Virus record (IMG/VR): IMGVR_UViG_3300015158_000018
Span: 1 to 49,056 of that record
Source: a virus
DNA: 49,056 nt
Direction: 5' to 3' (one strand)
In this document: positions 1 to 49,056 of the stretch, piece after piece
Layout: each line of letters opens with the position of its first letter
Position numbering within the stretch: the first letter of the stretch is position 1
Program-made: the position numbers and the translations under genes
Notes under the pieces: model-generated
What the model was told of the DNA's origin: nothing
Databases searched by the model: none
What the model saw: the letters and a program-made list of their open reading frames with translations, nothing else

Positions 1-894
1 TGGCGCGATGTGTTGCAGGAGTTGCCCCGCCGCATCCACGAATGGATGCCGCGCCTCGCCGAGGAAGGCGTCGTGGGCGCGGACGCAATCTTCGCCTGTC
101 TCGGCCCGGCTCTCGAAATCTATTCACGCCATTCGCGCGTGGAGAAAGCCAGTGGCGATACTGTCTCACTCAAGGAATATCTGGAGCAGGTCTGGGCGGC
201 CGTCTCGAAGGAAGCGCTCGCAATGATCTTCACCGGCGCCGATGCGACTGGCTTCGAGGAAGACGCGCGGCTAACCGCGATGTGGCTCTGGACCCTCTCG
301 ACTGGGGCTTCCAACGGAAACGGCGCCAGCACGCCGGAAGACGAGGAATCTGCCGAAGACGAGGAGGACGATGGCGCGGCTCCAAAGAGCAAAGTCAGTG
401 GGTTCGTGCTCGAATACGACGCGGCGCGAAAAATCGCCCAGGGTCTTGGTGCCCATCTCGAACAACTCGCATCTCTAATCGAGATCAAAGGATCGACTGC
501 TCGCCTCCTGCCCGTCGCGGAGCGCACGCGGTCGCTGTTCCAGAAGGGAGATGCCGCCGAGCCAATCGCTCGTGGCAAGGCCAAGAAGAAAAGTGCCCAA
601 CTCTCCCTGGGGTTCGTGGCCGATCTCGAAGAGGCGGAAGCGAGGGGTGGGTGGGGCGATACCGGAGCACCACACAAGGGAGAGACTGTCCTCGATCGTG
701 TTCACCAGTCCATGATTCTTTTCGGCGCGGGACGCGGCGAAGCGCTCAAACGGTTCCTGGTCGATGACGGCGCCGGCCGCGACGAGCGCTTTTGGCGGCT
801 TGCGCAAGCATTCTCCGCGCTCTACCCCTCCTCCACGGATGAGAAACGCTGGGTTGACGGCGTGCTCGCGCGCAAGCGGAGCCTCGGGTTCTGA
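1..894 (+). CDS. DUF1156 DNA methylase, C-terminal part (5' end outside window)
   Basis: The reading frame is open from base 1, so only the last 297 residues are present. The fragment matches what I know of the C-terminal region of DUF1156 (adenine-specific) DNA methylases: a segment around GPALEIYSRH, then LKEYLEQVW and a DARLTAMWLWTL stretch, followed by an acidic low-complexity linker and a helical tail. The catalytic methyltransferase motifs would lie upstream and cannot be checked. The next gene starts 2 nt downstream and a DUF499 ATPase follows, an arrangement seen in anti-phage methylase/ATPase clusters. Family assignment is fairly secure. Its role as the self-protecting modification enzyme is inference. 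Confidence 0.75.
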   Translation, partial: WRDVLQELPRRIHEWMPRLAEEGVVGADAIFACLGPALEIYSRHSRVEKASGDTVSLKEYLEQVWAAVSKEALAMIFTGADATGFEEDARLTAMWLWTLSTGASNGNGASTPEDEESAEDEEDDGAAPKSKVSGFVLEYDAARKIAQGLGAHLEQLASLIEIKGSTARLLPVAERTRSLFQKGDAAEPIARGKAKKKSAQLSLGFVADLEEAEARGGWGDTGAPHKGETVLDRVHQSMILFGAGRGEALKRFLVDDGAGRDERFWRLAQAFSALYPSSTDEKRWVDGVLARKRSLGF

Positions 895-896
895 TC

Positions 897-1481
897 ATGG
901 GTTCTATCGCTCAGCGCTGGTTCGGTACATTCATGGAGACGGTGAAGACGCACGAGACGTCGACCATGTTACGCGAGGCGGCGGAACGCGGAGAACTCAA
1001 GCATTGGACCCAGGCCCTGACGGGCATTGTCGTTGGCACTTTTCCGAAGATGGGCTGGCGCGGAGCGGCGCGCGGGCACAAATCCGATCTGCTCCCGGTA
1101 TCGCGCTCGGAGTATCTGGCGCTTGACGTCGTAGCCTTCGAGATTGCCGGTGACCGGCGGTGGCGATTTCCCGTGGGCGTGTTCGAGCTGGAGAACAGCC
1201 CAGCCGATGATCTGGTCGCCTACTCCCTTTGGAAGGTTTTGTGCATACGCGCGAACCTCCGCGTGTTATTTTGCTACCGCCACGATGCAAACGAGGGGGC
1301 GGAGCTGGTGCGTCATCTGGCAGACCAAGTCATCCAGGCGATGGAGATACCAACACGTTCAGGTTTAGGTGGTGAAACCCTGCTCATCGTCGGATCGCGC
1401 AGCGAAACTGCTACTTTTCCTTACGGATTTTTCAAAGACTGGACGCTCGACACCAACACGGCGCGCTTTCGTCGCAATTGA
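897..1481 (+). CDS. Small protein with PD-(D/E)XK-like features, between DUF1156 and DUF499 genes
   Basis: This 194-residue protein is not one I recognise by name. Near the middle it reads LALDVVAFE, then FPVGVFELENS, then a helix with SLWKVL and a strand RVLFCYR. The spacing Asp, a strand with E-x-E, then a Lys-bearing helix resembles the core of PD-(D/E)XK nuclease folds, though the canonical E-x-K is not obvious. It starts 2 nt after the DUF1156 methylase stop and ends 12 nt before the DUF499 ATPase, so the three are almost certainly cotranscribed. A nuclease or DNA-recognition subunit of that defence cluster is the best guess. It does not look like DUF3780, the small protein I recall from related clusters. 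Confidence 0.7.
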   Translation: MGSIAQRWFGTFMETVKTHETSTMLREAAERGELKHWTQALTGIVVGTFPKMGWRGAARGHKSDLLPVSRSEYLALDVVAFEIAGDRRWRFPVGVFELENSPADDLVAYSLWKVLCIRANLRVLFCYRHDANEGAELVRHLADQVIQAMEIPTRSGLGGETLLIVGSRSETATFPYGFFKDWTLDTNTARFRRN

Positions 1482-1493
1482 TCGGAGACCAGC

Positions 1494-4277
1494 GTGGCGC
1501 TTAAACCCTGGTACAAGGTTATCACACCCAGAGAGGACCTCCGCGACGGACGGCCGCTTGACGCTTCCGAGTTTGCTGTTCATCTCGACCATGTTCGGGA
1601 CGGACGGGCGCCTGACGACTATAAGAAACCAGAGCGGTTTTTTGACCGCACGTTCCTAACTTCAAGCCTTCGCGAGCTTGGTGGCGGTGTGATCCGGCGG
1701 CTCTCGGGCATCAAAGTCGAGACCTCGGCAATCTACAATCTCACCACCCAGTTCGGCGGTGGCAAGACTCACGCGCTAACTCTCCTTTATCATCTCGCCA
1801 AAGCCGGCCCGGCAGCGTCGAACTGGAAGGGAGTGCCGTCTCTCCTCGACCAGGCAGGCGTGCAAACCGTTCCCGGTGCCGCCACCGCCGTCTTTGTGGG
1901 GACGGAATTCGACTCGCTCACCGGGCGCGGCGGCAATGACGGGACGCCTCTACGCCGCACGCCGTGGGGGGACATTGCATTCCAGCTAGGCCGCGAAGAG
2001 GGCTTCGCCGTCGTTGCTAAGCACGATGCGGAGGGCATCGCACCGTCCACAGAGGTGATCCGGAAGTTTCTACCTAAGGGCAAGCCGGCGCTAATCCTTA
2101 TGGACGAGCTGCTCAACTATCTGAACCGCGAACGGAATCGAAAAACTGGACTGGGTGGACAGCTCTATTCGTTTGTTCAGAACCTCTCGGAGGAGGCGCG
2201 AGCGCAAGACGGCGTGGTGCTCGCGGTTTCATTGCCATCGGTCGTCGATGAAATGACGCCCGAGGACGAGGCAGACTTCCAGCGATTTGAGAAACTCCTC
2301 GACCGACTCGGCAAGGCAATGATCATGTCGGCCGAGTCCGAGACGTCGGAGATTATCCGGCGGCGTCTCTTCGAGTGGGGAGGCTTGCCGGACGACGCGA
2401 AGAAGACTGCGGCTGAGTACGCCGACTGGGTTCAGGTCCATCGGACCCAGGTCCCAAACTGGTTCCCCGTCGATCACGCGAAGGACGCTTTCGCCGCTAC
2501 CTATCCATTCCACCCGACGCTGCTATCCGTGTTCGAGCGGAAGTGGCAGGCGCTGCCCCGATTTCAGCAGACCCGCGGCATACTGCGCCTGCTCGCTCTC
2601 TGGGTGGCGAATGCTTATCAGGCGGGATTCAAGGGCGCTCACAAGGACCCGCTCATTGGCATGGGGACGGCACCGCTCGACGACCCACTGTTCCGATCGG
2701 CAATCTTCGAGCAGCTCGGCGGCGCAAAGCTAGAGGGTGCGGTCACGACGGATATATGCGGCAAGAAGGATTCCCACGCCCTCCGTCTCGACAAAGAAGC
2801 GATCGAGGCGATACGCAAGGCGCGCCTCCATCAGAAAGTCGCAACAACCATCTTCTTCGAATCGAACGGTGGGCAGGCGAGGGCCGAGGCGACACTCCCG
2901 GAGATTCGCCTCGCGGTCGCCGAACCAGATCTCGACGTCGGCAATGTCGAGACGGCTCTCGAGGCGCTGTCAACGACCTGTTACTACCTTTCAGCCGAGA
3001 AGAACCGCTATCGGTTCAGCCTGTCTCCAAACCTGAACAAGCTGCTCGCCGACCGACGTGCGAGCGTCCAGTCACCACGCGTGGAAGAGCGTATCCGCGC
3101 CGAGGTGCAGAAGGTGTTCGCCGAGGGGAAAGGGGTCATCGACCGAATATTTTTCCCGGACAAGAGCGGTCAGATTCCCGACGCGGCACGCTTGACGCTT
3201 GTGGTGCTCCCGCCAGACCATGGTGCTGCCGACAAGGCGACGCGCTCATTTGTCGACACTGCGACGAAGGAGCACGGATCGTCGGCGCGCTCGTTCAAGA
3301 GTGGGCTCGTATGGGCCGTGCCTGAAGGAGCGGATTCGCTACGCGATGACGCGCGGAAAGCACTCGCTTGGGAAGATATTGCCGATGAAGAAACGGACCT
3401 CCGGCTCGACGAAGGTCAGACGCGGCAGCTCGCGGAGAATCTCAAGAAGGCACAGCGGGACATCAAAGAGACCGTCTGGCGCACCTACAAGAACGTCATG
3501 CTCCTCGGCAAGGACGGCGAGTGGAAGACCGTCGATCTAGGACTTGTCCACTCAAGCGCCGCGCCTTCGATCAGCCAGCTCATCATCGAACGTCTAGGCC
3601 AGGCTGGCGATATTGAGGACAAGGGCGTGAGCCCGAACTTCCTCGTCCGCAACTGGCCACCTGCGTTCAAGGAGTGGAACACCAAGTCGGTGCGCGACGC
3701 GTTCTTCGCGTCGCCACAGTTCCCGCGCCTGCTCAACCCCGACTCGATCAAAGACACTATCGCGCGCGGCGTCGAGAATGGGATGCTGGGCTACGTCGGC
3801 AAGAAGGTTGACGGTAGCTATGCGCCGTTCCATTGGAACAGCTCGCTGCCCTCCCAGGACGTCGAAATCTCCGACGACGTTTTCCTCATCCAGCGCGAGC
3901 TCGCGGAGGCATACAAGGCCGGGAGGGTCAGCCCGACACAGGGCGGTTTTTCCGAACCCACAGTCAGCGGCGTTCCCGGCGGGTTAGGGCTCCCTGCGGG
4001 AGGCGGTGCCGTAACAGGACCAGCCGCTCCAGTACCCGACAGCCAGCCGTTGCCACCCGCAAGCATTGCTCGCCTCGTTTGGAGCGGAGAAGTCCCGCAT
4101 CAAAAATGGATGAACTTCTATACAAAGGTACTCTCGAAGTTCGCCTCAACCGCCGGCTTGAAGCTCACACTGCGAGTGGAGGTCGCCCCTGTAGAAGGGG
4201 TTTCGCCGCAAAAGGTAGATGAGACCAAAGTGGCGTTGCGTGAGCTGGGACTGAAGGACTCGCTTGAGAGCGATTAG
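1494..4277 (+). CDS. DUF499 family P-loop ATPase, probable anti-phage cluster subunit
   Basis: A 927-residue ATPase with a Walker A motif GGGKTH at residues 88-93 and a Walker B-like strand ALILMDELLNYL near residue 200. This GGGKTH variant and the overall length are typical of DUF499 proteins, large ATPases that co-occur with DUF1156 methylases and helicases in phage-defence islands. The C-terminal third has a proline/glycine-rich linker around residues 810-850, then a short alpha/beta domain. The GTG start at 1494 lies 12 nt after the preceding gene and no earlier in-frame start fits. The gene ends 32 bp from the convergent recombinase cluster, which puts the likely prophage edge here. The role as DNA-sensing motor of the cluster is inference. 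Confidence 0.8.
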   Translation: MALKPWYKVITPREDLRDGRPLDASEFAVHLDHVRDGRAPDDYKKPERFFDRTFLTSSLRELGGGVIRRLSGIKVETSAIYNLTTQFGGGKTHALTLLYHLAKAGPAASNWKGVPSLLDQAGVQTVPGAATAVFVGTEFDSLTGRGGNDGTPLRRTPWGDIAFQLGREEGFAVVAKHDAEGIAPSTEVIRKFLPKGKPALILMDELLNYLNRERNRKTGLGGQLYSFVQNLSEEARAQDGVVLAVSLPSVVDEMTPEDEADFQRFEKLLDRLGKAMIMSAESETSEIIRRRLFEWGGLPDDAKKTAAEYADWVQVHRTQVPNWFPVDHAKDAFAATYPFHPTLLSVFERKWQALPRFQQTRGILRLLALWVANAYQAGFKGAHKDPLIGMGTAPLDDPLFRSAIFEQLGGAKLEGAVTTDICGKKDSHALRLDKEAIEAIRKARLHQKVATTIFFESNGGQARAEATLPEIRLAVAEPDLDVGNVETALEALSTTCYYLSAEKNRYRFSLSPNLNKLLADRRASVQSPRVEERIRAEVQKVFAEGKGVIDRIFFPDKSGQIPDAARLTLVVLPPDHGAADKATRSFVDTATKEHGSSARSFKSGLVWAVPEGADSLRDDARKALAWEDIADEETDLRLDEGQTRQLAENLKKAQRDIKETVWRTYKNVMLLGKDGEWKTVDLGLVHSSAAPSISQLIIERLGQAGDIEDKGVSPNFLVRNWPPAFKEWNTKSVRDAFFASPQFPRLLNPDSIKDTIARGVENGMLGYVGKKVDGSYAPFHWNSSLPSQDVEISDDVFLIQRELAEAYKAGRVSPTQGGFSEPTVSGVPGGLGLPAGGGAVTGPAAPVPDSQPLPPASIARLVWSGEVPHQKWMNFYTKVLSKFASTAGLKLTLRVEVAPVEGVSPQKVDETKVALRELGLKDSLESD

Positions 4278-4309
4278 GCGCCTTCGATCGATGCTCACGC
4301 TAGGCGTGG

Positions 4310-4723
4310 TTAATCGATTTTAAGAATAGCCCCTGTCTGCTCCGACCATTCCACTGGAAACCGTTGCATCAGCATCGCCAACGTCATCTGTGCTGGCTGT
4401 CTTCCGTCCAAGATCGCCTCAACGATATCGGGCGCCAGCAGGGTCAATCGCAGGACGCGGCCGACGTAGGCCTCATTTATTTTTTCGGCGGCGGCGATCT
4501 CCGAGATGGTCGCGTGAGTGCCGCTCTCCATCATTTCACGCCAGCGGAACGCCCGGGCGACAGCCTTGACCATGGCGTTGTCGATGCGTCGGCGGATCGC
4601 TGGCCCTATATCGGGTGTGCCGTCGGGTGATAGGACAAGCTTCCGTCCGCCACGCGTGCGTATCGAAATCGGCACGCGCACGGTGATCGTGCGTCCGTCG
4701 CTCTTGATCTTTGGTTTCGCCAT
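4310..4723 (-). CDS. ParB-like HTH protein of the recombinase cluster
   Basis: About 137 residues. The C-terminal half (ISEIAAAEKINEAYVGRVLRL, followed by L-A-P-D-I-V-E-A-I-L-D-G) has the helix-turn-helix pattern seen in ParB/KorB-type DNA-binding domains. The N-terminal part is basic and mentions no catalytic motif. It is the last gene of a leftward operon, and its ATG overlaps the stop of the serine recombinase by one base (TGATG). A GTG one codon upstream has better spacing to an AGGA element and is an equally good start. This protein commonly follows such recombinases in rhizobia, so a recombination accessory or directionality role is plausible but unproven. Confidence 0.65.
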   Translation of the reverse strand: MAKPKIKSDGRTITVRVPISIRTRGGRKLVLSPDGTPDIGPAIRRRIDNAMVKAVARAFRWREMMESGTHATISEIAAAEKINEAYVGRVLRLTLLAPDIVEAILDGRQPAQMTLAMLMQRFPVEWSEQTGAILKID

Positions 4724-6039
4724 CACGCTCTATTCCTCGCTTCCGGCCTGACGGCGTCCAATTCTGTTGTCAGATTGGCCAAGCCTTCTGTCCGCAGCCT
4801 GATATCGACACCATCCGGACTGACATCGACGCGCTCGACGAGCAGCTGCACGACGCGCGCCTGCTCAGCCGGGAACAGCTCGTTCCAAACCGGGTCGAGC
4901 CGCTGCAGGGCGGCGCGAACCTCAGACTCGTCGAAGCCGGCGACGAGGCGCTTGCCCGCGCGCCACGTGCGCACAATCATTTCCGGGGAACGGAGCAAGC
5001 CGCGGACCTGATCGACCACCGCCCCCTCCATTTCGGCCGCCGGTACACGCCGCACGGTGCATGCCGGCGCGTCGTGTTTCAGCAGATCGATCGCGACGTA
5101 ATAGCGATAGAGCCGCCCGCCCTTACGGGTGTGGGTTGGCGTCATCGAGCAGCCTGTCGGGCCAAAGATAAGGCCCTTCAACAAAGCCGGCGTCTGGGCC
5201 CTCGTCGCCGCCGCGCGTCGTCGCGGGCCGTGACTGAGAACGGCATAGACCTTGTCCCATAGCTCCTTGCTGACGATCGCCTCGTGCTCACCCGGATAAG
5301 AGACGCCCTTGTGAACCGCCTCGCCCAGGTAAGTTCGTTTCCGAAAGAGCTGGTAGACGTAACTCTTGTCGATCAGGCGCCCGCGTTTGCCGCACACACC
5401 TTCATCTCGCAGCGTCCGGACCAGCTTGGTCACCGATCCGGTCTTTGTGAATTTTTCGAAGATGCGGCGGACGGTTTCCGCTTCGGGCTCGTTGACGACC
5501 AGCTTGCGGTCCTTCACGTCGTAACCGAGCGGCACAAAGCCGCCCATCCACATTCCCTTCTTGCGGGAGGCAGCGAACTTGTCGCGGATGCGCTCGCCGA
5601 TCACCTCGCGCTCGAACTGCGCGAATGACAGCAGGATGTTTAGCGTCAGTCGGCCCATGGAGGTCGTGGTGTTGAACGACTGCGTCACGCTAACGAACGT
5701 GACGTTGTTGCGGTCGAATACCTCGACGAGCTTGGAAAAATCCATCAGCGCGCGGCTGAGCCGATCGATCTTGTAGACGACCACCACGTCAACGCGATGC
5801 TCCTCGATGTCGGCGAGCAGCCGTTTCAGTGCTGGGCGCTCCAGCGTCGCTCCCGAAATGCCGCCATCATCGTAGTGGTCAGGAACGAGCACCCAGCCTT
5901 CCGGCTTCTGACTTGCGATGTAGGCTTCGCAAGCCTCGCGTTGCGCATCGAGCGAATTGAACTCCTGCTCAAGACCCTCTTCGCTGGACTTGCGGGTGTA
6001 GACGGCGCAGCGCAGCTTGCGAACGATCGGTTTCTTCAT
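4723..6039 (-). CDS. Serine recombinase, probable prophage integrase
   Basis: A 438-residue serine site-specific recombinase. The N-terminal resolvase domain begins AVYTRKSS with the likely nucleophile Ser18, and shows the family helix around YKIDRLSRAL and the FAQFERE-IGERI-DK segment. A Recombinase domain follows (EAETVRRIFEKF onward), then a short tail without an obvious zinc-ribbon Cys set, so it is shorter than the classic large phage integrases. I chose the ATG at 6039 because it overlaps the upstream DUF2924 stop as ATGA; the frame extends further but only with unsupported sequence. It sits at the left edge of the phage genes, as expected of the integrase. Substrate sites are unknown. 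Confidence 0.88.
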   Translation of the reverse strand: MKKPIVRKLRCAVYTRKSSEEGLEQEFNSLDAQREACEAYIASQKPEGWVLVPDHYDDGGISGATLERPALKRLLADIEEHRVDVVVVYKIDRLSRALMDFSKLVEVFDRNNVTFVSVTQSFNTTTSMGRLTLNILLSFAQFEREVIGERIRDKFAASRKKGMWMGGFVPLGYDVKDRKLVVNEPEAETVRRIFEKFTKTGSVTKLVRTLRDEGVCGKRGRLIDKSYVYQLFRKRTYLGEAVHKGVSYPGEHEAIVSKELWDKVYAVLSHGPRRRAAATRAQTPALLKGLIFGPTGCSMTPTHTRKGGRLYRYYVAIDLLKHDAPACTVRRVPAAEMEGAVVDQVRGLLRSPEMIVRTWRAGKRLVAGFDESEVRAALQRLDPVWNELFPAEQARVVQLLVERVDVSPDGVDIRLRTEGLANLTTELDAVRPEARNRA

Positions 6040-6479
6040 GGGGTGCCTCGCTGCTTGAGGCCGAAAAACAACCAGCCGTTCCACTGCGTGCCGGTGATCG
6101 CGCGCGCGGCGGCGGAGAGGGATTTGAATGGACGCCCCTGATACTCGAAGCCGTCTTCCCGCACCGTGACGCAGTGCTCAACGCCCTGCCACTCGCGGAT
6201 GAGCCGCGTGCCCGGCATCGGGCGGTCCTGATGATGGCGTCGGCGATTTGCAGGATTTCCGCCATCGAGTTCCTCGGCCAGTTCTCGGAGCCGCGCCACT
6301 GTTGTCGGCTTCAGGCCGCCATAGGCCAGCTCCTGGATGCGATACGCCAACCGGTGTTCGAGGAAGCGACGGTTGTAGGGCGGCGGTTCGGTCTCGAATA
6401 AATCGCGCCATTGCTGCTTTAGTTGCTGGTTCGGCATCGTCTTGAGCGCCGCGACCCGTGTGAGCACCGTGTCGGTCAA
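6036..6479 (-). CDS. DUF2924 domain protein
   Basis: A 147-residue protein of the DUF2924 family, recognisable by the N-terminal segment ending in WRDLFETEPPPYNRRFLE, the following LAYRIQELAYGGL, and a C-terminal module with GFEYQGRPFKSLSAAARAITG and a WNGWLFFGL ending. The start is a TTG at 6479 that overlaps the upstream stop as TTGA; an internal ATG is the alternative. It overlaps the recombinase start by four bases, so the two are probably translationally coupled. DUF2924 genes regularly accompany serine recombinases in alphaproteobacterial prophages, and the C-terminal part suggests DNA binding. The function is not established. Confidence 0.8.
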   Translation of the reverse strand: MTDTVLTRVAALKTMPNQQLKQQWRDLFETEPPPYNRRFLEHRLAYRIQELAYGGLKPTTVARLRELAEELDGGNPANRRRHHQDRPMPGTRLIREWQGVEHCVTVREDGFEYQGRPFKSLSAAARAITGTQWNGWLFFGLKQRGTP

Positions 6480-6676
6480 TCCAACTCTCCTTTGAGAACG
6501 TTGGCATGACCGCTCTGGCCGCCGGGACAGTCGAGCGAACTTTCTCCGAGGTCCGCAGATAAAGGACTGGACTGTGCCGCCATCAGCCGCATTAGGCCGG
6601 CGGCTAGGATCTCGGCGACCTCGTCGAGCCGCTCGTCGGAACTCATCAGGTCAGGTTGGAGCGCATTCCCCGTCAT
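6476..6676 (-). CDS. Small conserved protein, first gene of recombinase operon
   Basis: A 66-residue protein with one clear amphipathic helix (SSDERLDEVAEILAAGLMRL) and a polar tail. The same short protein usually precedes DUF2924 genes in rhizobia, as far as I recall, and has no known function. Its stop overlaps the DUF2924 start (TTGA), which supports it being real. The ATG at 6676 is the first start of the leftward operon and lies 3 bp from an 8-bp inverted repeat that may be an operator. Confidence 0.65.
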   Translation of the reverse strand: MTGNALQPDLMSSDERLDEVAEILAAGLMRLMAAQSSPLSADLGESSLDCPGGQSGHANVLKGELD

Positions 6677-6678
6677 GC

Positions 6679-6718
6679 CCTCTTGGTAGCGACGTGTTCA
6701 TGCTGGATTCCCAAGAGG
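6679..6718. promoter_or_regulatory. Inverted repeat in divergent control region
   Basis: Two perfect 8-bp arms, CCTCTTGG at 6679-6686 and CCAAGAGG at 6711-6718, sit in the 148-bp gap between the leftward recombinase operon and the rightward immA-like gene. The arms are 32 bp apart start to start, about three helical turns, which suits a pair of operator half-sites on one DNA face. The left arm is almost at the recombinase operon start codon. The XRE protein encoded just downstream is the obvious candidate to bind here. No convincing -10/-35 pair could be fixed. Confidence 0.45.
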
Positions 6719-6824
6719 TTGCATCCTTGGCGTCAACAGTGATTGCGCGACCACGAAATTGGGACTCGACTCCTTTCCAAACTTATGAGAACAGATAGCG
6801 AACATAAAGAACAGGGAGTCGTCA

Positions 6825-7556
6825 ATGACCATCCGTATTGCGTACCGGCATTCTCGGTTAACCGCTCTGCCGCAGGGGCTTTCGCCGCCCGACATCTGGG
6901 CTGTCGCTCGCGAACTGCGCACCCAACTGGCGGACGAGCCCGCCCAGCGCCCTCTTGCGGTGCATGCCCTCCTGAATCGCCTTGAGGAGGTTGAAATCAA
7001 TGGCATTCCGTTCGAGGTCGACTTTGATCTCGACCACGAGGTCCATCGCGCCGGCAAGTCGACGATGGGCGTGACTGAGTTCGACAAGGCTTCCCCCACC
7101 TGCATCATGGTGTCGATCAACGGTCCAAAATTGCGCGAGACAGAGACACTCCTGAAGTCGACGGTGGCGCACGAGATGGGCCACGTCATGTTCGAGGCGC
7201 CGAACTGGATCCTGACGCAGCCTGACAAACCGGTCCGGTCCGGATTCACCGGCGCGAACGCGTCCAGGGATCCGCGTGAAGTGCGCGCCAATGAGTTCAT
7301 GGGTGCGCTCTTGGTGCAGAGCTCACTCGTGCGGGTCGATCTCCAGCGGCTTGCCAAGAAACAGAGGTTTAGCGCCTCACCCCGGCCGTCGACCGTCATG
7401 TCGGGCGCACCGGCTTACGACGCCGCACACCTCGACGATGACAGCGTTCAGGAAGTCATCTTCACATTGGCCGAGCGGTACGACGTCTCGCCAAGTTTCA
7501 TGCGCGTGCGACTGGAGCGCTACGATCTCCTGCGCACGGGCCCATTCATCCCATAG
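6825..7556 (+). CDS. ImmA/IrrE-type metallopeptidase
   Basis: A 243-residue protein with a zinc-peptidase motif HEMGH at residues 116-120 and a downstream Glu in the helix around ANEFMGALLV, the third metal ligand expected for ImmA/IrrE peptidases. The C-terminal 50 residues form a small helical region (EVIFTLAERYDVS) like the HTH-like segment seen in such proteins. The ATG at 6825 follows a GGGAG element with 7-nt spacing. An XRE regulator gene begins 12 nt downstream, so this is probably the anti-repressor peptidase that cleaves that repressor on induction, as ImmA does to ImmR in ICEBs1. The usual order is repressor first; here it is reversed. Confidence 0.85.
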   Translation: MTIRIAYRHSRLTALPQGLSPPDIWAVARELRTQLADEPAQRPLAVHALLNRLEEVEINGIPFEVDFDLDHEVHRAGKSTMGVTEFDKASPTCIMVSINGPKLRETETLLKSTVAHEMGHVMFEAPNWILTQPDKPVRSGFTGANASRDPREVRANEFMGALLVQSSLVRVDLQRLAKKQRFSASPRPSTVMSGAPAYDAAHLDDDSVQEVIFTLAERYDVSPSFMRVRLERYDLLRTGPFIP

Positions 7557-7568
7557 AGGAGTTCTGTT

Positions 7569-7850
7569 ATGGCTTTCGGAGCATGGATCAGACGTGAGCG
7601 GGAAGCGGCGAATATTTCGCTTAAGGAATTCGCGCGCTCCATCGAAATTTCGCAAGCCTATTGGTCCCGTATCGAACGAGGCCTGGAGCTCGCCCCCAAG
7701 GACACGCTGATCGTTGCTGCCTGCCACAAGCTGGGCCTTGCGACCGATCAGGCTTTCATCGAGGCGCGTCGCCTCCCGCCAGATATGCAAGGCGATCTCG
7801 CGATCGCAGTCTCGGTCTATCGCGACTTCAAATCTCGAAGCGCCGCTTAG
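7569..7850 (+). CDS. XRE-family HTH transcriptional regulator
   Basis: A 93-residue protein that is almost entirely an XRE/Cro-CI helix-turn-helix: WIRREREAANISLKEFARSI, then ISQAYWSRIERGLELAPK, then a helix ending in KLGLATD. It has no peptidase or dimerisation domain of its own. It follows the ImmA-like gene by 12 nt with GGAG upstream, so the pair is likely a lysogeny switch. Its targets probably include the inverted repeat in the divergent control region. A perfect 8-bp hairpin overlaps the stop codon. Confidence 0.85.
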   Translation: MAFGAWIRREREAANISLKEFARSIEISQAYWSRIERGLELAPKDTLIVAACHKLGLATDQAFIEARRLPPDMQGDLAIAVSVYRDFKSRSAA

Positions 7851-7858
7851 GCGGCGCT
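7839..7858 (+). terminator. Hairpin overlapping the XRE gene stop codon
   Basis: AGCGCCGC at 7839-7846, loop TTAG, then GCGGCGCT at 7851-7858: a perfect 8-bp stem with a 4-nt loop that contains the TAG stop. There is no run of T after it, so it is better read as an attenuator or mRNA 3'-end stabiliser than as a strong intrinsic terminator. A second 6-bp hairpin (CCCGGC, TTCC, GCCGGG, 7890-7905) lies just before the ribosome-binding site of the next gene. Confidence 0.4.
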
Positions 7859-7916
7859 CACTCTTCAAGCGTCTATCTGCTGAACTGAACCCGGCTTCCG
7901 CCGGGAACGGAGAACT

Positions 7917-8762
7917 GTGTCCGCAAGCTGGAGCTATTTCTCGATGTCCGCCACTCCCAGCCACGTCGATCATAAACATACGAGCGACTTCGACGCGGAC
8001 ATGTTGCGTGTCATGCGCGCGGCCGCCGCTTTTCAGGCACGCAGTGTCGCACGCACGCTCAAGCTTTCGCCGGCCGACCAAGCCGATGCCGAGCATGAAA
8101 TTCTGCTCATCCTGTTGGAACGACGCCACTACTTCGATCCGGCACGAGGCCCATGGCCCGCTTTTGCCCGCCTTGTCGCGCGGCAGGCCGCCCAAGGGCT
8201 CGCAGACACATTGATGGCAGCGCGCAGGCTGTGCCCGATATCGATGGATGAATTGGCCGCGAGCGAAGAGAACCGCGACGATACCACTCCTGTCGCCGAC
8301 GCACTCAGAGACCATACGGCGCCGACCGAGAATGACATGCTCGACGCGATCTCGATCGCGTCGTTCGTGCGCCGGCTGCCGCCGGAGCTGAACGTGGTCG
8401 TGACGGCAGTGCTAGAGGCTGATGGGGAACTCGGCGAAGCCCAGAGAGCCACCGGTCTGTCCACTAGCGAATTCTACCGGCGTCTGCGAGAGGTTCGCTA
8501 CCGGATGTTTTCTCTCGGGATGTTCGAGCGTCGTAGATTTGCACCGTCTGGGAAGGCAACACCCGTGGCTCGCTACAACGCGAGTAGGGCGGGCGACCTC
8601 GCGTGTGACCTCTTGGGAAACCAGGCACGGCCAGCCCCTACAAGGCGAGTAGAGGAAGATGGCAGCCAGGGCCTCTTGGGAAACGAAGAGCCTTCGACCG
8701 CTACAAGGCGAGTAGAGGAAGCTCCGATGCCCGAGCAGGCGAGAGCGCTACCAGCAGGATAA
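7917..8762 (+). CDS. Sigma-70/ECF-like regulatory protein with repeat-containing tail
   Basis: A 281-residue protein. Residues about 55-100 resemble sigma region 2 (DAEHEILLILLERRHYFDP, then WPAFARLVARQAA). Residues about 140-190 resemble region 4, with an HTH ending in STSEFYRRLREVRYRM. This layout is typical of ECF-like sigma factors. The last 60 residues are a low-complexity tail encoded by a 63-bp tandem repeat. The GTG at 7917 has GGAG four bases upstream; an ATG at 7944 is the alternative. It lies in the lysogeny control block, so it may direct transcription of early or late phage genes. Both the sigma assignment and that role are inference from motifs. Confidence 0.65.
   Translation: MSASWSYFSMSATPSHVDHKHTSDFDADMLRVMRAAAAFQARSVARTLKLSPADQADAEHEILLILLERRHYFDPARGPWPAFARLVARQAAQGLADTLMAARRLCPISMDELAASEENRDDTTPVADALRDHTAPTENDMLDAISIASFVRRLPPELNVVVTAVLEADGELGEAQRATGLSTSEFYRRLREVRYRMFSLGMFERRRFAPSGKATPVARYNASRAGDLACDLLGNQARPAPTRRVEEDGSQGLLGNEEPSTATRRVEEAPMPEQARALPAG
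8573..8725 (+). repeat. 63-bp tandem repeat (minisatellite) in 3' end of the sigma-like gene
   Basis: CTACAAGGCG begins at 8638 and again at 8701, and CCTCTTGGGAAAC at 8609 and 8672: both are exactly 63 bp (21 codons) apart. A degenerate third copy of the first block, CTACAACG, starts at 8573. The repeat keeps the reading frame and encodes two TRRVEE blocks separated by an LLGNE-containing spacer. I recall similar short repeats scattered in rhizobial genomes, so this may be an inserted mobile minisatellite rather than a functional protein domain. Confidence 0.8.
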
Positions 8763-8857
8763 TCGGCTGATCGGAGCGCTGTTTCGATTGGCATCCACAC
8801 AACAACACGTCAATCCCAGCCGGGACTTCGTTTCGGCTGAACGAGAAAGGTTTGCCT

Positions 8858-9208
8858 ATGCTCCAGTCGTCCGACGCGTTCGCAGCCGCCATCGAGAGGA
8901 ATTTCATTCCTTTCGATGAGAATGACTTCGTCGACTGGATCGTCGACGCCAAGGCCAGCGATTGCATCGCTTACTACCGGGGCCATGTTGGGCGCGATCG
9001 CCATCCGAGCTTTGCGATCCTGAACCAAACGGATTGCCGCAAGCTCTCTGCGGTGGCGTCGCGGGTCATGATCGCCGCGGACCAAGGCCTAGTGTTTCCG
9101 TTCCAGAAGCGTCTCGGCCCGCACGACTACGTCTACATCGCGGTGCGGGCGCTTGGGCGATTGGCCAGCCCCTTTCAACAGATGCCAGCGCACGCGCTCG
9201 CGGCCTGA
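8858..9208 (+). CDS. Hypothetical phage early protein
   Basis: A 116-residue protein I cannot assign. It is hydrophilic at the N-terminus (FDENDFVDWIVDAKASD), has a central YYRGHVGRDRHPSFAI segment, and ends in a helical region. No membrane segment or metal-binding motif is visible. The ATG at 8858 is preceded by AGAAAGG at good spacing, which decides against a TTG two codons earlier. A 6-bp hairpin (CAGCCG/CGGCTG, 8817-8839) lies 18 nt upstream. It opens the replication/recombination block and is followed 12 nt later by another small unknown gene. Confidence 0.7.
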   Translation: MLQSSDAFAAAIERNFIPFDENDFVDWIVDAKASDCIAYYRGHVGRDRHPSFAILNQTDCRKLSAVASRVMIAADQGLVFPFQKRLGPHDYVYIAVRALGRLASPFQQMPAHALAA

Positions 9209-9219
9209 CGGATCAGCTC

Positions 9220-9702
9220 ATGAACGCGCCGGCAATCATGACAGAACACATCCGCGATCTTGGCATCGATGAGATCGCTCAGCTCTCCGCACCAGAGCTT
9301 GCCTGCCTGCTCGATGATCTCGGCGCACAGAAGGCATCCCTGAAGCACATCGAAGAGAAGCTCGACGCCGCTCTCGACCGCCGTTACGCGGCTCGCGCCA
9401 AGCAGTGTCGAGCCGAGGCCGACAAGGATACCGGAACCGTACGGTTCGTCGACAACGATTTCACGGTGATCGCCGATCTGCCAAAGCGCGTGAAGTGGGA
9501 TCAGGACAAGCTACGCCACGCAGCCGAGATCATCCGTACCAGCTGGGGCGACGACCCTACGGACTACGTGAAAACAAAATTCGATGTCTCGGAGGCTGCG
9601 TTCACGAACTGGCCGCGTCCGGTCCGTGAACTGTTCATTCCGGCGCGCACCGTCGAGACCGGCCGTCCAACCTATCGCATCGAAGCAATTCAACAGAAGT
9701 GA
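9220..9702 (+). CDS. Hypothetical phage early protein
   Basis: A 160-residue, charged, mainly helical protein. The first 60 residues are predicted coiled-coil-like (LACLLDDLGAQKASLKHIEEKLDAAL), followed by a mixed region containing WDQDKLRHAAEII and a C-terminal FTNWPRPVRELFIPAR stretch. I do not recognise the family. Similar small proteins often lie just before Sak4-type recombinases in rhizobial prophages. Start at ATG 9220 is preferred to an ATG six codons later; the longer upstream frame overlaps the previous gene and is rejected. An 88-nt gap that is almost wholly base-paired follows. Confidence 0.7.
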   Translation: MNAPAIMTEHIRDLGIDEIAQLSAPELACLLDDLGAQKASLKHIEEKLDAALDRRYAARAKQCRAEADKDTGTVRFVDNDFTVIADLPKRVKWDQDKLRHAAEIIRTSWGDDPTDYVKTKFDVSEAAFTNWPRPVRELFIPARTVETGRPTYRIEAIQQK

Positions 9703-9705
9703 CTA

Positions 9706-9771
9706 CGGCGGGGTGGTCCGTGGCGTAAGCGCGGACAGGGTCATCCTTCGGCACCGGTCAACGCCCCGCCG
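9706..9771 (+). ncRNA. Predicted structured RNA leader upstream of Sak4-like gene
   Basis: A closing helix pairs 9706-9715 with 9762-9771 (CGGCGGGG with CCCCGCCG, plus a G-T wobble and one more G-C pair). Directly stacked inside it, 9716-9722 pairs with 9730-9736 around a GCGTAAG loop. A weaker third hairpin (9739-9741 with 9753-9755, inner CC/GG) completes a three-way junction. The element fills nearly the whole intergenic gap and ends 19 nt before the next ATG, just upstream of its GGAG. I cannot match it to a known class. It could be a cis-regulatory leader, a processing site or a small RNA. Confidence 0.5.
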
Positions 9772-9790
9772 CCCTCATTGGAGCAACAGC

Positions 9791-10645
9791 ATGCCTGTCC
9801 GTATTGTCACCGCCGACGAGCGTCTCTCGGCGGCGCACAACAAGACCTCGATCGCGATTTTCGGGCCACCCGGTGTCGGGAAAACCTCTCTTCTCAAGAC
9901 GCTGCCGTCTGAGCACACGGTCTGTCTCGACCTCGAAGCTGGCATGAAGTCGGTTCAGGATTGGCCCGGCGCCAGCATCCCGGTGCGCAGCTTCGTGGAT
10001 TTCCGCGATCTTGTAGTGTTGATCGGTGGTCCCGATCCCGCGGCGGACCCGAACGCCTGGTACAGCGCGCAGCATCACCAGCATGCACGCGGCGTCTATG
10101 CCGGGAGGGGCATCGAGGAGTTCCTCGCCTCCAAGGCTGTCGTCTTTGTCGACAGCATCACCGACCTGACACGTCAGGTGATGACCTACGCCAAGCAGCA
10201 ACCGGAGGCATTCTCGGATCGGACCGGCAAGCCAGACATTCGAGGCGCGTACGGTCTGCTGGGGCGCGAGGTCATCCAGGCGCTGAAACACCTGCAGCAC
10301 GCCGCCGGCAAGACGGTGATCTTCGTCGGCGTGCTTGAAAAGGTTACCGACGAGTTCAACGTCGTGACCTGGCGGCCGCAAATGGAGGGTTCGAAAGCGG
10401 GCCGCGAGCTCCCCGGCATCGTCGACCAAGTGATGTCGCTACATCTTTTCTCGCGCGCCGCGGATGGCAGTTTCGCGCTCGACGAAAGAGCGACCGAACG
10501 GCGCCTCGTGTGCAAGTCGGGCAATTCGTTTGGACTGCCCGCCAAGGACCGCAGCGGTCGACTGGATATCACAGAGCCGCCTGATCTCGGGGCGCTCCTG
10601 CACAAGATCAACGCCATCGCCGCCGCGCCTGCGGCAGCAGCCTAA
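9791..10645 (+). CDS. Sak4-like AAA/RecA-fold phage ATPase
   Basis: A 284-residue P-loop ATPase with Walker A GPPGVGKT at residues 25-32 and a Walker B strand AVVFVDSITDL. The compact RecA-like core, the EHTVCLDLEAG segment after Walker A and the position beside an ssDNA-binding-like gene fit the Sak4 group of phage recombination ATPases, which promote single-strand annealing or exchange. The ATG at 9791 has GGAG ten bases upstream; a longer in-frame extension would run through the previous gene and the structured leader and is rejected. The protein ends in an alanine-rich tail. Confidence 0.75.
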   Translation: MPVRIVTADERLSAAHNKTSIAIFGPPGVGKTSLLKTLPSEHTVCLDLEAGMKSVQDWPGASIPVRSFVDFRDLVVLIGGPDPAADPNAWYSAQHHQHARGVYAGRGIEEFLASKAVVFVDSITDLTRQVMTYAKQQPEAFSDRTGKPDIRGAYGLLGREVIQALKHLQHAAGKTVIFVGVLEKVTDEFNVVTWRPQMEGSKAGRELPGIVDQVMSLHLFSRAADGSFALDERATERRLVCKSGNSFGLPAKDRSGRLDITEPPDLGALLHKINAIAAAPAAAA

Positions 10646-10669
10646 ATCACATCAACGGAGAACCCACGC

Positions 10670-11386
10670 ATGTACGACCTCAACGATGCTCAGCCGCAAA
10701 TGCCGCCGATCGGCGAGCTCATGCCGGATGGCACCTTCGCGAAGGTGAAGATGACGATCCGTCCGGGTGGACTGAATGGCCCTACCGCCATGGACGCGGG
10801 CCTTTTGAAGGCCTCGCAGCAAAGCGACGCCAAGATGCTCGATTGCGAGTTCACCGTGGTGGATGGCCCCTACGCACGCCGCAAGTTTTGGCAGAACTTT
10901 ACCGTTGCCGGCGGCAAGGTCGATGACAAGGGGCAGTCGAAAGGTTGGAACATCTCGAAGAGCGCGTTCCGCGCCATGGTGGACAGTGCCCTTGGCCTGG
11001 ACGCCAAAGACGAGAGCCCCGCGGCGAAACAGAAGCGCGTCATTCAAGGCTTGAAGCAACTCGACGGCATCGTCTTCGTCGGTCGCATCATGGTCGAGCC
11101 CGCTTCGAGCGCACAGTACAAACCCCAGAATAAGCTCGCAAACGTGGTGCTACCGAAGGATCCGCAATACGCGGCCGTCATGCGCGGCGAGACGGTGCAG
11201 CCAGATCCTGTGAACGCTCCGCCCCGAAAGAATACTGAAGCGCCGAGCGCTCAATCTCCTGCGTGGGCCACCCAGGCGAATGCGCCTTCCGCTCCGCCCG
11301 CGTCCGGTGGTGTGCCTTGGGCCGGGCAAACTGGTCCCAAGCCACAGGGTAACGCCGCCGAAGGTCCGGCCTGGCTGAACGGATAA
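10670..11386 (+). CDS. DUF669-like phage protein, probable ssDNA-binding partner
   Basis: A 238-residue protein. The N-terminal 150 residues form a beta-rich domain with a DCEFTVVDGPYARRKFWQNF segment reminiscent of DUF669 phage proteins, which accompany Sak-type recombinases and are thought to bind ssDNA. The last 60 residues are disordered, rich in Pro, Ala and Gly, and end in PAWLNG, similar in style to the acidic or flexible tails of SSB proteins. It begins 24 nt after the Sak4-like gene with a CGGAG ribosome-binding site. The DNA-binding role is inference. Confidence 0.6.
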   Translation: MYDLNDAQPQMPPIGELMPDGTFAKVKMTIRPGGLNGPTAMDAGLLKASQQSDAKMLDCEFTVVDGPYARRKFWQNFTVAGGKVDDKGQSKGWNISKSAFRAMVDSALGLDAKDESPAAKQKRVIQGLKQLDGIVFVGRIMVEPASSAQYKPQNKLANVVLPKDPQYAAVMRGETVQPDPVNAPPRKNTEAPSAQSPAWATQANAPSAPPASGGVPWAGQTGPKPQGNAAEGPAWLNG

Positions 11387-11394
11387 CGGCGACT

Positions 11395-11628
11395 GTGACG
11401 GACGATGAATGGCAGGCCCACGTCGCGCATGAGGCCGCGAAGGCGATCGGCGAATGGCTCGAGGCAAGAGGAAACCTGCATCAGCCGATTCGCTCTTTAG
11501 CCATGCGCGACCTCGAGGCGATGGCGCAAAACGCCATCAGCCAATTCATCGTCCTGACGTCGCAACGCATTGCGCAACGCCGCTCCGACCCCGAGTTGCG
11601 GAAGCTCTCTCTGCTTCTCGGAGCGTGA
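11395..11628 (+). CDS. Small helical hypothetical protein
   Basis: A 77-residue, mostly helical protein without recognisable motifs (HEAAKAIGEWLEARG, then DLEAMAQNAISQFI). The GTG start at 11395 lies 8 nt after the preceding stop, and its own stop overlaps the GTG of the next gene as GTGA. The tight packing on both sides is the main evidence that it is real. Confidence 0.6.
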   Translation: MTDDEWQAHVAHEAAKAIGEWLEARGNLHQPIRSLAMRDLEAMAQNAISQFIVLTSQRIAQRRSDPELRKLSLLLGA

Positions 11629-11969
11629 GGGTCTGCGCCGTCTGCAGTCGCGAAGCGCGCGGCTTCTATTACACGCACGAGCTTCGACCAAACCGGTACC
11701 CGACCTTCGCGCTGTGCTCGCACCGCTGCCAGCACGCCGGTGTGGCTATCGCCAAGAGGAACTTTGGCATGATCGACAAGACCGCCATGGAGACCCGCGC
11801 GATCAAGGATGCGCGGAAGCCGCTTGCCGAAACGCTCACCGAACTCGGCCTAATGGCGCCATTTCATAATCGCACCGCGGAGGAGATCGATCGAATCATC
11901 GAAGTCTGTGTCGATGGCTTCGCCGAGTCGATGAAGCGCCAAGCCCTCAATGACGACATTCCGTTTTGA
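11625..11969 (+). CDS. Cys-rich small phage protein, probable zinc binder
   Basis: A 114-residue protein starting at a GTG that overlaps the upstream stop. The N-terminus has CAVC, then 20-odd residues later CSHRCQH, a spacing that suits a treble-clef or similar zinc site with four Cys/His ligands. The remainder is helical (TAEEIDRIIEVCVDGFAESM). It may belong to DUF6511, but I am not certain. Position in the replication block suggests an accessory DNA-metabolism role. Confidence 0.6.
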   Translation: MRVCAVCSREARGFYYTHELRPNRYPTFALCSHRCQHAGVAIAKRNFGMIDKTAMETRAIKDARKPLAETLTELGLMAPFHNRTAEEIDRIIEVCVDGFAESMKRQALNDDIPF

Positions 11970-11978
11970 GGCTTCGGC

Positions 11979-12773
11979 GTGCTCGACCTCAACCACGGCT
12001 CAGGCGCCCAGTACGAAGGCCCCGTACGGCCGCCTGGCATTACGGCGGCGGTCAACGCGGCAATCGATACCGCGCTGAGCCAACGGAACCGAGCGCAGCC
12101 TGCTCGCCACTACGTTAGTTCTTCGGGACTTGGCCGCGAGTGCCTACGGCAGATTCAGTACGACTATCTTGCGGTCGCGAAGGACGATGGTCGTGAGTTC
12201 GAACCGAAGACCCTGCGGATCTTCGAAGCAGGTCACCGCTGCGAGGACATCGTGGCGTCATGGTTGCGGGGGGCAGGCTTCGACCTGCGTACACATCGTG
12301 CAAATGGAGGCCAATTCGGCTTCACCGCCTTGGGCGGGCGCTTCCGCGGCCATATTGACGGCTGCGTCGTTGCCGGCCCCGCGCCGATGGCGTTCCCGGC
12401 GCTGTGGGAGACCAAAGCGCTCGGTGCTGCGCCCTGGAAAGACGTCGTCAAAAAGGGAGTTGTGCTGGCTCGGCCCATCTACGCCGCCCAGATTGCGCTC
12501 TATCAGGCCTATCTCGAACTTCCCAATCCAGCCCTCTTCACCGCCTTGAACAGGGACACATTCGAACTCCACTGCGAACTGGTCAACTTTGACGCGGCGC
12601 TAGCGCAAAGCGCGTCCGATCGCGCGGTTGCAGTCGTCACGGCAAGCGACGCGCAAGAATTGCTGCCGCGAGCAGTGATCGACCGAAGCTCGGCGGTCTG
12701 CCGCGGTGGCTGGACGCACGGCGAATGGCATGGCGCCTGCGCCTGGCAAGACCGCTGCTGGGGTGCCACATGA
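11979..12773 (+). CDS. PD-(D/E)XK nuclease, Cas4/AddB-like
   Basis: A 264-residue nuclease of the RecB/Cas4 superfamily. The active-site pattern is clear: GHIDG with Asp127, then WETKA with Glu144 and Lys146, then QIALYQAYL (the QhxxY motif of RecB nucleases). One Cys in GRECLRQ near residue 48 and three near the C-terminus (AVCRGG, then GACAWQDRC) match the layout of Cas4/AddB 4Fe-4S nucleases. It probably resects DNA ends to feed the Sak4-like recombinase. Its stop overlaps the start of the helicase gene as ATGA, and the two may act as a nuclease-helicase pair. Confidence 0.8.
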   Translation: MLDLNHGSGAQYEGPVRPPGITAAVNAAIDTALSQRNRAQPARHYVSSSGLGRECLRQIQYDYLAVAKDDGREFEPKTLRIFEAGHRCEDIVASWLRGAGFDLRTHRANGGQFGFTALGGRFRGHIDGCVVAGPAPMAFPALWETKALGAAPWKDVVKKGVVLARPIYAAQIALYQAYLELPNPALFTALNRDTFELHCELVNFDAALAQSASDRAVAVVTASDAQELLPRAVIDRSSAVCRGGWTHGEWHGACAWQDRCWGAT

Positions 12774-14092
12774 CCGACATCACACCGTCCGATACGCAGT
12801 CGTGCGCGATCGCGTCGATCAAGGAGTGGTTCAACAACCGGACCGGCGAACAGCAGGTGTTTCGTCTCTTCGGCTACGCCGGCACGGGCAAGTCGACCGT
12901 CCTGAAATTTACGCTCCAGGAGTTGGGCCTCGAGCGGCACAAGAGCAGCCGTGAGGGTGGCGAGTGTGCGCCTGGCGTCGTCACCGCAACATTCACCGGC
13001 AAAGCAGCCCTCGTGCTGCGCCGCAAGGGCACACCCGCACGCACCATTCACAGCCTGATCTACAGCGTGATTGCCGCAACGGACGAGGAAGTCGAGGCGG
13101 CGGCAAAGAAGATCGACGAGGCCCAACAACAGGTCCTCAACCTTGCGGGTTTTGATCGCACCGCTGCGGAGGCTGCGATCGAAGCCATGCGGCAGGCACT
13201 CTCTCAGATGAAGAAGCCGCGGTTCGCGCTCAATCCGCAGAGCGATGCCGCACACGCCAAGCTGATCGTGCTCGATGAAGTCTCCATGGTCGGCGAAGAC
13301 ATGGCGCGCGACCTCATGAGCTTCGGGAAACCCATCCTGGTGCTGGGCGACCCCGGGCAACTCCCGCCGATCAAGGGCGAAGGCGCGTTCACGAGAGATC
13401 CGCCCGACATCATGCTGACCGAGATCCATCGCCAGGCCGCGGAAAGCGCAATCATTCGTCTCGCCACGATGGCACGACAGGGAGAACCGATCGGATTTGG
13501 CCAGTACGACACGTTCGTCTGGAAAATGCGCAAGATGGATGTAACGCCCGACCAGTGCTTGCGCGGCGGCCAAGTGATCTGTGGGCTCAACGCCACGCGA
13601 CTCAAGCTCAATAATGCGATGCGGCGTGCAGCCGGATTTGTGGACGGCTGGCTGCCTACAGGGCCAAGCGAAAAGATCATCTGCCTCAAGAACCAAAACG
13701 ACCTTGGCCTCATCAACGGCATGTTTCTCACGCTTGAGGACATCGTTGATGAAGGCAGCCATTTCTTCTCGGCGGTGGTCAGTGACGAGGAGGGAAATCC
13801 GGTTGGTAAATTCGGCAGCAACGCCAAGGGCGAGCGGCTGCGAATCTACAAGGGTCATTTCGAGGACCATGTGGCGTTCGACCGCACACGCCACGATCGC
13901 GACTGGAAGAACAAGCGGATGCTGACCGAGGCAACCTTCGGATGGGCAATCACCGGCCACAAGTCGCAAGGATCGCAATGGGAAAACGTGGTCGTTTGGG
14001 ATGACGGTCTCGGGCGTAGCGAAGCCGACCGCCGGCGATGGCTCTACACCGTGATCACACGAGCAGAGAGGGGGCTCGTGATCCTGTCATGA
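12770..14092 (+). CDS. RecD/Dda-like SF1B DNA helicase
   Basis: A 440-residue helicase. Motif I is GYAGTGKST (residues 35-43), motif II DEVSM (Asp169-Glu170), motif III VLGDPGQLPPI, motif IV-region TEIHRQ, motif V GWAITGHKSQGSQW and motif VI LYTVITRAERGL. That set defines the RecD2/Dda (5'-3') branch of superfamily 1. The ATG at 12770 overlaps the nuclease stop as ATGA; the upstream extension in the same frame is rejected. It in turn overlaps the primase start. A role in origin melting, replication restart or end processing with the adjacent nuclease is likely. Confidence 0.88.
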   Translation: MTDITPSDTQSCAIASIKEWFNNRTGEQQVFRLFGYAGTGKSTVLKFTLQELGLERHKSSREGGECAPGVVTATFTGKAALVLRRKGTPARTIHSLIYSVIAATDEEVEAAAKKIDEAQQQVLNLAGFDRTAAEAAIEAMRQALSQMKKPRFALNPQSDAAHAKLIVLDEVSMVGEDMARDLMSFGKPILVLGDPGQLPPIKGEGAFTRDPPDIMLTEIHRQAAESAIIRLATMARQGEPIGFGQYDTFVWKMRKMDVTPDQCLRGGQVICGLNATRLKLNNAMRRAAGFVDGWLPTGPSEKIICLKNQNDLGLINGMFLTLEDIVDEGSHFFSAVVSDEEGNPVGKFGSNAKGERLRIYKGHFEDHVAFDRTRHDRDWKNKRMLTEATFGWAITGHKSQGSQWENVVVWDDGLGRSEADRRRWLYTVITRAERGLVILS

Positions 14093-16620
14093 TTGACCTC
14101 AACGAGGTCTGGCAGCCACCTCCCCGCTACGACCTCGATGCCATCCGTAGTCGTCTCTGTGCGACGGCGGCCGATTGGCTGCCGGCGTTCTTTCCGCATG
14201 CCCGCATGTCGGCGGATCGAAAGACGCTGCGCTGTGCCGATCTCTCCGGACGTGCGCCACGCGGCGAAGGTTCCTGCGTCATCCACCTGCTCGGTCCGCG
14301 CGCCGGTTGGGGCTTCGATCACGCCACCGGCGAGTCGGCGGGTCCCATCGATCTGATCCATCACTCCACCGGGGTGTCGGGCGTCGCAATGTTCGAAGAG
14401 GCCGCAAAGCAGGCCCGGCTTGATGGTCCAGCCCCCGCAGCACCATCCGGCATCCCCCGCGTTGACCACAGTCACGAGATCGCTCGCATCATCGCCGGCT
14501 GCGTGCCGATCGTCGGGACCGTAGCTCAACGTTATCTCGGTGAACGGCGATTGGAGGATCCAGGCTGCCCAGACCTGCTGTTCAACGACGATCTGAGCGA
14601 CTTCGACACCAAGCGCGGCTGGTGTGGAATGGTCGCGCTGGTCCGCAATGGCGTTGGGGAGCGGACTGGCGGAATTCATCGCACGTATCTGCTCGATGAC
14701 GGATCTGCGAAAGCGCCGCCCGGCAAGAAGATGCTTGGACCTGTTTCCGCAGGCTCGGTGCGGCTCGCACCCCCGGGTGATGACGGGCACCTCGGCGTCG
14801 CCGAGGGCATCGAGACGGCGCTCTCCGCGCGAGCGATCTTCAATATTCCCACGTGGGCCGCTCTTTCCGCAGACGGCCTGCGTCGCTGGGAGTGGCCCAC
14901 TGGGATTAACCAAGTCACGGTCTTCGCCGATGCGGGAACCGCCGGCCAGCAGGCGGCGGCCGACCTTGTGGGACGCCTCAAGGAAGGCGGGATACCAACG
15001 GCAATCGTCTCGCCGCTACATGGCGACGATTTCAACGACGATCTCCGACACGGGGCATCCGCGAAGGACTATGTGGGCTGGGGGCCCTCCGCATCCCCGC
15101 CTGTCCCTGCATCAGCCACCGATTTCGAAGCTGCCGTGCGGGCGCTGGGCAAGCCGCCTGATCTGCCGTTGCTGGGCAGGTTACTGGGCCATCTCGTCCA
15201 GGCCCGGCTGGAGCCGCTTCCCGAACGCCAGGTCCTCGCTGCGATCAAAATCGCAACAGGTATCCCGGTGGCAATCTTGGACAAACAGATCGGAGAACTA
15301 AGGCGCCGGCTGAATGCAACGGGCGACGTTCACGAGCGGCTGAACCGGCCGCGCTGGTCGTCTCAACTGCGCTTGGATCTCGCCGGCACGCCAGAGCGTA
15401 ACGAAGCCAACGTGATCACCGCACTCTCGAATGATGAGGCGTTCGCTGGTGCGCTGGTGTTCGACGAATTCCGGCAGGAGATCCTTGTGATGCGCTCCCT
15501 GCCTTGGGAGGTGCAGACCGCCGGCTTATCTCGCGTTTGGAGCGATGCCGATGACGTGCGATGCGCTGAGTGGCTGCAGCGTCGAGAAATCAACGTCGCC
15601 CCCGTCATCGTAAGTCGCAGTGTCGGAGCGGTCGCTCGCGACATTCGAGTCCACCCTGTCCGCAATTATCTCAGCTCACTTCGGTGGGATGGCACGCTTC
15701 GACTCGATTCTTGGACAACAGCTCACCTTGGTGCTGCCGACACCCCGCTCAATCGAGCGTTTGCATCTCGATGGATGATCTCGGCCGTGGCACGCATCAT
15801 GCGGCCAGGAGTCAAAGCGGACCACATGCTGATCCTTGAAGGGCCGCAAGGCGCGAAGAAATCTAGCGCTCTGAAAGCACTTGCTGGAGAGGAATGGTTT
15901 ACCGACGAGCTCGCAGAAATCGGATCCAAAGACGCGGCCCAACAGATGCGTGGCACATGGATCATTGAGATCGCAGAACTCGATGCGATCAGCCGTGCTG
16001 AGGTGTCACGCATCAAGGCGTTCTTGACCCGCACGACCGACCGCTACCGCCCGCCATACGAGCGCTACATCGTTACCGTGCCACGGCAGTGTGTGTTCGC
16101 GGGAAGTGTGAACCCCGACACATACCTCCGCGATGAAACTGGCAATCGTCGTTTCTGGCCCGTTCGGTGTGGCAGCATCGACCTCGATGCACTGGTGCGC
16201 GATCGCGATCAGCTTTGGGCGGAAGCGGTCGCGCGTTATCAATTGGGTGCTATTTGGTGGCTTGACGAACCAGAATTGGCCGACTTGGCACTCGCCGAGC
16301 AGGAGAAGCGCTATCAGACCGACGCTTGGGACTTCCGCATCGATCATTGGCTGGCGTACGAACGGCGGCGCGTCAATCACGGCTATGGAAATTTTGACGA
16401 CTGGCGTGATGAGGAAGTCGAGCGCGCGAGCCCCCTCATCGATGTTTCGGTGGGGCAGATCCTCGAGACTGCCTTAGGGATTGAAGCGGCGCGGTGGACG
16501 CGGGCCGACCAAATGAGGGTTACGGCCTACCTCAAGGCTCGTGGCTGGGAGCGCTATCAGACTCGCATCGGAACCGGCCGGGGGTCAAACCGAGAGTGGC
16601 GCTACCGTATTACCTCCTAG
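14089..16620 (+). CDS. Toprim primase fused to VirE-type helicase
   Basis: An 843-residue fusion. The N-terminal third is a primase-like module with a Toprim domain: GVAEGIETA around Glu239, then VFADAGTAG around residues 278-286. The second acidic residue of the usual DxD is Gly283, an oddity. The C-terminal half is a virulence-associated-E family SF3-like ATPase: Walker A GPQGAKKSS at 585-593, Walker B WIIEIAEL, and the SVNPDTYLRDETGNRRFWPV sensor region. These phage proteins load at the origin as primase-helicase. Start at ATG 14089 overlaps the helicase stop as ATGA. Despite the family name it is unrelated in function to Ti-plasmid VirE. Confidence 0.85.
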   Translation: MIDLNEVWQPPPRYDLDAIRSRLCATAADWLPAFFPHARMSADRKTLRCADLSGRAPRGEGSCVIHLLGPRAGWGFDHATGESAGPIDLIHHSTGVSGVAMFEEAAKQARLDGPAPAAPSGIPRVDHSHEIARIIAGCVPIVGTVAQRYLGERRLEDPGCPDLLFNDDLSDFDTKRGWCGMVALVRNGVGERTGGIHRTYLLDDGSAKAPPGKKMLGPVSAGSVRLAPPGDDGHLGVAEGIETALSARAIFNIPTWAALSADGLRRWEWPTGINQVTVFADAGTAGQQAAADLVGRLKEGGIPTAIVSPLHGDDFNDDLRHGASAKDYVGWGPSASPPVPASATDFEAAVRALGKPPDLPLLGRLLGHLVQARLEPLPERQVLAAIKIATGIPVAILDKQIGELRRRLNATGDVHERLNRPRWSSQLRLDLAGTPERNEANVITALSNDEAFAGALVFDEFRQEILVMRSLPWEVQTAGLSRVWSDADDVRCAEWLQRREINVAPVIVSRSVGAVARDIRVHPVRNYLSSLRWDGTLRLDSWTTAHLGAADTPLNRAFASRWMISAVARIMRPGVKADHMLILEGPQGAKKSSALKALAGEEWFTDELAEIGSKDAAQQMRGTWIIEIAELDAISRAEVSRIKAFLTRTTDRYRPPYERYIVTVPRQCVFAGSVNPDTYLRDETGNRRFWPVRCGSIDLDALVRDRDQLWAEAVARYQLGAIWWLDEPELADLALAEQEKRYQTDAWDFRIDHWLAYERRRVNHGYGNFDDWRDEEVERASPLIDVSVGQILETALGIEAARWTRADQMRVTAYLKARGWERYQTRIGTGRGSNREWRYRITS

Positions 16621-16793
16621 CGCAAATGAGGAGACCGGCGGCAACACTATTTGCCTCATTAACTTTGTGTTTCAATATCCTACCTTCAAAACCGTTGCGC
16701 TTGAAAAAGATGGTGTAAAGGCGACCGGCCCATCTTCCACTGGGCGCCGCGGAACCCTACATGGAAACGAAAGGCGAACACCAAGGGGCACCC
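16621..16793 (+). promoter_or_regulatory. Leader/promoter region of the CBASS operon
   Basis: This 173-bp gap is visibly richer in A/T than its neighbours between about 16640 and 16720. It contains a 5-bp hairpin (GCCCA/TGGGC, 16728-16745). It is the only long gap between the primase gene and the CBASS operon, so the operon probably has its own promoter here. No convincing -35/-10 pair or operator could be fixed, and no regulator gene of the CapW/CapH type is present beside it. Confidence 0.35.
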
Positions 16794-17792
16794 ATGGTAC
16801 CGCACGCACGCTTTACCGAGCTTCTGACAGACATTGAGCCGAGCCCGACGACAACATCCAACGCCTCGTTGGCACACACCGCCGTGCGGGCCCACCTGCG
16901 GTCGCACGCGGCGTTCAAGAGCCGCTGGCTGGGCGACTTTTTGGCCGGCAGCTATTCACGCAAGACCGCAATCCGACCGAAGAAAACCGAAGACGGACAC
17001 GAACGGCCTGACGTCGACATCATTATGGAGACCAGCTTTGCCACGTCGGACGATCCAGAAGATGCTCTTCAGGAACTTGCCGACGCGCTTGAAGATGAGT
17101 TCACGGTCGAGAGGATCAACAAGCGCTCGGTGCGTGTGGTCACGACCAACGCCGAGATCGACGTCGTGCCGGTCATCGAGTCGGGGACTGTTTACCAATT
17201 GCCCGACCGTGACCTCGGACGATGGAAGACCACGAACCCGGCCGGCCACAATGATTGGAGTCGCGACCAGAACATCACATTCGATGGTCGCTTCAAACCG
17301 CTCGTGAAGCTGTTCAAATGGTGGCGACGCGAAAACAAGACCGGCAAACGTCCCAAAGGTTTCGTGCTGGAGGTATTGGTCTCGAAGCATGCCCCTTCAT
17401 GGGAGAGCCACTACGGCGAAGCGTTCGCTCAGATGCTAGAGAACATTTACGCGGCCTATGGCGCACTCGCGGAAAGCGGCAACAAACCTTACCTCGACGA
17501 TCCCGGTCTCCCAGGTAGCGATATTCTCTCCAAGGTCTCAATTACCGATTGGAAAAACTTCATCGAGCGCATTCGCGTACACGCCGGCTACGCTCGACGG
17601 GCGCAGAACGAGCAAGACATGGAGGAGGCGACAAGGCTTTGGCGCAGGCTCTTTGGTGATCGGTTCAAGCCGACTGCGAACGCCGCCAAGGCCGAAAGCC
17701 TTGCCGCATACGCAGCCGCACCAACCGCGGCACAGGGCTACACGTTCCCTAATGCCCTGGCGGCGCCCAACAAGCCGCGTGGGTTTGCGTGA
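16794..17792 (+). CDS. cdnD: CBASS CD-NTase, CdnD-like cyclic oligonucleotide synthase
   Basis: A 332-residue CD-NTase that makes the cyclic nucleotide alarm signal on phage infection. The nucleotidyltransferase motif is complete: GS at residues 52-53 (AGSYSRKTAIRP), DVD at 73-75 and the third carboxylate Asp123 (EIDVVPV). The C-terminal helical domain contains KLFKWWRREN. I chose ATG 16794 because the resulting start (VPHARFTELLTDIEPS) fits my memory of the E. cloacae CdnD start and an AAGGGG element precedes it; ATG 16761 is the alternative. The protein ends in an Ala/Pro-rich tail closing with PRGFA, suited to Cap2-dependent conjugation. Its stop overlaps the cap2 start (GTGA). Clade D is inference. 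Confidence 0.92.
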   Translation: MVPHARFTELLTDIEPSPTTTSNASLAHTAVRAHLRSHAAFKSRWLGDFLAGSYSRKTAIRPKKTEDGHERPDVDIIMETSFATSDDPEDALQELADALEDEFTVERINKRSVRVVTTNAEIDVVPVIESGTVYQLPDRDLGRWKTTNPAGHNDWSRDQNITFDGRFKPLVKLFKWWRRENKTGKRPKGFVLEVLVSKHAPSWESHYGEAFAQMLENIYAAYGALAESGNKPYLDDPGLPGSDILSKVSITDWKNFIERIRVHAGYARRAQNEQDMEEATRLWRRLFGDRFKPTANAAKAESLAAYAAAPTAAQGYTFPNALAAPNKPRGFA

Positions 17793-19486
17793 AGCTGTGG
17801 TGGCTAACTGATTTTGGTCGGGTCGGCGCGGAGAAAGCGCGGGTCGAGCGGCTTGCTGCCGACGAGGGATGGTTCGCTCTCACCGAATGGCGCATCAATG
17901 AGTACCGCTTGTCGGCTGACGGTGTAATCACAGCACACGGCATCAAGTACCCAGTTCGACTCATCTATCCGGATCAGTTCCCGTCGGTGCCAGCCTGGGT
18001 CGAGCCACAGGATCCTGAGGTACGTTGGAGCGATCACCAGTATGGCAAGGGTGGTCCGCTGTGCCTCGAACTGAGACCGGACAACTGGGCTGACAGCGCC
18101 TCCGGCGCAGATATGCTGCGCAGTGCCTTTAATCTGCTGAGCACCGAAAACCCACTCGGCGACGGCGCTCAACAGCGCGTCGTCTCGGACCATCAAATAG
18201 GGCTGGTGCAGGCGTACGATTGGGGGCAAGAGCCGGTACTAATCGGCGCAAGCTGCCTAGAGCGGCTTCGTGCGGGCACCGCCGAAGATGTCCGCGCCCT
18301 GCGTTGGTCGGCGGACGATAGCGTATGGCCAATTCTCATCTTCGACGCAGCCGACCGTGCGCAACCTCAACATCCACCGTCATTCGATCTCGGCACACTA
18401 CGCCACGAACTGCCGGTCGTCGTCGCGCGAATCGAGCCGCCAATTGAAGGGCCAGCCGATCGTGCCGCGCTCGCGAGCGCGCTCGGTGTTGAGCTTGACC
18501 CCGAACACCATAAGGGGGCTCTAGTTGCTGTGGCCGTCGGCAGTGATCGGATCACGCCGTTCCACTCGCCCGATGCTGGTTCGGTCTTCATCCGGAAGTG
18601 GGTGGTCTTGCCTGAGCAAACAGGTCTCCGCTCAGGAAGACAGGAAATAGCGGTCGCCAAAAAGGTGGCCATCATTGGCTTAGGCTCGGTCGGATCAAAG
18701 GTCGCCGAGATGCTACTTCGCTCCGGTATCCGTCAACTCCTGTTGGTCGATGGAGACGTTCTGTTGCCCGCGAACCTAGAGCGCCACATGCTCGACTGGA
18801 GGGACGTCGGTTTTCGGAAAGCTAACGCGGTCAAGCGACGACTTCTCCATATCGTTCCGGGCGCCACGGTGTCTGTCATCGCTTCCAATCTGAATTGGCA
18901 ACGCTCGTCCCGCATCCATGCCGACCAGATTGAGCGCATCGCGACTTGCGACCTTATCGTCAATGCGACCGGCGACGCTCCAAGCGCCTTAATGCTTGGC
19001 GCGGTCGCCGCCGAGAATGAGAAATCGTTTCTGTCCGTCGAAGTGTTCGAGGGCGGATTGGGTTGCCTATTGGGACGAGCCCTACCCGGACGCGACCCGG
19101 CATACGTTAGCGGTCGTGGCGCATATATGGCGTACTGTGATCAACAGAATGTAGAACCGCCGCCTAGTGGAAGGGGTAACTACGATGTGTTGACTGAAAC
19201 GGGAGAGCCACTGGTCGCCGACGATGCTGCGGTGACTATCGCCGCCGCGCACACCGCGCGAATCGCTCTCGACATCTTGGACGACAAGGTTGGCGATGCA
19301 GACACCGCCTGGCTGCTGATCGGCTTCAGAAAGGGATGGCTCTTCAAGCGGCATGGGCACATCATAGGCCTCGACGTGGGACCTGCTCCGGCAGACGGTG
19401 CAAGTGAGGAAGAAGATGTAGAGGCGCGCACATTCGCACTCGCTCTGGCGAAGGAGGCGCTTGGTGCGATTAAGACTACCCAATGA
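17789..19486 (+). CDS. cap2: CBASS Cap2, E2-E1 ubiquitin-transferase-like protein
   Basis: A 565-residue fusion. The N-terminal E2-like domain has its catalytic Cys92 in GGPLCLELRPDNW. A middle region of about 170 residues follows. The ThiF/E1 adenylation domain starts at residue 293 with VAIIGLGSVG, followed by LLLVDGDVL, LERHMLDW and a candidate E1 catalytic Cys450 in AYCDQQN. Cap2 conjugates the CD-NTase C-terminus to targets and thereby primes cyclic nucleotide synthesis, as established for type II CBASS. It starts at a GTG overlapping cdnD and its 3' end overlaps cap3. Both catalytic Cys residues are present, so the enzyme looks intact. Confidence 0.92.
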   Translation: MKLWWLTDFGRVGAEKARVERLAADEGWFALTEWRINEYRLSADGVITAHGIKYPVRLIYPDQFPSVPAWVEPQDPEVRWSDHQYGKGGPLCLELRPDNWADSASGADMLRSAFNLLSTENPLGDGAQQRVVSDHQIGLVQAYDWGQEPVLIGASCLERLRAGTAEDVRALRWSADDSVWPILIFDAADRAQPQHPPSFDLGTLRHELPVVVARIEPPIEGPADRAALASALGVELDPEHHKGALVAVAVGSDRITPFHSPDAGSVFIRKWVVLPEQTGLRSGRQEIAVAKKVAIIGLGSVGSKVAEMLLRSGIRQLLLVDGDVLLPANLERHMLDWRDVGFRKANAVKRRLLHIVPGATVSVIASNLNWQRSSRIHADQIERIATCDLIVNATGDAPSALMLGAVAAENEKSFLSVEVFEGGLGCLLGRALPGRDPAYVSGRGAYMAYCDQQNVEPPPSGRGNYDVLTETGEPLVADDAAVTIAAAHTARIALDILDDKVGDADTAWLLIGFRKGWLFKRHGHIIGLDVGPAPADGASEEEDVEARTFALALAKEALGAIKTTQ

Positions 19487-19928
19487 TCAGCTGGCGATGC
19501 TTCGACAGGCGCTTCGTCGAGCTGGGACAAAAGAGATCGGTGGACAAATCTTTGGGGAGCAGCTCGCTCCGTCAGACTTCATTGCGTCCGAGCTGACTCT
19601 CCAGAAGCGTCCAGGCACGTTCGCACGCTTCGTCGTCGACTTGGTTCAGGCTGCGCGCGACGCCATGCGATTTTTCGACCGCACCCAGCACCAATATACG
19701 CGCTACAATTACATCGGCGAATGGCACAGCCATCCAAGCTTCGAGGTACATCCGAGCGGTACCGACCTCGCGGCGATGCGCGACTTGGTCTCGGACCCCG
19801 ACTTCAAAGGCCTCTTCGCGGTATTGATGATCACGCGGCTCGAAAGCGGAGAGCTACTCACCTGCCGTGCTTGGATTTTCGATCCCCAGAGGCGCGAGGC
19901 GACTGTCACGGTGGAACAGCAGGGATGA
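19464..19928 (+). CDS. cap3: CBASS Cap3, JAB/JAMM isopeptidase
   Basis: A 154-residue JAB-domain metallopeptidase. The catalytic set is complete: Glu24 in KEIGGQIFGE, then HSHP at residues 88-91 and the Ser98-x-x-Asp101 end of the JAMM motif. Cap3 removes the CD-NTase from its conjugates and antagonises Cap2. A strong AAGGAGG at 19451-19457 places the start at GTG 19464 with 6-nt spacing rather than at TTG 19461. The gene overlaps the end of cap2 by 23 bp and its stop overlaps the cap4 ATG. Confidence 0.92.
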   Translation: MRLRLPNDQLAMLRQALRRAGTKEIGGQIFGEQLAPSDFIASELTLQKRPGTFARFVVDLVQAARDAMRFFDRTQHQYTRYNYIGEWHSHPSFEVHPSGTDLAAMRDLVSDPDFKGLFAVLMITRLESGELLTCRAWIFDPQRREATVTVEQQG

Positions 19929-21343
19929 CCAAGGCGCCGACGCTTACCGACCCGAAAGGAATGGGCGGGATCATTGCCCAGGATGGGTTCGATTATCAGG
20001 TCTGGGATGCATTGGTTCGCTTGCCAACCTGGCTTCGCAATCCGGCATTCGAGGGTATGGCGCTTGAGGCATTGGAGGATCTGGAAGCGCGCTTCTTCGC
20101 TCCGCATGCGCCGCGAGGTCATTTGATCGATCGTTTTCAAGCAAAATCGGGCGTCCTCACCCGATCGGATTTGATCGACCTGTTCTCCTCTTTCAAGACC
20201 TTCGAAGCGTCATATCCACGCGCGGCCCGCATACACACTTTGGTTACACCGGGGCTCCCGCCAACACTGAACTGGATCGCCCGCGATTCCGACCGTGTCC
20301 GGCGCGTGCGTCCGTTCTACAGTCCGTTTGCCGACATCCGCGCGGCTAGTGACGACGAGCTGCGAACCGGCCTTGTCTCGGAGTTTGGACAAGACCTCGG
20401 TGACTACTTCGCTGACAATGTCGAAGTCGCCCTGCGCGTCTTGCCCGATCGCGCTAGTGCTGAAGCTGCATTCGCAAGTGCGCTTCACGATAGTTTCCCG
20501 AACCTCGATACCTCCGCATCCAAGGTAAGAGCAGGTTTTGGAGCGTTGAATGACCTCGTCGCGCAGAATCGAGGAGTGATGCTGACGCGTAGCCAGCTGC
20601 TTGATGCGCTATCGGATGCGCTTGGCGTGCAGTTTGTACAGCCTGGGCCCCTCCCGATTCATGTTCGCTCCGATCGCAACGGCGAGATTGCTGATGCCCT
20701 CGAACTCGATGCCAGCAGCTTCTCCGGTGGCGCGTTAGGCTTTCCGGACACAACGCGCTGGCGTGAAGGGATTTTGGCGCCACTCGAGAAGACGGCGGAC
20801 TGGGCTCGTAGCAGGAATCAAGCGCGCATCGCTCTTTCGGGTTCGTACCGATTGTCGACTGCATTCGCAATAGGATGGGCGTTCCGGTCGGCGATTGGAT
20901 TCGAAATTGAGATCCCGACTAAGTCGGGAAGTTGGGCGACTGACGATCATCCTCCGTTCAACGCGCCCCCACTGCCTTGGACGATCGTGAAGCCGATAAA
21001 TTTGGCCAATGGTCGATTGGTGGTTGGCGTCGGAGTGTTGCGGGATCCTACCCCGGACATCCGACAAGACCCTGCTCTACACCGCAACGATGTCATCCTT
21101 GCGGTCACTTTGCCGCAACCCCTGACGTCCGGTTCCGAAGCACAATCCTTCGTCAAAATTATTAAGGCCGCGGTGGCGCAAGAGGTTGCCCACCTTCGGC
21201 CGACCGGCATTGACCTTTATTATGTCGGGCCAGCGGCGTTAGCTGTCGCGCTTGGGCACCGCTGGAATGCCCTGCCCCGGACCCAGTTGCATGAATTTGA
21301 CGCACCCACCAAACGTTACACACGAACCGCAATTATCGGATGA
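19925..21343 (+). CDS. cap4: CBASS Cap4 effector: nuclease plus SAVED domain
   Basis: A 472-residue effector. The N-terminal domain (about 1-200) resembles the DUF4297-type DNA endonuclease of Cap4: GGIIAQDGFDYQ, a carboxylate cluster ALEDLEARFF, and the QAK triad Q72-K74 in RFQAKSG. The C-terminal 180 residues are a SAVED sensor domain: SGSYRLSTAFAIGWAFR from residue 305 and DLYYVGPAALAVALGHRWNAL from residue 430, both highly typical. Binding of the CD-NTase product should trigger DNA degradation and abortive infection. It starts at an ATG overlapping the cap3 stop. The gene ends 410 bp before ruvC, in a repeat-rich gap. Confidence 0.9.
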   Translation: MTKAPTLTDPKGMGGIIAQDGFDYQVWDALVRLPTWLRNPAFEGMALEALEDLEARFFAPHAPRGHLIDRFQAKSGVLTRSDLIDLFSSFKTFEASYPRAARIHTLVTPGLPPTLNWIARDSDRVRRVRPFYSPFADIRAASDDELRTGLVSEFGQDLGDYFADNVEVALRVLPDRASAEAAFASALHDSFPNLDTSASKVRAGFGALNDLVAQNRGVMLTRSQLLDALSDALGVQFVQPGPLPIHVRSDRNGEIADALELDASSFSGGALGFPDTTRWREGILAPLEKTADWARSRNQARIALSGSYRLSTAFAIGWAFRSAIGFEIEIPTKSGSWATDDHPPFNAPPLPWTIVKPINLANGRLVVGVGVLRDPTPDIRQDPALHRNDVILAVTLPQPLTSGSEAQSFVKIIKAAVAQEVAHLRPTGIDLYYVGPAALAVALGHRWNALPRTQLHEFDAPTKRYTRTAIIG

Positions 21344-21753
21344 TCGGTCCTCAGCGGGGTGTACCGTCACCATCCGCTCAAATGTCACCGGTTTCCAAAA
21401 ATGTCGGTGACACAAAAATCGCTTTGGAATCATAGGTGTCACCAACCACACCAACGTCACCAAAGTTCTGGAGAGTCATGCATGGAAGAAAACATCCGAT
21501 TCTGAATTCCTTTTCTCTAAAGGATGACTCAAACCGGTCGGTGACGACGAGTTTGGTGACGGCAAGGTTCAAGTCCTTTGAGAAGCTCGCATAATCGGTG
21601 TCATCAACCTCATCGCCTCCGTGTGAAATGCTCATCACAGCGTGTGACGATCACTTTTGAGAGCGTGTGTCGATTTTTCTTGTGATCGCGAATCCGAGAA
21701 CCTAGAAAATATGCGACCGAAGCCGAGGGCCCACGTTTCCGTGAGCCTTCCCT
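21344..21753. repeat. Noncoding region with seven GTCACC/GGTGAC repeats
   Basis: No believable gene lies in this 410-bp gap. GTCACC occurs at 21366, 21384, 21438 and 21456, and its complement GGTGAC at 21406, 21540 and 21555: seven copies in about 195 bp. Two pairs are direct repeats exactly 18 bp apart (21366/21384 and 21438/21456), and one pair is 15 bp apart (21540/21555). The wider consensus is close to GTCACCRA. The region separates the CBASS operon from ruvC. It could be a set of operators or an iteron-like replication site. Confidence 0.7.
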
Positions 21754-22278
21754 GTGACGATCCTTCCCGAAACCGTAGCAATCCCACCAGCGCGATTGGT
21801 TGAAAGCGCCCACCCCACCATTCTGGCCGTCGATCTCGGCACCGTCACCGGTTGGGCAACGCGATTATCTGCCGGCGAGATCCAAAGCGGAACCGTCTCA
21901 TTCCGTCCAAGCCGTTACGATGGCGGCGGGATGCGCTACCTGCGCTTCCGTGCCTGGCTCGATGACATTGCGACGAATGCGCCCGGCCTATCCGCCATCT
22001 ATTTCGAGGAGGTCCGACGCCACGTCGGCACCGACGCTGCTCACATCTATGGCGGCCTGCTCGCAACGCTGACGTCCTGGTGCGAGCAATCCCACATCGC
22101 GTATCAAGGCGTCCCAGTCGGCACGATCAAGAAATTCATCGCGGGCAAGGGCAATGCTGACAAGCAAGCCGTGATAAATGCGGTTCGCGCACGCGGCCAT
22201 CAACCTGCCGACGACAACGAAGCCGACGCGATCGCAATTCTCCTGTGGTCGATTGAGACCCATGGGGGCGTGCGATGA
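21754..22278 (+). CDS. ruvC: RuvC-like Holliday junction resolvase
   Basis: A 174-residue RNase H-fold resolvase. The first catalytic Asp27 is in LAVDLGTVTGWA, the Glu85 in IYFEEVRRH, and the C-terminal carboxylates Asp153/Asp154 and Asp158 in DDNEADAIA. The segment KGNADKQAVINAVRARGH is typical of phage RuvC proteins. The GTG at 21754 has only a weak ribosome-binding site, so the exact start is uncertain. It would cut branched recombination or packaging intermediates late in infection. Its stop overlaps the next start (ATGA), opening a tight four-gene operon. Confidence 0.85.
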   Translation: MTILPETVAIPPARLVESAHPTILAVDLGTVTGWATRLSAGEIQSGTVSFRPSRYDGGGMRYLRFRAWLDDIATNAPGLSAIYFEEVRRHVGTDAAHIYGGLLATLTSWCEQSHIAYQGVPVGTIKKFIAGKGNADKQAVINAVRARGHQPADDNEADAIAILLWSIETHGGVR

Positions 22279-22592
22279 CGCGCCATAAACTCCCCGATCG
22301 CCGACCGGCAATCACAACCGAGCTAATCCACGACTTCCGATCCTATTCGGTCACGATCGGCTTTGACGTCTCCCGAGACAAGGTCGGAGAGGTCTTCACC
22401 CACGGTGCGAAGGCCGGTTCTGCAATGGACCGAATCCTCGATGATGCCTGTGTCGCTCTATCCCTGCTGCTTCAAAACGGTGTCGAGCCCGTGGCACTCG
22501 CGACGAGCATGGGCCGCCTTGGTGACGGCAAGCTGCCGGCCTCGATCATTGGCGCCCTGGCGGATCTCCTGGCACGGGAGGCACAGCAATGA
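22275..22592 (+). CDS. Small phage protein, possible TSCPD domain
   Basis: A 105-residue protein. The C-terminal half, GSAMDRILDDACVALSLLLQNGVEPVAL, has the pattern of TSCPD domains, small modules often found near ribonucleotide reductase sequences and in phage proteins. The catalytic function is unknown and no metal-binding Cys is kept. It overlaps ruvC by 4 bases and the following small gene by 4 bases, which supports translation. The TSCPD assignment is tentative. Confidence 0.6.
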   Translation: MTRHKLPDRRPAITTELIHDFRSYSVTIGFDVSRDKVGEVFTHGAKAGSAMDRILDDACVALSLLLQNGVEPVALATSMGRLGDGKLPASIIGALADLLAREAQQ

Positions 22593-22786
22593 AGTGCACT
22601 CCCAGAGGCTACGGCGGCGAACGCCGCCCACCCGAGCAGGTGAAGCAGGACGGCTGGCACGAACAGAACATTCTGGTCGTCAGCTCTGACGATCACAGGC
22701 TCACCTGGCCCGAGCGCGAGTTAGTTCGACAGCTTGGCGAGAGGCTTTACGGACGCAGACAGACACAGGAAGCAAGCCATGGATAG
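22589..22786 (+). CDS. Small hypothetical phage protein
   Basis: A 65-residue polar protein (LVVSSDDHRLTWPERELVRQLGERLYGRR near its end) without recognisable domain. The ATG overlaps the previous stop as ATGA, and its own stop overlaps the next start. Only this packing supports it. A nucleic-acid-binding role is possible given its basic charge, but unproven. Confidence 0.55.
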   Translation: MKCTPRGYGGERRPPEQVKQDGWHEQNILVVSSDDHRLTWPERELVRQLGERLYGRRQTQEASHG

Positions 22787-23222
22787 CTGGTCAGTCGAGA
22801 TGGTTGAGACCCGCCTCGAAGACGCAGCGCATGTGATCCGTCGTCTTCCTGCCGTGCGAGTGCCCGGCTACTTCAACACGTGGCCTACAATGCTCATCGA
22901 GTTCGCTGACCGTGTTGGACGCGAGCCGGAGCGTATGCGGCTGCCTCCTCCGTCTTCCAGTGCAATCACGCGGATGGAGGAAGCGCTGGAGTGGCTGCGT
23001 TGGCTCGAAGGCGACGATGCGAAGCTGGTTTGGGCCCGCTGCGAAGGGACGCCGTGGAAACAGATCTGCTGCCGCTTTGGCGTTGCGCGCGCGACCGCGA
23101 ACAGGCGCTGGCACTATGCGCTCGCGCTGATCGCGTGGCGTTTGAACGGGCGTAGAGTGCCGTCGAAGCGATCACGCGCGTTTGTCGTCGAGCGCACGCG
23201 CGTGGCGTCAAGTGCAATCTGA
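22779..23222 (+). CDS. DUF6362 family protein
   Basis: A 147-residue protein of the DUF6362 family, recognised from VEMVETRLEDAAHVIRRLPAVR followed by GYFNTWPTM. The C-terminal half carries an HTH (WKQICCRFGVARATANRRWHYAL) and a basic tail. Such proteins are common in rhizobial prophages and probably act as transcription or DNA-binding regulators. ATG 22779 overlaps the upstream gene. A longer in-frame start is rejected because it would cover most of that gene. The gene ends directly before a repeat-rich noncoding region. Confidence 0.72.
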   Translation: MDSWSVEMVETRLEDAAHVIRRLPAVRVPGYFNTWPTMLIEFADRVGREPERMRLPPPSSSAITRMEEALEWLRWLEGDDAKLVWARCEGTPWKQICCRFGVARATANRRWHYALALIAWRLNGRRVPSKRSRAFVVERTRVASSAI

Positions 23223-23224
23223 TC

Positions 23225-23263
23225 GGTGAGACATTTTTTGGTGAGACATCAAAGTGCGAGACA
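23225..23263 (+). repeat. Three direct repeats with 15-bp period
   Basis: GGTGAGACAT occurs at 23225-23234 and 23240-23249, exactly 15 bp apart. A third, degenerate copy, TGCGAGACA, starts at 23255, again 15 bp on. Spacers are T-rich. The regular period suggests a protein-binding array such as an iteron or a terminase-binding site. Confidence 0.7.
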
Positions 23264-23332
23264 GAAGCAGAAAGTTTGGCTATGAATTTCGTTATGGTCG
23301 CGAGAGTCGTGATTGACACCACCACACTAAAT

Positions 23333-23402
23333 CGCGGGTCCTCCCTGGCTCAGAATTGAATGCGGGGGGCAATGGCGCCGCGGTTCGCTACTGACACCCG
23401 CG
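23333..23402. other. GC-rich dyad, candidate cos or packaging site
   Basis: CGCGGGT at 23333-23339 and ACCCGCG at 23396-23402 form a 7-bp inverted repeat. Between them lie a pyrimidine-rich block (TCCTCCC) and a run of six G at 23363-23368. Together with the upstream direct repeats the layout resembles the cosN plus cosB arrangement of cos phages. It is 3 kb from the terminase genes rather than directly before them, so this is a suggestion only. Confidence 0.3.
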
Positions 23403-23410
23403 AAATCTGA

Positions 23411-23533
23411 GTTACCAGTTACCACTGGTTACGTCCCAATAAGCCAGCAAACACGGCGGTTTCTGGCCTTTCGGATCGGCTGGTAACCTCCGCAAGTTAC
23501 CAGACATGGGTAACACTGAGGGCTAGCGGTAAC
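23411..23533. repeat. Cluster of GTTACC/GGTAAC hexamers
   Basis: GTTACC lies at 23411, 23418 and 23496, GGTAAC at 23482, 23509 and 23528, with a related GGTTAC at 23427. Six exact copies in about 120 bp, in both orientations, is far above chance. The last copy falls inside the 3' end of the Spy-like gene. The hexamer differs by one base from the GTCACC of the upstream cluster, so related proteins may bind both. Confidence 0.65.
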
Positions 23534-24038
23534 CGCGAAGCTCGGCGTACCGATGCATCTGATGCATGGAAAGAGCCTCGGCAGTCGTCAGATGGTACTT
23601 CAGGTGAACGGTTCTTAGCTCACCCTGCGTTTCGCCAACCTTAGTCGTAAGGTCGGCCAGTGACGCAGGAGAGATTGTCCTGTCGGCAAACGCCTTGTCG
23701 AGCGCCTGCTCCTGCTGGATCAGCTTTGCGCCCACAGTCACCGCCTCGGCTTTCATTGCTTCGTACAGCTCGCGCATCCTCTGGCGCTGCTCGACGGTGA
23801 GTTCAAGTTGATCGGCAAGCTCAAGCACATGGATAGGCCCGGGGTAGCCGTTGAGTTCGGCCGCCAACGCCAAGCCCATCCCGCGACCCGCGCGAAGGTC
23901 CGAGAGTTGCTGTTCACTGAGCGCTTTCACAAGCCGCTGCTGCAAACCAGAATACGGAGAAGTACCGTGTTGCTGATGTTGAGCAACTGCCACGCCACCG
24001 AGCGCGAGGGTCGTCGCTACCGCAAGACCGAGCTTCAT
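23523..24038 (-). CDS. Spy/CpxP-like periplasmic protein
   Basis: A 171-residue secreted protein. It begins with a signal peptide (KLGLAVATTLALGGVAVAQ), so it should reach the periplasm. The mature part is helical, with the characteristic LELADQLELTVEQRQRMRELYEAM segment seen in Spy/CpxP and heavy-metal sensor chaperones. A GGAGAG element precedes the ATG. It is transcribed against the phage genes and is flanked by noncoding DNA on both sides, typical of a lysogenic-conversion (moron) gene. A chaperone or metal-stress role in the lysogen is inference. Confidence 0.75.
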   Translation of the reverse strand: MKLGLAVATTLALGGVAVAQHQQHGTSPYSGLQQRLVKALSEQQLSDLRAGRGMGLALAAELNGYPGPIHVLELADQLELTVEQRQRMRELYEAMKAEAVTVGAKLIQQEQALDKAFADRTISPASLADLTTKVGETQGELRTVHLKYHLTTAEALSMHQMHRYAELRGYR

Positions 24039-24172
24039 GAAGTCTCTCCGGTTGTTAGCTGAGGCCGGATGTTAACCGAGGTTCTTCAGCTGCAGAAGAA
24101 GGCCAACGTCTAGGTCACGCTGCTTTGATCGCACGGTCGCCGGACGGGTTATCGCCTTTACAGCCTAGAAAC

Positions 24173-25408
24173 ATGACATCGCAATTGGCCGACAAAGTTG
24201 AGCGCTGGCCGCTCGATCGATTGATTCCGCATGCCCGCAACGCCCGCACGCACTCGGATGCGCAAGTGGCGCAGATCGCGGGATCGATCGCCGAGTTCGG
24301 ATTCGTCAACCCGGTCCTGGTCGGGGACGACGGCGTCATCGTCGCCGGGCACGGCCGCATCCTCGCCGCGCGCAAGCTGGGTCTGACTGAAGCGCCAGTC
24401 CTTGTCCTCGCGCACCTAACGCCGACGCAGCGGCGGGCTTTGATGCTCGCTGACAATCGGATCGCCGAGAACGCCGGTTGGGACGACGAGATGCTGGCCG
24501 CGGAGCTGACCGCGCTGCGGGACGAGAACGTCGACCTCGGGCTGCTCGGCTTCGACGACGACGACCTGGATCGACTGCTTGCCGAGGTCGGGGACGACGC
24601 CGAGGCTGCCGATGAGGCGCCCCCGCTGCCTGAAGAAGCGACCAGCCGCCCCGGCGATCTTTGGGTTTGCGGCGAGCATCGTGTGCTGTGCGGTGATGCC
24701 ACCGTGCTGGCGGATGTTGAGACAGCGCTCGGCGGCGAGTTGGCCGACATGTGCTTCACGGACCCGCCTTACAATGTGAACTACGCGAATACCGCGAAGG
24801 ACAAGCGCAAGGGCAAGAACCGGCCCATCCTTAATGATGCGCTCGGCGCGGAGTTCGGCGCGTTGCTCTACGATGCCAGCGTCAACATGCTCACGATGAC
24901 GAAGGGTGCGATCTACATTTGCATGTCGTCATCGGAACTCGACGTCTTGCAGAAGGCGTTTCGGGAAGCCGGCGGCAAGTGGTCGACCTTCGTGATCTGG
25001 GCCAAGAACACGTTCACGCTCGGCCGCTCCGATTATCAGCGTCAGTACGAGCCGATCCTTTACGGTTGGAAGGATGGCGTGGATCACTACTGGTGTGGCG
25101 CGCGCGACCAGGGCGACGTCTGGTTCATCAACAAACCCGCAAAGAACGATTTGCACCCGACGATGAAACCGATCGAGCTGGTCGAGCGCGCCATCCGGAA
25201 TTCGTCAAAGAGCCGCGACATCGTGCTGGACCTGTTCGGCGGGTCAGGCACCACGATGATCGCGGCCGAACGCGCGGGCCGGCGCGCACGACTTGTCGAA
25301 CTCGATCCGAAGTACGTGGACGTTATCGTGCAGCGCTGGCAAAGCTTGACCGGCGGCAGCGCGACACACGCTGCTACCGGTCAGAAGTTCGCCGACTCCA
25401 AAGCGTGA
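24173..25408 (+). CDS. DNA methyltransferase with N-terminal ParB domain
   Basis: A 411-residue protein. Residues about 10-90 are a ParB/Srx-like domain (RLIPHARNARTHSDAQVAQI, then VAGHGR). After an acidic linker comes a DNA N4-cytosine/N6-adenine methyltransferase domain with DPPY at 197-200 before FGGSG at 355-359, the beta-class order. LHPTMKPIELVERAI near residue 325 is also typical. Start at ATG 24173 begins the ParB domain; its ribosome-binding site is weak. Phage orphan methyltransferases of this type protect phage DNA from host restriction or mark it for regulation. Recognition sequence is unknown. Confidence 0.87.
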   Translation: MTSQLADKVERWPLDRLIPHARNARTHSDAQVAQIAGSIAEFGFVNPVLVGDDGVIVAGHGRILAARKLGLTEAPVLVLAHLTPTQRRALMLADNRIAENAGWDDEMLAAELTALRDENVDLGLLGFDDDDLDRLLAEVGDDAEAADEAPPLPEEATSRPGDLWVCGEHRVLCGDATVLADVETALGGELADMCFTDPPYNVNYANTAKDKRKGKNRPILNDALGAEFGALLYDASVNMLTMTKGAIYICMSSSELDVLQKAFREAGGKWSTFVIWAKNTFTLGRSDYQRQYEPILYGWKDGVDHYWCGARDQGDVWFINKPAKNDLHPTMKPIELVERAIRNSSKSRDIVLDLFGGSGTTMIAAERAGRRARLVELDPKYVDVIVQRWQSLTGGSATHAATGQKFADSKA

Positions 25409-25411
25409 GGG

Positions 25412-25690
25412 CTAGGCCGCGATTCGATAGACGCGGCCTCGGCCCTCGATCTTCTCTGACTCGACCTTCAGCTTGAGCCGCTTCTTGAGAGCGCCCGCAA
25501 TGGCGCCGCGAACGGTGTGCGACTGCCACTCGAGCTTCTTGACGATCTCATCGATGGTCGCGCCATCGGGGCGTTGAAGCATTGCGATCAGTTGGGCCTG
25601 CTTTGTGTTGGCGCGCTTGGTCGGGGCTTTGCCGGACGACGCTCGCTTCTGCTTTTTCGCGGTGGACTTGCGGGATTTCGCCTTGGCCAT
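25412..25690 (-). CDS. DUF3489 domain protein
   Basis: A 92-residue protein with a very basic N-terminal tail (Lys/Arg/Ser-rich) and a C-terminal winged-helix-like DUF3489 domain: LIAMLQRPDGATIDEIVKKLEW, then SHTVRGAIAGALKKRL. It probably binds DNA. It is leftward and convergent with the methyltransferase, their stops being only 3 bp apart. The ATG at 25690 is the start of the conserved tail; the longer frame upstream is unsupported. Common in rhizobial prophages; function unknown. Confidence 0.78.
   Translation of the reverse strand: MAKAKSRKSTAKKQKRASSGKAPTKRANTKQAQLIAMLQRPDGATIDEIVKKLEWQSHTVRGAIAGALKKRLKLKVESEKIEGRGRVYRIAA
25414..25439. terminator. Hairpin at convergent methyltransferase/DUF3489 ends
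   Basis: AGGCCGCG at 25414-25421 pairs perfectly with CGCGGCCT at 25432-25439 around a 10-nt loop. It lies exactly where the two genes converge and inside the last codons of the DUF3489 gene. No T run is present on either strand, so termination strength is uncertain. Confidence 0.4.
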
Positions 25691-25906
25691 GTTGGGCTCC
25701 GTGTAGCGGGCCGCGATGATCGCGACCCTTCTATTGACCGGAGCCCCGAGCGGCGGGGCGTGACGCGATACATGCTCTGATCCAGGCAGAAGCCAAGCGA
25801 ATTGGCGGATCATTTGATTGCTTTGTCGTCGCCTGAACGATCATCGAATTATCGATCCGTGCTGCACGCGCCGTCATCCTGTCCGTCGGTTTTCACCCAC
25901 CGAGAG

Positions 25907-25929
25907 CGCCCGCCGACTGGCGGGCGTTT
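25907..25929 (+). terminator. Terminator-like hairpin just upstream of transglycosylase gene
   Basis: CGCCCGCC (25907-25914), loop GACT, GGCGGGCG (25919-25926), then TTTC: a perfect 8-bp GC-rich stem with a short T tract. It ends 20 nt before the ATG of the transglycosylase gene. It could terminate upstream transcription or form the 5' end of the late transcript. The rest of the 256-bp gap around it (25691-25946) shows no gene. Confidence 0.5.
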
Positions 25930-25946
25930 CTACGAGAGTGATCCTC

Positions 25947-26393
25947 ATGTTCCATCCACTGCTCGGCTTGGCGCTCGCGGTCGCGCTGTCGCTTCACCCA
26001 TCCATGGGGCGGGCCGATGCTGCACTTGATGTGCTCGGTGCCTTACGCAAGCAACGTCTCGACATGCATCATCTCGTCAGCGAGGCGGCAGCGCGGGCGG
26101 GGATTCCGGACTGTGTGGCCCACGGGCTTGTGCGTACGGAAAGTGGCTACCGGCCCCGCATGGTCGGCCGCGCCGGCGAGATTGGCCTGACGCAGATCAA
26201 GCTTGCCACAGCGCGCGGCGTTGGATTTCGGGGATCGCGAGCGCTGCTCTTCGATCCACGAACGAACCTTACGTTTGGCTTCCGCTATGCGCATCGAGCG
26301 CTGACGGCAGGATCAATCGGACTGTACCAAAGCGGCATAGGCGGCCGACCATCACGGGCTTACGTGGTTCGGGTCATGCGTGCTTGCCGCTGA
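25947..26393 (+). CDS. Secreted lytic transglycosylase-like protein
   Basis: A 148-residue protein with a signal peptide (first about 24 residues, ending GRADA) and a small SLT/lysozyme-like fold. The catalytic Glu65 lies in GLVRTESGYRP and is followed by the GLTQIKLATARGVG motif equivalent to the GLMQ signature. It would cleave peptidoglycan in the periplasm. Start at ATG 25947 is chosen because it places the signal peptide at the N-terminus; the longer frame lacks support and crosses the hairpin. It precedes the packaging genes, so it may aid DNA entry or act in virion assembly rather than lysis. Confidence 0.75.
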   Translation: MFHPLLGLALAVALSLHPSMGRADAALDVLGALRKQRLDMHHLVSEAAARAGIPDCVAHGLVRTESGYRPRMVGRAGEIGLTQIKLATARGVGFRGSRALLFDPRTNLTFGFRYAHRALTAGSIGLYQSGIGGRPSRAYVVRVMRACR

Positions 26394-26470
26394 TTGCTCT
26401 TGCCTATTCGCTCGCCGCGGCGGCCCGGCCCTGTACCGCATCGCAACGCGAATAGGGTGCGAAGATCGCT

Positions 26471-27031
26471 ATGGGACTTTCGATCCGCGCCTACGCGCGT
26501 CATCGTGGCGTCAGCCATGTCGCGGTGATGAATGCGATCAAGGCCGGACGTGTTCCGGTGGAGGCGGACGGCACGATTGAGCCCGCGAAAGCGGACGCCG
26601 CATGGAAGCGCTCGACCGATCCAGGTCGCGCCAAGTCGGCACCAAAGCGTGCGGCCTCGGAAAATCTGAAGCCCGTCGCGGACGCCGCGCTTGGCTCGGT
26701 ACGGGAGACGTTGAAGGAACAAGGGCTCCCAGCGGGTTCGAACGTCACCTTCGTTCAGGCGCGCACCGCTCATGAGATCGCCAAGGCGCACCTCGCGCGA
26801 CTGCGGCTGCAGCGGATGAAGGGAGAACTCGTCGATCGCGCGCGAGCCACTGCGATGATCTTCCGCCTGGCGCGCGAGGAAAGGGATTCTTGGCTCAACT
26901 GGCCGGCGCGCGTCGCCGCACTCATCGCGGCAGACCTCGGCGTCGAGGCCCATGCGGTTCAAAAGCTCATAGAAACGCATGTCCGCGGTCACCTCGCCGA
27001 ACTCGCCGAGATCCGGGCTGAGTTCAGATGA
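26471..27031 (+). CDS. Terminase small subunit, Nu1-like
   Basis: A 186-residue protein. The N-terminus is a winged-helix/HTH (SIRAYARHRGVSHVAVMNAIKAG) like lambda gpNu1, and the rest is helical with basic residues, ending in an oligomerisation-type helix (AHAVQKLIETHVRG). It precedes and overlaps the large subunit by 53 bp. It should bind the phage cos or pac site and recruit the large subunit. Which DNA site it recognises is unknown; the repeats at 23.2 kb are one candidate. Confidence 0.78.
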   Translation: MGLSIRAYARHRGVSHVAVMNAIKAGRVPVEADGTIEPAKADAAWKRSTDPGRAKSAPKRAASENLKPVADAALGSVRETLKEQGLPAGSNVTFVQARTAHEIAKAHLARLRLQRMKGELVDRARATAMIFRLAREERDSWLNWPARVAALIAADLGVEAHAVQKLIETHVRGHLAELAEIRAEFR

Positions 27032-28982
27032 TCTCTTTGGGTTCGACGGCGCCGATGAGCTGAGCCAGGCTTGGCGCGCTGGGCTGCTGCCCGACCCGGC
27101 GCTCACCGTTTCTGAGTGGGCCGACAGGCATCGACTGTTGAGTCCGCGTGCGTCGGCGGAGCCCGGACGTTATCGAACGGATCGCACTCCCTACATCCGG
27201 GAGATCGTCGACGCGCTCTCGCCAATGAACCCGACGCGGCGCGTCGTGGTGATGAAGTCAGCGCAAGTCGGCTTCACGGAAGGCGGAAACAACTGGATCG
27301 GCTACGTGATCCACCACGCGCCCGGGCCGATGCTCGCGGTGCAGCCGACCGTCGAACTCGCCAAGCGCTTCTCGCGCCAACGCGTCGATCCGCTGATCAG
27401 CGAAAGCCCTTCGCTACGCGAACGTGTGCGCCCGGCGCGATCTCGCGACGCCGGCAACACCGTGCTGTCGAAGGAGTTTCCGGCGGGTTTGCTGGTGATC
27501 ACCGGCGCAAACAGCGCGGTTGGCCTGCGCTCGATGCCGGCGCGCTACCTGTTTCTGGACGAGGTGGATGCCTACCCGCCGTCCGCCGACGAGGAAGGCG
27601 ACCCGGTAGCGCTTGCTGAAGCGCGCACTCGGACGTTCTCGTGGCGTTCTAAGATTCTGCTCGGTTCCACGCCGACGATCCACGGTCTCTCGCGGATCGA
27701 ACGCGAGTACGAGACGACAGATCAGCGCCGCTTCTTCGTCCCCTGCCCGCATTGTCAGGAAAAACAATGGCTTAGGTTCGAGCGGCTGCGCTGGGAGAAG
27801 GGTCGGCCGGAGACCACTCATTATATATGCGCGTCCTGCGACGGCCGGATCGAGGAACACCACAAAACCGCGATGCTCGCCGCGGGCAAGTGGCGCCCGA
27901 CCGCCGAGGCCCAAGACCCCGGCACGATCGGGTTTCACGTCTCGGCGCTGTATTCGCCGGTTGGCTGGTTTTCGTGGGAGCACATCGCACGCGCGTGGGA
28001 AGCCGCGACCACCGATGAGGCGAAGCGCAGTTTCAAGAACAGCGTGCTCGGCGAGACCTGGATCGAGACCGGCGAGGCGCCGGACTGGCAGCGTCTCTAT
28101 GAGCGCCGCGAGCCGTTGCAGATCGGAACGGTCCCGCATGGCGGTCTCTTCCTGACCGCCGGTGCGGACGTTCAGAAGGATCGCATCGAGGTCGATATCT
28201 GGGCGTGGGGTCGCGGCCTCGAGAGCTGGCTTGTCGATCATATCGTCATCGATGGTGGGCCCGAGCATGCTGCGACATGGGATGGGCTTGCGCTCTTGCT
28301 CGGTCGCACGTGGCTGCATGCCGGTGGAGCGCAGCTCGGTCTCGCAAAGCTAGCGATCGATACCGGCTATGAAAGTCCCGCTGTCTACGCTTGGGCGCGC
28401 CGCATGGGGCACGCGCAGGTCGCGCCCATCAAAGGCGTCGAGGGCTTCAATCGATCCGCGCCGGTCGCAGGGCCGACGCATGTCGACGTCACCGAGGGCG
28501 GCAAGAAGCTGCGCCGCGGTGCACGGCTTTGGACCATCGCGGTCGCGACCTTCAAGAGCGAGACGTACCGATTTCTGCGTCTCAATAGGCCGACCGATGA
28601 AGAGGCCGCCGATGGCGCGCGTGGGCCGGCGGGATACGTGCACCTGCCCGCTGGGGCAGACGCCGAATGGGTCAAGCAGCTCGTCTCCGAGCAACTTGTC
28701 ACGATCAAAACCAAGCGCGGCTTCAGTCGGCTCGAATGGCAGAAACTGCGCGAACGCAACGAGGCGCTCGACTGCCGCGTTTACGCGCGGGCGGCCGCGT
28801 GGATCGCCGGTGCAGATCGTTGGACTGAAGCAATGTGGCGCGACCTCGAACGTCAGGTGGGTTCGGCGGCGACGACTGACCGAGAGCCAAGCGATAGCAG
28901 CCCCGAAATCGTCGCTGGCCTTGTGCGCCGCCGACCTGACGCCCGCGGCCGGCGCGTCTTTCGATCAAGTTACGTTGGCTAG
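26979..28982 (+). CDS. Terminase large subunit, GpA family
   Basis: A 667-residue packaging ATPase/nuclease of the lambda gpA family. The ATPase P-loop-like segment VVVMKSAQVGFTEGGNN (Lys93 onward) and the Walker B FLDEVDAYP (Asp194-Glu195) are clear. A zinc-binding module PCPHCQEK plus CASCDGRIEEHHK follows, and the C-terminal half holds the nuclease. GpA terminases cut cos sites. The ATG at 26979 lies inside the small-subunit gene; no other in-frame ATG is near. The stop is 1 bp from the end of a convergent small gene. Confidence 0.92.
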   Translation: MSAVTSPNSPRSGLSSDDLFGFDGADELSQAWRAGLLPDPALTVSEWADRHRLLSPRASAEPGRYRTDRTPYIREIVDALSPMNPTRRVVVMKSAQVGFTEGGNNWIGYVIHHAPGPMLAVQPTVELAKRFSRQRVDPLISESPSLRERVRPARSRDAGNTVLSKEFPAGLLVITGANSAVGLRSMPARYLFLDEVDAYPPSADEEGDPVALAEARTRTFSWRSKILLGSTPTIHGLSRIEREYETTDQRRFFVPCPHCQEKQWLRFERLRWEKGRPETTHYICASCDGRIEEHHKTAMLAAGKWRPTAEAQDPGTIGFHVSALYSPVGWFSWEHIARAWEAATTDEAKRSFKNSVLGETWIETGEAPDWQRLYERREPLQIGTVPHGGLFLTAGADVQKDRIEVDIWAWGRGLESWLVDHIVIDGGPEHAATWDGLALLLGRTWLHAGGAQLGLAKLAIDTGYESPAVYAWARRMGHAQVAPIKGVEGFNRSAPVAGPTHVDVTEGGKKLRRGARLWTIAVATFKSETYRFLRLNRPTDEEAADGARGPAGYVHLPAGADAEWVKQLVSEQLVTIKTKRGFSRLEWQKLRERNEALDCRVYARAAAWIAGADRWTEAMWRDLERQVGSAATTDREPSDSSPEIVAGLVRRRPDARGRRVFRSSYVG

Positions 28983-28983
28983 A

Positions 28984-29262
28984 TCAGTGGGAGGGATGCG
29001 GTTTTGGCGGTTTCCTGCCGGCGCCTAGTACGTGGTCCTGGACGTGTGCGAGAGCATCGACGGCAAGCTCATCGGCGTCGGTCACGCCTTCGTCCGCCAT
29101 CGCAACAATTCGCTTCGCAAGCGCCTCGCGCACCAAGTCAGCGCTTCCGTCGAGAGAAGCACCCGTCTCGGTATCCTTCAGCATGGCCCAGGCGCGGTCG
29201 AAAGCAGCGGTTAGGACTTCTGTTAGGGCGGGATCGAAAGGCAAAAAGTGCCGCTTAGGCAT
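28984..29262 (-). CDS. Small conserved rhizobial protein
   Basis: A 92-residue protein starting KRHFLPFDPALTEVLTAAFDRAW, a beginning I associate with small proteins common in rhizobial genomes but without assigned function. It is acidic and helical, with no signal peptide. It is transcribed against the head genes, between the terminase and the gpW-like gene, and so looks like an independently expressed insertion. The start at 29262 is the first Met of the conserved part. Confidence 0.6.
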   Translation of the reverse strand: MPKRHFLPFDPALTEVLTAAFDRAWAMLKDTETGASLDGSADLVREALAKRIVAMADEGVTDADELAVDALAHVQDHVLGAGRKPPKPHPSH

Positions 29263-29333
29263 GACGCTATTCCCCGGTTCCCTTAGTGGAACTCTACCCC
29301 CCTCGTACGATCTTTCAAAGCCCTTCCCACAGC

Positions 29334-29552
29334 ATGGCAATGACGCTTTTAGAGCTGACGACCCAACGTGGCTCGCTACTTGCCGCGCGTTTTCGCGGTG
29401 TTCGCACCGTCGAGATCGAGGGGAAGCGCGTGACCTATGCAACCGATTCCGAAATGGCTGCCGCGCTCACGGATCTGGAACGGCGAATTGCGACGGCGAC
29501 CGAGGGCGGCCGTCGCCGGCGAATTCTCACGTCCGCCAGCAAGGGACTGTAA
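29334..29552 (+). CDS. gpW-like head-tail joining protein
   Basis: A 72-residue protein close in length to lambda gpW (68 residues). LLAARFRGVRTVEIEGKRVTYATDSEMAAALTDLERRIA is the characteristic two-helix and hairpin layout. gpW sits below the portal and completes filled heads. ATG 29334 is preferred, with another Met two codons on. It directly precedes the portal gene, as in lambda. Confidence 0.82.
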   Translation: MAMTLLELTTQRGSLLAARFRGVRTVEIEGKRVTYATDSEMAAALTDLERRIATATEGGRRRRILTSASKGL

Positions 29553-29558
29553 CGCAAC

Positions 29559-31028
29559 GTGCTCGCCTCGATGAAACACCTCCGGCGCCGTGTCGGAGCG
29601 TTCATTGGCGGGTTCGAAGCGGGGCTCGCGAATCGACGGCTCAAAGGCTTTCAGCCGACGCGGGCGCACCTCAACACGCTGATCGCGGCAGCCGGTCCGG
29701 ATGTCACAGCGCGGGCCCGCTGGCTGGTGCGCAACAATGGATACGCGGCCAACGCGATCGAAAGTTGGGCCGGCAATGTCGTTGGTGCCGGCATCAAGCC
29801 ATCGTCGCTGATCAAGGAACCCGCGCTTAAGGCAGAAATCCAGCAGCTCTGGCTAGACTGGACCGACGAGGCCGATGCCGAGGGCTTCACGGATTTCTAC
29901 GGGCTGGAGCGGCGTGCCGCCCGGGAGGTATTCATCGCTGGCGAGGTTTTCTTCCGCTTTCGGCCGCGCCGTCCCCAAGACGGCCTGTCGGTACCGCTGC
30001 AGCTGCAGATGATCCCTTCGGAGATGCTGCCGCTCAACCGCAATGAGGTTCTGGCGAACGGCAACGTGATCCGGCAGGGCATCGAGTTTGACGCGATCGG
30101 TCGGCGTGTCGCCTACCATTTCCTGCGCCGTCATCCGGGCGACATCACGGATCCAGGGCTTGCCGGCGAGATCGTACGCGTGCCGGCATTCGAGATCGTG
30201 CACGTGATCGACCCGGTCGACGCCGGGCAGCTGCGCGGTGTGTCGCGCTTCGCTGCCGGCATCGTGAAGCTCTTCCTGCTCGATCAGTATGACGACGCGG
30301 AACTCGACCGGAAAAAGGTCGCAGCGATGCACGCGTTGTTCATCACGACGCCGGCGCCGACTGAACCGCTGGATGCGGTCGAAGGACGCGACGAGAACGA
30401 CGAGCGCACGATCGATCTGCAGCCTGGTCAGATCACGATGCTCGAGCCAGGCGAAGAGGTGCAGACCTCGGCGCCCGCCGACGTCGGGCAAACCTACGAA
30501 CCGTTTCAGTACCGCACGCTGCTGCAGGTCTCGGCCGCGCTTGGGGTGCCGTACGCCTACCTGTCGAACGACATGCTGAAGGCAAATTATTCGAACTCTC
30601 GGTTGGCACTGCTCGAATTCCGCCGACGCATTGAGGCTTACCAGCATGCCGTCATCGTCTGGCAGCTGTGTCGGCAGGTCTGGGCGCGCTGGATGGACAC
30701 CGCGGTGCTAGCGGGTGCACTGACCTTTCCCGACTACGATCAGCGCCGCCGCCAACACCTTGCGTGCGGCTGGCTTCCGCCAAAATGGGATTGGGTCGAT
30801 CCGCTCAAGGACGCGCGAGCCGAGATCGAGCAGATCGATGCTGGCCTCAAGAGCCGCACTCAGGCGCTCGCCGAACGCGGTTACGACGCCGAGCAGGTCG
30901 ATGGCGAGATCGCAGCCGACAAGGCGCGCGAGAAACAGCTCGGTCTCTCGTTCGGATCACCTGCACCGACTGACCCTGCCCAGACCGCCGGCAGCTCCGA
31001 TGCTGCGTCCAACAGCGAAGCTGCCTGA
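29559..31028 (+). CDS. Lambda-type portal protein
   Basis: A 489-residue portal of the lambda gpB family. ARARWLVRNNGYAANAIESWAGNVVG near residue 50 and the later LGVPYAYLSNDMLKANYSNSRLALLEFRR are hallmark segments. It forms the dodecameric ring through which DNA enters and to which gpW and the tail attach. GTG 29559 gives the full frame; ATG 29571 is the alternative. The tail end is helical and low-complexity. It is followed 5 nt later by the protease gene. Confidence 0.92.
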   Translation: MLASMKHLRRRVGAFIGGFEAGLANRRLKGFQPTRAHLNTLIAAAGPDVTARARWLVRNNGYAANAIESWAGNVVGAGIKPSSLIKEPALKAEIQQLWLDWTDEADAEGFTDFYGLERRAAREVFIAGEVFFRFRPRRPQDGLSVPLQLQMIPSEMLPLNRNEVLANGNVIRQGIEFDAIGRRVAYHFLRRHPGDITDPGLAGEIVRVPAFEIVHVIDPVDAGQLRGVSRFAAGIVKLFLLDQYDDAELDRKKVAAMHALFITTPAPTEPLDAVEGRDENDERTIDLQPGQITMLEPGEEVQTSAPADVGQTYEPFQYRTLLQVSAALGVPYAYLSNDMLKANYSNSRLALLEFRRRIEAYQHAVIVWQLCRQVWARWMDTAVLAGALTFPDYDQRRRQHLACGWLPPKWDWVDPLKDARAEIEQIDAGLKSRTQALAERGYDAEQVDGEIAADKAREKQLGLSFGSPAPTDPAQTAGSSDAASNSEAA

Positions 31029-31033
31029 CCCCG

Positions 31034-32311
31034 ATGCTTGATCTTCCACACCTCGCCGCACGCGTGTTCGGCACCCCGTTGCTGATCGCGCGTGGAAAGC
31101 TCGACGTCATCCTCGGCGTGCTGGCACCGCGTCTCACCGGAGCGGCACTGTTCCAGAGCGATGGCGAGCGTGAGCCGGCGCAACAGGTTTCGATGACGTC
31201 ATCGGGCATCGCGGTGGTGTCGGTCGTCGGCACGCTCGTGGCGCGGTCGGGCTATCTCGACTCCTCAAGTGGTCTCCTGGCTTACGGAGCAATCGGGGAC
31301 GCGATCGAGGCCGCGATGGCGAACCCGTCCGTTCACGGCATTCTCCTCGACGTAGACTCTCCGGGCGGTGAGGTCGGCGGTCTGTTCGACCTGGTCACGC
31401 GGATCGGCGCCTTGAAGGCGAGCGCCGGCATCCCGCTCTGGGCGGTGGCGAACGAAGACGCCCTGTCGGCCGCCTACGCGATAGTGTCTGCCGCCGACCG
31501 CATCTATGTGACGCAAACCGGTGAGGTCGGTTCAATCGGCGTCGTCGCGGCTCACGTGGATGAAAGCGGAGCCGACGCGCAGGCCGGGCTTTCCTGGAGC
31601 TTCATTTTTGCGGGCCGGCAGAAGGTCGACGGCAACGCGCATGAACCGCTCTCGCAGAGGGCGCGTGACACAATCCAGGCCGATGTCGATCGCCTCTATG
31701 GCGAGTTCTGTACCCTGGTCGCCACCAATCGCAACCTGACCGTCGAGGCGGTCCGCGCAATGCAGGCCGGAACTTACCGCGGCGATCTCGCGATCCGCGC
31801 CAGACTCGCTGACCGGCTTGGCACGCTCGACCTCGCGATAGCTGAGATGGCGGCGGAGCTTGGCACGTCCGTCCTCGCCGCCCCTGCACCGCTGCAAATC
31901 CCACGAAGGAGCCACGCTATGGCAAGCAATCAGAACGACGCACAGACCGCGGAAACGGCCGAAACAATCGCGGCACCGCCCGCGGCGCCTGCGGTTCCAG
32001 CCACGCCCGCGCCGCCGCCGGCCGCGCCCACCGTCGATCAACCGCCCGACCCGGCCGAGGCGCTGCGCGCTGAATATGCCGAGATTGCCTCGCTTGCGGC
32101 GCAAGCCGCCCGGCTCGGCGTCACGATCGACGCCGCGGATGCCATGCGGAAGGGCGTGTCTGCCAACGCGCTTCGCCGCTCGGTCCTCGAGACGCTCGCG
32201 TCTCGCAGCGAGGCCAGTTCGGTGATTGCAGCTGCTCCCGCCGCGCCTGGCGCCGTCGACAGTCCGATCGTCAAACGTGCGCAAAAGCGCGCGGCTGAGG
32301 CGCGCGCCTAA
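31034..32311 (+). CDS. S49-family prohead protease fused to scaffold (gpC/Nu3-like)
   Basis: A 425-residue protein. Residues 1-290 are an S49 (SppA/gpC) peptidase with the nucleophile Ser145 in DALSAAYAIVSAAD and the downstream VGSIGV segment. After an arginine-containing junction (QIPRRSHAM), residues 296-425 are Pro/Ala-rich and helical, like a scaffold. This is the lambda C arrangement: head maturation protease with in-frame scaffold. A strong internal ribosome-binding site at 31906 supports a separate scaffold product. It starts 5 nt after the portal gene. Confidence 0.9.
   Translation: MLDLPHLAARVFGTPLLIARGKLDVILGVLAPRLTGAALFQSDGEREPAQQVSMTSSGIAVVSVVGTLVARSGYLDSSSGLLAYGAIGDAIEAAMANPSVHGILLDVDSPGGEVGGLFDLVTRIGALKASAGIPLWAVANEDALSAAYAIVSAADRIYVTQTGEVGSIGVVAAHVDESGADAQAGLSWSFIFAGRQKVDGNAHEPLSQRARDTIQADVDRLYGEFCTLVATNRNLTVEAVRAMQAGTYRGDLAIRARLADRLGTLDLAIAEMAAELGTSVLAAPAPLQIPRRSHAMASNQNDAQTAETAETIAAPPAAPAVPATPAPPPAAPTVDQPPDPAEALRAEYAEIASLAAQAARLGVTIDAADAMRKGVSANALRRSVLETLASRSEASSVIAAAPAAPGAVDSPIVKRAQKRAAEARA
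31919..32311 (+). CDS. Internal-start scaffold protein (Nu3-like)
   Basis: Within the protease gene, in the same frame, ATG 31919 is preceded by AAGGAG at 31906-31911 with 7-nt spacing. It would yield a 130-residue protein: a Pro/Ala-rich N-terminal linker then helices (LRAEYAEIASLAAQAARLGV) and a basic C-terminal tail suited to binding capsid subunits. Lambda makes its scaffold Nu3 the same way. No separate scaffold gene is present, which supports this. The internal start is inferred, not shown. Confidence 0.65.
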   Translation: MASNQNDAQTAETAETIAAPPAAPAVPATPAPPPAAPTVDQPPDPAEALRAEYAEIASLAAQAARLGVTIDAADAMRKGVSANALRRSVLETLASRSEASSVIAAAPAAPGAVDSPIVKRAQKRAAEARA

Positions 32312-32345
32312 CTGATTTCGGCCTGAGATCAAGGAGAAAGACCGC

Positions 32346-32735
32346 ATGACCGTCCTCACGATGTCGCCGACGCTCGGCGATCTACTCAAGTCCGAACTTA
32401 ACGGCAGCTACTGCCGTGAGACCATCACGCTGAAGGCCGGCACCGCATACGTGCTTGGTTCAGTCCTCGGAAAGATCACCGCATCGGGCAAGTACCGGCT
32501 GTCGCCCGCCGCGGAAGTCGTCGGCGACGAGGGTGCCGATACGGCTATCGCGGTCCTCCTCGCGGCGGTGGATGCGACCGGCGGTGACAAGACCGGCCTC
32601 GTCGTGGCGCGGGGCCCCTCGATCGTATCCAAGGCCGCGCTGGTCTTTGACGCCTCCGTCGACCAGCCCGCCGAGAAGACTGCCAAGTACGTCCAGCTCG
32701 CCGCGGCCGGCATCGTGCCGCGCGACGCCGCGTAA
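32346..32735 (+). CDS. Head decoration protein, gpD-like
   Basis: A 129-residue protein with the typical gpD segments SPTLGDLLKSELNGSYCRETITLKAG and a beta-rich trimerisation core. It should bind the capsid exterior as trimers after expansion. The ATG at 32346 follows AGGAG (32332-32336). A 7-bp leader hairpin (32313-32331) sits directly before that element. It is followed by the major capsid gene, as in lambda. Confidence 0.88.
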   Translation: MTVLTMSPTLGDLLKSELNGSYCRETITLKAGTAYVLGSVLGKITASGKYRLSPAAEVVGDEGADTAIAVLLAAVDATGGDKTGLVVARGPSIVSKAALVFDASVDQPAEKTAKYVQLAAAGIVPRDAA

Positions 32736-32761
32736 CCCGTCCCATCAAAGCAACTACCCAC

Positions 32762-32789
32762 CGGGCCTCGACGGAAACGTCGGGGCCCG
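32762..32789 (+). promoter_or_regulatory. Strong GAAA-loop hairpin before the major capsid gene
   Basis: CGGGCCTCGACG (32762-32773), loop GAAA, CGTCGGGGCCCG (32778-32789): a 12-bp stem with one T-G wobble, capped by a GNRA tetraloop. It ends 19 nt before the capsid ATG and leaves the GGGAG ribosome-binding site free. No T run follows, so it is more likely an mRNA processing or stability element raising capsid expression than a terminator. Confidence 0.6.
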
Positions 32790-32808
32790 AACCATTTCGG
32801 GAGCCTCA

Positions 32809-33831
32809 ATGACCACGATCATCAATCCGTTCGACGCGGGCGGCTACTCGCTCGCCGACATGACGACTGCCATCAACATCCTGCCGAACGTCTATACGCG
32901 GCTCGGCGCGATGGGCCTGTTCCGCTTCGAAGGCGTGACGCAGCGCAGCGTCATCATCGAGCAGGCCGCTGGTGTCCTCAACCTCTTGCCCACCGTCCCG
33001 TTGGGCGGCCCTGCGACGGTCGCGAACCGCGATACCCGGGCGATGCGCTCGTTTTCGGTGCCGTGGATCCCGCATGACGACGTCGTCACGCCGCAGGACA
33101 TTCAGGGCGTGCGCGGCTTCGGCGTGGCGGACGCCGCGGACCCGCTGGCGACCGTCATGGAGCGAAAGCTCACCCGCATGCGCGCGAAGCATGCCCAGAC
33201 CCGCGAATACATGGAGATCAATGCGCTCCGCGGCGTCGTGAAAGACGGCGGCGGCATGACTCTGTACGACTATTTCGCCGAGTTCGGCCTCGCGCAGATC
33301 TCCGTGGACTTCCTGCTCGGCACTGCCGGCACCAATGTCCAAGCCAAGTGCCGCGAGGTCCTGCGTGACGTGGAGACGGAACTCAAAGGCGAGACGATGA
33401 ACGGCGTCCTGGCTCTGGTGAGCCCGACGTTCTTCGACAAGCTCATTGGCCATGCAAAGGTGGAGGAGGCCTACAAGTACTTCTCCTCCACCGGCGCTCA
33501 GCCGCTGCGCGAGGATACGCGCCGGCGTTTCCCCTTCGCCGGCATCGTGTTCGAGGAATACAACGCAACCGTCACGCTTTCGACCGGGGCGACCGAAACA
33601 CTGGTCCCAGCTGGCGAAGGCATCGCCTTCCCGCTCGGCACCATCGACACCTTCGTGACCTACGGCTCGCCCGCCAATCTGATCGAGACCGTCAACACCA
33701 TGGGGCTTCCGATCTACGCGCGCCAGATCGCGCGCCAGGACGGGAGCGCGATCGACGTGAAGACCGAGGCTTCGCCGCTGCCCGTCAACAAGCGGCCCCG
33801 CCTCGCCGTCAAGATCCTGACCAGCAACTAA
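32809..33831 (+). CDS. Major capsid protein, gpE family
   Basis: A 340-residue HK97-fold capsid protein of the lambda gpE family. INPFDAGGYSLADMTTAIN at the start, DPLATVMERKLTRMRAKHAQTREYMEINALRG in the first half and the later GIVFEEYNA segment are typical. The GGGAG before the ATG at 32809 is strong. It is the most abundant virion protein. A 6-bp hairpin (AGCCGC/GCGGCT, 33831-33848) lies directly at its stop codon and may end the head transcript, since the next gene is convergent. Confidence 0.92.
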   Translation: MTTIINPFDAGGYSLADMTTAINILPNVYTRLGAMGLFRFEGVTQRSVIIEQAAGVLNLLPTVPLGGPATVANRDTRAMRSFSVPWIPHDDVVTPQDIQGVRGFGVADAADPLATVMERKLTRMRAKHAQTREYMEINALRGVVKDGGGMTLYDYFAEFGLAQISVDFLLGTAGTNVQAKCREVLRDVETELKGETMNGVLALVSPTFFDKLIGHAKVEEAYKYFSSTGAQPLREDTRRRFPFAGIVFEEYNATVTLSTGATETLVPAGEGIAFPLGTIDTFVTYGSPANLIETVNTMGLPIYARQIARQDGSAIDVKTEASPLPVNKRPRLAVKILTSN

Positions 33832-33847
33832 GCCGCATCGTAGCGGC

Positions 33848-34231
33848 TCATTCCGTCGCGAAATGACGATAGACAAGCCAAGTGCATATTGCGACGGACG
33901 CTGCCCAAATCAATGCGATCAGAACCGCTGCCGCGCGACTCACGGGTCGACTGGCCGCGAGATCGGCGGCGGTCCGGCACTCCGCCATGACGGTCGGCGG
34001 AATTAGTTTTACCACCGCTAGGATGCCGAGCGGCACGATTACCGCGTCGTCGAGAAGACCGATCACTGGAATGAAATCAGGAATGAGGTCTATCGGCGAG
34101 AGCGCATAGCCGGCAACGCAGATCGCCAGCGCTTTCGCGTACCACGGTGTGCGTGGATCCCGAGCCGCAAGATAAACCGCGTGGGCGTCCCGTTTGACCG
34201 CGCGCGCCCACGCTTTCAGCCTTTCCATCAT
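33848..34231 (-). CDS. YkvA-like DUF1232 membrane protein
   Basis: A 127-residue protein with the DUF1232 signature YAKALAICVAGYALSPIDLIPDFIPVIGLLDD and a second hydrophobic segment near the C-terminus (AAAVLIALIWAASVAICTWLVY), so it is probably an inner-membrane protein. DUF1232 proteins are widespread in bacteria without defined function. It is leftward, between the capsid and connector genes, and looks like a moron gene. The start (MMERLKAW) is chosen by family appearance; a longer frame to 34279 exists. Confidence 0.78.
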   Translation of the reverse strand: MMERLKAWARAVKRDAHAVYLAARDPRTPWYAKALAICVAGYALSPIDLIPDFIPVIGLLDDAVIVPLGILAVVKLIPPTVMAECRTAADLAASRPVSRAAAVLIALIWAASVAICTWLVYRHFATE

Positions 34232-34292
34232 TGGTCGACCGTCGCTTCCACTTTCGCCTTCGCGCCCGCAGATTACCATCTAAGAGACATTC

Positions 34293-34616
34293 GTGCCGCT
34301 TGACTTCGACGCCCTAGTGCTAGGCCCCGTCTACGAGACTTTCGGCCGGTCGGGCGTGCTGTCGATCGGGCCCATCAGCTTTGACGTCGTGGTCGTCGAC
34401 TACACCAAAGGCGTCACCGTCGAAGACGAGAGCACCATAGGCGTCCAGACGATCCGACCGGCCGCGGATGTCCGCCGCACGGCGCTCGTAGCCGCCGGCA
34501 TCGCGTTGGACGACCTGGTCGACGGACAACTGGAGCTGGCCGGAACGACCTGGCGCATCAAGAGCCTCATTGAAACCGAGGCCGAGGTTCGCCTCATCCT
34601 GATGCAGCGTGACTGA
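34293..34616 (+). CDS. Head-tail connector protein, gpFII-like
   Basis: A 107-residue, beta-rich protein (YTKGVTVEDESTIGVQTIRPAADVRR, then ELAGTTWRIKSL) of the size and layout of phage head-tail joining proteins such as lambda gpFII. It starts at a GTG and its stop overlaps the next start as TGATG. Position between capsid and tail genes supports a connector role. Sequence similarity is only moderate by eye. Confidence 0.68.
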   Translation: MPLDFDALVLGPVYETFGRSGVLSIGPISFDVVVVDYTKGVTVEDESTIGVQTIRPAADVRRTALVAAGIALDDLVDGQLELAGTTWRIKSLIETEAEVRLILMQRD

Positions 34617-35059
34617 TGGACAAACGAGAAGCGATCCTAGTTCGGCTCGTGGAAATTGCCTCGGGCCTCTCCGAAATCAAGACCGCGGTCCGTAATCAGG
34701 ACGAAATCTCCGAACGCGCCCGGCCGGCGATCGTGATCTTTGACGCGAACGAGACAGCCGATGAACGGGCCAACGAGCAAGGACACGCCGGCCGAGCTCC
34801 GAACATCATCGAGATGTCGCCCGAGGCATTGATCCTTCTCGGCGGCACACCCGAACGCGTCGGCACCGCTCTCAATGAGATGCGCGCAGCGTTCGTAAAA
34901 GCGGTCCTCACCGACACGCAGCTTGCGACTCTCACCGGGACGAACGGCCGCGTGCGCTATGTCGGCTGCAGCACGCATCTCGGCCACGGCCGTTCGATGG
35001 AAGGCTCAATGGGGGTGCATTTCGCGTTCAGTTACGTGCTGCGCCCCGAGCAGCTCTAG
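34616..35059 (+). CDS. Probable tail terminator (gpU-like) protein
   Basis: A 147-residue protein, alpha/beta in pattern, with a helical start (DKREAILVRLVEIASGL) and strands around PAIVIFDANE and RVRYVGCST. Size and position just before the tail tube gene fit a tail-terminator or minor tail protein that caps the tube and joins it to the head. It overlaps the connector gene by one base. The specific assignment is inference from synteny. Confidence 0.6.
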   Translation: MDKREAILVRLVEIASGLSEIKTAVRNQDEISERARPAIVIFDANETADERANEQGHAGRAPNIIEMSPEALILLGGTPERVGTALNEMRAAFVKAVLTDTQLATLTGTNGRVRYVGCSTHLGHGRSMEGSMGVHFAFSYVLRPEQL

Positions 35060-35078
35060 TTAGACCAGGAGGCATCAG

Positions 35079-35600
35079 ATGCCCGTATCTCCTTCGACCG
35101 ACAACTACTACGTCGGCAAAGGCAAACTCAGTTTCAAGGCGACCGGAGCAGGCGCGTTCCGTGACCTCGGCAACGTGACCGAGTTAGAGACCACGCCCAA
35201 CCTGACGACGCTTGAGCACTTCTCCTCGCGTGAGGGCGTCAAGAAGAAGGACAAAGAGGTCGTCACCGAGAAGAAGATGACCGTCCGTCTCGTCATGGAT
35301 GAGTGGACGGCCGACAACCTGGCCATGGCCCTGCTCGGCGACATCAGCACGGACGTCGACGGCAACAAGGTGATCGACATCTATTCGCGCAATTCGTTCG
35401 AAGGCGAACTCAAATACGAGGGCACGAACGAAGTCGGACCGCAGATGGATATCCATCTCCTGAAGGTCGCCTTCAAACCCGGCAAGAGCCTCAATCCGAT
35501 CTCTGACGAGTGGGGCAACATTGAGATCGAGGGCGAGGCCCTGGCGGACGCACTCGGGAAGTTCGGCACCTGGACGGTGCGAGAAGCGGCAATACCGTAA
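35079..35600 (+). CDS. Major tail tube protein
   Basis: A 173-residue protein with alternating beta strands: KGKLSFKATGAGAFRDLGNVTELE, then VVTEKKMTVRLVMDEW and LKVAFKPGKSLNPISDEWGNIEIEGEAL. That pattern and the length fit siphophage tail tube proteins. An AGGAGG element precedes the ATG. It is followed by the tail chaperone pair and tape measure, the standard siphophage order. Confidence 0.78.
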   Translation: MPVSPSTDNYYVGKGKLSFKATGAGAFRDLGNVTELETTPNLTTLEHFSSREGVKKKDKEVVTEKKMTVRLVMDEWTADNLAMALLGDISTDVDGNKVIDIYSRNSFEGELKYEGTNEVGPQMDIHLLKVAFKPGKSLNPISDEWGNIEIEGEALADALGKFGTWTVREAAIP

Positions 35601-35614
35601 CGGGAGCCTGATCG

Positions 35615-36043
35615 ATGGTTGGCTTGATTGACATCGCACCGAGCGTCGAGACGGTTGAAGTCGAAGGCGCCTCCGTTACCGTGCACGGCGTTTCGGCGAG
35701 CGGTTTGGCCTCTTTGCTGGGTCGCTTTCCCGATCTCCGGAAGTTGATGACTGGGCTTGAAGTCGAGACCGCGCAGCTTATGGCCATCGGTGGTGACGTT
35801 GTTGCGGCGATCATTGCAGCGGGATGCGGCTATCCGAGTGACGAGAAGGCCGAAGGCGTCGCGGGCAAGCTGTCGCTCGATGCGCAAGCGGACTTCCTCG
35901 GCGCGATCCTGCGCCTGACGCTGCCGAGGGGCCTTGGCCCTTTCGTCGCGAAGCTGACGGCGCTAGGCCACATCCTCGACGCCGACGCCGGTCGATCCGA
36001 TACGGCGCGGGATTCGACGTCGCCGAAGCCATCGACGCCTTGA
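35615..36043 (+). CDS. Tail assembly chaperone, gpG-like
   Basis: A 142-residue helical protein (VHGVSASGLASLLGRFPDLRKLMTGL, then LSLDAQADFLGAILRLTLPRGLGPFVAKL). Position between tail tube and tape measure is that of the G chaperone. The last 15 residues look non-conserved, while the -1 frame in the same stretch reads smoothly into the next gene. This suggests programmed frameshifting as in lambda G/GT. Confidence 0.7.
   Translation: MVGLIDIAPSVETVEVEGASVTVHGVSASGLASLLGRFPDLRKLMTGLEVETAQLMAIGGDVVAAIIAAGCGYPSDEKAEGVAGKLSLDAQADFLGAILRLTLPRGLGPFVAKLTALGHILDADAGRSDTARDSTSPKPSTP
35938..35944 (+). other. Candidate -1 frameshift slippery heptamer
   Basis: C CCT TTC at 35938-35944 has the X XXY YYZ form (X=C, Y=T) in the correct phase of the G-like gene. 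The -1 frame stays open from here to the stop at 36228. A weakness is that the first part of that frame (Arg/Pro-rich) does not look conserved until about 36001, so slippage may occur later. Confidence 0.35.
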
Positions 36044-36228
36044 TCGGCGCGAACTACCCGCCGGCCGACGTGTGGGCGATGACGCCTCGGCAAATCGCAG
36101 CTTCACTCTTCTTTACGCGGCGACGCCGCCAACGGGAGGCGGCCGAGAACCTCGCGCTCGGTGCGCTGGCCGCCCGTGGCGAGCCACGTGATGTGAAACG
36201 CCAGCTCGAACAAATGCATCGCGAATAG
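36040..36228 (+). CDS. Second tail chaperone segment, gpT-like (possible GT fusion)
   Basis: A 62-residue frame beginning at TTG 36040, just before the stop of the G-like gene and in the -1 frame relative to it. The protein-like sequence actually starts upstream without any start codon (YGAGFDVAEAIDALIGANYPPADV), which argues that it is expressed as a G-T frameshift product. The ending is basic and helical (RRRRQREAAENLALGALAARG). T-like extensions recruit the tape measure during tail assembly. Confidence 0.6.
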   Translation: MIGANYPPADVWAMTPRQIAASLFFTRRRRQREAAENLALGALAARGEPRDVKRQLEQMHRE

Positions 36229-36232
36229 ACCT

Positions 36233-36829
36233 GTGCGCTTCAGCCTCACCGACGTCGCCAAAGGTTTCGTCGATGTGATCGCGCGCGAACTGCAAAAGCC
36301 GATCGCGAAAGCCGCGACTGCCGCGATGAAAGATGCCGGCGACGTCGCAAAGCGCGTCGGACGGTCCAGCATCGCGTCTGCCGGCTTTTCCCGAAAATGG
36401 CAGAACGCGCTGCGGGTCAACATCTACCCGGCGCAAGGCGCGAGCATGCGCCCGGCGGCATTCATCTTTCACAAGATCCGCTATGCGGGTGTGTTCGAGG
36501 AAGGCGCGGTCATCCGCGGACAGCCGCTGCTGTGGCTGCCGCTCCGCAATGTGCCCGTTCGGCGTGGCCGTCCGATGACGCCGTCTCAGTACGTCCGCTC
36601 GGTCGGACCGCTGGTGTCGGTTCATCGGCCGGGCGCGCCACCTCTCCTGTTTGCCAAATACCGCGCCAAGCGCGGCCGACGTCGCGCGGCCGACAGCCTT
36701 GGTCGTAAGCCGCTGTATGTCGGAATCCCGACCGCCACGATCACAAAGCGCTTCGACATCAAGGGCGCCGCTCAGCAAGCGGCGACGCAGCTACCCGCTC
36801 TGTACGCCAAACACCTACGGACTGATTGA
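36233..36829 (+). CDS. DUF6441 family phage protein
   Basis: A 198-residue protein of DUF6441, seen from RFSLTDVAKGFVDVIARELQ at the start, then GFSRKWQNALRVNIYP and YAGVFEEGAVIRGQPLLWLPL. The middle recalls neck or tail-completion proteins of the HK97 gp10 type. It starts at a GTG, 4 nt after the chaperone frame, and its stop overlaps the tape measure ATG (TGATG). A minor structural role is likely; details unknown. Confidence 0.72.
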   Translation: MRFSLTDVAKGFVDVIARELQKPIAKAATAAMKDAGDVAKRVGRSSIASAGFSRKWQNALRVNIYPAQGASMRPAAFIFHKIRYAGVFEEGAVIRGQPLLWLPLRNVPVRRGRPMTPSQYVRSVGPLVSVHRPGAPPLLFAKYRAKRGRRRAADSLGRKPLYVGIPTATITKRFDIKGAAQQAATQLPALYAKHLRTD

Positions 36830-39588
36830 TGGCCGGCTCGACGATCACCCAGCGCATTGCGCTTGAGGGTGCGGACCAGATCAAGCAGGCGCTCTCGCAG
36901 ATCGGCAAGGTCGGCCAAGAGGCGTTCGCACAGATCCAGGCGGCTGGCGAGAACGTCAAGCTCGACAAACCGTTCGGTGCCGTCGATGCCGCAGCAACCC
37001 GCGCCGGGTCCTCGATCGATACCATGCGGGTGCGCGTGTCGAACGCGAGCGGCGCGTTCGGTGCCGCTCGCGCGACCGCCCAAGGGCTGGGCGACCAGGT
37101 CGGCCATGCCGCCACCGCGATGTCGGGCGCGGAGCGCGCCGGAGCAGCACTTGCCAACGTTGTACTGGCAACGGGCACGGCCATGCGTGGCGTTGGGTCC
37201 GCGGTTGCGGCCGGCTCCGCGCAGTTCACCAACCTCAATTTCGGGGTCACGTCGATTGCCGGCGCGTTTGGAAATGCCGTTGGCGAAGTCCTAAAGACAA
37301 CGGCTGCCCTGGGCGCTCTCCCCGCAACTCTGTTCGCTCTCGCGAAGTCCGCCGCCAGTACCGCCAGCGAGATCCGAAGCAATGCGCTCGCGGCCGGGAC
37401 ATCCACGACCGCCTATCAGGAATTCGCGGCCGCCGCCGGCAAGTTGGGCACCGACCAGGATAAGCTTGGACGGGCATTCGGGGTGATCGAGGAACACACG
37501 GGCGCCGTTCAACGCGCATTGGACGACGCGCAGAAGTCCAATGCGCGCTTCTTTGCGTCCGGCTCACACAGCCTGGAGGAATTGAACCAGCACTATCGGA
37601 ACTTGCAGGACCAGGTCACCAACGCAGGTGGTGCATTCGAGCGCTACGGTGCTGCCCTGACCGCGGCTGGCGGCAAGGCGCGAGATCCGATCGAAATATT
37701 CAAGGCCGTAGCCGACCAGATCGCCGCCATTCCGGATCCGGCCGATCGGGCGGCGCGGGCAGTCGAGCTATTCGGCCGGCGTGTCGGTCCCGACCTCGTG
37801 CCGCTACTCTCCAAGGGAAGCGAAGGCATCGAACGGATCGGCAAGCAACTGCAAAGCCAGGGATTGATCCTGACGCCGACCCAGATTGGCGTTGGTGTCG
37901 AGATGAACCGAGCCGTTGGGCAACTGCAGCTCAGCGTCACTCGCCTGAAAGACTCGGTCGGTCTTTTGTTTGCCCCGCAGTTCACCGAGGCGGCAAATCT
38001 CTTCCGCAAGGCCGTTACCGACAGCCGAGCCGCCGTGATCACCTTTGCGGCCGATGTCGCCACCAAGACGCAGCCGGTAATGCTGGATCTCGCGCGCGCG
38101 ATCAGCGGCCAGGATCAGGACATCCAGACCGGATGGATCCTGACCGCGAAGAACCAGTTGCTGGAGTTTGGGTCTGCTGTCTCGACTGTTGTCACCACCG
38201 TCGTGGTGCCGGCGTTCAAGGCGCTCGCCGGGCTCATGCAGCACGTGGCGAACGGCATCAACGCGGTGTTTGGCACCAAGATCACGCCGGCCGACATCGT
38301 CGTGACGCTAGTCATTACCAAACTCATCGGCGGATTTCTGAGCCTGCTTGGCGTGCTGTCGGTGTTCCGCGGCGCGTGGGGATTGTTGGTTGGCCTCATC
38401 GGGGCGCTTGGCGGGCCGCTGACCATCGTTCTCACGACCGTTCGCCTCCTGAGCGGCGTCCTCGTCATCGTCGCTCAAGGCGCGATCGGAGTTGTCGCCG
38501 CTATGGGCGGACTGCCCCTTCTCCTGGCGGCCGTTGGCGCTGCTCTCGGCTTCCTGGCGGTGAAGCTTGCCCAAGGGATCAATTGGAAGAACCTGAGCGA
38601 CGGCGCCGCGACGGCTGTCAGGTCGATCGTTGGGTTCTTCACCGGCCTCTGGGAGACTGTCAGCGGACTGTTTTCCACGGGGATAGCGGCCATCGCCGGC
38701 TTGTGGGCAAGCGTCGCGAATATCGCGCTGGCCGCGTGTTTGTCGATCGCTGTCGGTGCCGGTGCGCTCTGGGATGGACTTGCGGCGCTCTGGCAGACCG
38801 GCGTTCAACAGATCCAAGACAACTGGAATTCGATCGTTACGGGCGCCACGGCGCTCTGGGAACAGCTCAACGGCCTCTTTCAAGCGGGCTTTGATTTCCT
38901 TAGCGGCGGGTGGTCCGTCATCGTGGCGGCCGCGCAATCGGTATTCGACGCGCTCAAGGCGCTAGCACAGGGTCTCTGGAGCGGGATCGTCTCAGGCGCG
39001 CAAGCGATGTGGGACACGATCACCGGCGCGTTCTCCTCGGGCGTGAACGCTGTCATTGGCTTCCTCACACGCGTTCGCGACTTTGCGATCGGCGTCTGGA
39101 ACGCGATCGGCGGCGCCGCCCAGAGCGCGGCGAGCGCCCAAGAAAACGCGGCCGCTGCGGGTGCCACAGGTTTTGCACATGGCGGTCCGATCCATGGACC
39201 AGGAACGGGGACGAGCGACTCTGTGCCGATCTGGGCGTCGGCCGGTGAGTTCATGGTCCGAGCAGCGGCTGTTCGGAAGTACGGCGTCAGCATCTTCCAC
39301 GCACTGAACGCCATGCGACTCCCGAAGGGTGCCTTCCGTGGGTTCTCGCAAGGCGGTCTGATCGATCGCCTGCAGGTGATGATGCCGCCGATGGCGCCAC
39401 TGCGGTTCGCGGATGGCGGCCAGATCCCGGCACTCGCACCGACGGGTCAGTTGCGCCCGCTCAATCTGCAGATTGGCCCAGAGTTGTTCGCGGGCCTGCT
39501 CGCGCCTGAGGACGTCGCCCAGAAGCTGCTCCGCGTCGCCGTCGCCCAGCAGGTCCGCAGCGCTGGCCGAAAGCCGAACTACGTCTGA
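36829..39588 (+). CDS. Tail tape measure protein
   Basis: A 919-residue protein, the largest in the window. The N-terminal 350 residues are helical with repeated Ala/Gln-rich stretches. The centre holds several hydrophobic segments (LVITKLIGGFLSLLGVLSV, LLVGLIGALGGPL and others), followed by W-rich repeats (LWDGLAALWQTGVQ, LWEQLNGLFQAGF). The C-terminus carries GPGTGTSDSVPIWASAGEFMV, common in tape measures. It sets tail length, roughly 0.15 nm per residue for this class. It is translationally coupled to the DUF6441 gene. Confidence 0.9.
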   Translation: MAGSTITQRIALEGADQIKQALSQIGKVGQEAFAQIQAAGENVKLDKPFGAVDAAATRAGSSIDTMRVRVSNASGAFGAARATAQGLGDQVGHAATAMSGAERAGAALANVVLATGTAMRGVGSAVAAGSAQFTNLNFGVTSIAGAFGNAVGEVLKTTAALGALPATLFALAKSAASTASEIRSNALAAGTSTTAYQEFAAAAGKLGTDQDKLGRAFGVIEEHTGAVQRALDDAQKSNARFFASGSHSLEELNQHYRNLQDQVTNAGGAFERYGAALTAAGGKARDPIEIFKAVADQIAAIPDPADRAARAVELFGRRVGPDLVPLLSKGSEGIERIGKQLQSQGLILTPTQIGVGVEMNRAVGQLQLSVTRLKDSVGLLFAPQFTEAANLFRKAVTDSRAAVITFAADVATKTQPVMLDLARAISGQDQDIQTGWILTAKNQLLEFGSAVSTVVTTVVVPAFKALAGLMQHVANGINAVFGTKITPADIVVTLVITKLIGGFLSLLGVLSVFRGAWGLLVGLIGALGGPLTIVLTTVRLLSGVLVIVAQGAIGVVAAMGGLPLLLAAVGAALGFLAVKLAQGINWKNLSDGAATAVRSIVGFFTGLWETVSGLFSTGIAAIAGLWASVANIALAACLSIAVGAGALWDGLAALWQTGVQQIQDNWNSIVTGATALWEQLNGLFQAGFDFLSGGWSVIVAAAQSVFDALKALAQGLWSGIVSGAQAMWDTITGAFSSGVNAVIGFLTRVRDFAIGVWNAIGGAAQSAASAQENAAAAGATGFAHGGPIHGPGTGTSDSVPIWASAGEFMVRAAAVRKYGVSIFHALNAMRLPKGAFRGFSQGGLIDRLQVMMPPMAPLRFADGGQIPALAPTGQLRPLNLQIGPELFAGLLAPEDVAQKLLRVAVAQQVRSAGRKPNYV

Positions 39589-39600
39589 GACAGAGACCTT

Positions 39601-40011
39601 ATGGCAAACGCACTCTATCCAAAGACCAAGAAACGCTTCATGGCGGGCGACATCGATCTGTCGGCGGTCGCCGTTTTTGCGGTGCTGATCAATGTCTCCG
39701 GAGCCGGCACCACCTACGCCTATTCGGCGACGCACGCGTCCCTCGCTGACGTGCCGTCGGGCGCCATCATCGCAACCACGCCTGCGCTGACCGGCAAGGT
39801 TCTGGGAGACGACGCAGGTTTCGATTCCGACGATCCCACGCTCTCGGCGGTAGCGGGTCAGTCGATTGAGGCTCTGATCCTCTACGCCGACGACGGCACG
39901 AACACGTTCCTGATCATGTTCCAGGACTCGGGCGTAACCGGTCTCCCGCTGACGCCCGACGGCAGCGACGTGCAGGTGCTCGTCGACGCGGCGGGTTGGT
40001 TCGTCCTGTAG
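39601..40011 (+). CDS. Small phage structural protein, paralogue A
   Basis: A 136-residue protein opening with ALYPKTKKRFMAGDIDL. Its second half (FDSDDPTLSAVAGQSIEALILY, then LPLTPDGSDVQVLVDAAGWF) is clearly homologous to the protein at 48652-49056. The family is widespread in phages near tail-fibre or lysis genes and is probably a virion decoration or fibre-associated component. The start ATG lies 12 nt after the tape measure gene. A terminator follows. Confidence 0.72.
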   Translation: MANALYPKTKKRFMAGDIDLSAVAVFAVLINVSGAGTTYAYSATHASLADVPSGAIIATTPALTGKVLGDDAGFDSDDPTLSAVAGQSIEALILYADDGTNTFLIMFQDSGVTGLPLTPDGSDVQVLVDAAGWFVL

Positions 40012-40042
40012 CGCCAAGCCGCCAACTGATCCCACTAACGCA

Positions 40043-40063
40043 GCCGCCTCCGGGCGGCTTTTT
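40043..40063 (+). terminator. Intrinsic terminator before the endolysin gene
   Basis: GCCGCC (40043-40048), loop TCCG, GGCGGC (40053-40058), then TTTTT (40059-40063): a textbook rho-independent terminator on the + strand. It lies between the first small structural gene and the endolysin, 20 nt before the endolysin ATG and overlapping its leader. Lysis genes downstream would then need read-through, antitermination or their own promoter. Confidence 0.75.
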
Positions 40064-40083
40064 GCATTTCTGGAGGACCGAGA

Positions 40084-40896
40084 ATGTCTGCGTCCACTTA
40101 CGACGAAGCTTTGCGCTGCCTGCTCGCGCACGAGGGCGGTTACGTCAATCACCCATCGGATCCGGGCGGCCCGACCAACTTCGGAATCACGCTCGCCGAC
40201 TATCGGCGGTACCGGAAGTCCGATGCGACAGCCGCTGACGTGCGGGCGATGAAGGTCGGCGATGCGAATGCAATCTATCGCGCGAAGTACTGGAACGCGC
40301 AGCGCTGCGACCAACTCCCGCCGGGCGTCGACTACAGCATCTTCGACTACGGCGTGAATTCCGGCATCGGCCGCAGCGGGAAAGTGCTGCGTCGTGTTCT
40401 TGGCCTCCCTGACAACACCAGCTTGGTCAACGACGAGGTTCTGCGGGCCGTCGCCAAGCGTGACCCAAAGGCGCTCGTCGCCGCAATCAACGACGAACGC
40501 CTTGCGTTCCTCAAGCACCTCAAGACCTGGCCGGTGTTCGGCGCAGGCTGGAGCCGGCGCGTTTCGGAAGTGCGCCTGATTAGCCTGCGCCTCGCAGCGC
40601 AGACTCGGCCAGCGCCGTCGATAGTGACGGATACCGCGCCGGTCCCGGGCAAAGGCGCGGTGCTCCCGCCTGCAGTCGTTAAGAAGGTGATTGTCGGCAC
40701 CGGCACCGCGGCGCCGGTCGCGGTTGGCGGCAGTCACTGGGACTGGGTCGCCGCGCATCCCTGGGAGACCGGCGCGATCGCGGGTGGCGTCGCGTTCGCG
40801 ATCGGCGGATCGATCTACGTCCTCAACCGGTGGCATCAGCGCGCGCAGGAAGCCGCCATTCCCCAAACCCCGCTCGTTCCCGAACTCGCTGTCTGA
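40084..40896 (+). CDS. GH108-type endolysin with C-terminal membrane segment
   Basis: A 270-residue lysozyme-like muramidase. The glycoside hydrolase 108 signature is HEGGYVNHPSDPGGPTNFGIT with catalytic Glu17, followed by AIYRAKYWNAQRCDQLPPGVDYSIFDYGVNSG. A Pro-rich linker leads to a C-terminal hydrophobic stretch (ETGAIAGGVAFAIGGSIYVL, about residues 228-247), likely a transmembrane anchor. TGGAGG precedes the ATG. It degrades peptidoglycan at lysis. A C-terminal anchor is unusual among endolysins but frequent in alphaproteobacterial GH108 proteins, as I recall. Confidence 0.88.
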   Translation: MSASTYDEALRCLLAHEGGYVNHPSDPGGPTNFGITLADYRRYRKSDATAADVRAMKVGDANAIYRAKYWNAQRCDQLPPGVDYSIFDYGVNSGIGRSGKVLRRVLGLPDNTSLVNDEVLRAVAKRDPKALVAAINDERLAFLKHLKTWPVFGAGWSRRVSEVRLISLRLAAQTRPAPSIVTDTAPVPGKGAVLPPAVVKKVIVGTGTAAPVAVGGSHWDWVAAHPWETGAIAGGVAFAIGGSIYVLNRWHQRAQEAAIPQTPLVPELAV

Positions 40897-40910
40897 CAGG
40901 AGAACTCATT

Positions 40911-41297
40911 ATGCTGACTTTCGTGCTCATCTCCGCGACTCTCGTCGCGATCTACTGGTTTTGGGTTCGCCCGATCCTCAAAACGCGGCCCGGCTTTATC
41001 GAGCTGTACTCTCAAGAAGAAAGTATCGTCGCCGCACTCGCTGAGAAATTCGCCGGCATCAAGCAGAAACTCTCCTCGGTCGCAGTCATCGGTGCGAGCG
41101 CGGCGGTCAGCGGTTACGATTTCTTCGCGCCGATCGTTGGCGGCGTCGACGTGACCTCGATCGCCGCGAGCGTCCCCTCCTGGGCGTGGCCGATCATCCT
41201 GATCTCGATCACGGCGATCTTCCAGTTCTTGCGCAATCTCGCCGACAAACGACACGAGGCGGAGAGCGGCGAGACTCCTGTGAGTCAGGAGGGTTGA
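40911..41297 (+). CDS. Small membrane protein, holin-like
   Basis: A 128-residue protein with an N-terminal hydrophobic segment (LTFVLISATLVAIYWFWV) and a C-terminal one (WAWPIILISITAIFQFL), ending in a charged tail. AGGAG precedes the ATG at 40911. It lies between endolysin and the GTA-type holin, so a holin or antiholin role is reasonable. No family was recognised. Confidence 0.6.
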   Translation: MLTFVLISATLVAIYWFWVRPILKTRPGFIELYSQEESIVAALAEKFAGIKQKLSSVAVIGASAAVSGYDFFAPIVGGVDVTSIAASVPSWAWPIILISITAIFQFLRNLADKRHEAESGETPVSQEG

Positions 41298-41301
41298 GGC
41301 G

Positions 41302-41691
41302 ATGTGGAGTTGGCTCGCGAGCCTCATTGGCGGCCCGGTCATCACTGGGCTGATCAATGCCTACAAAGCCCGGCTGGATGCCGCGAACACCCACGACCGC
41401 ATCGCAGCCGATCTTGCCGGCAAGGAAATCGAAGCGGAGATCGCAGCGCGCAAGGAGGCGTCCGCGATCATCATCGCCGAGCAGGGTCGTTGGTACACGG
41501 CGATCATCAGGCCACTGCTTGCCTTACCCGTCGTTATTTACTTCTGGAAGGTGATCGTCTGGGACAAGGTCTTCGGCCTCGGCGTCACCGACCCTATCAC
41601 CGGAATGATCGCCGATTGGACCGGCATGATCCTCACTGCCTACGTGGGCGGTCGGTCAATCGAGAAAGTCGCCCGAATCTTCAAGCGCTAG
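41302..41691 (+). CDS. Holin, 3TM GTA-type
   Basis: A 129-residue protein with a helical charged middle (IAADLAGKEIEAEIAARKEASAI) between an N-terminal hydrophobic patch and two later membrane segments (PLLALPVVIYFWKVIVW and GMILTAYVGGRSIE). This resembles the three-transmembrane holin described for gene-transfer-agent release. It should make the membrane lesions that release endolysin. It is 4 nt after the upstream membrane gene. Confidence 0.75.
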   Translation: MWSWLASLIGGPVITGLINAYKARLDAANTHDRIAADLAGKEIEAEIAARKEASAIIIAEQGRWYTAIIRPLLALPVVIYFWKVIVWDKVFGLGVTDPITGMIADWTGMILTAYVGGRSIEKVARIFKR

Positions 41692-41700
41692 GATCGCCGC

Positions 41701-41967
41701 ATGAACGAGAATGGCAGCAAGCAGAGCAGGCCGGTCTTCGACCCAACGATCAACTACGGTCATCTGCTGACCGCGGTGAGCTTCATCCTCGCCGGTCTTG
41801 GCGCCTACTATGGAATGAGGGCCGAGCTGAGCAACATGGATCTGCGCGTTGCCAAGATCGAACTGACGCTGCAGCAATTGGCAAACGTTCTGGTGCTCAG
41901 TGCGCGCCAAGACGAAAGGGTCATTGCCATTGAGCGTCGAATCGATCGGCTGGAGCGAAACCCGTGA
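41701..41967 (+). CDS. Small membrane/coiled-coil protein of lysis cassette
   Basis: An 88-residue protein with one membrane segment (HLLTAVSFILAGLGAYYG, about residues 21-38) then a coiled coil (LRVAKIELTLQQLANVL to ERRIDRLERNP). The layout is like Rz-type spanin or XhlA-type holin-accessory proteins. It ends overlapping the next gene (GTGA). Position supports a lysis role; the exact class is unclear. Confidence 0.6.
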   Translation: MNENGSKQSRPVFDPTINYGHLLTAVSFILAGLGAYYGMRAELSNMDLRVAKIELTLQQLANVLVLSARQDERVIAIERRIDRLERNP

Positions 41968-42413
41968 CGGAGCCGCTCAACGGCTCCGAAAGCACGCTGC
42001 TGAGGATCAGCGGCGTCGGAATGTCGCCTTATGCCGCCCGCGGTCTGACGCAGACGCTCAATCCAATTGAGCAGGCCAAGGACCTCCGGCGAACCATCAA
42101 CGGGGAGCTGATCGACTTTTCGGTCGAGCAATTCCGCAAGTACGCCAGCGTCATCGGTGGCAATGATCACAGGCCGCTGGGCGTTACGGGGATCTGGCCC
42201 GGACGAAACGTACAGGTCGAGTGCGTCGCCGAGCTCTATTACGTCACCGCCGGCGGAAGCGCCGAGCGTCCCCTCGTGACGGGATCCGAGCGTACCGAGG
42301 GGCCGTACACATATTACCGGCCCGTGCTGAACATGCGTGTCGTTGATTTCAATCAGTCCTTTGACGAGTGGGACGCGCAGGTGAGCTGGTCGCTGACGCT
42401 TGAGGAAATCTGA
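41964..42413 (+). CDS. Tail-tip region protein, hypothetical
   Basis: A 149-residue protein rich in beta-strand pattern (LLRISGVGMSPYAARGLTQTLNP, then LGVTGIWPGRNVQVECVAELYYVT). I do not recognise the family. It overlaps the lysis cassette by 4 bases and precedes the large tail-hub-like gene by 3 nt, so it is probably a minor tail protein. Confidence 0.6.
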   Translation: MTEPLNGSESTLLRISGVGMSPYAARGLTQTLNPIEQAKDLRRTINGELIDFSVEQFRKYASVIGGNDHRPLGVTGIWPGRNVQVECVAELYYVTAGGSAERPLVTGSERTEGPYTYYRPVLNMRVVDFNQSFDEWDAQVSWSLTLEEI

Positions 42414-42416
42414 GCT

Positions 42417-44324
42417 TTGCCCGCGACCGTGTTTCATTTCGCATGGGTGGATGCCAGCCAGACCGCCTTTGGCCCGGAGCACCTCGTCGAAGACGAAAAG
42501 GTGCTGAGCATCGCGATCGAGCACAGCGAAGGGGACTTCCCCACGCTCTCGATCGTGGTCAAGAACCCGCGCATCGGGCTCCTCGCGCCCGCGCGCAAGA
42601 CATGGACGTGGTTGTCGCATGGCGGGACACCGCTGTTCTTTGGCCGCCTTGTCGGCGTGCCATCGAACATCAACCAGAATGCCGTGACACTGGAATTCAT
42701 CGGGCGGCCGGCGGACTATGCCGCACAGAAAGTAGCCTTGGCCGCGTCGTTGCGGGTGCTGCCGTACTACGATCCAGTCTTCATCACGCCCGAAGCGCAG
42801 GCCGATCCTGACACTGTGCTCGAAGCACGGCCCGCAATGTGGCACATCGACCGAACCGCGCTGGCGGTGACGACGTCGCACATTCTCGTGGGTGAGGATG
42901 GTGTCGAGGAGTTCCTCGAAAACGAGGTACCCTACGACAGCGTTTCAATCAGCATTGGACAAGTTCCGACGCGATCGCTGGCCGTCAGCGCGGACGTGTC
43001 CTGGATCCAATCGGCGCAGGGCAGCATCGACGTCGGCTCGTATTATTTCGAGTCGTATGCCGGCAAGGCACTGATCGATAACTGGCCAAAGCCAGGCGAC
43101 AGCATCGACGGCGGTTACACGGTCAGCGCGGGATACGCGACCGACAACTACAACATCGATGGCACCGAGGCGGCGAGCTTCAGCATCTCGTGGTCGAACG
43201 AGCAACGCAAGCACGCGACCGGCGACACGCTCTCGATGAGCCTCAGCTCAACCATCGCGCCGCTGCGCGGCCCCTCCATCAAGGTGCTGCTGACGTCCGG
43301 CTCCAGGAGCGGCGAAGGCGAAGCAAGCGTCGACAGTACCTGGCTTCGTGTCCCGCTCTGGTCAGTCAGCGCTGCACTCGCTGTGAGCTATGACGTAGCG
43401 CGGGACCGTAAGGAAGGCATCCGCTTTACGATACGGGCGAACTTCCAGCCGCTTGTGACATTGCCGGGCGAAGAGGAGATCGGCGCACTTCACATTGGCG
43501 GCGGCGATGTCGGTATGTCGCTGCCGAACGGCAGTGTTCCGATCGGCGACGTCGGGAACCGATCATACTTCTCAAGCGATCGTGGTCTTCAATCTCTGGA
43601 GTATCTGCTCAACCGGGCGCGCTCGCAGCTGATGGCAGCCGGCCGGGCCGTCAATATCTCGTGGGACTGCTCGTTCGAACGCGCCAAGGCGCTATCTTGC
43701 CGCAAGAATGCTGTGCTGCATGACCACCGCCTGCCCGGCGGCCAAGCACAAGGCAAGATCGTGAAGTACTCGCTGTCGTTGGACGGCGAGAGCGGTAAGC
43801 CCATGGGCCATGTCGAGATCGCCTGCTCGATCGGCTACGGCGGATCGGTCGCTCCCGCTGCTGGCGATCCGACCTATGTCGACGCCGGCTATGTCGAGGT
43901 CGGCTATCAGTTCATGGAGGGTCAGATCGTCGTGCTCGATGCCGGCGATGTCGGCTACACGGTTCCGGTGGACGCGCCAAATGATGACGGTATTCATTTT
44001 CCATTGACATACGGTCAGGCCATTCTGGTGAACGAGACGCACGGCTCGGCAGACGCACAAGCAGCTGCGATTGTGGCGCTTGCCCAAGCTCCAGTTACGG
44101 GCTTCTCGGGCCCGACCGGCACGCAGGAGCAGATTGATGCCATCGTCAACCGCTCGACGGAGGTGCCGAAACAGATCGAGGCCGTGCTGAAACAGAACAG
44201 CGTATGGCAGGAGATCAAATTCAGGAATTTGGATACCGGCCCATTCGAGACCGCGTACGACATTGATCTCACGATGCTCGAACTGCCACAGGGCATCAAT
44301 CTCGAGGCGGCGTCGACACCGTGA
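42417..44324 (+). CDS. Probable tail hub/baseplate protein
   Basis: A 635-residue protein. The N-terminus (FPTLSIVVKNPRIGLLAP, then TPLFFGRLVGVPSNINQN and VTLEFIGRPADY) resembles phage tail hub proteins of the gp27/Dit-like class, though no lambda J signature was seen. The C-terminal part has tail-like beta segments. TTG 42417 follows an AGGA element. It is the largest protein after the tape measure and probably forms the hub at the tail tip. The role is inferred from size, order and fold pattern. Confidence 0.6.
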   Translation: MPATVFHFAWVDASQTAFGPEHLVEDEKVLSIAIEHSEGDFPTLSIVVKNPRIGLLAPARKTWTWLSHGGTPLFFGRLVGVPSNINQNAVTLEFIGRPADYAAQKVALAASLRVLPYYDPVFITPEAQADPDTVLEARPAMWHIDRTALAVTTSHILVGEDGVEEFLENEVPYDSVSISIGQVPTRSLAVSADVSWIQSAQGSIDVGSYYFESYAGKALIDNWPKPGDSIDGGYTVSAGYATDNYNIDGTEAASFSISWSNEQRKHATGDTLSMSLSSTIAPLRGPSIKVLLTSGSRSGEGEASVDSTWLRVPLWSVSAALAVSYDVARDRKEGIRFTIRANFQPLVTLPGEEEIGALHIGGGDVGMSLPNGSVPIGDVGNRSYFSSDRGLQSLEYLLNRARSQLMAAGRAVNISWDCSFERAKALSCRKNAVLHDHRLPGGQAQGKIVKYSLSLDGESGKPMGHVEIACSIGYGGSVAPAAGDPTYVDAGYVEVGYQFMEGQIVVLDAGDVGYTVPVDAPNDDGIHFPLTYGQAILVNETHGSADAQAAAIVALAQAPVTGFSGPTGTQEQIDAIVNRSTEVPKQIEAVLKQNSVWQEIKFRNLDTGPFETAYDIDLTMLELPQGINLEAASTP

Positions 44325-44659
44325 GTACCCTGGAGCAGATCGTCCGGCCGTTTCAGCGGACCGGCGTTTCCTATCCGACCCGCATCTTCAATCCGACGCA
44401 GAAGCCCGCGGAGGACGCCGTGCTGATGCTGGGCCAGGAGGGGAGCACCAAGGCCTTCAACGAGTCATTTTCTCAGAGAATTACGACGTACAAGGATCAG
44501 GAGATCAAGGAGCAGAGTCGCACCACCGAAAAGAAACGCATCACAAACCCGGACGACGAGAGCCAGTTCGTCGACGTCGAGAACATCAAGAAGCTGGTTA
44601 CCGAGGCTGGCGAAGGTTCGAAGTACCAGAAATCCACTTACAGCTTCACCAACAAGTAG
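44321..44659 (+). CDS. Small tail-region protein, hypothetical
   Basis: A 112-residue polar protein with a charged middle (ITTYKDQEIKEQSRTTEKKRI) and no hydrophobic segment. The GTG at 44321 overlaps the hub gene stop (GTGA). It probably is a minor tail component or assembly factor; the family is not recognised. Confidence 0.58.
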   Translation: MSTLEQIVRPFQRTGVSYPTRIFNPTQKPAEDAVLMLGQEGSTKAFNESFSQRITTYKDQEIKEQSRTTEKKRITNPDDESQFVDVENIKKLVTEAGEGSKYQKSTYSFTNK

Positions 44660-44668
44660 ACGCAAATC

Positions 44669-45640
44669 GTGGCTCAGGGATTCGACCCACCGTGGCGGCT
44701 CGATCCTCTCAGGCGCATCGTTAATGTCGGTTGGGGCGGCTCGATCGCCGTGCTGGCCCTGACGGCGCGGCTCGGAGGCAGCACGCCCGCCACCGAGCCC
44801 CCCCTGACGTGGAACGCGTTTCTCACCGCCGAATGCGACGATCCAGATATGCGCGGTCTCTCACTGACCGAGGAGCTGGGGCCATTAGTTGCGCCACCCG
44901 GCCCTCCTCCGACCCTTATCAGTTCGCATAACGATTTCTGGTGTTTTGCCCGGCAATTCGCTGAGAGCAGCAACATCGTCACGACGACCTATCACTTCGT
45001 TGACCGCGGAAAGTACGTGATCTTCACGTCGAGCGGCACGATCGAACTGTATTTCGACTCGCTCGATCCGGACAACCCGGAGGTCCCTTTCCTGATCGAC
45101 TTTCGCTCCCCACCCATTCTCACGGATGGGGGGACTTTCACTGTCTTACCCGGCGACAACGCCGGTAATGCGCTCAACGGCTACATCGACCACGTCGTCA
45201 ACCTAGTGTTCTCACCACGCCCAACCACGATCTTTCCGCAGCTGATCGAGGAGATCATCGCGCACAACGAGGTGGTTAGCGCGCGGGAGACCGAGAAGTC
45301 GTGGAAAACCATTACATTCCTCAACCTGCCCCGCATCGCGAGCCGTTGGCCAAGCATCAAAAGCACCCGGAAGCTAAAGCTCGTGGCGCTGATGCAGGGC
45401 GTGAACGAGCGCACGTTTCTCGAGTGGTCGCTGGCGCTCGGGACATTCGTCGGGACCAAGAAGTTCACACTGAACAGTCATTCCCCCCTCCTCGTGTCTC
45501 CCGACCCCACCAAGGCTCCCAAAGGGTTTCGCCAGGAAGATGACGAGAGGATCGCCGAGAGCACGATGCCAACCGTTGAAATTAGCTTCACGATCGACCT
45601 GAAGACACACCAGGTCACCGCCACTAGGCGAACTCTCTAG
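44669..45640 (+). CDS. Tail-region protein, hypothetical
   Basis: A 323-residue protein with alternating strands and a few conserved-looking segments (FCFARQFAESS region near 90, later TITFLNLPRIASRWPSIKS). I do not recognise it. It starts at a GTG 9 nt after the previous gene and ends 4 nt before the first fibre-like gene. A tail-tip or fibre-attachment role is inferred from position only. Confidence 0.58.
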   Translation: MAQGFDPPWRLDPLRRIVNVGWGGSIAVLALTARLGGSTPATEPPLTWNAFLTAECDDPDMRGLSLTEELGPLVAPPGPPPTLISSHNDFWCFARQFAESSNIVTTTYHFVDRGKYVIFTSSGTIELYFDSLDPDNPEVPFLIDFRSPPILTDGGTFTVLPGDNAGNALNGYIDHVVNLVFSPRPTTIFPQLIEEIIAHNEVVSARETEKSWKTITFLNLPRIASRWPSIKSTRKLKLVALMQGVNERTFLEWSLALGTFVGTKKFTLNSHSPLLVSPDPTKAPKGFRQEDDERIAESTMPTVEISFTIDLKTHQVTATRRTL

Positions 45641-45644
45641 ACGC

Positions 45645-46619
45645 ATGCATTTCCGCACGACCGACAACGCCAAGTGGGGCGCCGGCAAAGGCAGCAACCT
45701 CACGCCCGGCGAAGTCGACGAGAACTTCTGGGATCTCGATCAGCGCACCGCCGAGCTGGAGGCAAATCCGCCAGCGCCGGTCGGGATCGATCACGTCACG
45801 AGCACCGGAAACACGTTCACGATCATTCTGACGGACGGCTCGACTCAGGGACCGTTCAATCTGCCTGCCGCCAAGTTCAACCTCGTCGGCGAGTGGGCGC
45901 CGAACACGCCCTATGTGGCGAACAGCTTCATTACCGAGGCGGGCAAGACCTACCTGATCCTTTATCCGCACACGTCGGCGGATTTCTTCGACCCTGGCGC
46001 CAATGACGGCGGTGGTCATAATTACTACGGCTTGCTTCCGTTCCCGGACCAGCCAATCATCGCGTACCTCGATGAAGGATGGCAGCCCGCCACCGCGATG
46101 GGGGCCTTCAAGCTATTTTCCATTCCGGACCGCGGTGTCTATCTGTCCCTGCGCGCCCACGTTACGGCGACGATCTTCGATCCAGCGGCACAGGACGGCG
46201 GCGGCAATGCGCTCTATCAGAAGATCTTCGCCGCGATCGAGACGAGCAAGAACCGCATTCAGTTTCAGTATCCGGGCACGCCGCCGTCCGACGGAAGCAT
46301 TATCCTCGTCTATATCCAGGACGACGCGCGTGACCTCGTCTTCACAACAGACTGGCCCGGCTCCTCGGCACATCTGAACGAGGCGTGTACCGACACAATC
46401 GAGTGGACGATTGAACACGCCGGTGTTGTGGTCGGCGCCATCACGTTCGAGCCAGGCTCCCTGCTCGATGGTGAAGGCGGGCAGTTCGGCACGTTCGTAG
46501 GAAGCGGCGTGACGGTCGCAAACCAGGAGCTTCTCAAGCTGCGCAGTCCCAACGCCGCGGACGCGTCGGCGAAGTTTCTCACGGTATCCCTGATCGGCAG
46601 CTACCAGGACCTTGGCTAA
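45645..46619 (+). CDS. Tail fibre-like protein with internal duplication
   Basis: A 324-residue protein. GEWAPNTPYVANSFITEAGKTYLIL resembles the short beta modules of phage tail fibres. A second, diverged copy follows: HTSADFFDPGANDGGGHN near residue 112 and HVTATIFDPAAQDGGGNA near 176 are clear repeats. The C-terminal part (EWTIEHAGVVVGAITFEPGSL) recalls other fibre proteins. It is probably a receptor-contacting or fibre-base component. The stop TAA is immediately followed by the TTG of the next gene. Confidence 0.65.
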   Translation: MHFRTTDNAKWGAGKGSNLTPGEVDENFWDLDQRTAELEANPPAPVGIDHVTSTGNTFTIILTDGSTQGPFNLPAAKFNLVGEWAPNTPYVANSFITEAGKTYLILYPHTSADFFDPGANDGGGHNYYGLLPFPDQPIIAYLDEGWQPATAMGAFKLFSIPDRGVYLSLRAHVTATIFDPAAQDGGGNALYQKIFAAIETSKNRIQFQYPGTPPSDGSIILVYIQDDARDLVFTTDWPGSSAHLNEACTDTIEWTIEHAGVVVGAITFEPGSLLDGEGGQFGTFVGSGVTVANQELLKLRSPNAADASAKFLTVSLIGSYQDLG

Positions 46620-48635
46620 TTGCACACGATCATCCTGCAGGGCACACAGACGGGTGGCGCCGACCCTGAGGCGCTGAACCTGTCCTTCTACGATAGTGCC
46701 GATCCGGCTGAGGGTCAGTACGTTGTGTTCCCTGTCGTGCTTGAGTACGTCGCGACCGCATCCCTGACGCTCGATATCCACACGAATGCGCCGGAGTTCT
46801 ATGACGTTGAACTCGGGACAGTGGTCGTCACGGAGCTCACTCTCGATCTTCATACGAACCCGGCGGAGTACTTCAACACCGAGTTCATCAATATCCCGTT
46901 CGATCCGGAGAACGACGAGACCGAGGACCTGATCGCGGCGTTTGACCAAGAGTACGGCACGACCGCGAAGCGTCAGATGGATCGCCTTATCTCGTTGTTC
47001 AAGACGGGCGGTCAATGGGCGAAGTTCGACTGGTACGGCAACGCACTTTGGGCGATGTCCGAACATGATGCCTTGATCAATTGGAAGAACCCGACAGAGA
47101 CGCTCGTCAAGGTCGGCACGGCATCTTGGACGTTGGGTTCAGGATTGTCGGGCGCCAATCCCGCGACTGTAACCGCACGCTATAAGTCGGGCTACACAAT
47201 CGGTGCCGGCAACGCGACGTCGACGTCGTTCTGCATGTTGGCTGCGGTCACGGCGATTGCGGCACCGCAGAACGACATGCAGGTCATGGGCATGTTCCGT
47301 CGCACGTCAGGGGGCGGCCCGATCGGGTACGATGGCTCGTTCATCCAGCTTAATGTTATTTCCAACACGGGGGCCGCTGGCGCGAACGTGCAGGCATCGC
47401 ACGGGAACACGTCATTCGGCGTGGGTGATGGCCTCGGTTTGTGGGGCACGTCACACAACGGCGGCACGCACATCACGGTTCACAACGCCGCGGAGGTGGA
47501 CGCTGATGCGACTTCCGGCTCCGCGACGTACACGCACGCGGAAGGCATTTGCGTCGCCGGTACACCGCCTGGCCTAGGTGCGCAGCGATCGTTCGCCGGA
47601 ACGATCCTGTTCTGGGCGTGGGGTGCGGCCATGTCGGCGGCCGAACTCTCAGGTGTTCAGACGGCGCTTGCTACCGCGCAGCTCCCGCCAGACGTCGAAC
47701 CGGTCGAGGTGCAGGTGCCTCCCGCGTACACGGAACCGGGTGGGACGGGCGATCGCCGCGCGGACATCATCCTCTCCTGGGACGTCAACGTACCCGGGCA
47801 CAACAAGACCCCCGCGGATCTTATTGACGGCAATACGACGACGACGCCGAGCGCGCTGTTCTTCGAACCTGACGCGCAACCGCAACAGTTCATCTTCGAC
47901 TTTGCGCCGCTGGGGTTCACGCAGCTCATTGAGGAATTCAAATGGTATCAGGACAGCACCAGTACGCATGGCACGTGGCAGGTCGCCGGCTCGGACGACG
48001 GCATTACCTGGACTGACATTGATGGTCCGTTCACCCTCGGTGGCTTCACGCCTGTGCAAACGAAGATGCTGGTCAACACGACCAGCTACCGAATGTATCG
48101 GTTCTTGAAAACGTCGGGCACAACGTCGAACGGTCCATACCTGTTCGAGATCGAATTCAAGCTCGGCGGGCATCGCGCCATTGCGGAAATACCCGTGTAC
48201 GCAACGAACACTCCGGGTGCGATTGCGGTCACGGCAACCGGCGGACTGATCAACGGCACGATCGCGCATCTCGTCAACGGCAATAGGACGGAAAGCGACA
48301 CCTATTTCAACGGCGGGTTCACGGCCGCGGAGCTTGTGTTTGACTTCGGTATTGCCGTCGCTGTGGCGGAAGCGACCCTCTATCAGGACGCGAGCACCGA
48401 CCACGGCCGGTGGATGTGGCAAGGCTCGAACGACAATGTCTCCTACACGAACTTGTCGCCGTTCTCGGGGGCAGTCGCTGATCTTCTTGGGACGCCTGGA
48501 TCGGCGAACAATCGCGCGCATCGCGCGTTCGGCGGCAACACGACACCCTACCGGTATTACAAATGCAAGCAGCTCACAGGCACGACAAGCAACGGCCCGT
48601 GGGTGCGTGAGTTCGAATTCCGCAAATATCCATGA
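46620..48635 (+). CDS. Tail fibre with LamG-like and discoidin-like domains
   Basis: A 671-residue protein. Near the N-terminus two short repeats share LTLDIHTN/LTLDLHTN (about residues 50-90). A central region (150-350) has the jelly-roll pattern of LamG/concanavalin-type modules. The last 300 residues hold two copies of an F5/8 type C-like unit, each with WYQDSTSTHGTWQVAGSDDG-like and LYQDASTDHGRWMWQGSNDN-like cores and TSNGPY/TSNGPW endings. Such domains bind carbohydrates, so it probably recognises surface polysaccharide. Start is TTG 46620, directly after the preceding stop. Confidence 0.68.
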   Translation: MHTIILQGTQTGGADPEALNLSFYDSADPAEGQYVVFPVVLEYVATASLTLDIHTNAPEFYDVELGTVVVTELTLDLHTNPAEYFNTEFINIPFDPENDETEDLIAAFDQEYGTTAKRQMDRLISLFKTGGQWAKFDWYGNALWAMSEHDALINWKNPTETLVKVGTASWTLGSGLSGANPATVTARYKSGYTIGAGNATSTSFCMLAAVTAIAAPQNDMQVMGMFRRTSGGGPIGYDGSFIQLNVISNTGAAGANVQASHGNTSFGVGDGLGLWGTSHNGGTHITVHNAAEVDADATSGSATYTHAEGICVAGTPPGLGAQRSFAGTILFWAWGAAMSAAELSGVQTALATAQLPPDVEPVEVQVPPAYTEPGGTGDRRADIILSWDVNVPGHNKTPADLIDGNTTTTPSALFFEPDAQPQQFIFDFAPLGFTQLIEEFKWYQDSTSTHGTWQVAGSDDGITWTDIDGPFTLGGFTPVQTKMLVNTTSYRMYRFLKTSGTTSNGPYLFEIEFKLGGHRAIAEIPVYATNTPGAIAVTATGGLINGTIAHLVNGNRTESDTYFNGGFTAAELVFDFGIAVAVAEATLYQDASTDHGRWMWQGSNDNVSYTNLSPFSGAVADLLGTPGSANNRAHRAFGGNTTPYRYYKCKQLTGTTSNGPWVREFEFRKYP

Positions 48636-48651
48636 CAAGGACGGATAGAAC

Positions 48652-49056
48652 GTGACCGACAAGATCTACCCTAAAGCGCGTGCGCAAGCTTGGACTGGTG
48701 CACTTGACCTACGCGCGGGTACGATGCGTGCACTCCTGTTGGACGGTAGCTACACGTACAATGACTCGCACGCGTTCCTTTCGGATGTATCCGCGGATTC
48801 GCGCGTAAAGGCATCGCAACCAATGACAGGAAGAGCGGTCAATCTTACGACCTCGAACTTCGACAGCGATGATCCAACGGTGCAGGCCGTCACGGGCGAC
48901 GACATTGAGCAAATCATTCTGTATGTGGACACAGGGATAGAGGCTACGTCGAGATTGATCTTCTACAAGGACACCGGGATCAGCACCGCGCCGTTCACGC
49001 CGGACGGTTCAGACATTCGTATCGTCGTTCATGCGTCGGGTTGGTTCAAACCTTGA
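48652..49056 (+). CDS. Small phage structural protein, paralogue B
   Basis: A 134-residue protein starting at GTG 48652. Its second half (FDSDDPTVQAVTGDDIEQIILY, then APFTPDGSDIRIVVHASGWF) is clearly homologous to that of the gene at 39601-40011, so the two are paralogues flanking the lysis and tail-tip genes. It probably is a fibre-associated or decoration protein. Its stop codon is the last three bases of the window, so the right prophage edge is not seen. Confidence 0.7.
   Translation: MTDKIYPKARAQAWTGALDLRAGTMRALLLDGSYTYNDSHAFLSDVSADSRVKASQPMTGRAVNLTTSNFDSDDPTVQAVTGDDIEQIILYVDTGIEATSRLIFYKDTGISTAPFTPDGSDIRIVVHASGWFKP

Follow-up and report, generated by a model that had tools for sequence, protein, structure and literature searches.

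The window, which is the whole stretch of DNA that was analysed, corresponds to one virus record, 49,056 bases long, that stops within the phage at its right end. It carries a four-gene operon (positions 16794–21343) whose gene content is that of a complete type II CBASS; such systems are well known, and this one is of the usual kind. The carrier is an alphaproteobacterial temperate phage. We consider it likely that this operon is cargo of the phage, held in a slot between the primase gene and a repeat array on the ruvC side, and that it would protect lysogens from rival phages.

The operon consists of four full-length genes, CD-NTase, Cap2, Cap3 and Cap4, all on the + strand and overlapping by 4, 26 and 4 nt, in that order. 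All of them gave strong matches when each protein was searched against CBASS profiles, which bears out the gene set and the type II assignment of the preliminary description. The first gene (16794–17792, 332 amino acids) encodes a CD-NTase, a cyclic oligonucleotide synthase that matched Pfam SMODS (131.8 bits, 3.5e-38), the PADLOC cyclase (444 bits) and PDB entry 9sa4 (E 6e-72). Its start at 16794 is the equivalent of the start codon in plasmid homologues; a longer open reading frame from 16761 is also present. Cap2 (17789–19486, 565 amino acids) is an E2–E1 fusion conjugating enzyme, with a PADLOC E1–E2 match of 518 bits over residues 3–551, a ThiF match (2.5e-21) and similarity to the Cap2 structures 7tsq and 7to3. 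It is followed by Cap3 (19461–19928, 155 amino acids), a JAMM isopeptidase (Prok-JAB 5.8e-10; PADLOC JAB 184 bits). The last gene (19925–21343, 472 amino acids) encodes a Cap4-type effector with an N-terminal nuclease and a SAVED sensor, the domain pairing that had been read from the sequence. It matched the PADLOC endonuclease effector (623 bits) and Pfam SAVED (72.7 bits, 4.3e-20), and aligned to the solved Cap4 structures 6vm5 and 6vm6 with 453 residues covered (E 3e-21).

The active sites were also read as intact in the preliminary description, and with one exception this reading held. In the CD-NTase, the GS-DxD-D motif is complete (GS52-53, D73/D75 and D123) and the site is conserved in 8 sequences. 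The protein ends in KPRGFA, and the GFA tail up to Ala332 is likewise invariant among the 8 sequences, so the enzyme has the Ala/Gly end of type II cyclases. The JAMM residues of Cap3 (E33, H89, H91 and D102) are all present and conserved in homologues, and the Cap4 nuclease residues D52, E54 and AK73-74 are invariant in six homologues. The exception concerns Cap2. Its E2 cysteine, C92, was named correctly and is a cysteine in all 15 homologues aligned (15/15), but C450, which had been proposed as the E1 cysteine, is probably not the right residue. The phage protein has cysteines at both C387 and C450; the C387 column holds a cysteine in 13 of 15 homologues and is nearly invariant in a second alignment, compared with only 8 of 15 for C450. 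Moreover, the sole cysteines of a Sporosarcina Cap2, C90 and C394, fall in the columns of C92 and C387. In Bacillus cereus Cap2, mutating either E2 C91 or E1 C403 abolished immunity (PMC11153139), and the Sporosarcina spacing matches this C91/C403 pair. Judged through this homologue, the B. cereus residues fit the columns of the phage C92 and C387, which makes C387 the likelier E1 cysteine in place of C450. Two other Cap2 proteins, from Mesorhizobium amorphae (with a serine at the C387 column) and from locus L250, lack the C387-column cysteine and have the C450-column one; a shift of the catalytic cysteine is possible in these two.

Phage genes lie on both sides of the operon, which places it within the phage and not beyond its boundary. 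To its left are a serine integrase in the left arm (4723–6084, − strand; phrog_95 1.3e-109, Resolvase 1e-39), a DUF2924 gene, M78 peptidase-like and repressor-like genes of lysogeny control (6825–7850, + strand; Peptidase_M78 2.7e-05, phrog_3 1.7e-07), and recombination and replication genes encoding Sak4-like, Cas4-type exonuclease and Dda-like helicase proteins (9584–14092, + strand; phrog_124, phrog_1990 and phrog_325). The immediate flanks agree with the claim of a position between primase and ruvC. A VapE-type primase-helicase (14038–16620, + strand; VapE-like 1.8e-81, Toprim_3, phrog_256) forms the left wall of the slot, and a RuvC-like Holliday junction resolvase (21754–22278, + strand; phrog_159 6.6e-26) follows on the right, succeeded by DUF6362, a ParB-methyltransferase, and terminase, portal, protease, capsid, tail and tape-measure genes (26471–39588, + strand; phrog_57, 15, 21, 53, 29, 807 and 58). 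Near the left end of the window, an HmaC-like gene (DUF499, 1494–4277; PADLOC HmaC 411 bits) adjoins phage recombinase genes, and in a related record (90% identical, with one internal TAG) it adjoins the integrase. A search of 398 Hyphomicrobiales genomes at E 1e-80 returned no such gene, and it may therefore belong to the phage as cargo and not to the host. An attL inside hmaC was considered, given that identity to the relative falls at ∼3.9 kb; the stretch is short and of low conservation, and coding similarity resumes up to the stop, for which reason we did not put the phage boundary there.

To compare the slot among relatives, loci were gathered by primase and RuvC in viral contigs and by primase in genomes, and the two genes occurred together in 137 distinct loci. 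The VapE–RuvC interval measured ∼0.37–0.6 kb in 66 of these and 0.6–6.8 kb in the other 71 (interquartile range 498–2627 bp, maximum 6800). The intervals on its two sides were far more uniform in the same loci, with interquartile ranges of −51 to −38 bp for helicase–VapE and 151–163 bp for RuvC–DUF6362. The Cas4–helicase interval varied by several hundred bases. A second variable interval lies between DUF6362 and the ParB-methyltransferase (23223–24124 in the window), with an interquartile range of 383–1907 bp and a maximum of 3921 among the relatives. Among 97 locus pairs, not independent of one another, with VapE at least 95% identical, the cargo differed in 67, was shared in 8 and was missing from both members in 22. 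Variation at this slot among related prophages, whose absence would have counted against the preliminary description, is thus strongly supported, and close relatives differ in cargo. Some of the alphaproteobacterial-type prophage loci came from metagenome-assembled genomes (MAGs) labelled Exiguobacterium profundum, Microbispora and Stygiobacter, which are probably mislabelled or contaminated.

Slot proteins of at least 140 amino acids fell into 96 clusters. We scanned the main proteins of 27 slots with PADLOC, counting cluster mates, and obtained strong defence matches in 13; these slots were picked for size and partly for a defence-like look, so 13 of 27 is not an unbiased rate. The matches were to IetAS (five slots), LmuB-like proteins (two), AbiEii of AbiE (two), Lamassu LmuA/LmuB, OLD, a PtuA-like protein (PtuA/PDC-M01A) and PD-T7-1 (one each). 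Defence is not all that the slot accommodates: some slots hold other cargo (a multicopper oxidase, a P-type ATPase, a short-chain dehydrogenase or a PAS histidine kinase), and many hold proteins of no known function. A two-gene cargo recurs in seven slots, combining an HTH-M78 peptidase protein of 356–373 amino acids with a partner of up to 275 amino acids in what looks like a toxin–antitoxin arrangement. Four very large cargo proteins of 816–1828 amino acids matched Pfam and PADLOC weakly or not at all (L077:12761–16819, L191:12685–16104, L006:8411–10861 and L233:12789–18275); as the slot often holds defence genes, we regard them as candidate new defence systems.

Prophage defence hotspots as such are already known (PMC9122126), and the VapE–RuvC slot shares two features with the P2/P4 type, a variable interval between two conserved phage genes and the presence there of different defence systems in related phages. 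Like the P2/P4 and Vibrio phage hotspots, it is a small variable locus of ∼1–5 kb; unlike them (those of Vibrio phages lie between cI and the integrase), it sits in the replication module of tailed alphaproteobacterial phages, beside a repeat array. A search of the open-access literature, preprints excluded, returned no description of a primase–RuvC slot, which thus appears to be an undescribed cargo and defence hotspot.

The right wall of the slot is a non-coding element (21344–21753) in which the motif GGTGAC/GTCACC occurs in 7 copies within 410 bp; elsewhere the density is 0.20 per 410 bp, and no 410-bp window sampled outside this region exceeded 2 copies. At the equivalent place, relatives have arrays of lineage-specific motifs, including GTCCCA, CCCAAC, GTCCAA, GTCCTA and TGGGAAC. 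The array sits between cargo and ruvC in most slots. Of the occupied slots, 68 had a repeat-rich stretch, and in 59 of them its best 400-bp window starts within 600 bp of ruvC; in a few (L005, L163 and L179), it adjoins the primase and the cargo lies on the other side. A 6-mer count across all slots set the arrays apart from coding controls only moderately, so that our description relies on position, motif family and the copy number in the window. The array is possibly a replication origin or operator, and the variation of its motif between lineages suggests one with a co-evolving binding protein.

The nearest relatives of the CBASS are on plasmids of rhizobia, and others are on Moraxellaceae plasmids; the four-gene order is the same on plasmids of Mesorhizobium, Ensifer, Moraxella and Acinetobacter. 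Compared with the operons of Mesorhizobium amorphae and Ensifer adhaerens, which unlike the present one sit on plasmids, identity is 60–62% for CD-NTase, about 53% for Cap2, 63–71% for Cap3 and 48–52% for Cap4. The Acinetobacter and Moraxella plasmid operons, which include a Cap4 (6vm5/6vm6), have a CD-NTase that is 43–44% identical; the phage Cap4 is only ∼23% identical to theirs, and its ligand may therefore differ. The nearest prophage host with a name is a Pseudolabrys MAG, and one of 398 genomes of its order had the same CBASS type. From these sequence relationships, the phage probably acquired its CBASS from a plasmid or genome pool of rhizobia and Moraxellaceae. A type II CBASS from B. 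cereus WPySW2 has the same components, a cyclase, Cap2, Cap3 and a Nuc-SAVED effector, and its cyclase tail, KPGGFA ending at Ala331, compares with KPRGFA ending at Ala332 in the phage. Upstream regulator genes accompany the B. cereus operon, whereas none was seen for the phage operon, which directly follows the primase. The passages of that source drawn on here do not mention phage carriage, and they report ∼10^4-fold protection against several phages when the operon was placed in B. subtilis (PMC11153139).

When other viral contigs were scanned with Cap4, the CD-NTase and an alignment of 8 CD-NTase sequences, the same CBASS did not turn up. INPHARED phages likewise gave no match for CD-NTase or Cap4 and one partial match of 74 residues for Cap2, and a SMODS search of 33 viral records was negative. 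These scans depend on conserved peptides or sequence similarity, and more distant CBASS types would escape them. As no other searched viral contig carries this type, the occurrence of CBASS in the slot rests on one record.

The orientation of the operon bears on when it would be expressed. Its genes are co-directional with those for replication and begin 173 bp downstream of the primase, and neither a terminator-like nor a promoter-like site was found on the + strand of the intervening gap (16621–16793), where the sigma-70 scan used covers alphaproteobacterial promoters poorly. The last 30 nt of the gap contain a short block resembling the upstream region of plasmid CBASS operons, with 15 nt that are 93% identical to the Mesorhizobium sequence at a weak E-value. 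Since the strand is shared and no + strand terminator-like site intervenes, co-expression of the CBASS with the replication genes on induction is possible, and such a placement is odd for a suicide system expressed in lysogeny. A bolder proposition, which we regard as rather doubtful, is that cargo genes in this group of phages gather between the primase gene and the origin-like array, making the slot a systematic, undescribed defence reservoir, and that transcription of the replication operon takes in the CBASS; the phage would then deploy a suicide system, or have to silence it actively, while replicating.

The same layout could be taken to mean that the CBASS is expressed mainly in the lytic programme, by read-through from the replication genes, and that instead of guarding the lysogen it acts against co-infecting phages or satellites or keeps down the burst of the phage itself. 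Co-directional cargo is indeed less usual: in 48 of 63 relatives, the cargo lies mainly on the other strand. We think such a lytic role clearly unlikely, however, because a DNA-destroying nuclease, if triggered, would harm the phage's own replication. In addition, the sigma-70 scan, given its poor fit, may have missed a private promoter, and the other 15 of the 63 relatives also have mainly co-directional cargo. Still less probable, in our estimate, is that a mobile CBASS landed in a tolerant intergenic gap as a neutral passenger of no gain to the phage: a slot that takes non-defence genes too, a single occurrence in viral collections and close relatives on plasmids would all fit, but the four genes are intact with their active-site residues, and defence systems recur in the slot. 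Finally, a chimera assembled from a phage contig and a plasmid contig with CBASS is a concern when the window is one virus record and a search for another with these junctions found none, but we regard it as scarcely credible. The operon is inserted precisely after the primase stop and before the repeat array, which is the place of cargo in relatives; the flanking primase and ruvC genes are both complete, and G+C is similar; and Hyphomicrobiales are the source of the closest CBASS relatives as well as of the nearest prophage host with a name.

Protection of the lysogen is the preferred role; the preliminary description proposed it, together with a need to restrain the system when the prophage is induced, and both are reasonable suppositions. 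When another phage infects, Cap2 would conjugate the cyclase, by its C-terminal Ala332, to a target, a step that Cap3 would reverse. Once triggered, the CD-NTase would make a cyclic trinucleotide, probably a cAAA-like one; Cap4 relatives sense cAAA or cAAG (PMC10419184). Binding of this molecule to the SAVED domain of the Cap4-type effector would set its nuclease to degrade the cell's DNA. The infected lysogen would then die or stall, leaving the rival phage without spread, and the benefit to the carrier would be its protected lysogens.

The interest here lies in the location and not in the operon, which is a standard type II CBASS. Phages of Rhodobacterales, Rhodospirillales and Hyphomicrobiales have this variable slot in their replication module, well delimited on both sides and filled in about half of the cases, with many large proteins of no known function beside defence systems. 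This makes the slot a searchable source of candidate antiviral genes, and it raises the question of how a suicide system can be carried beside a phage's own replication genes.
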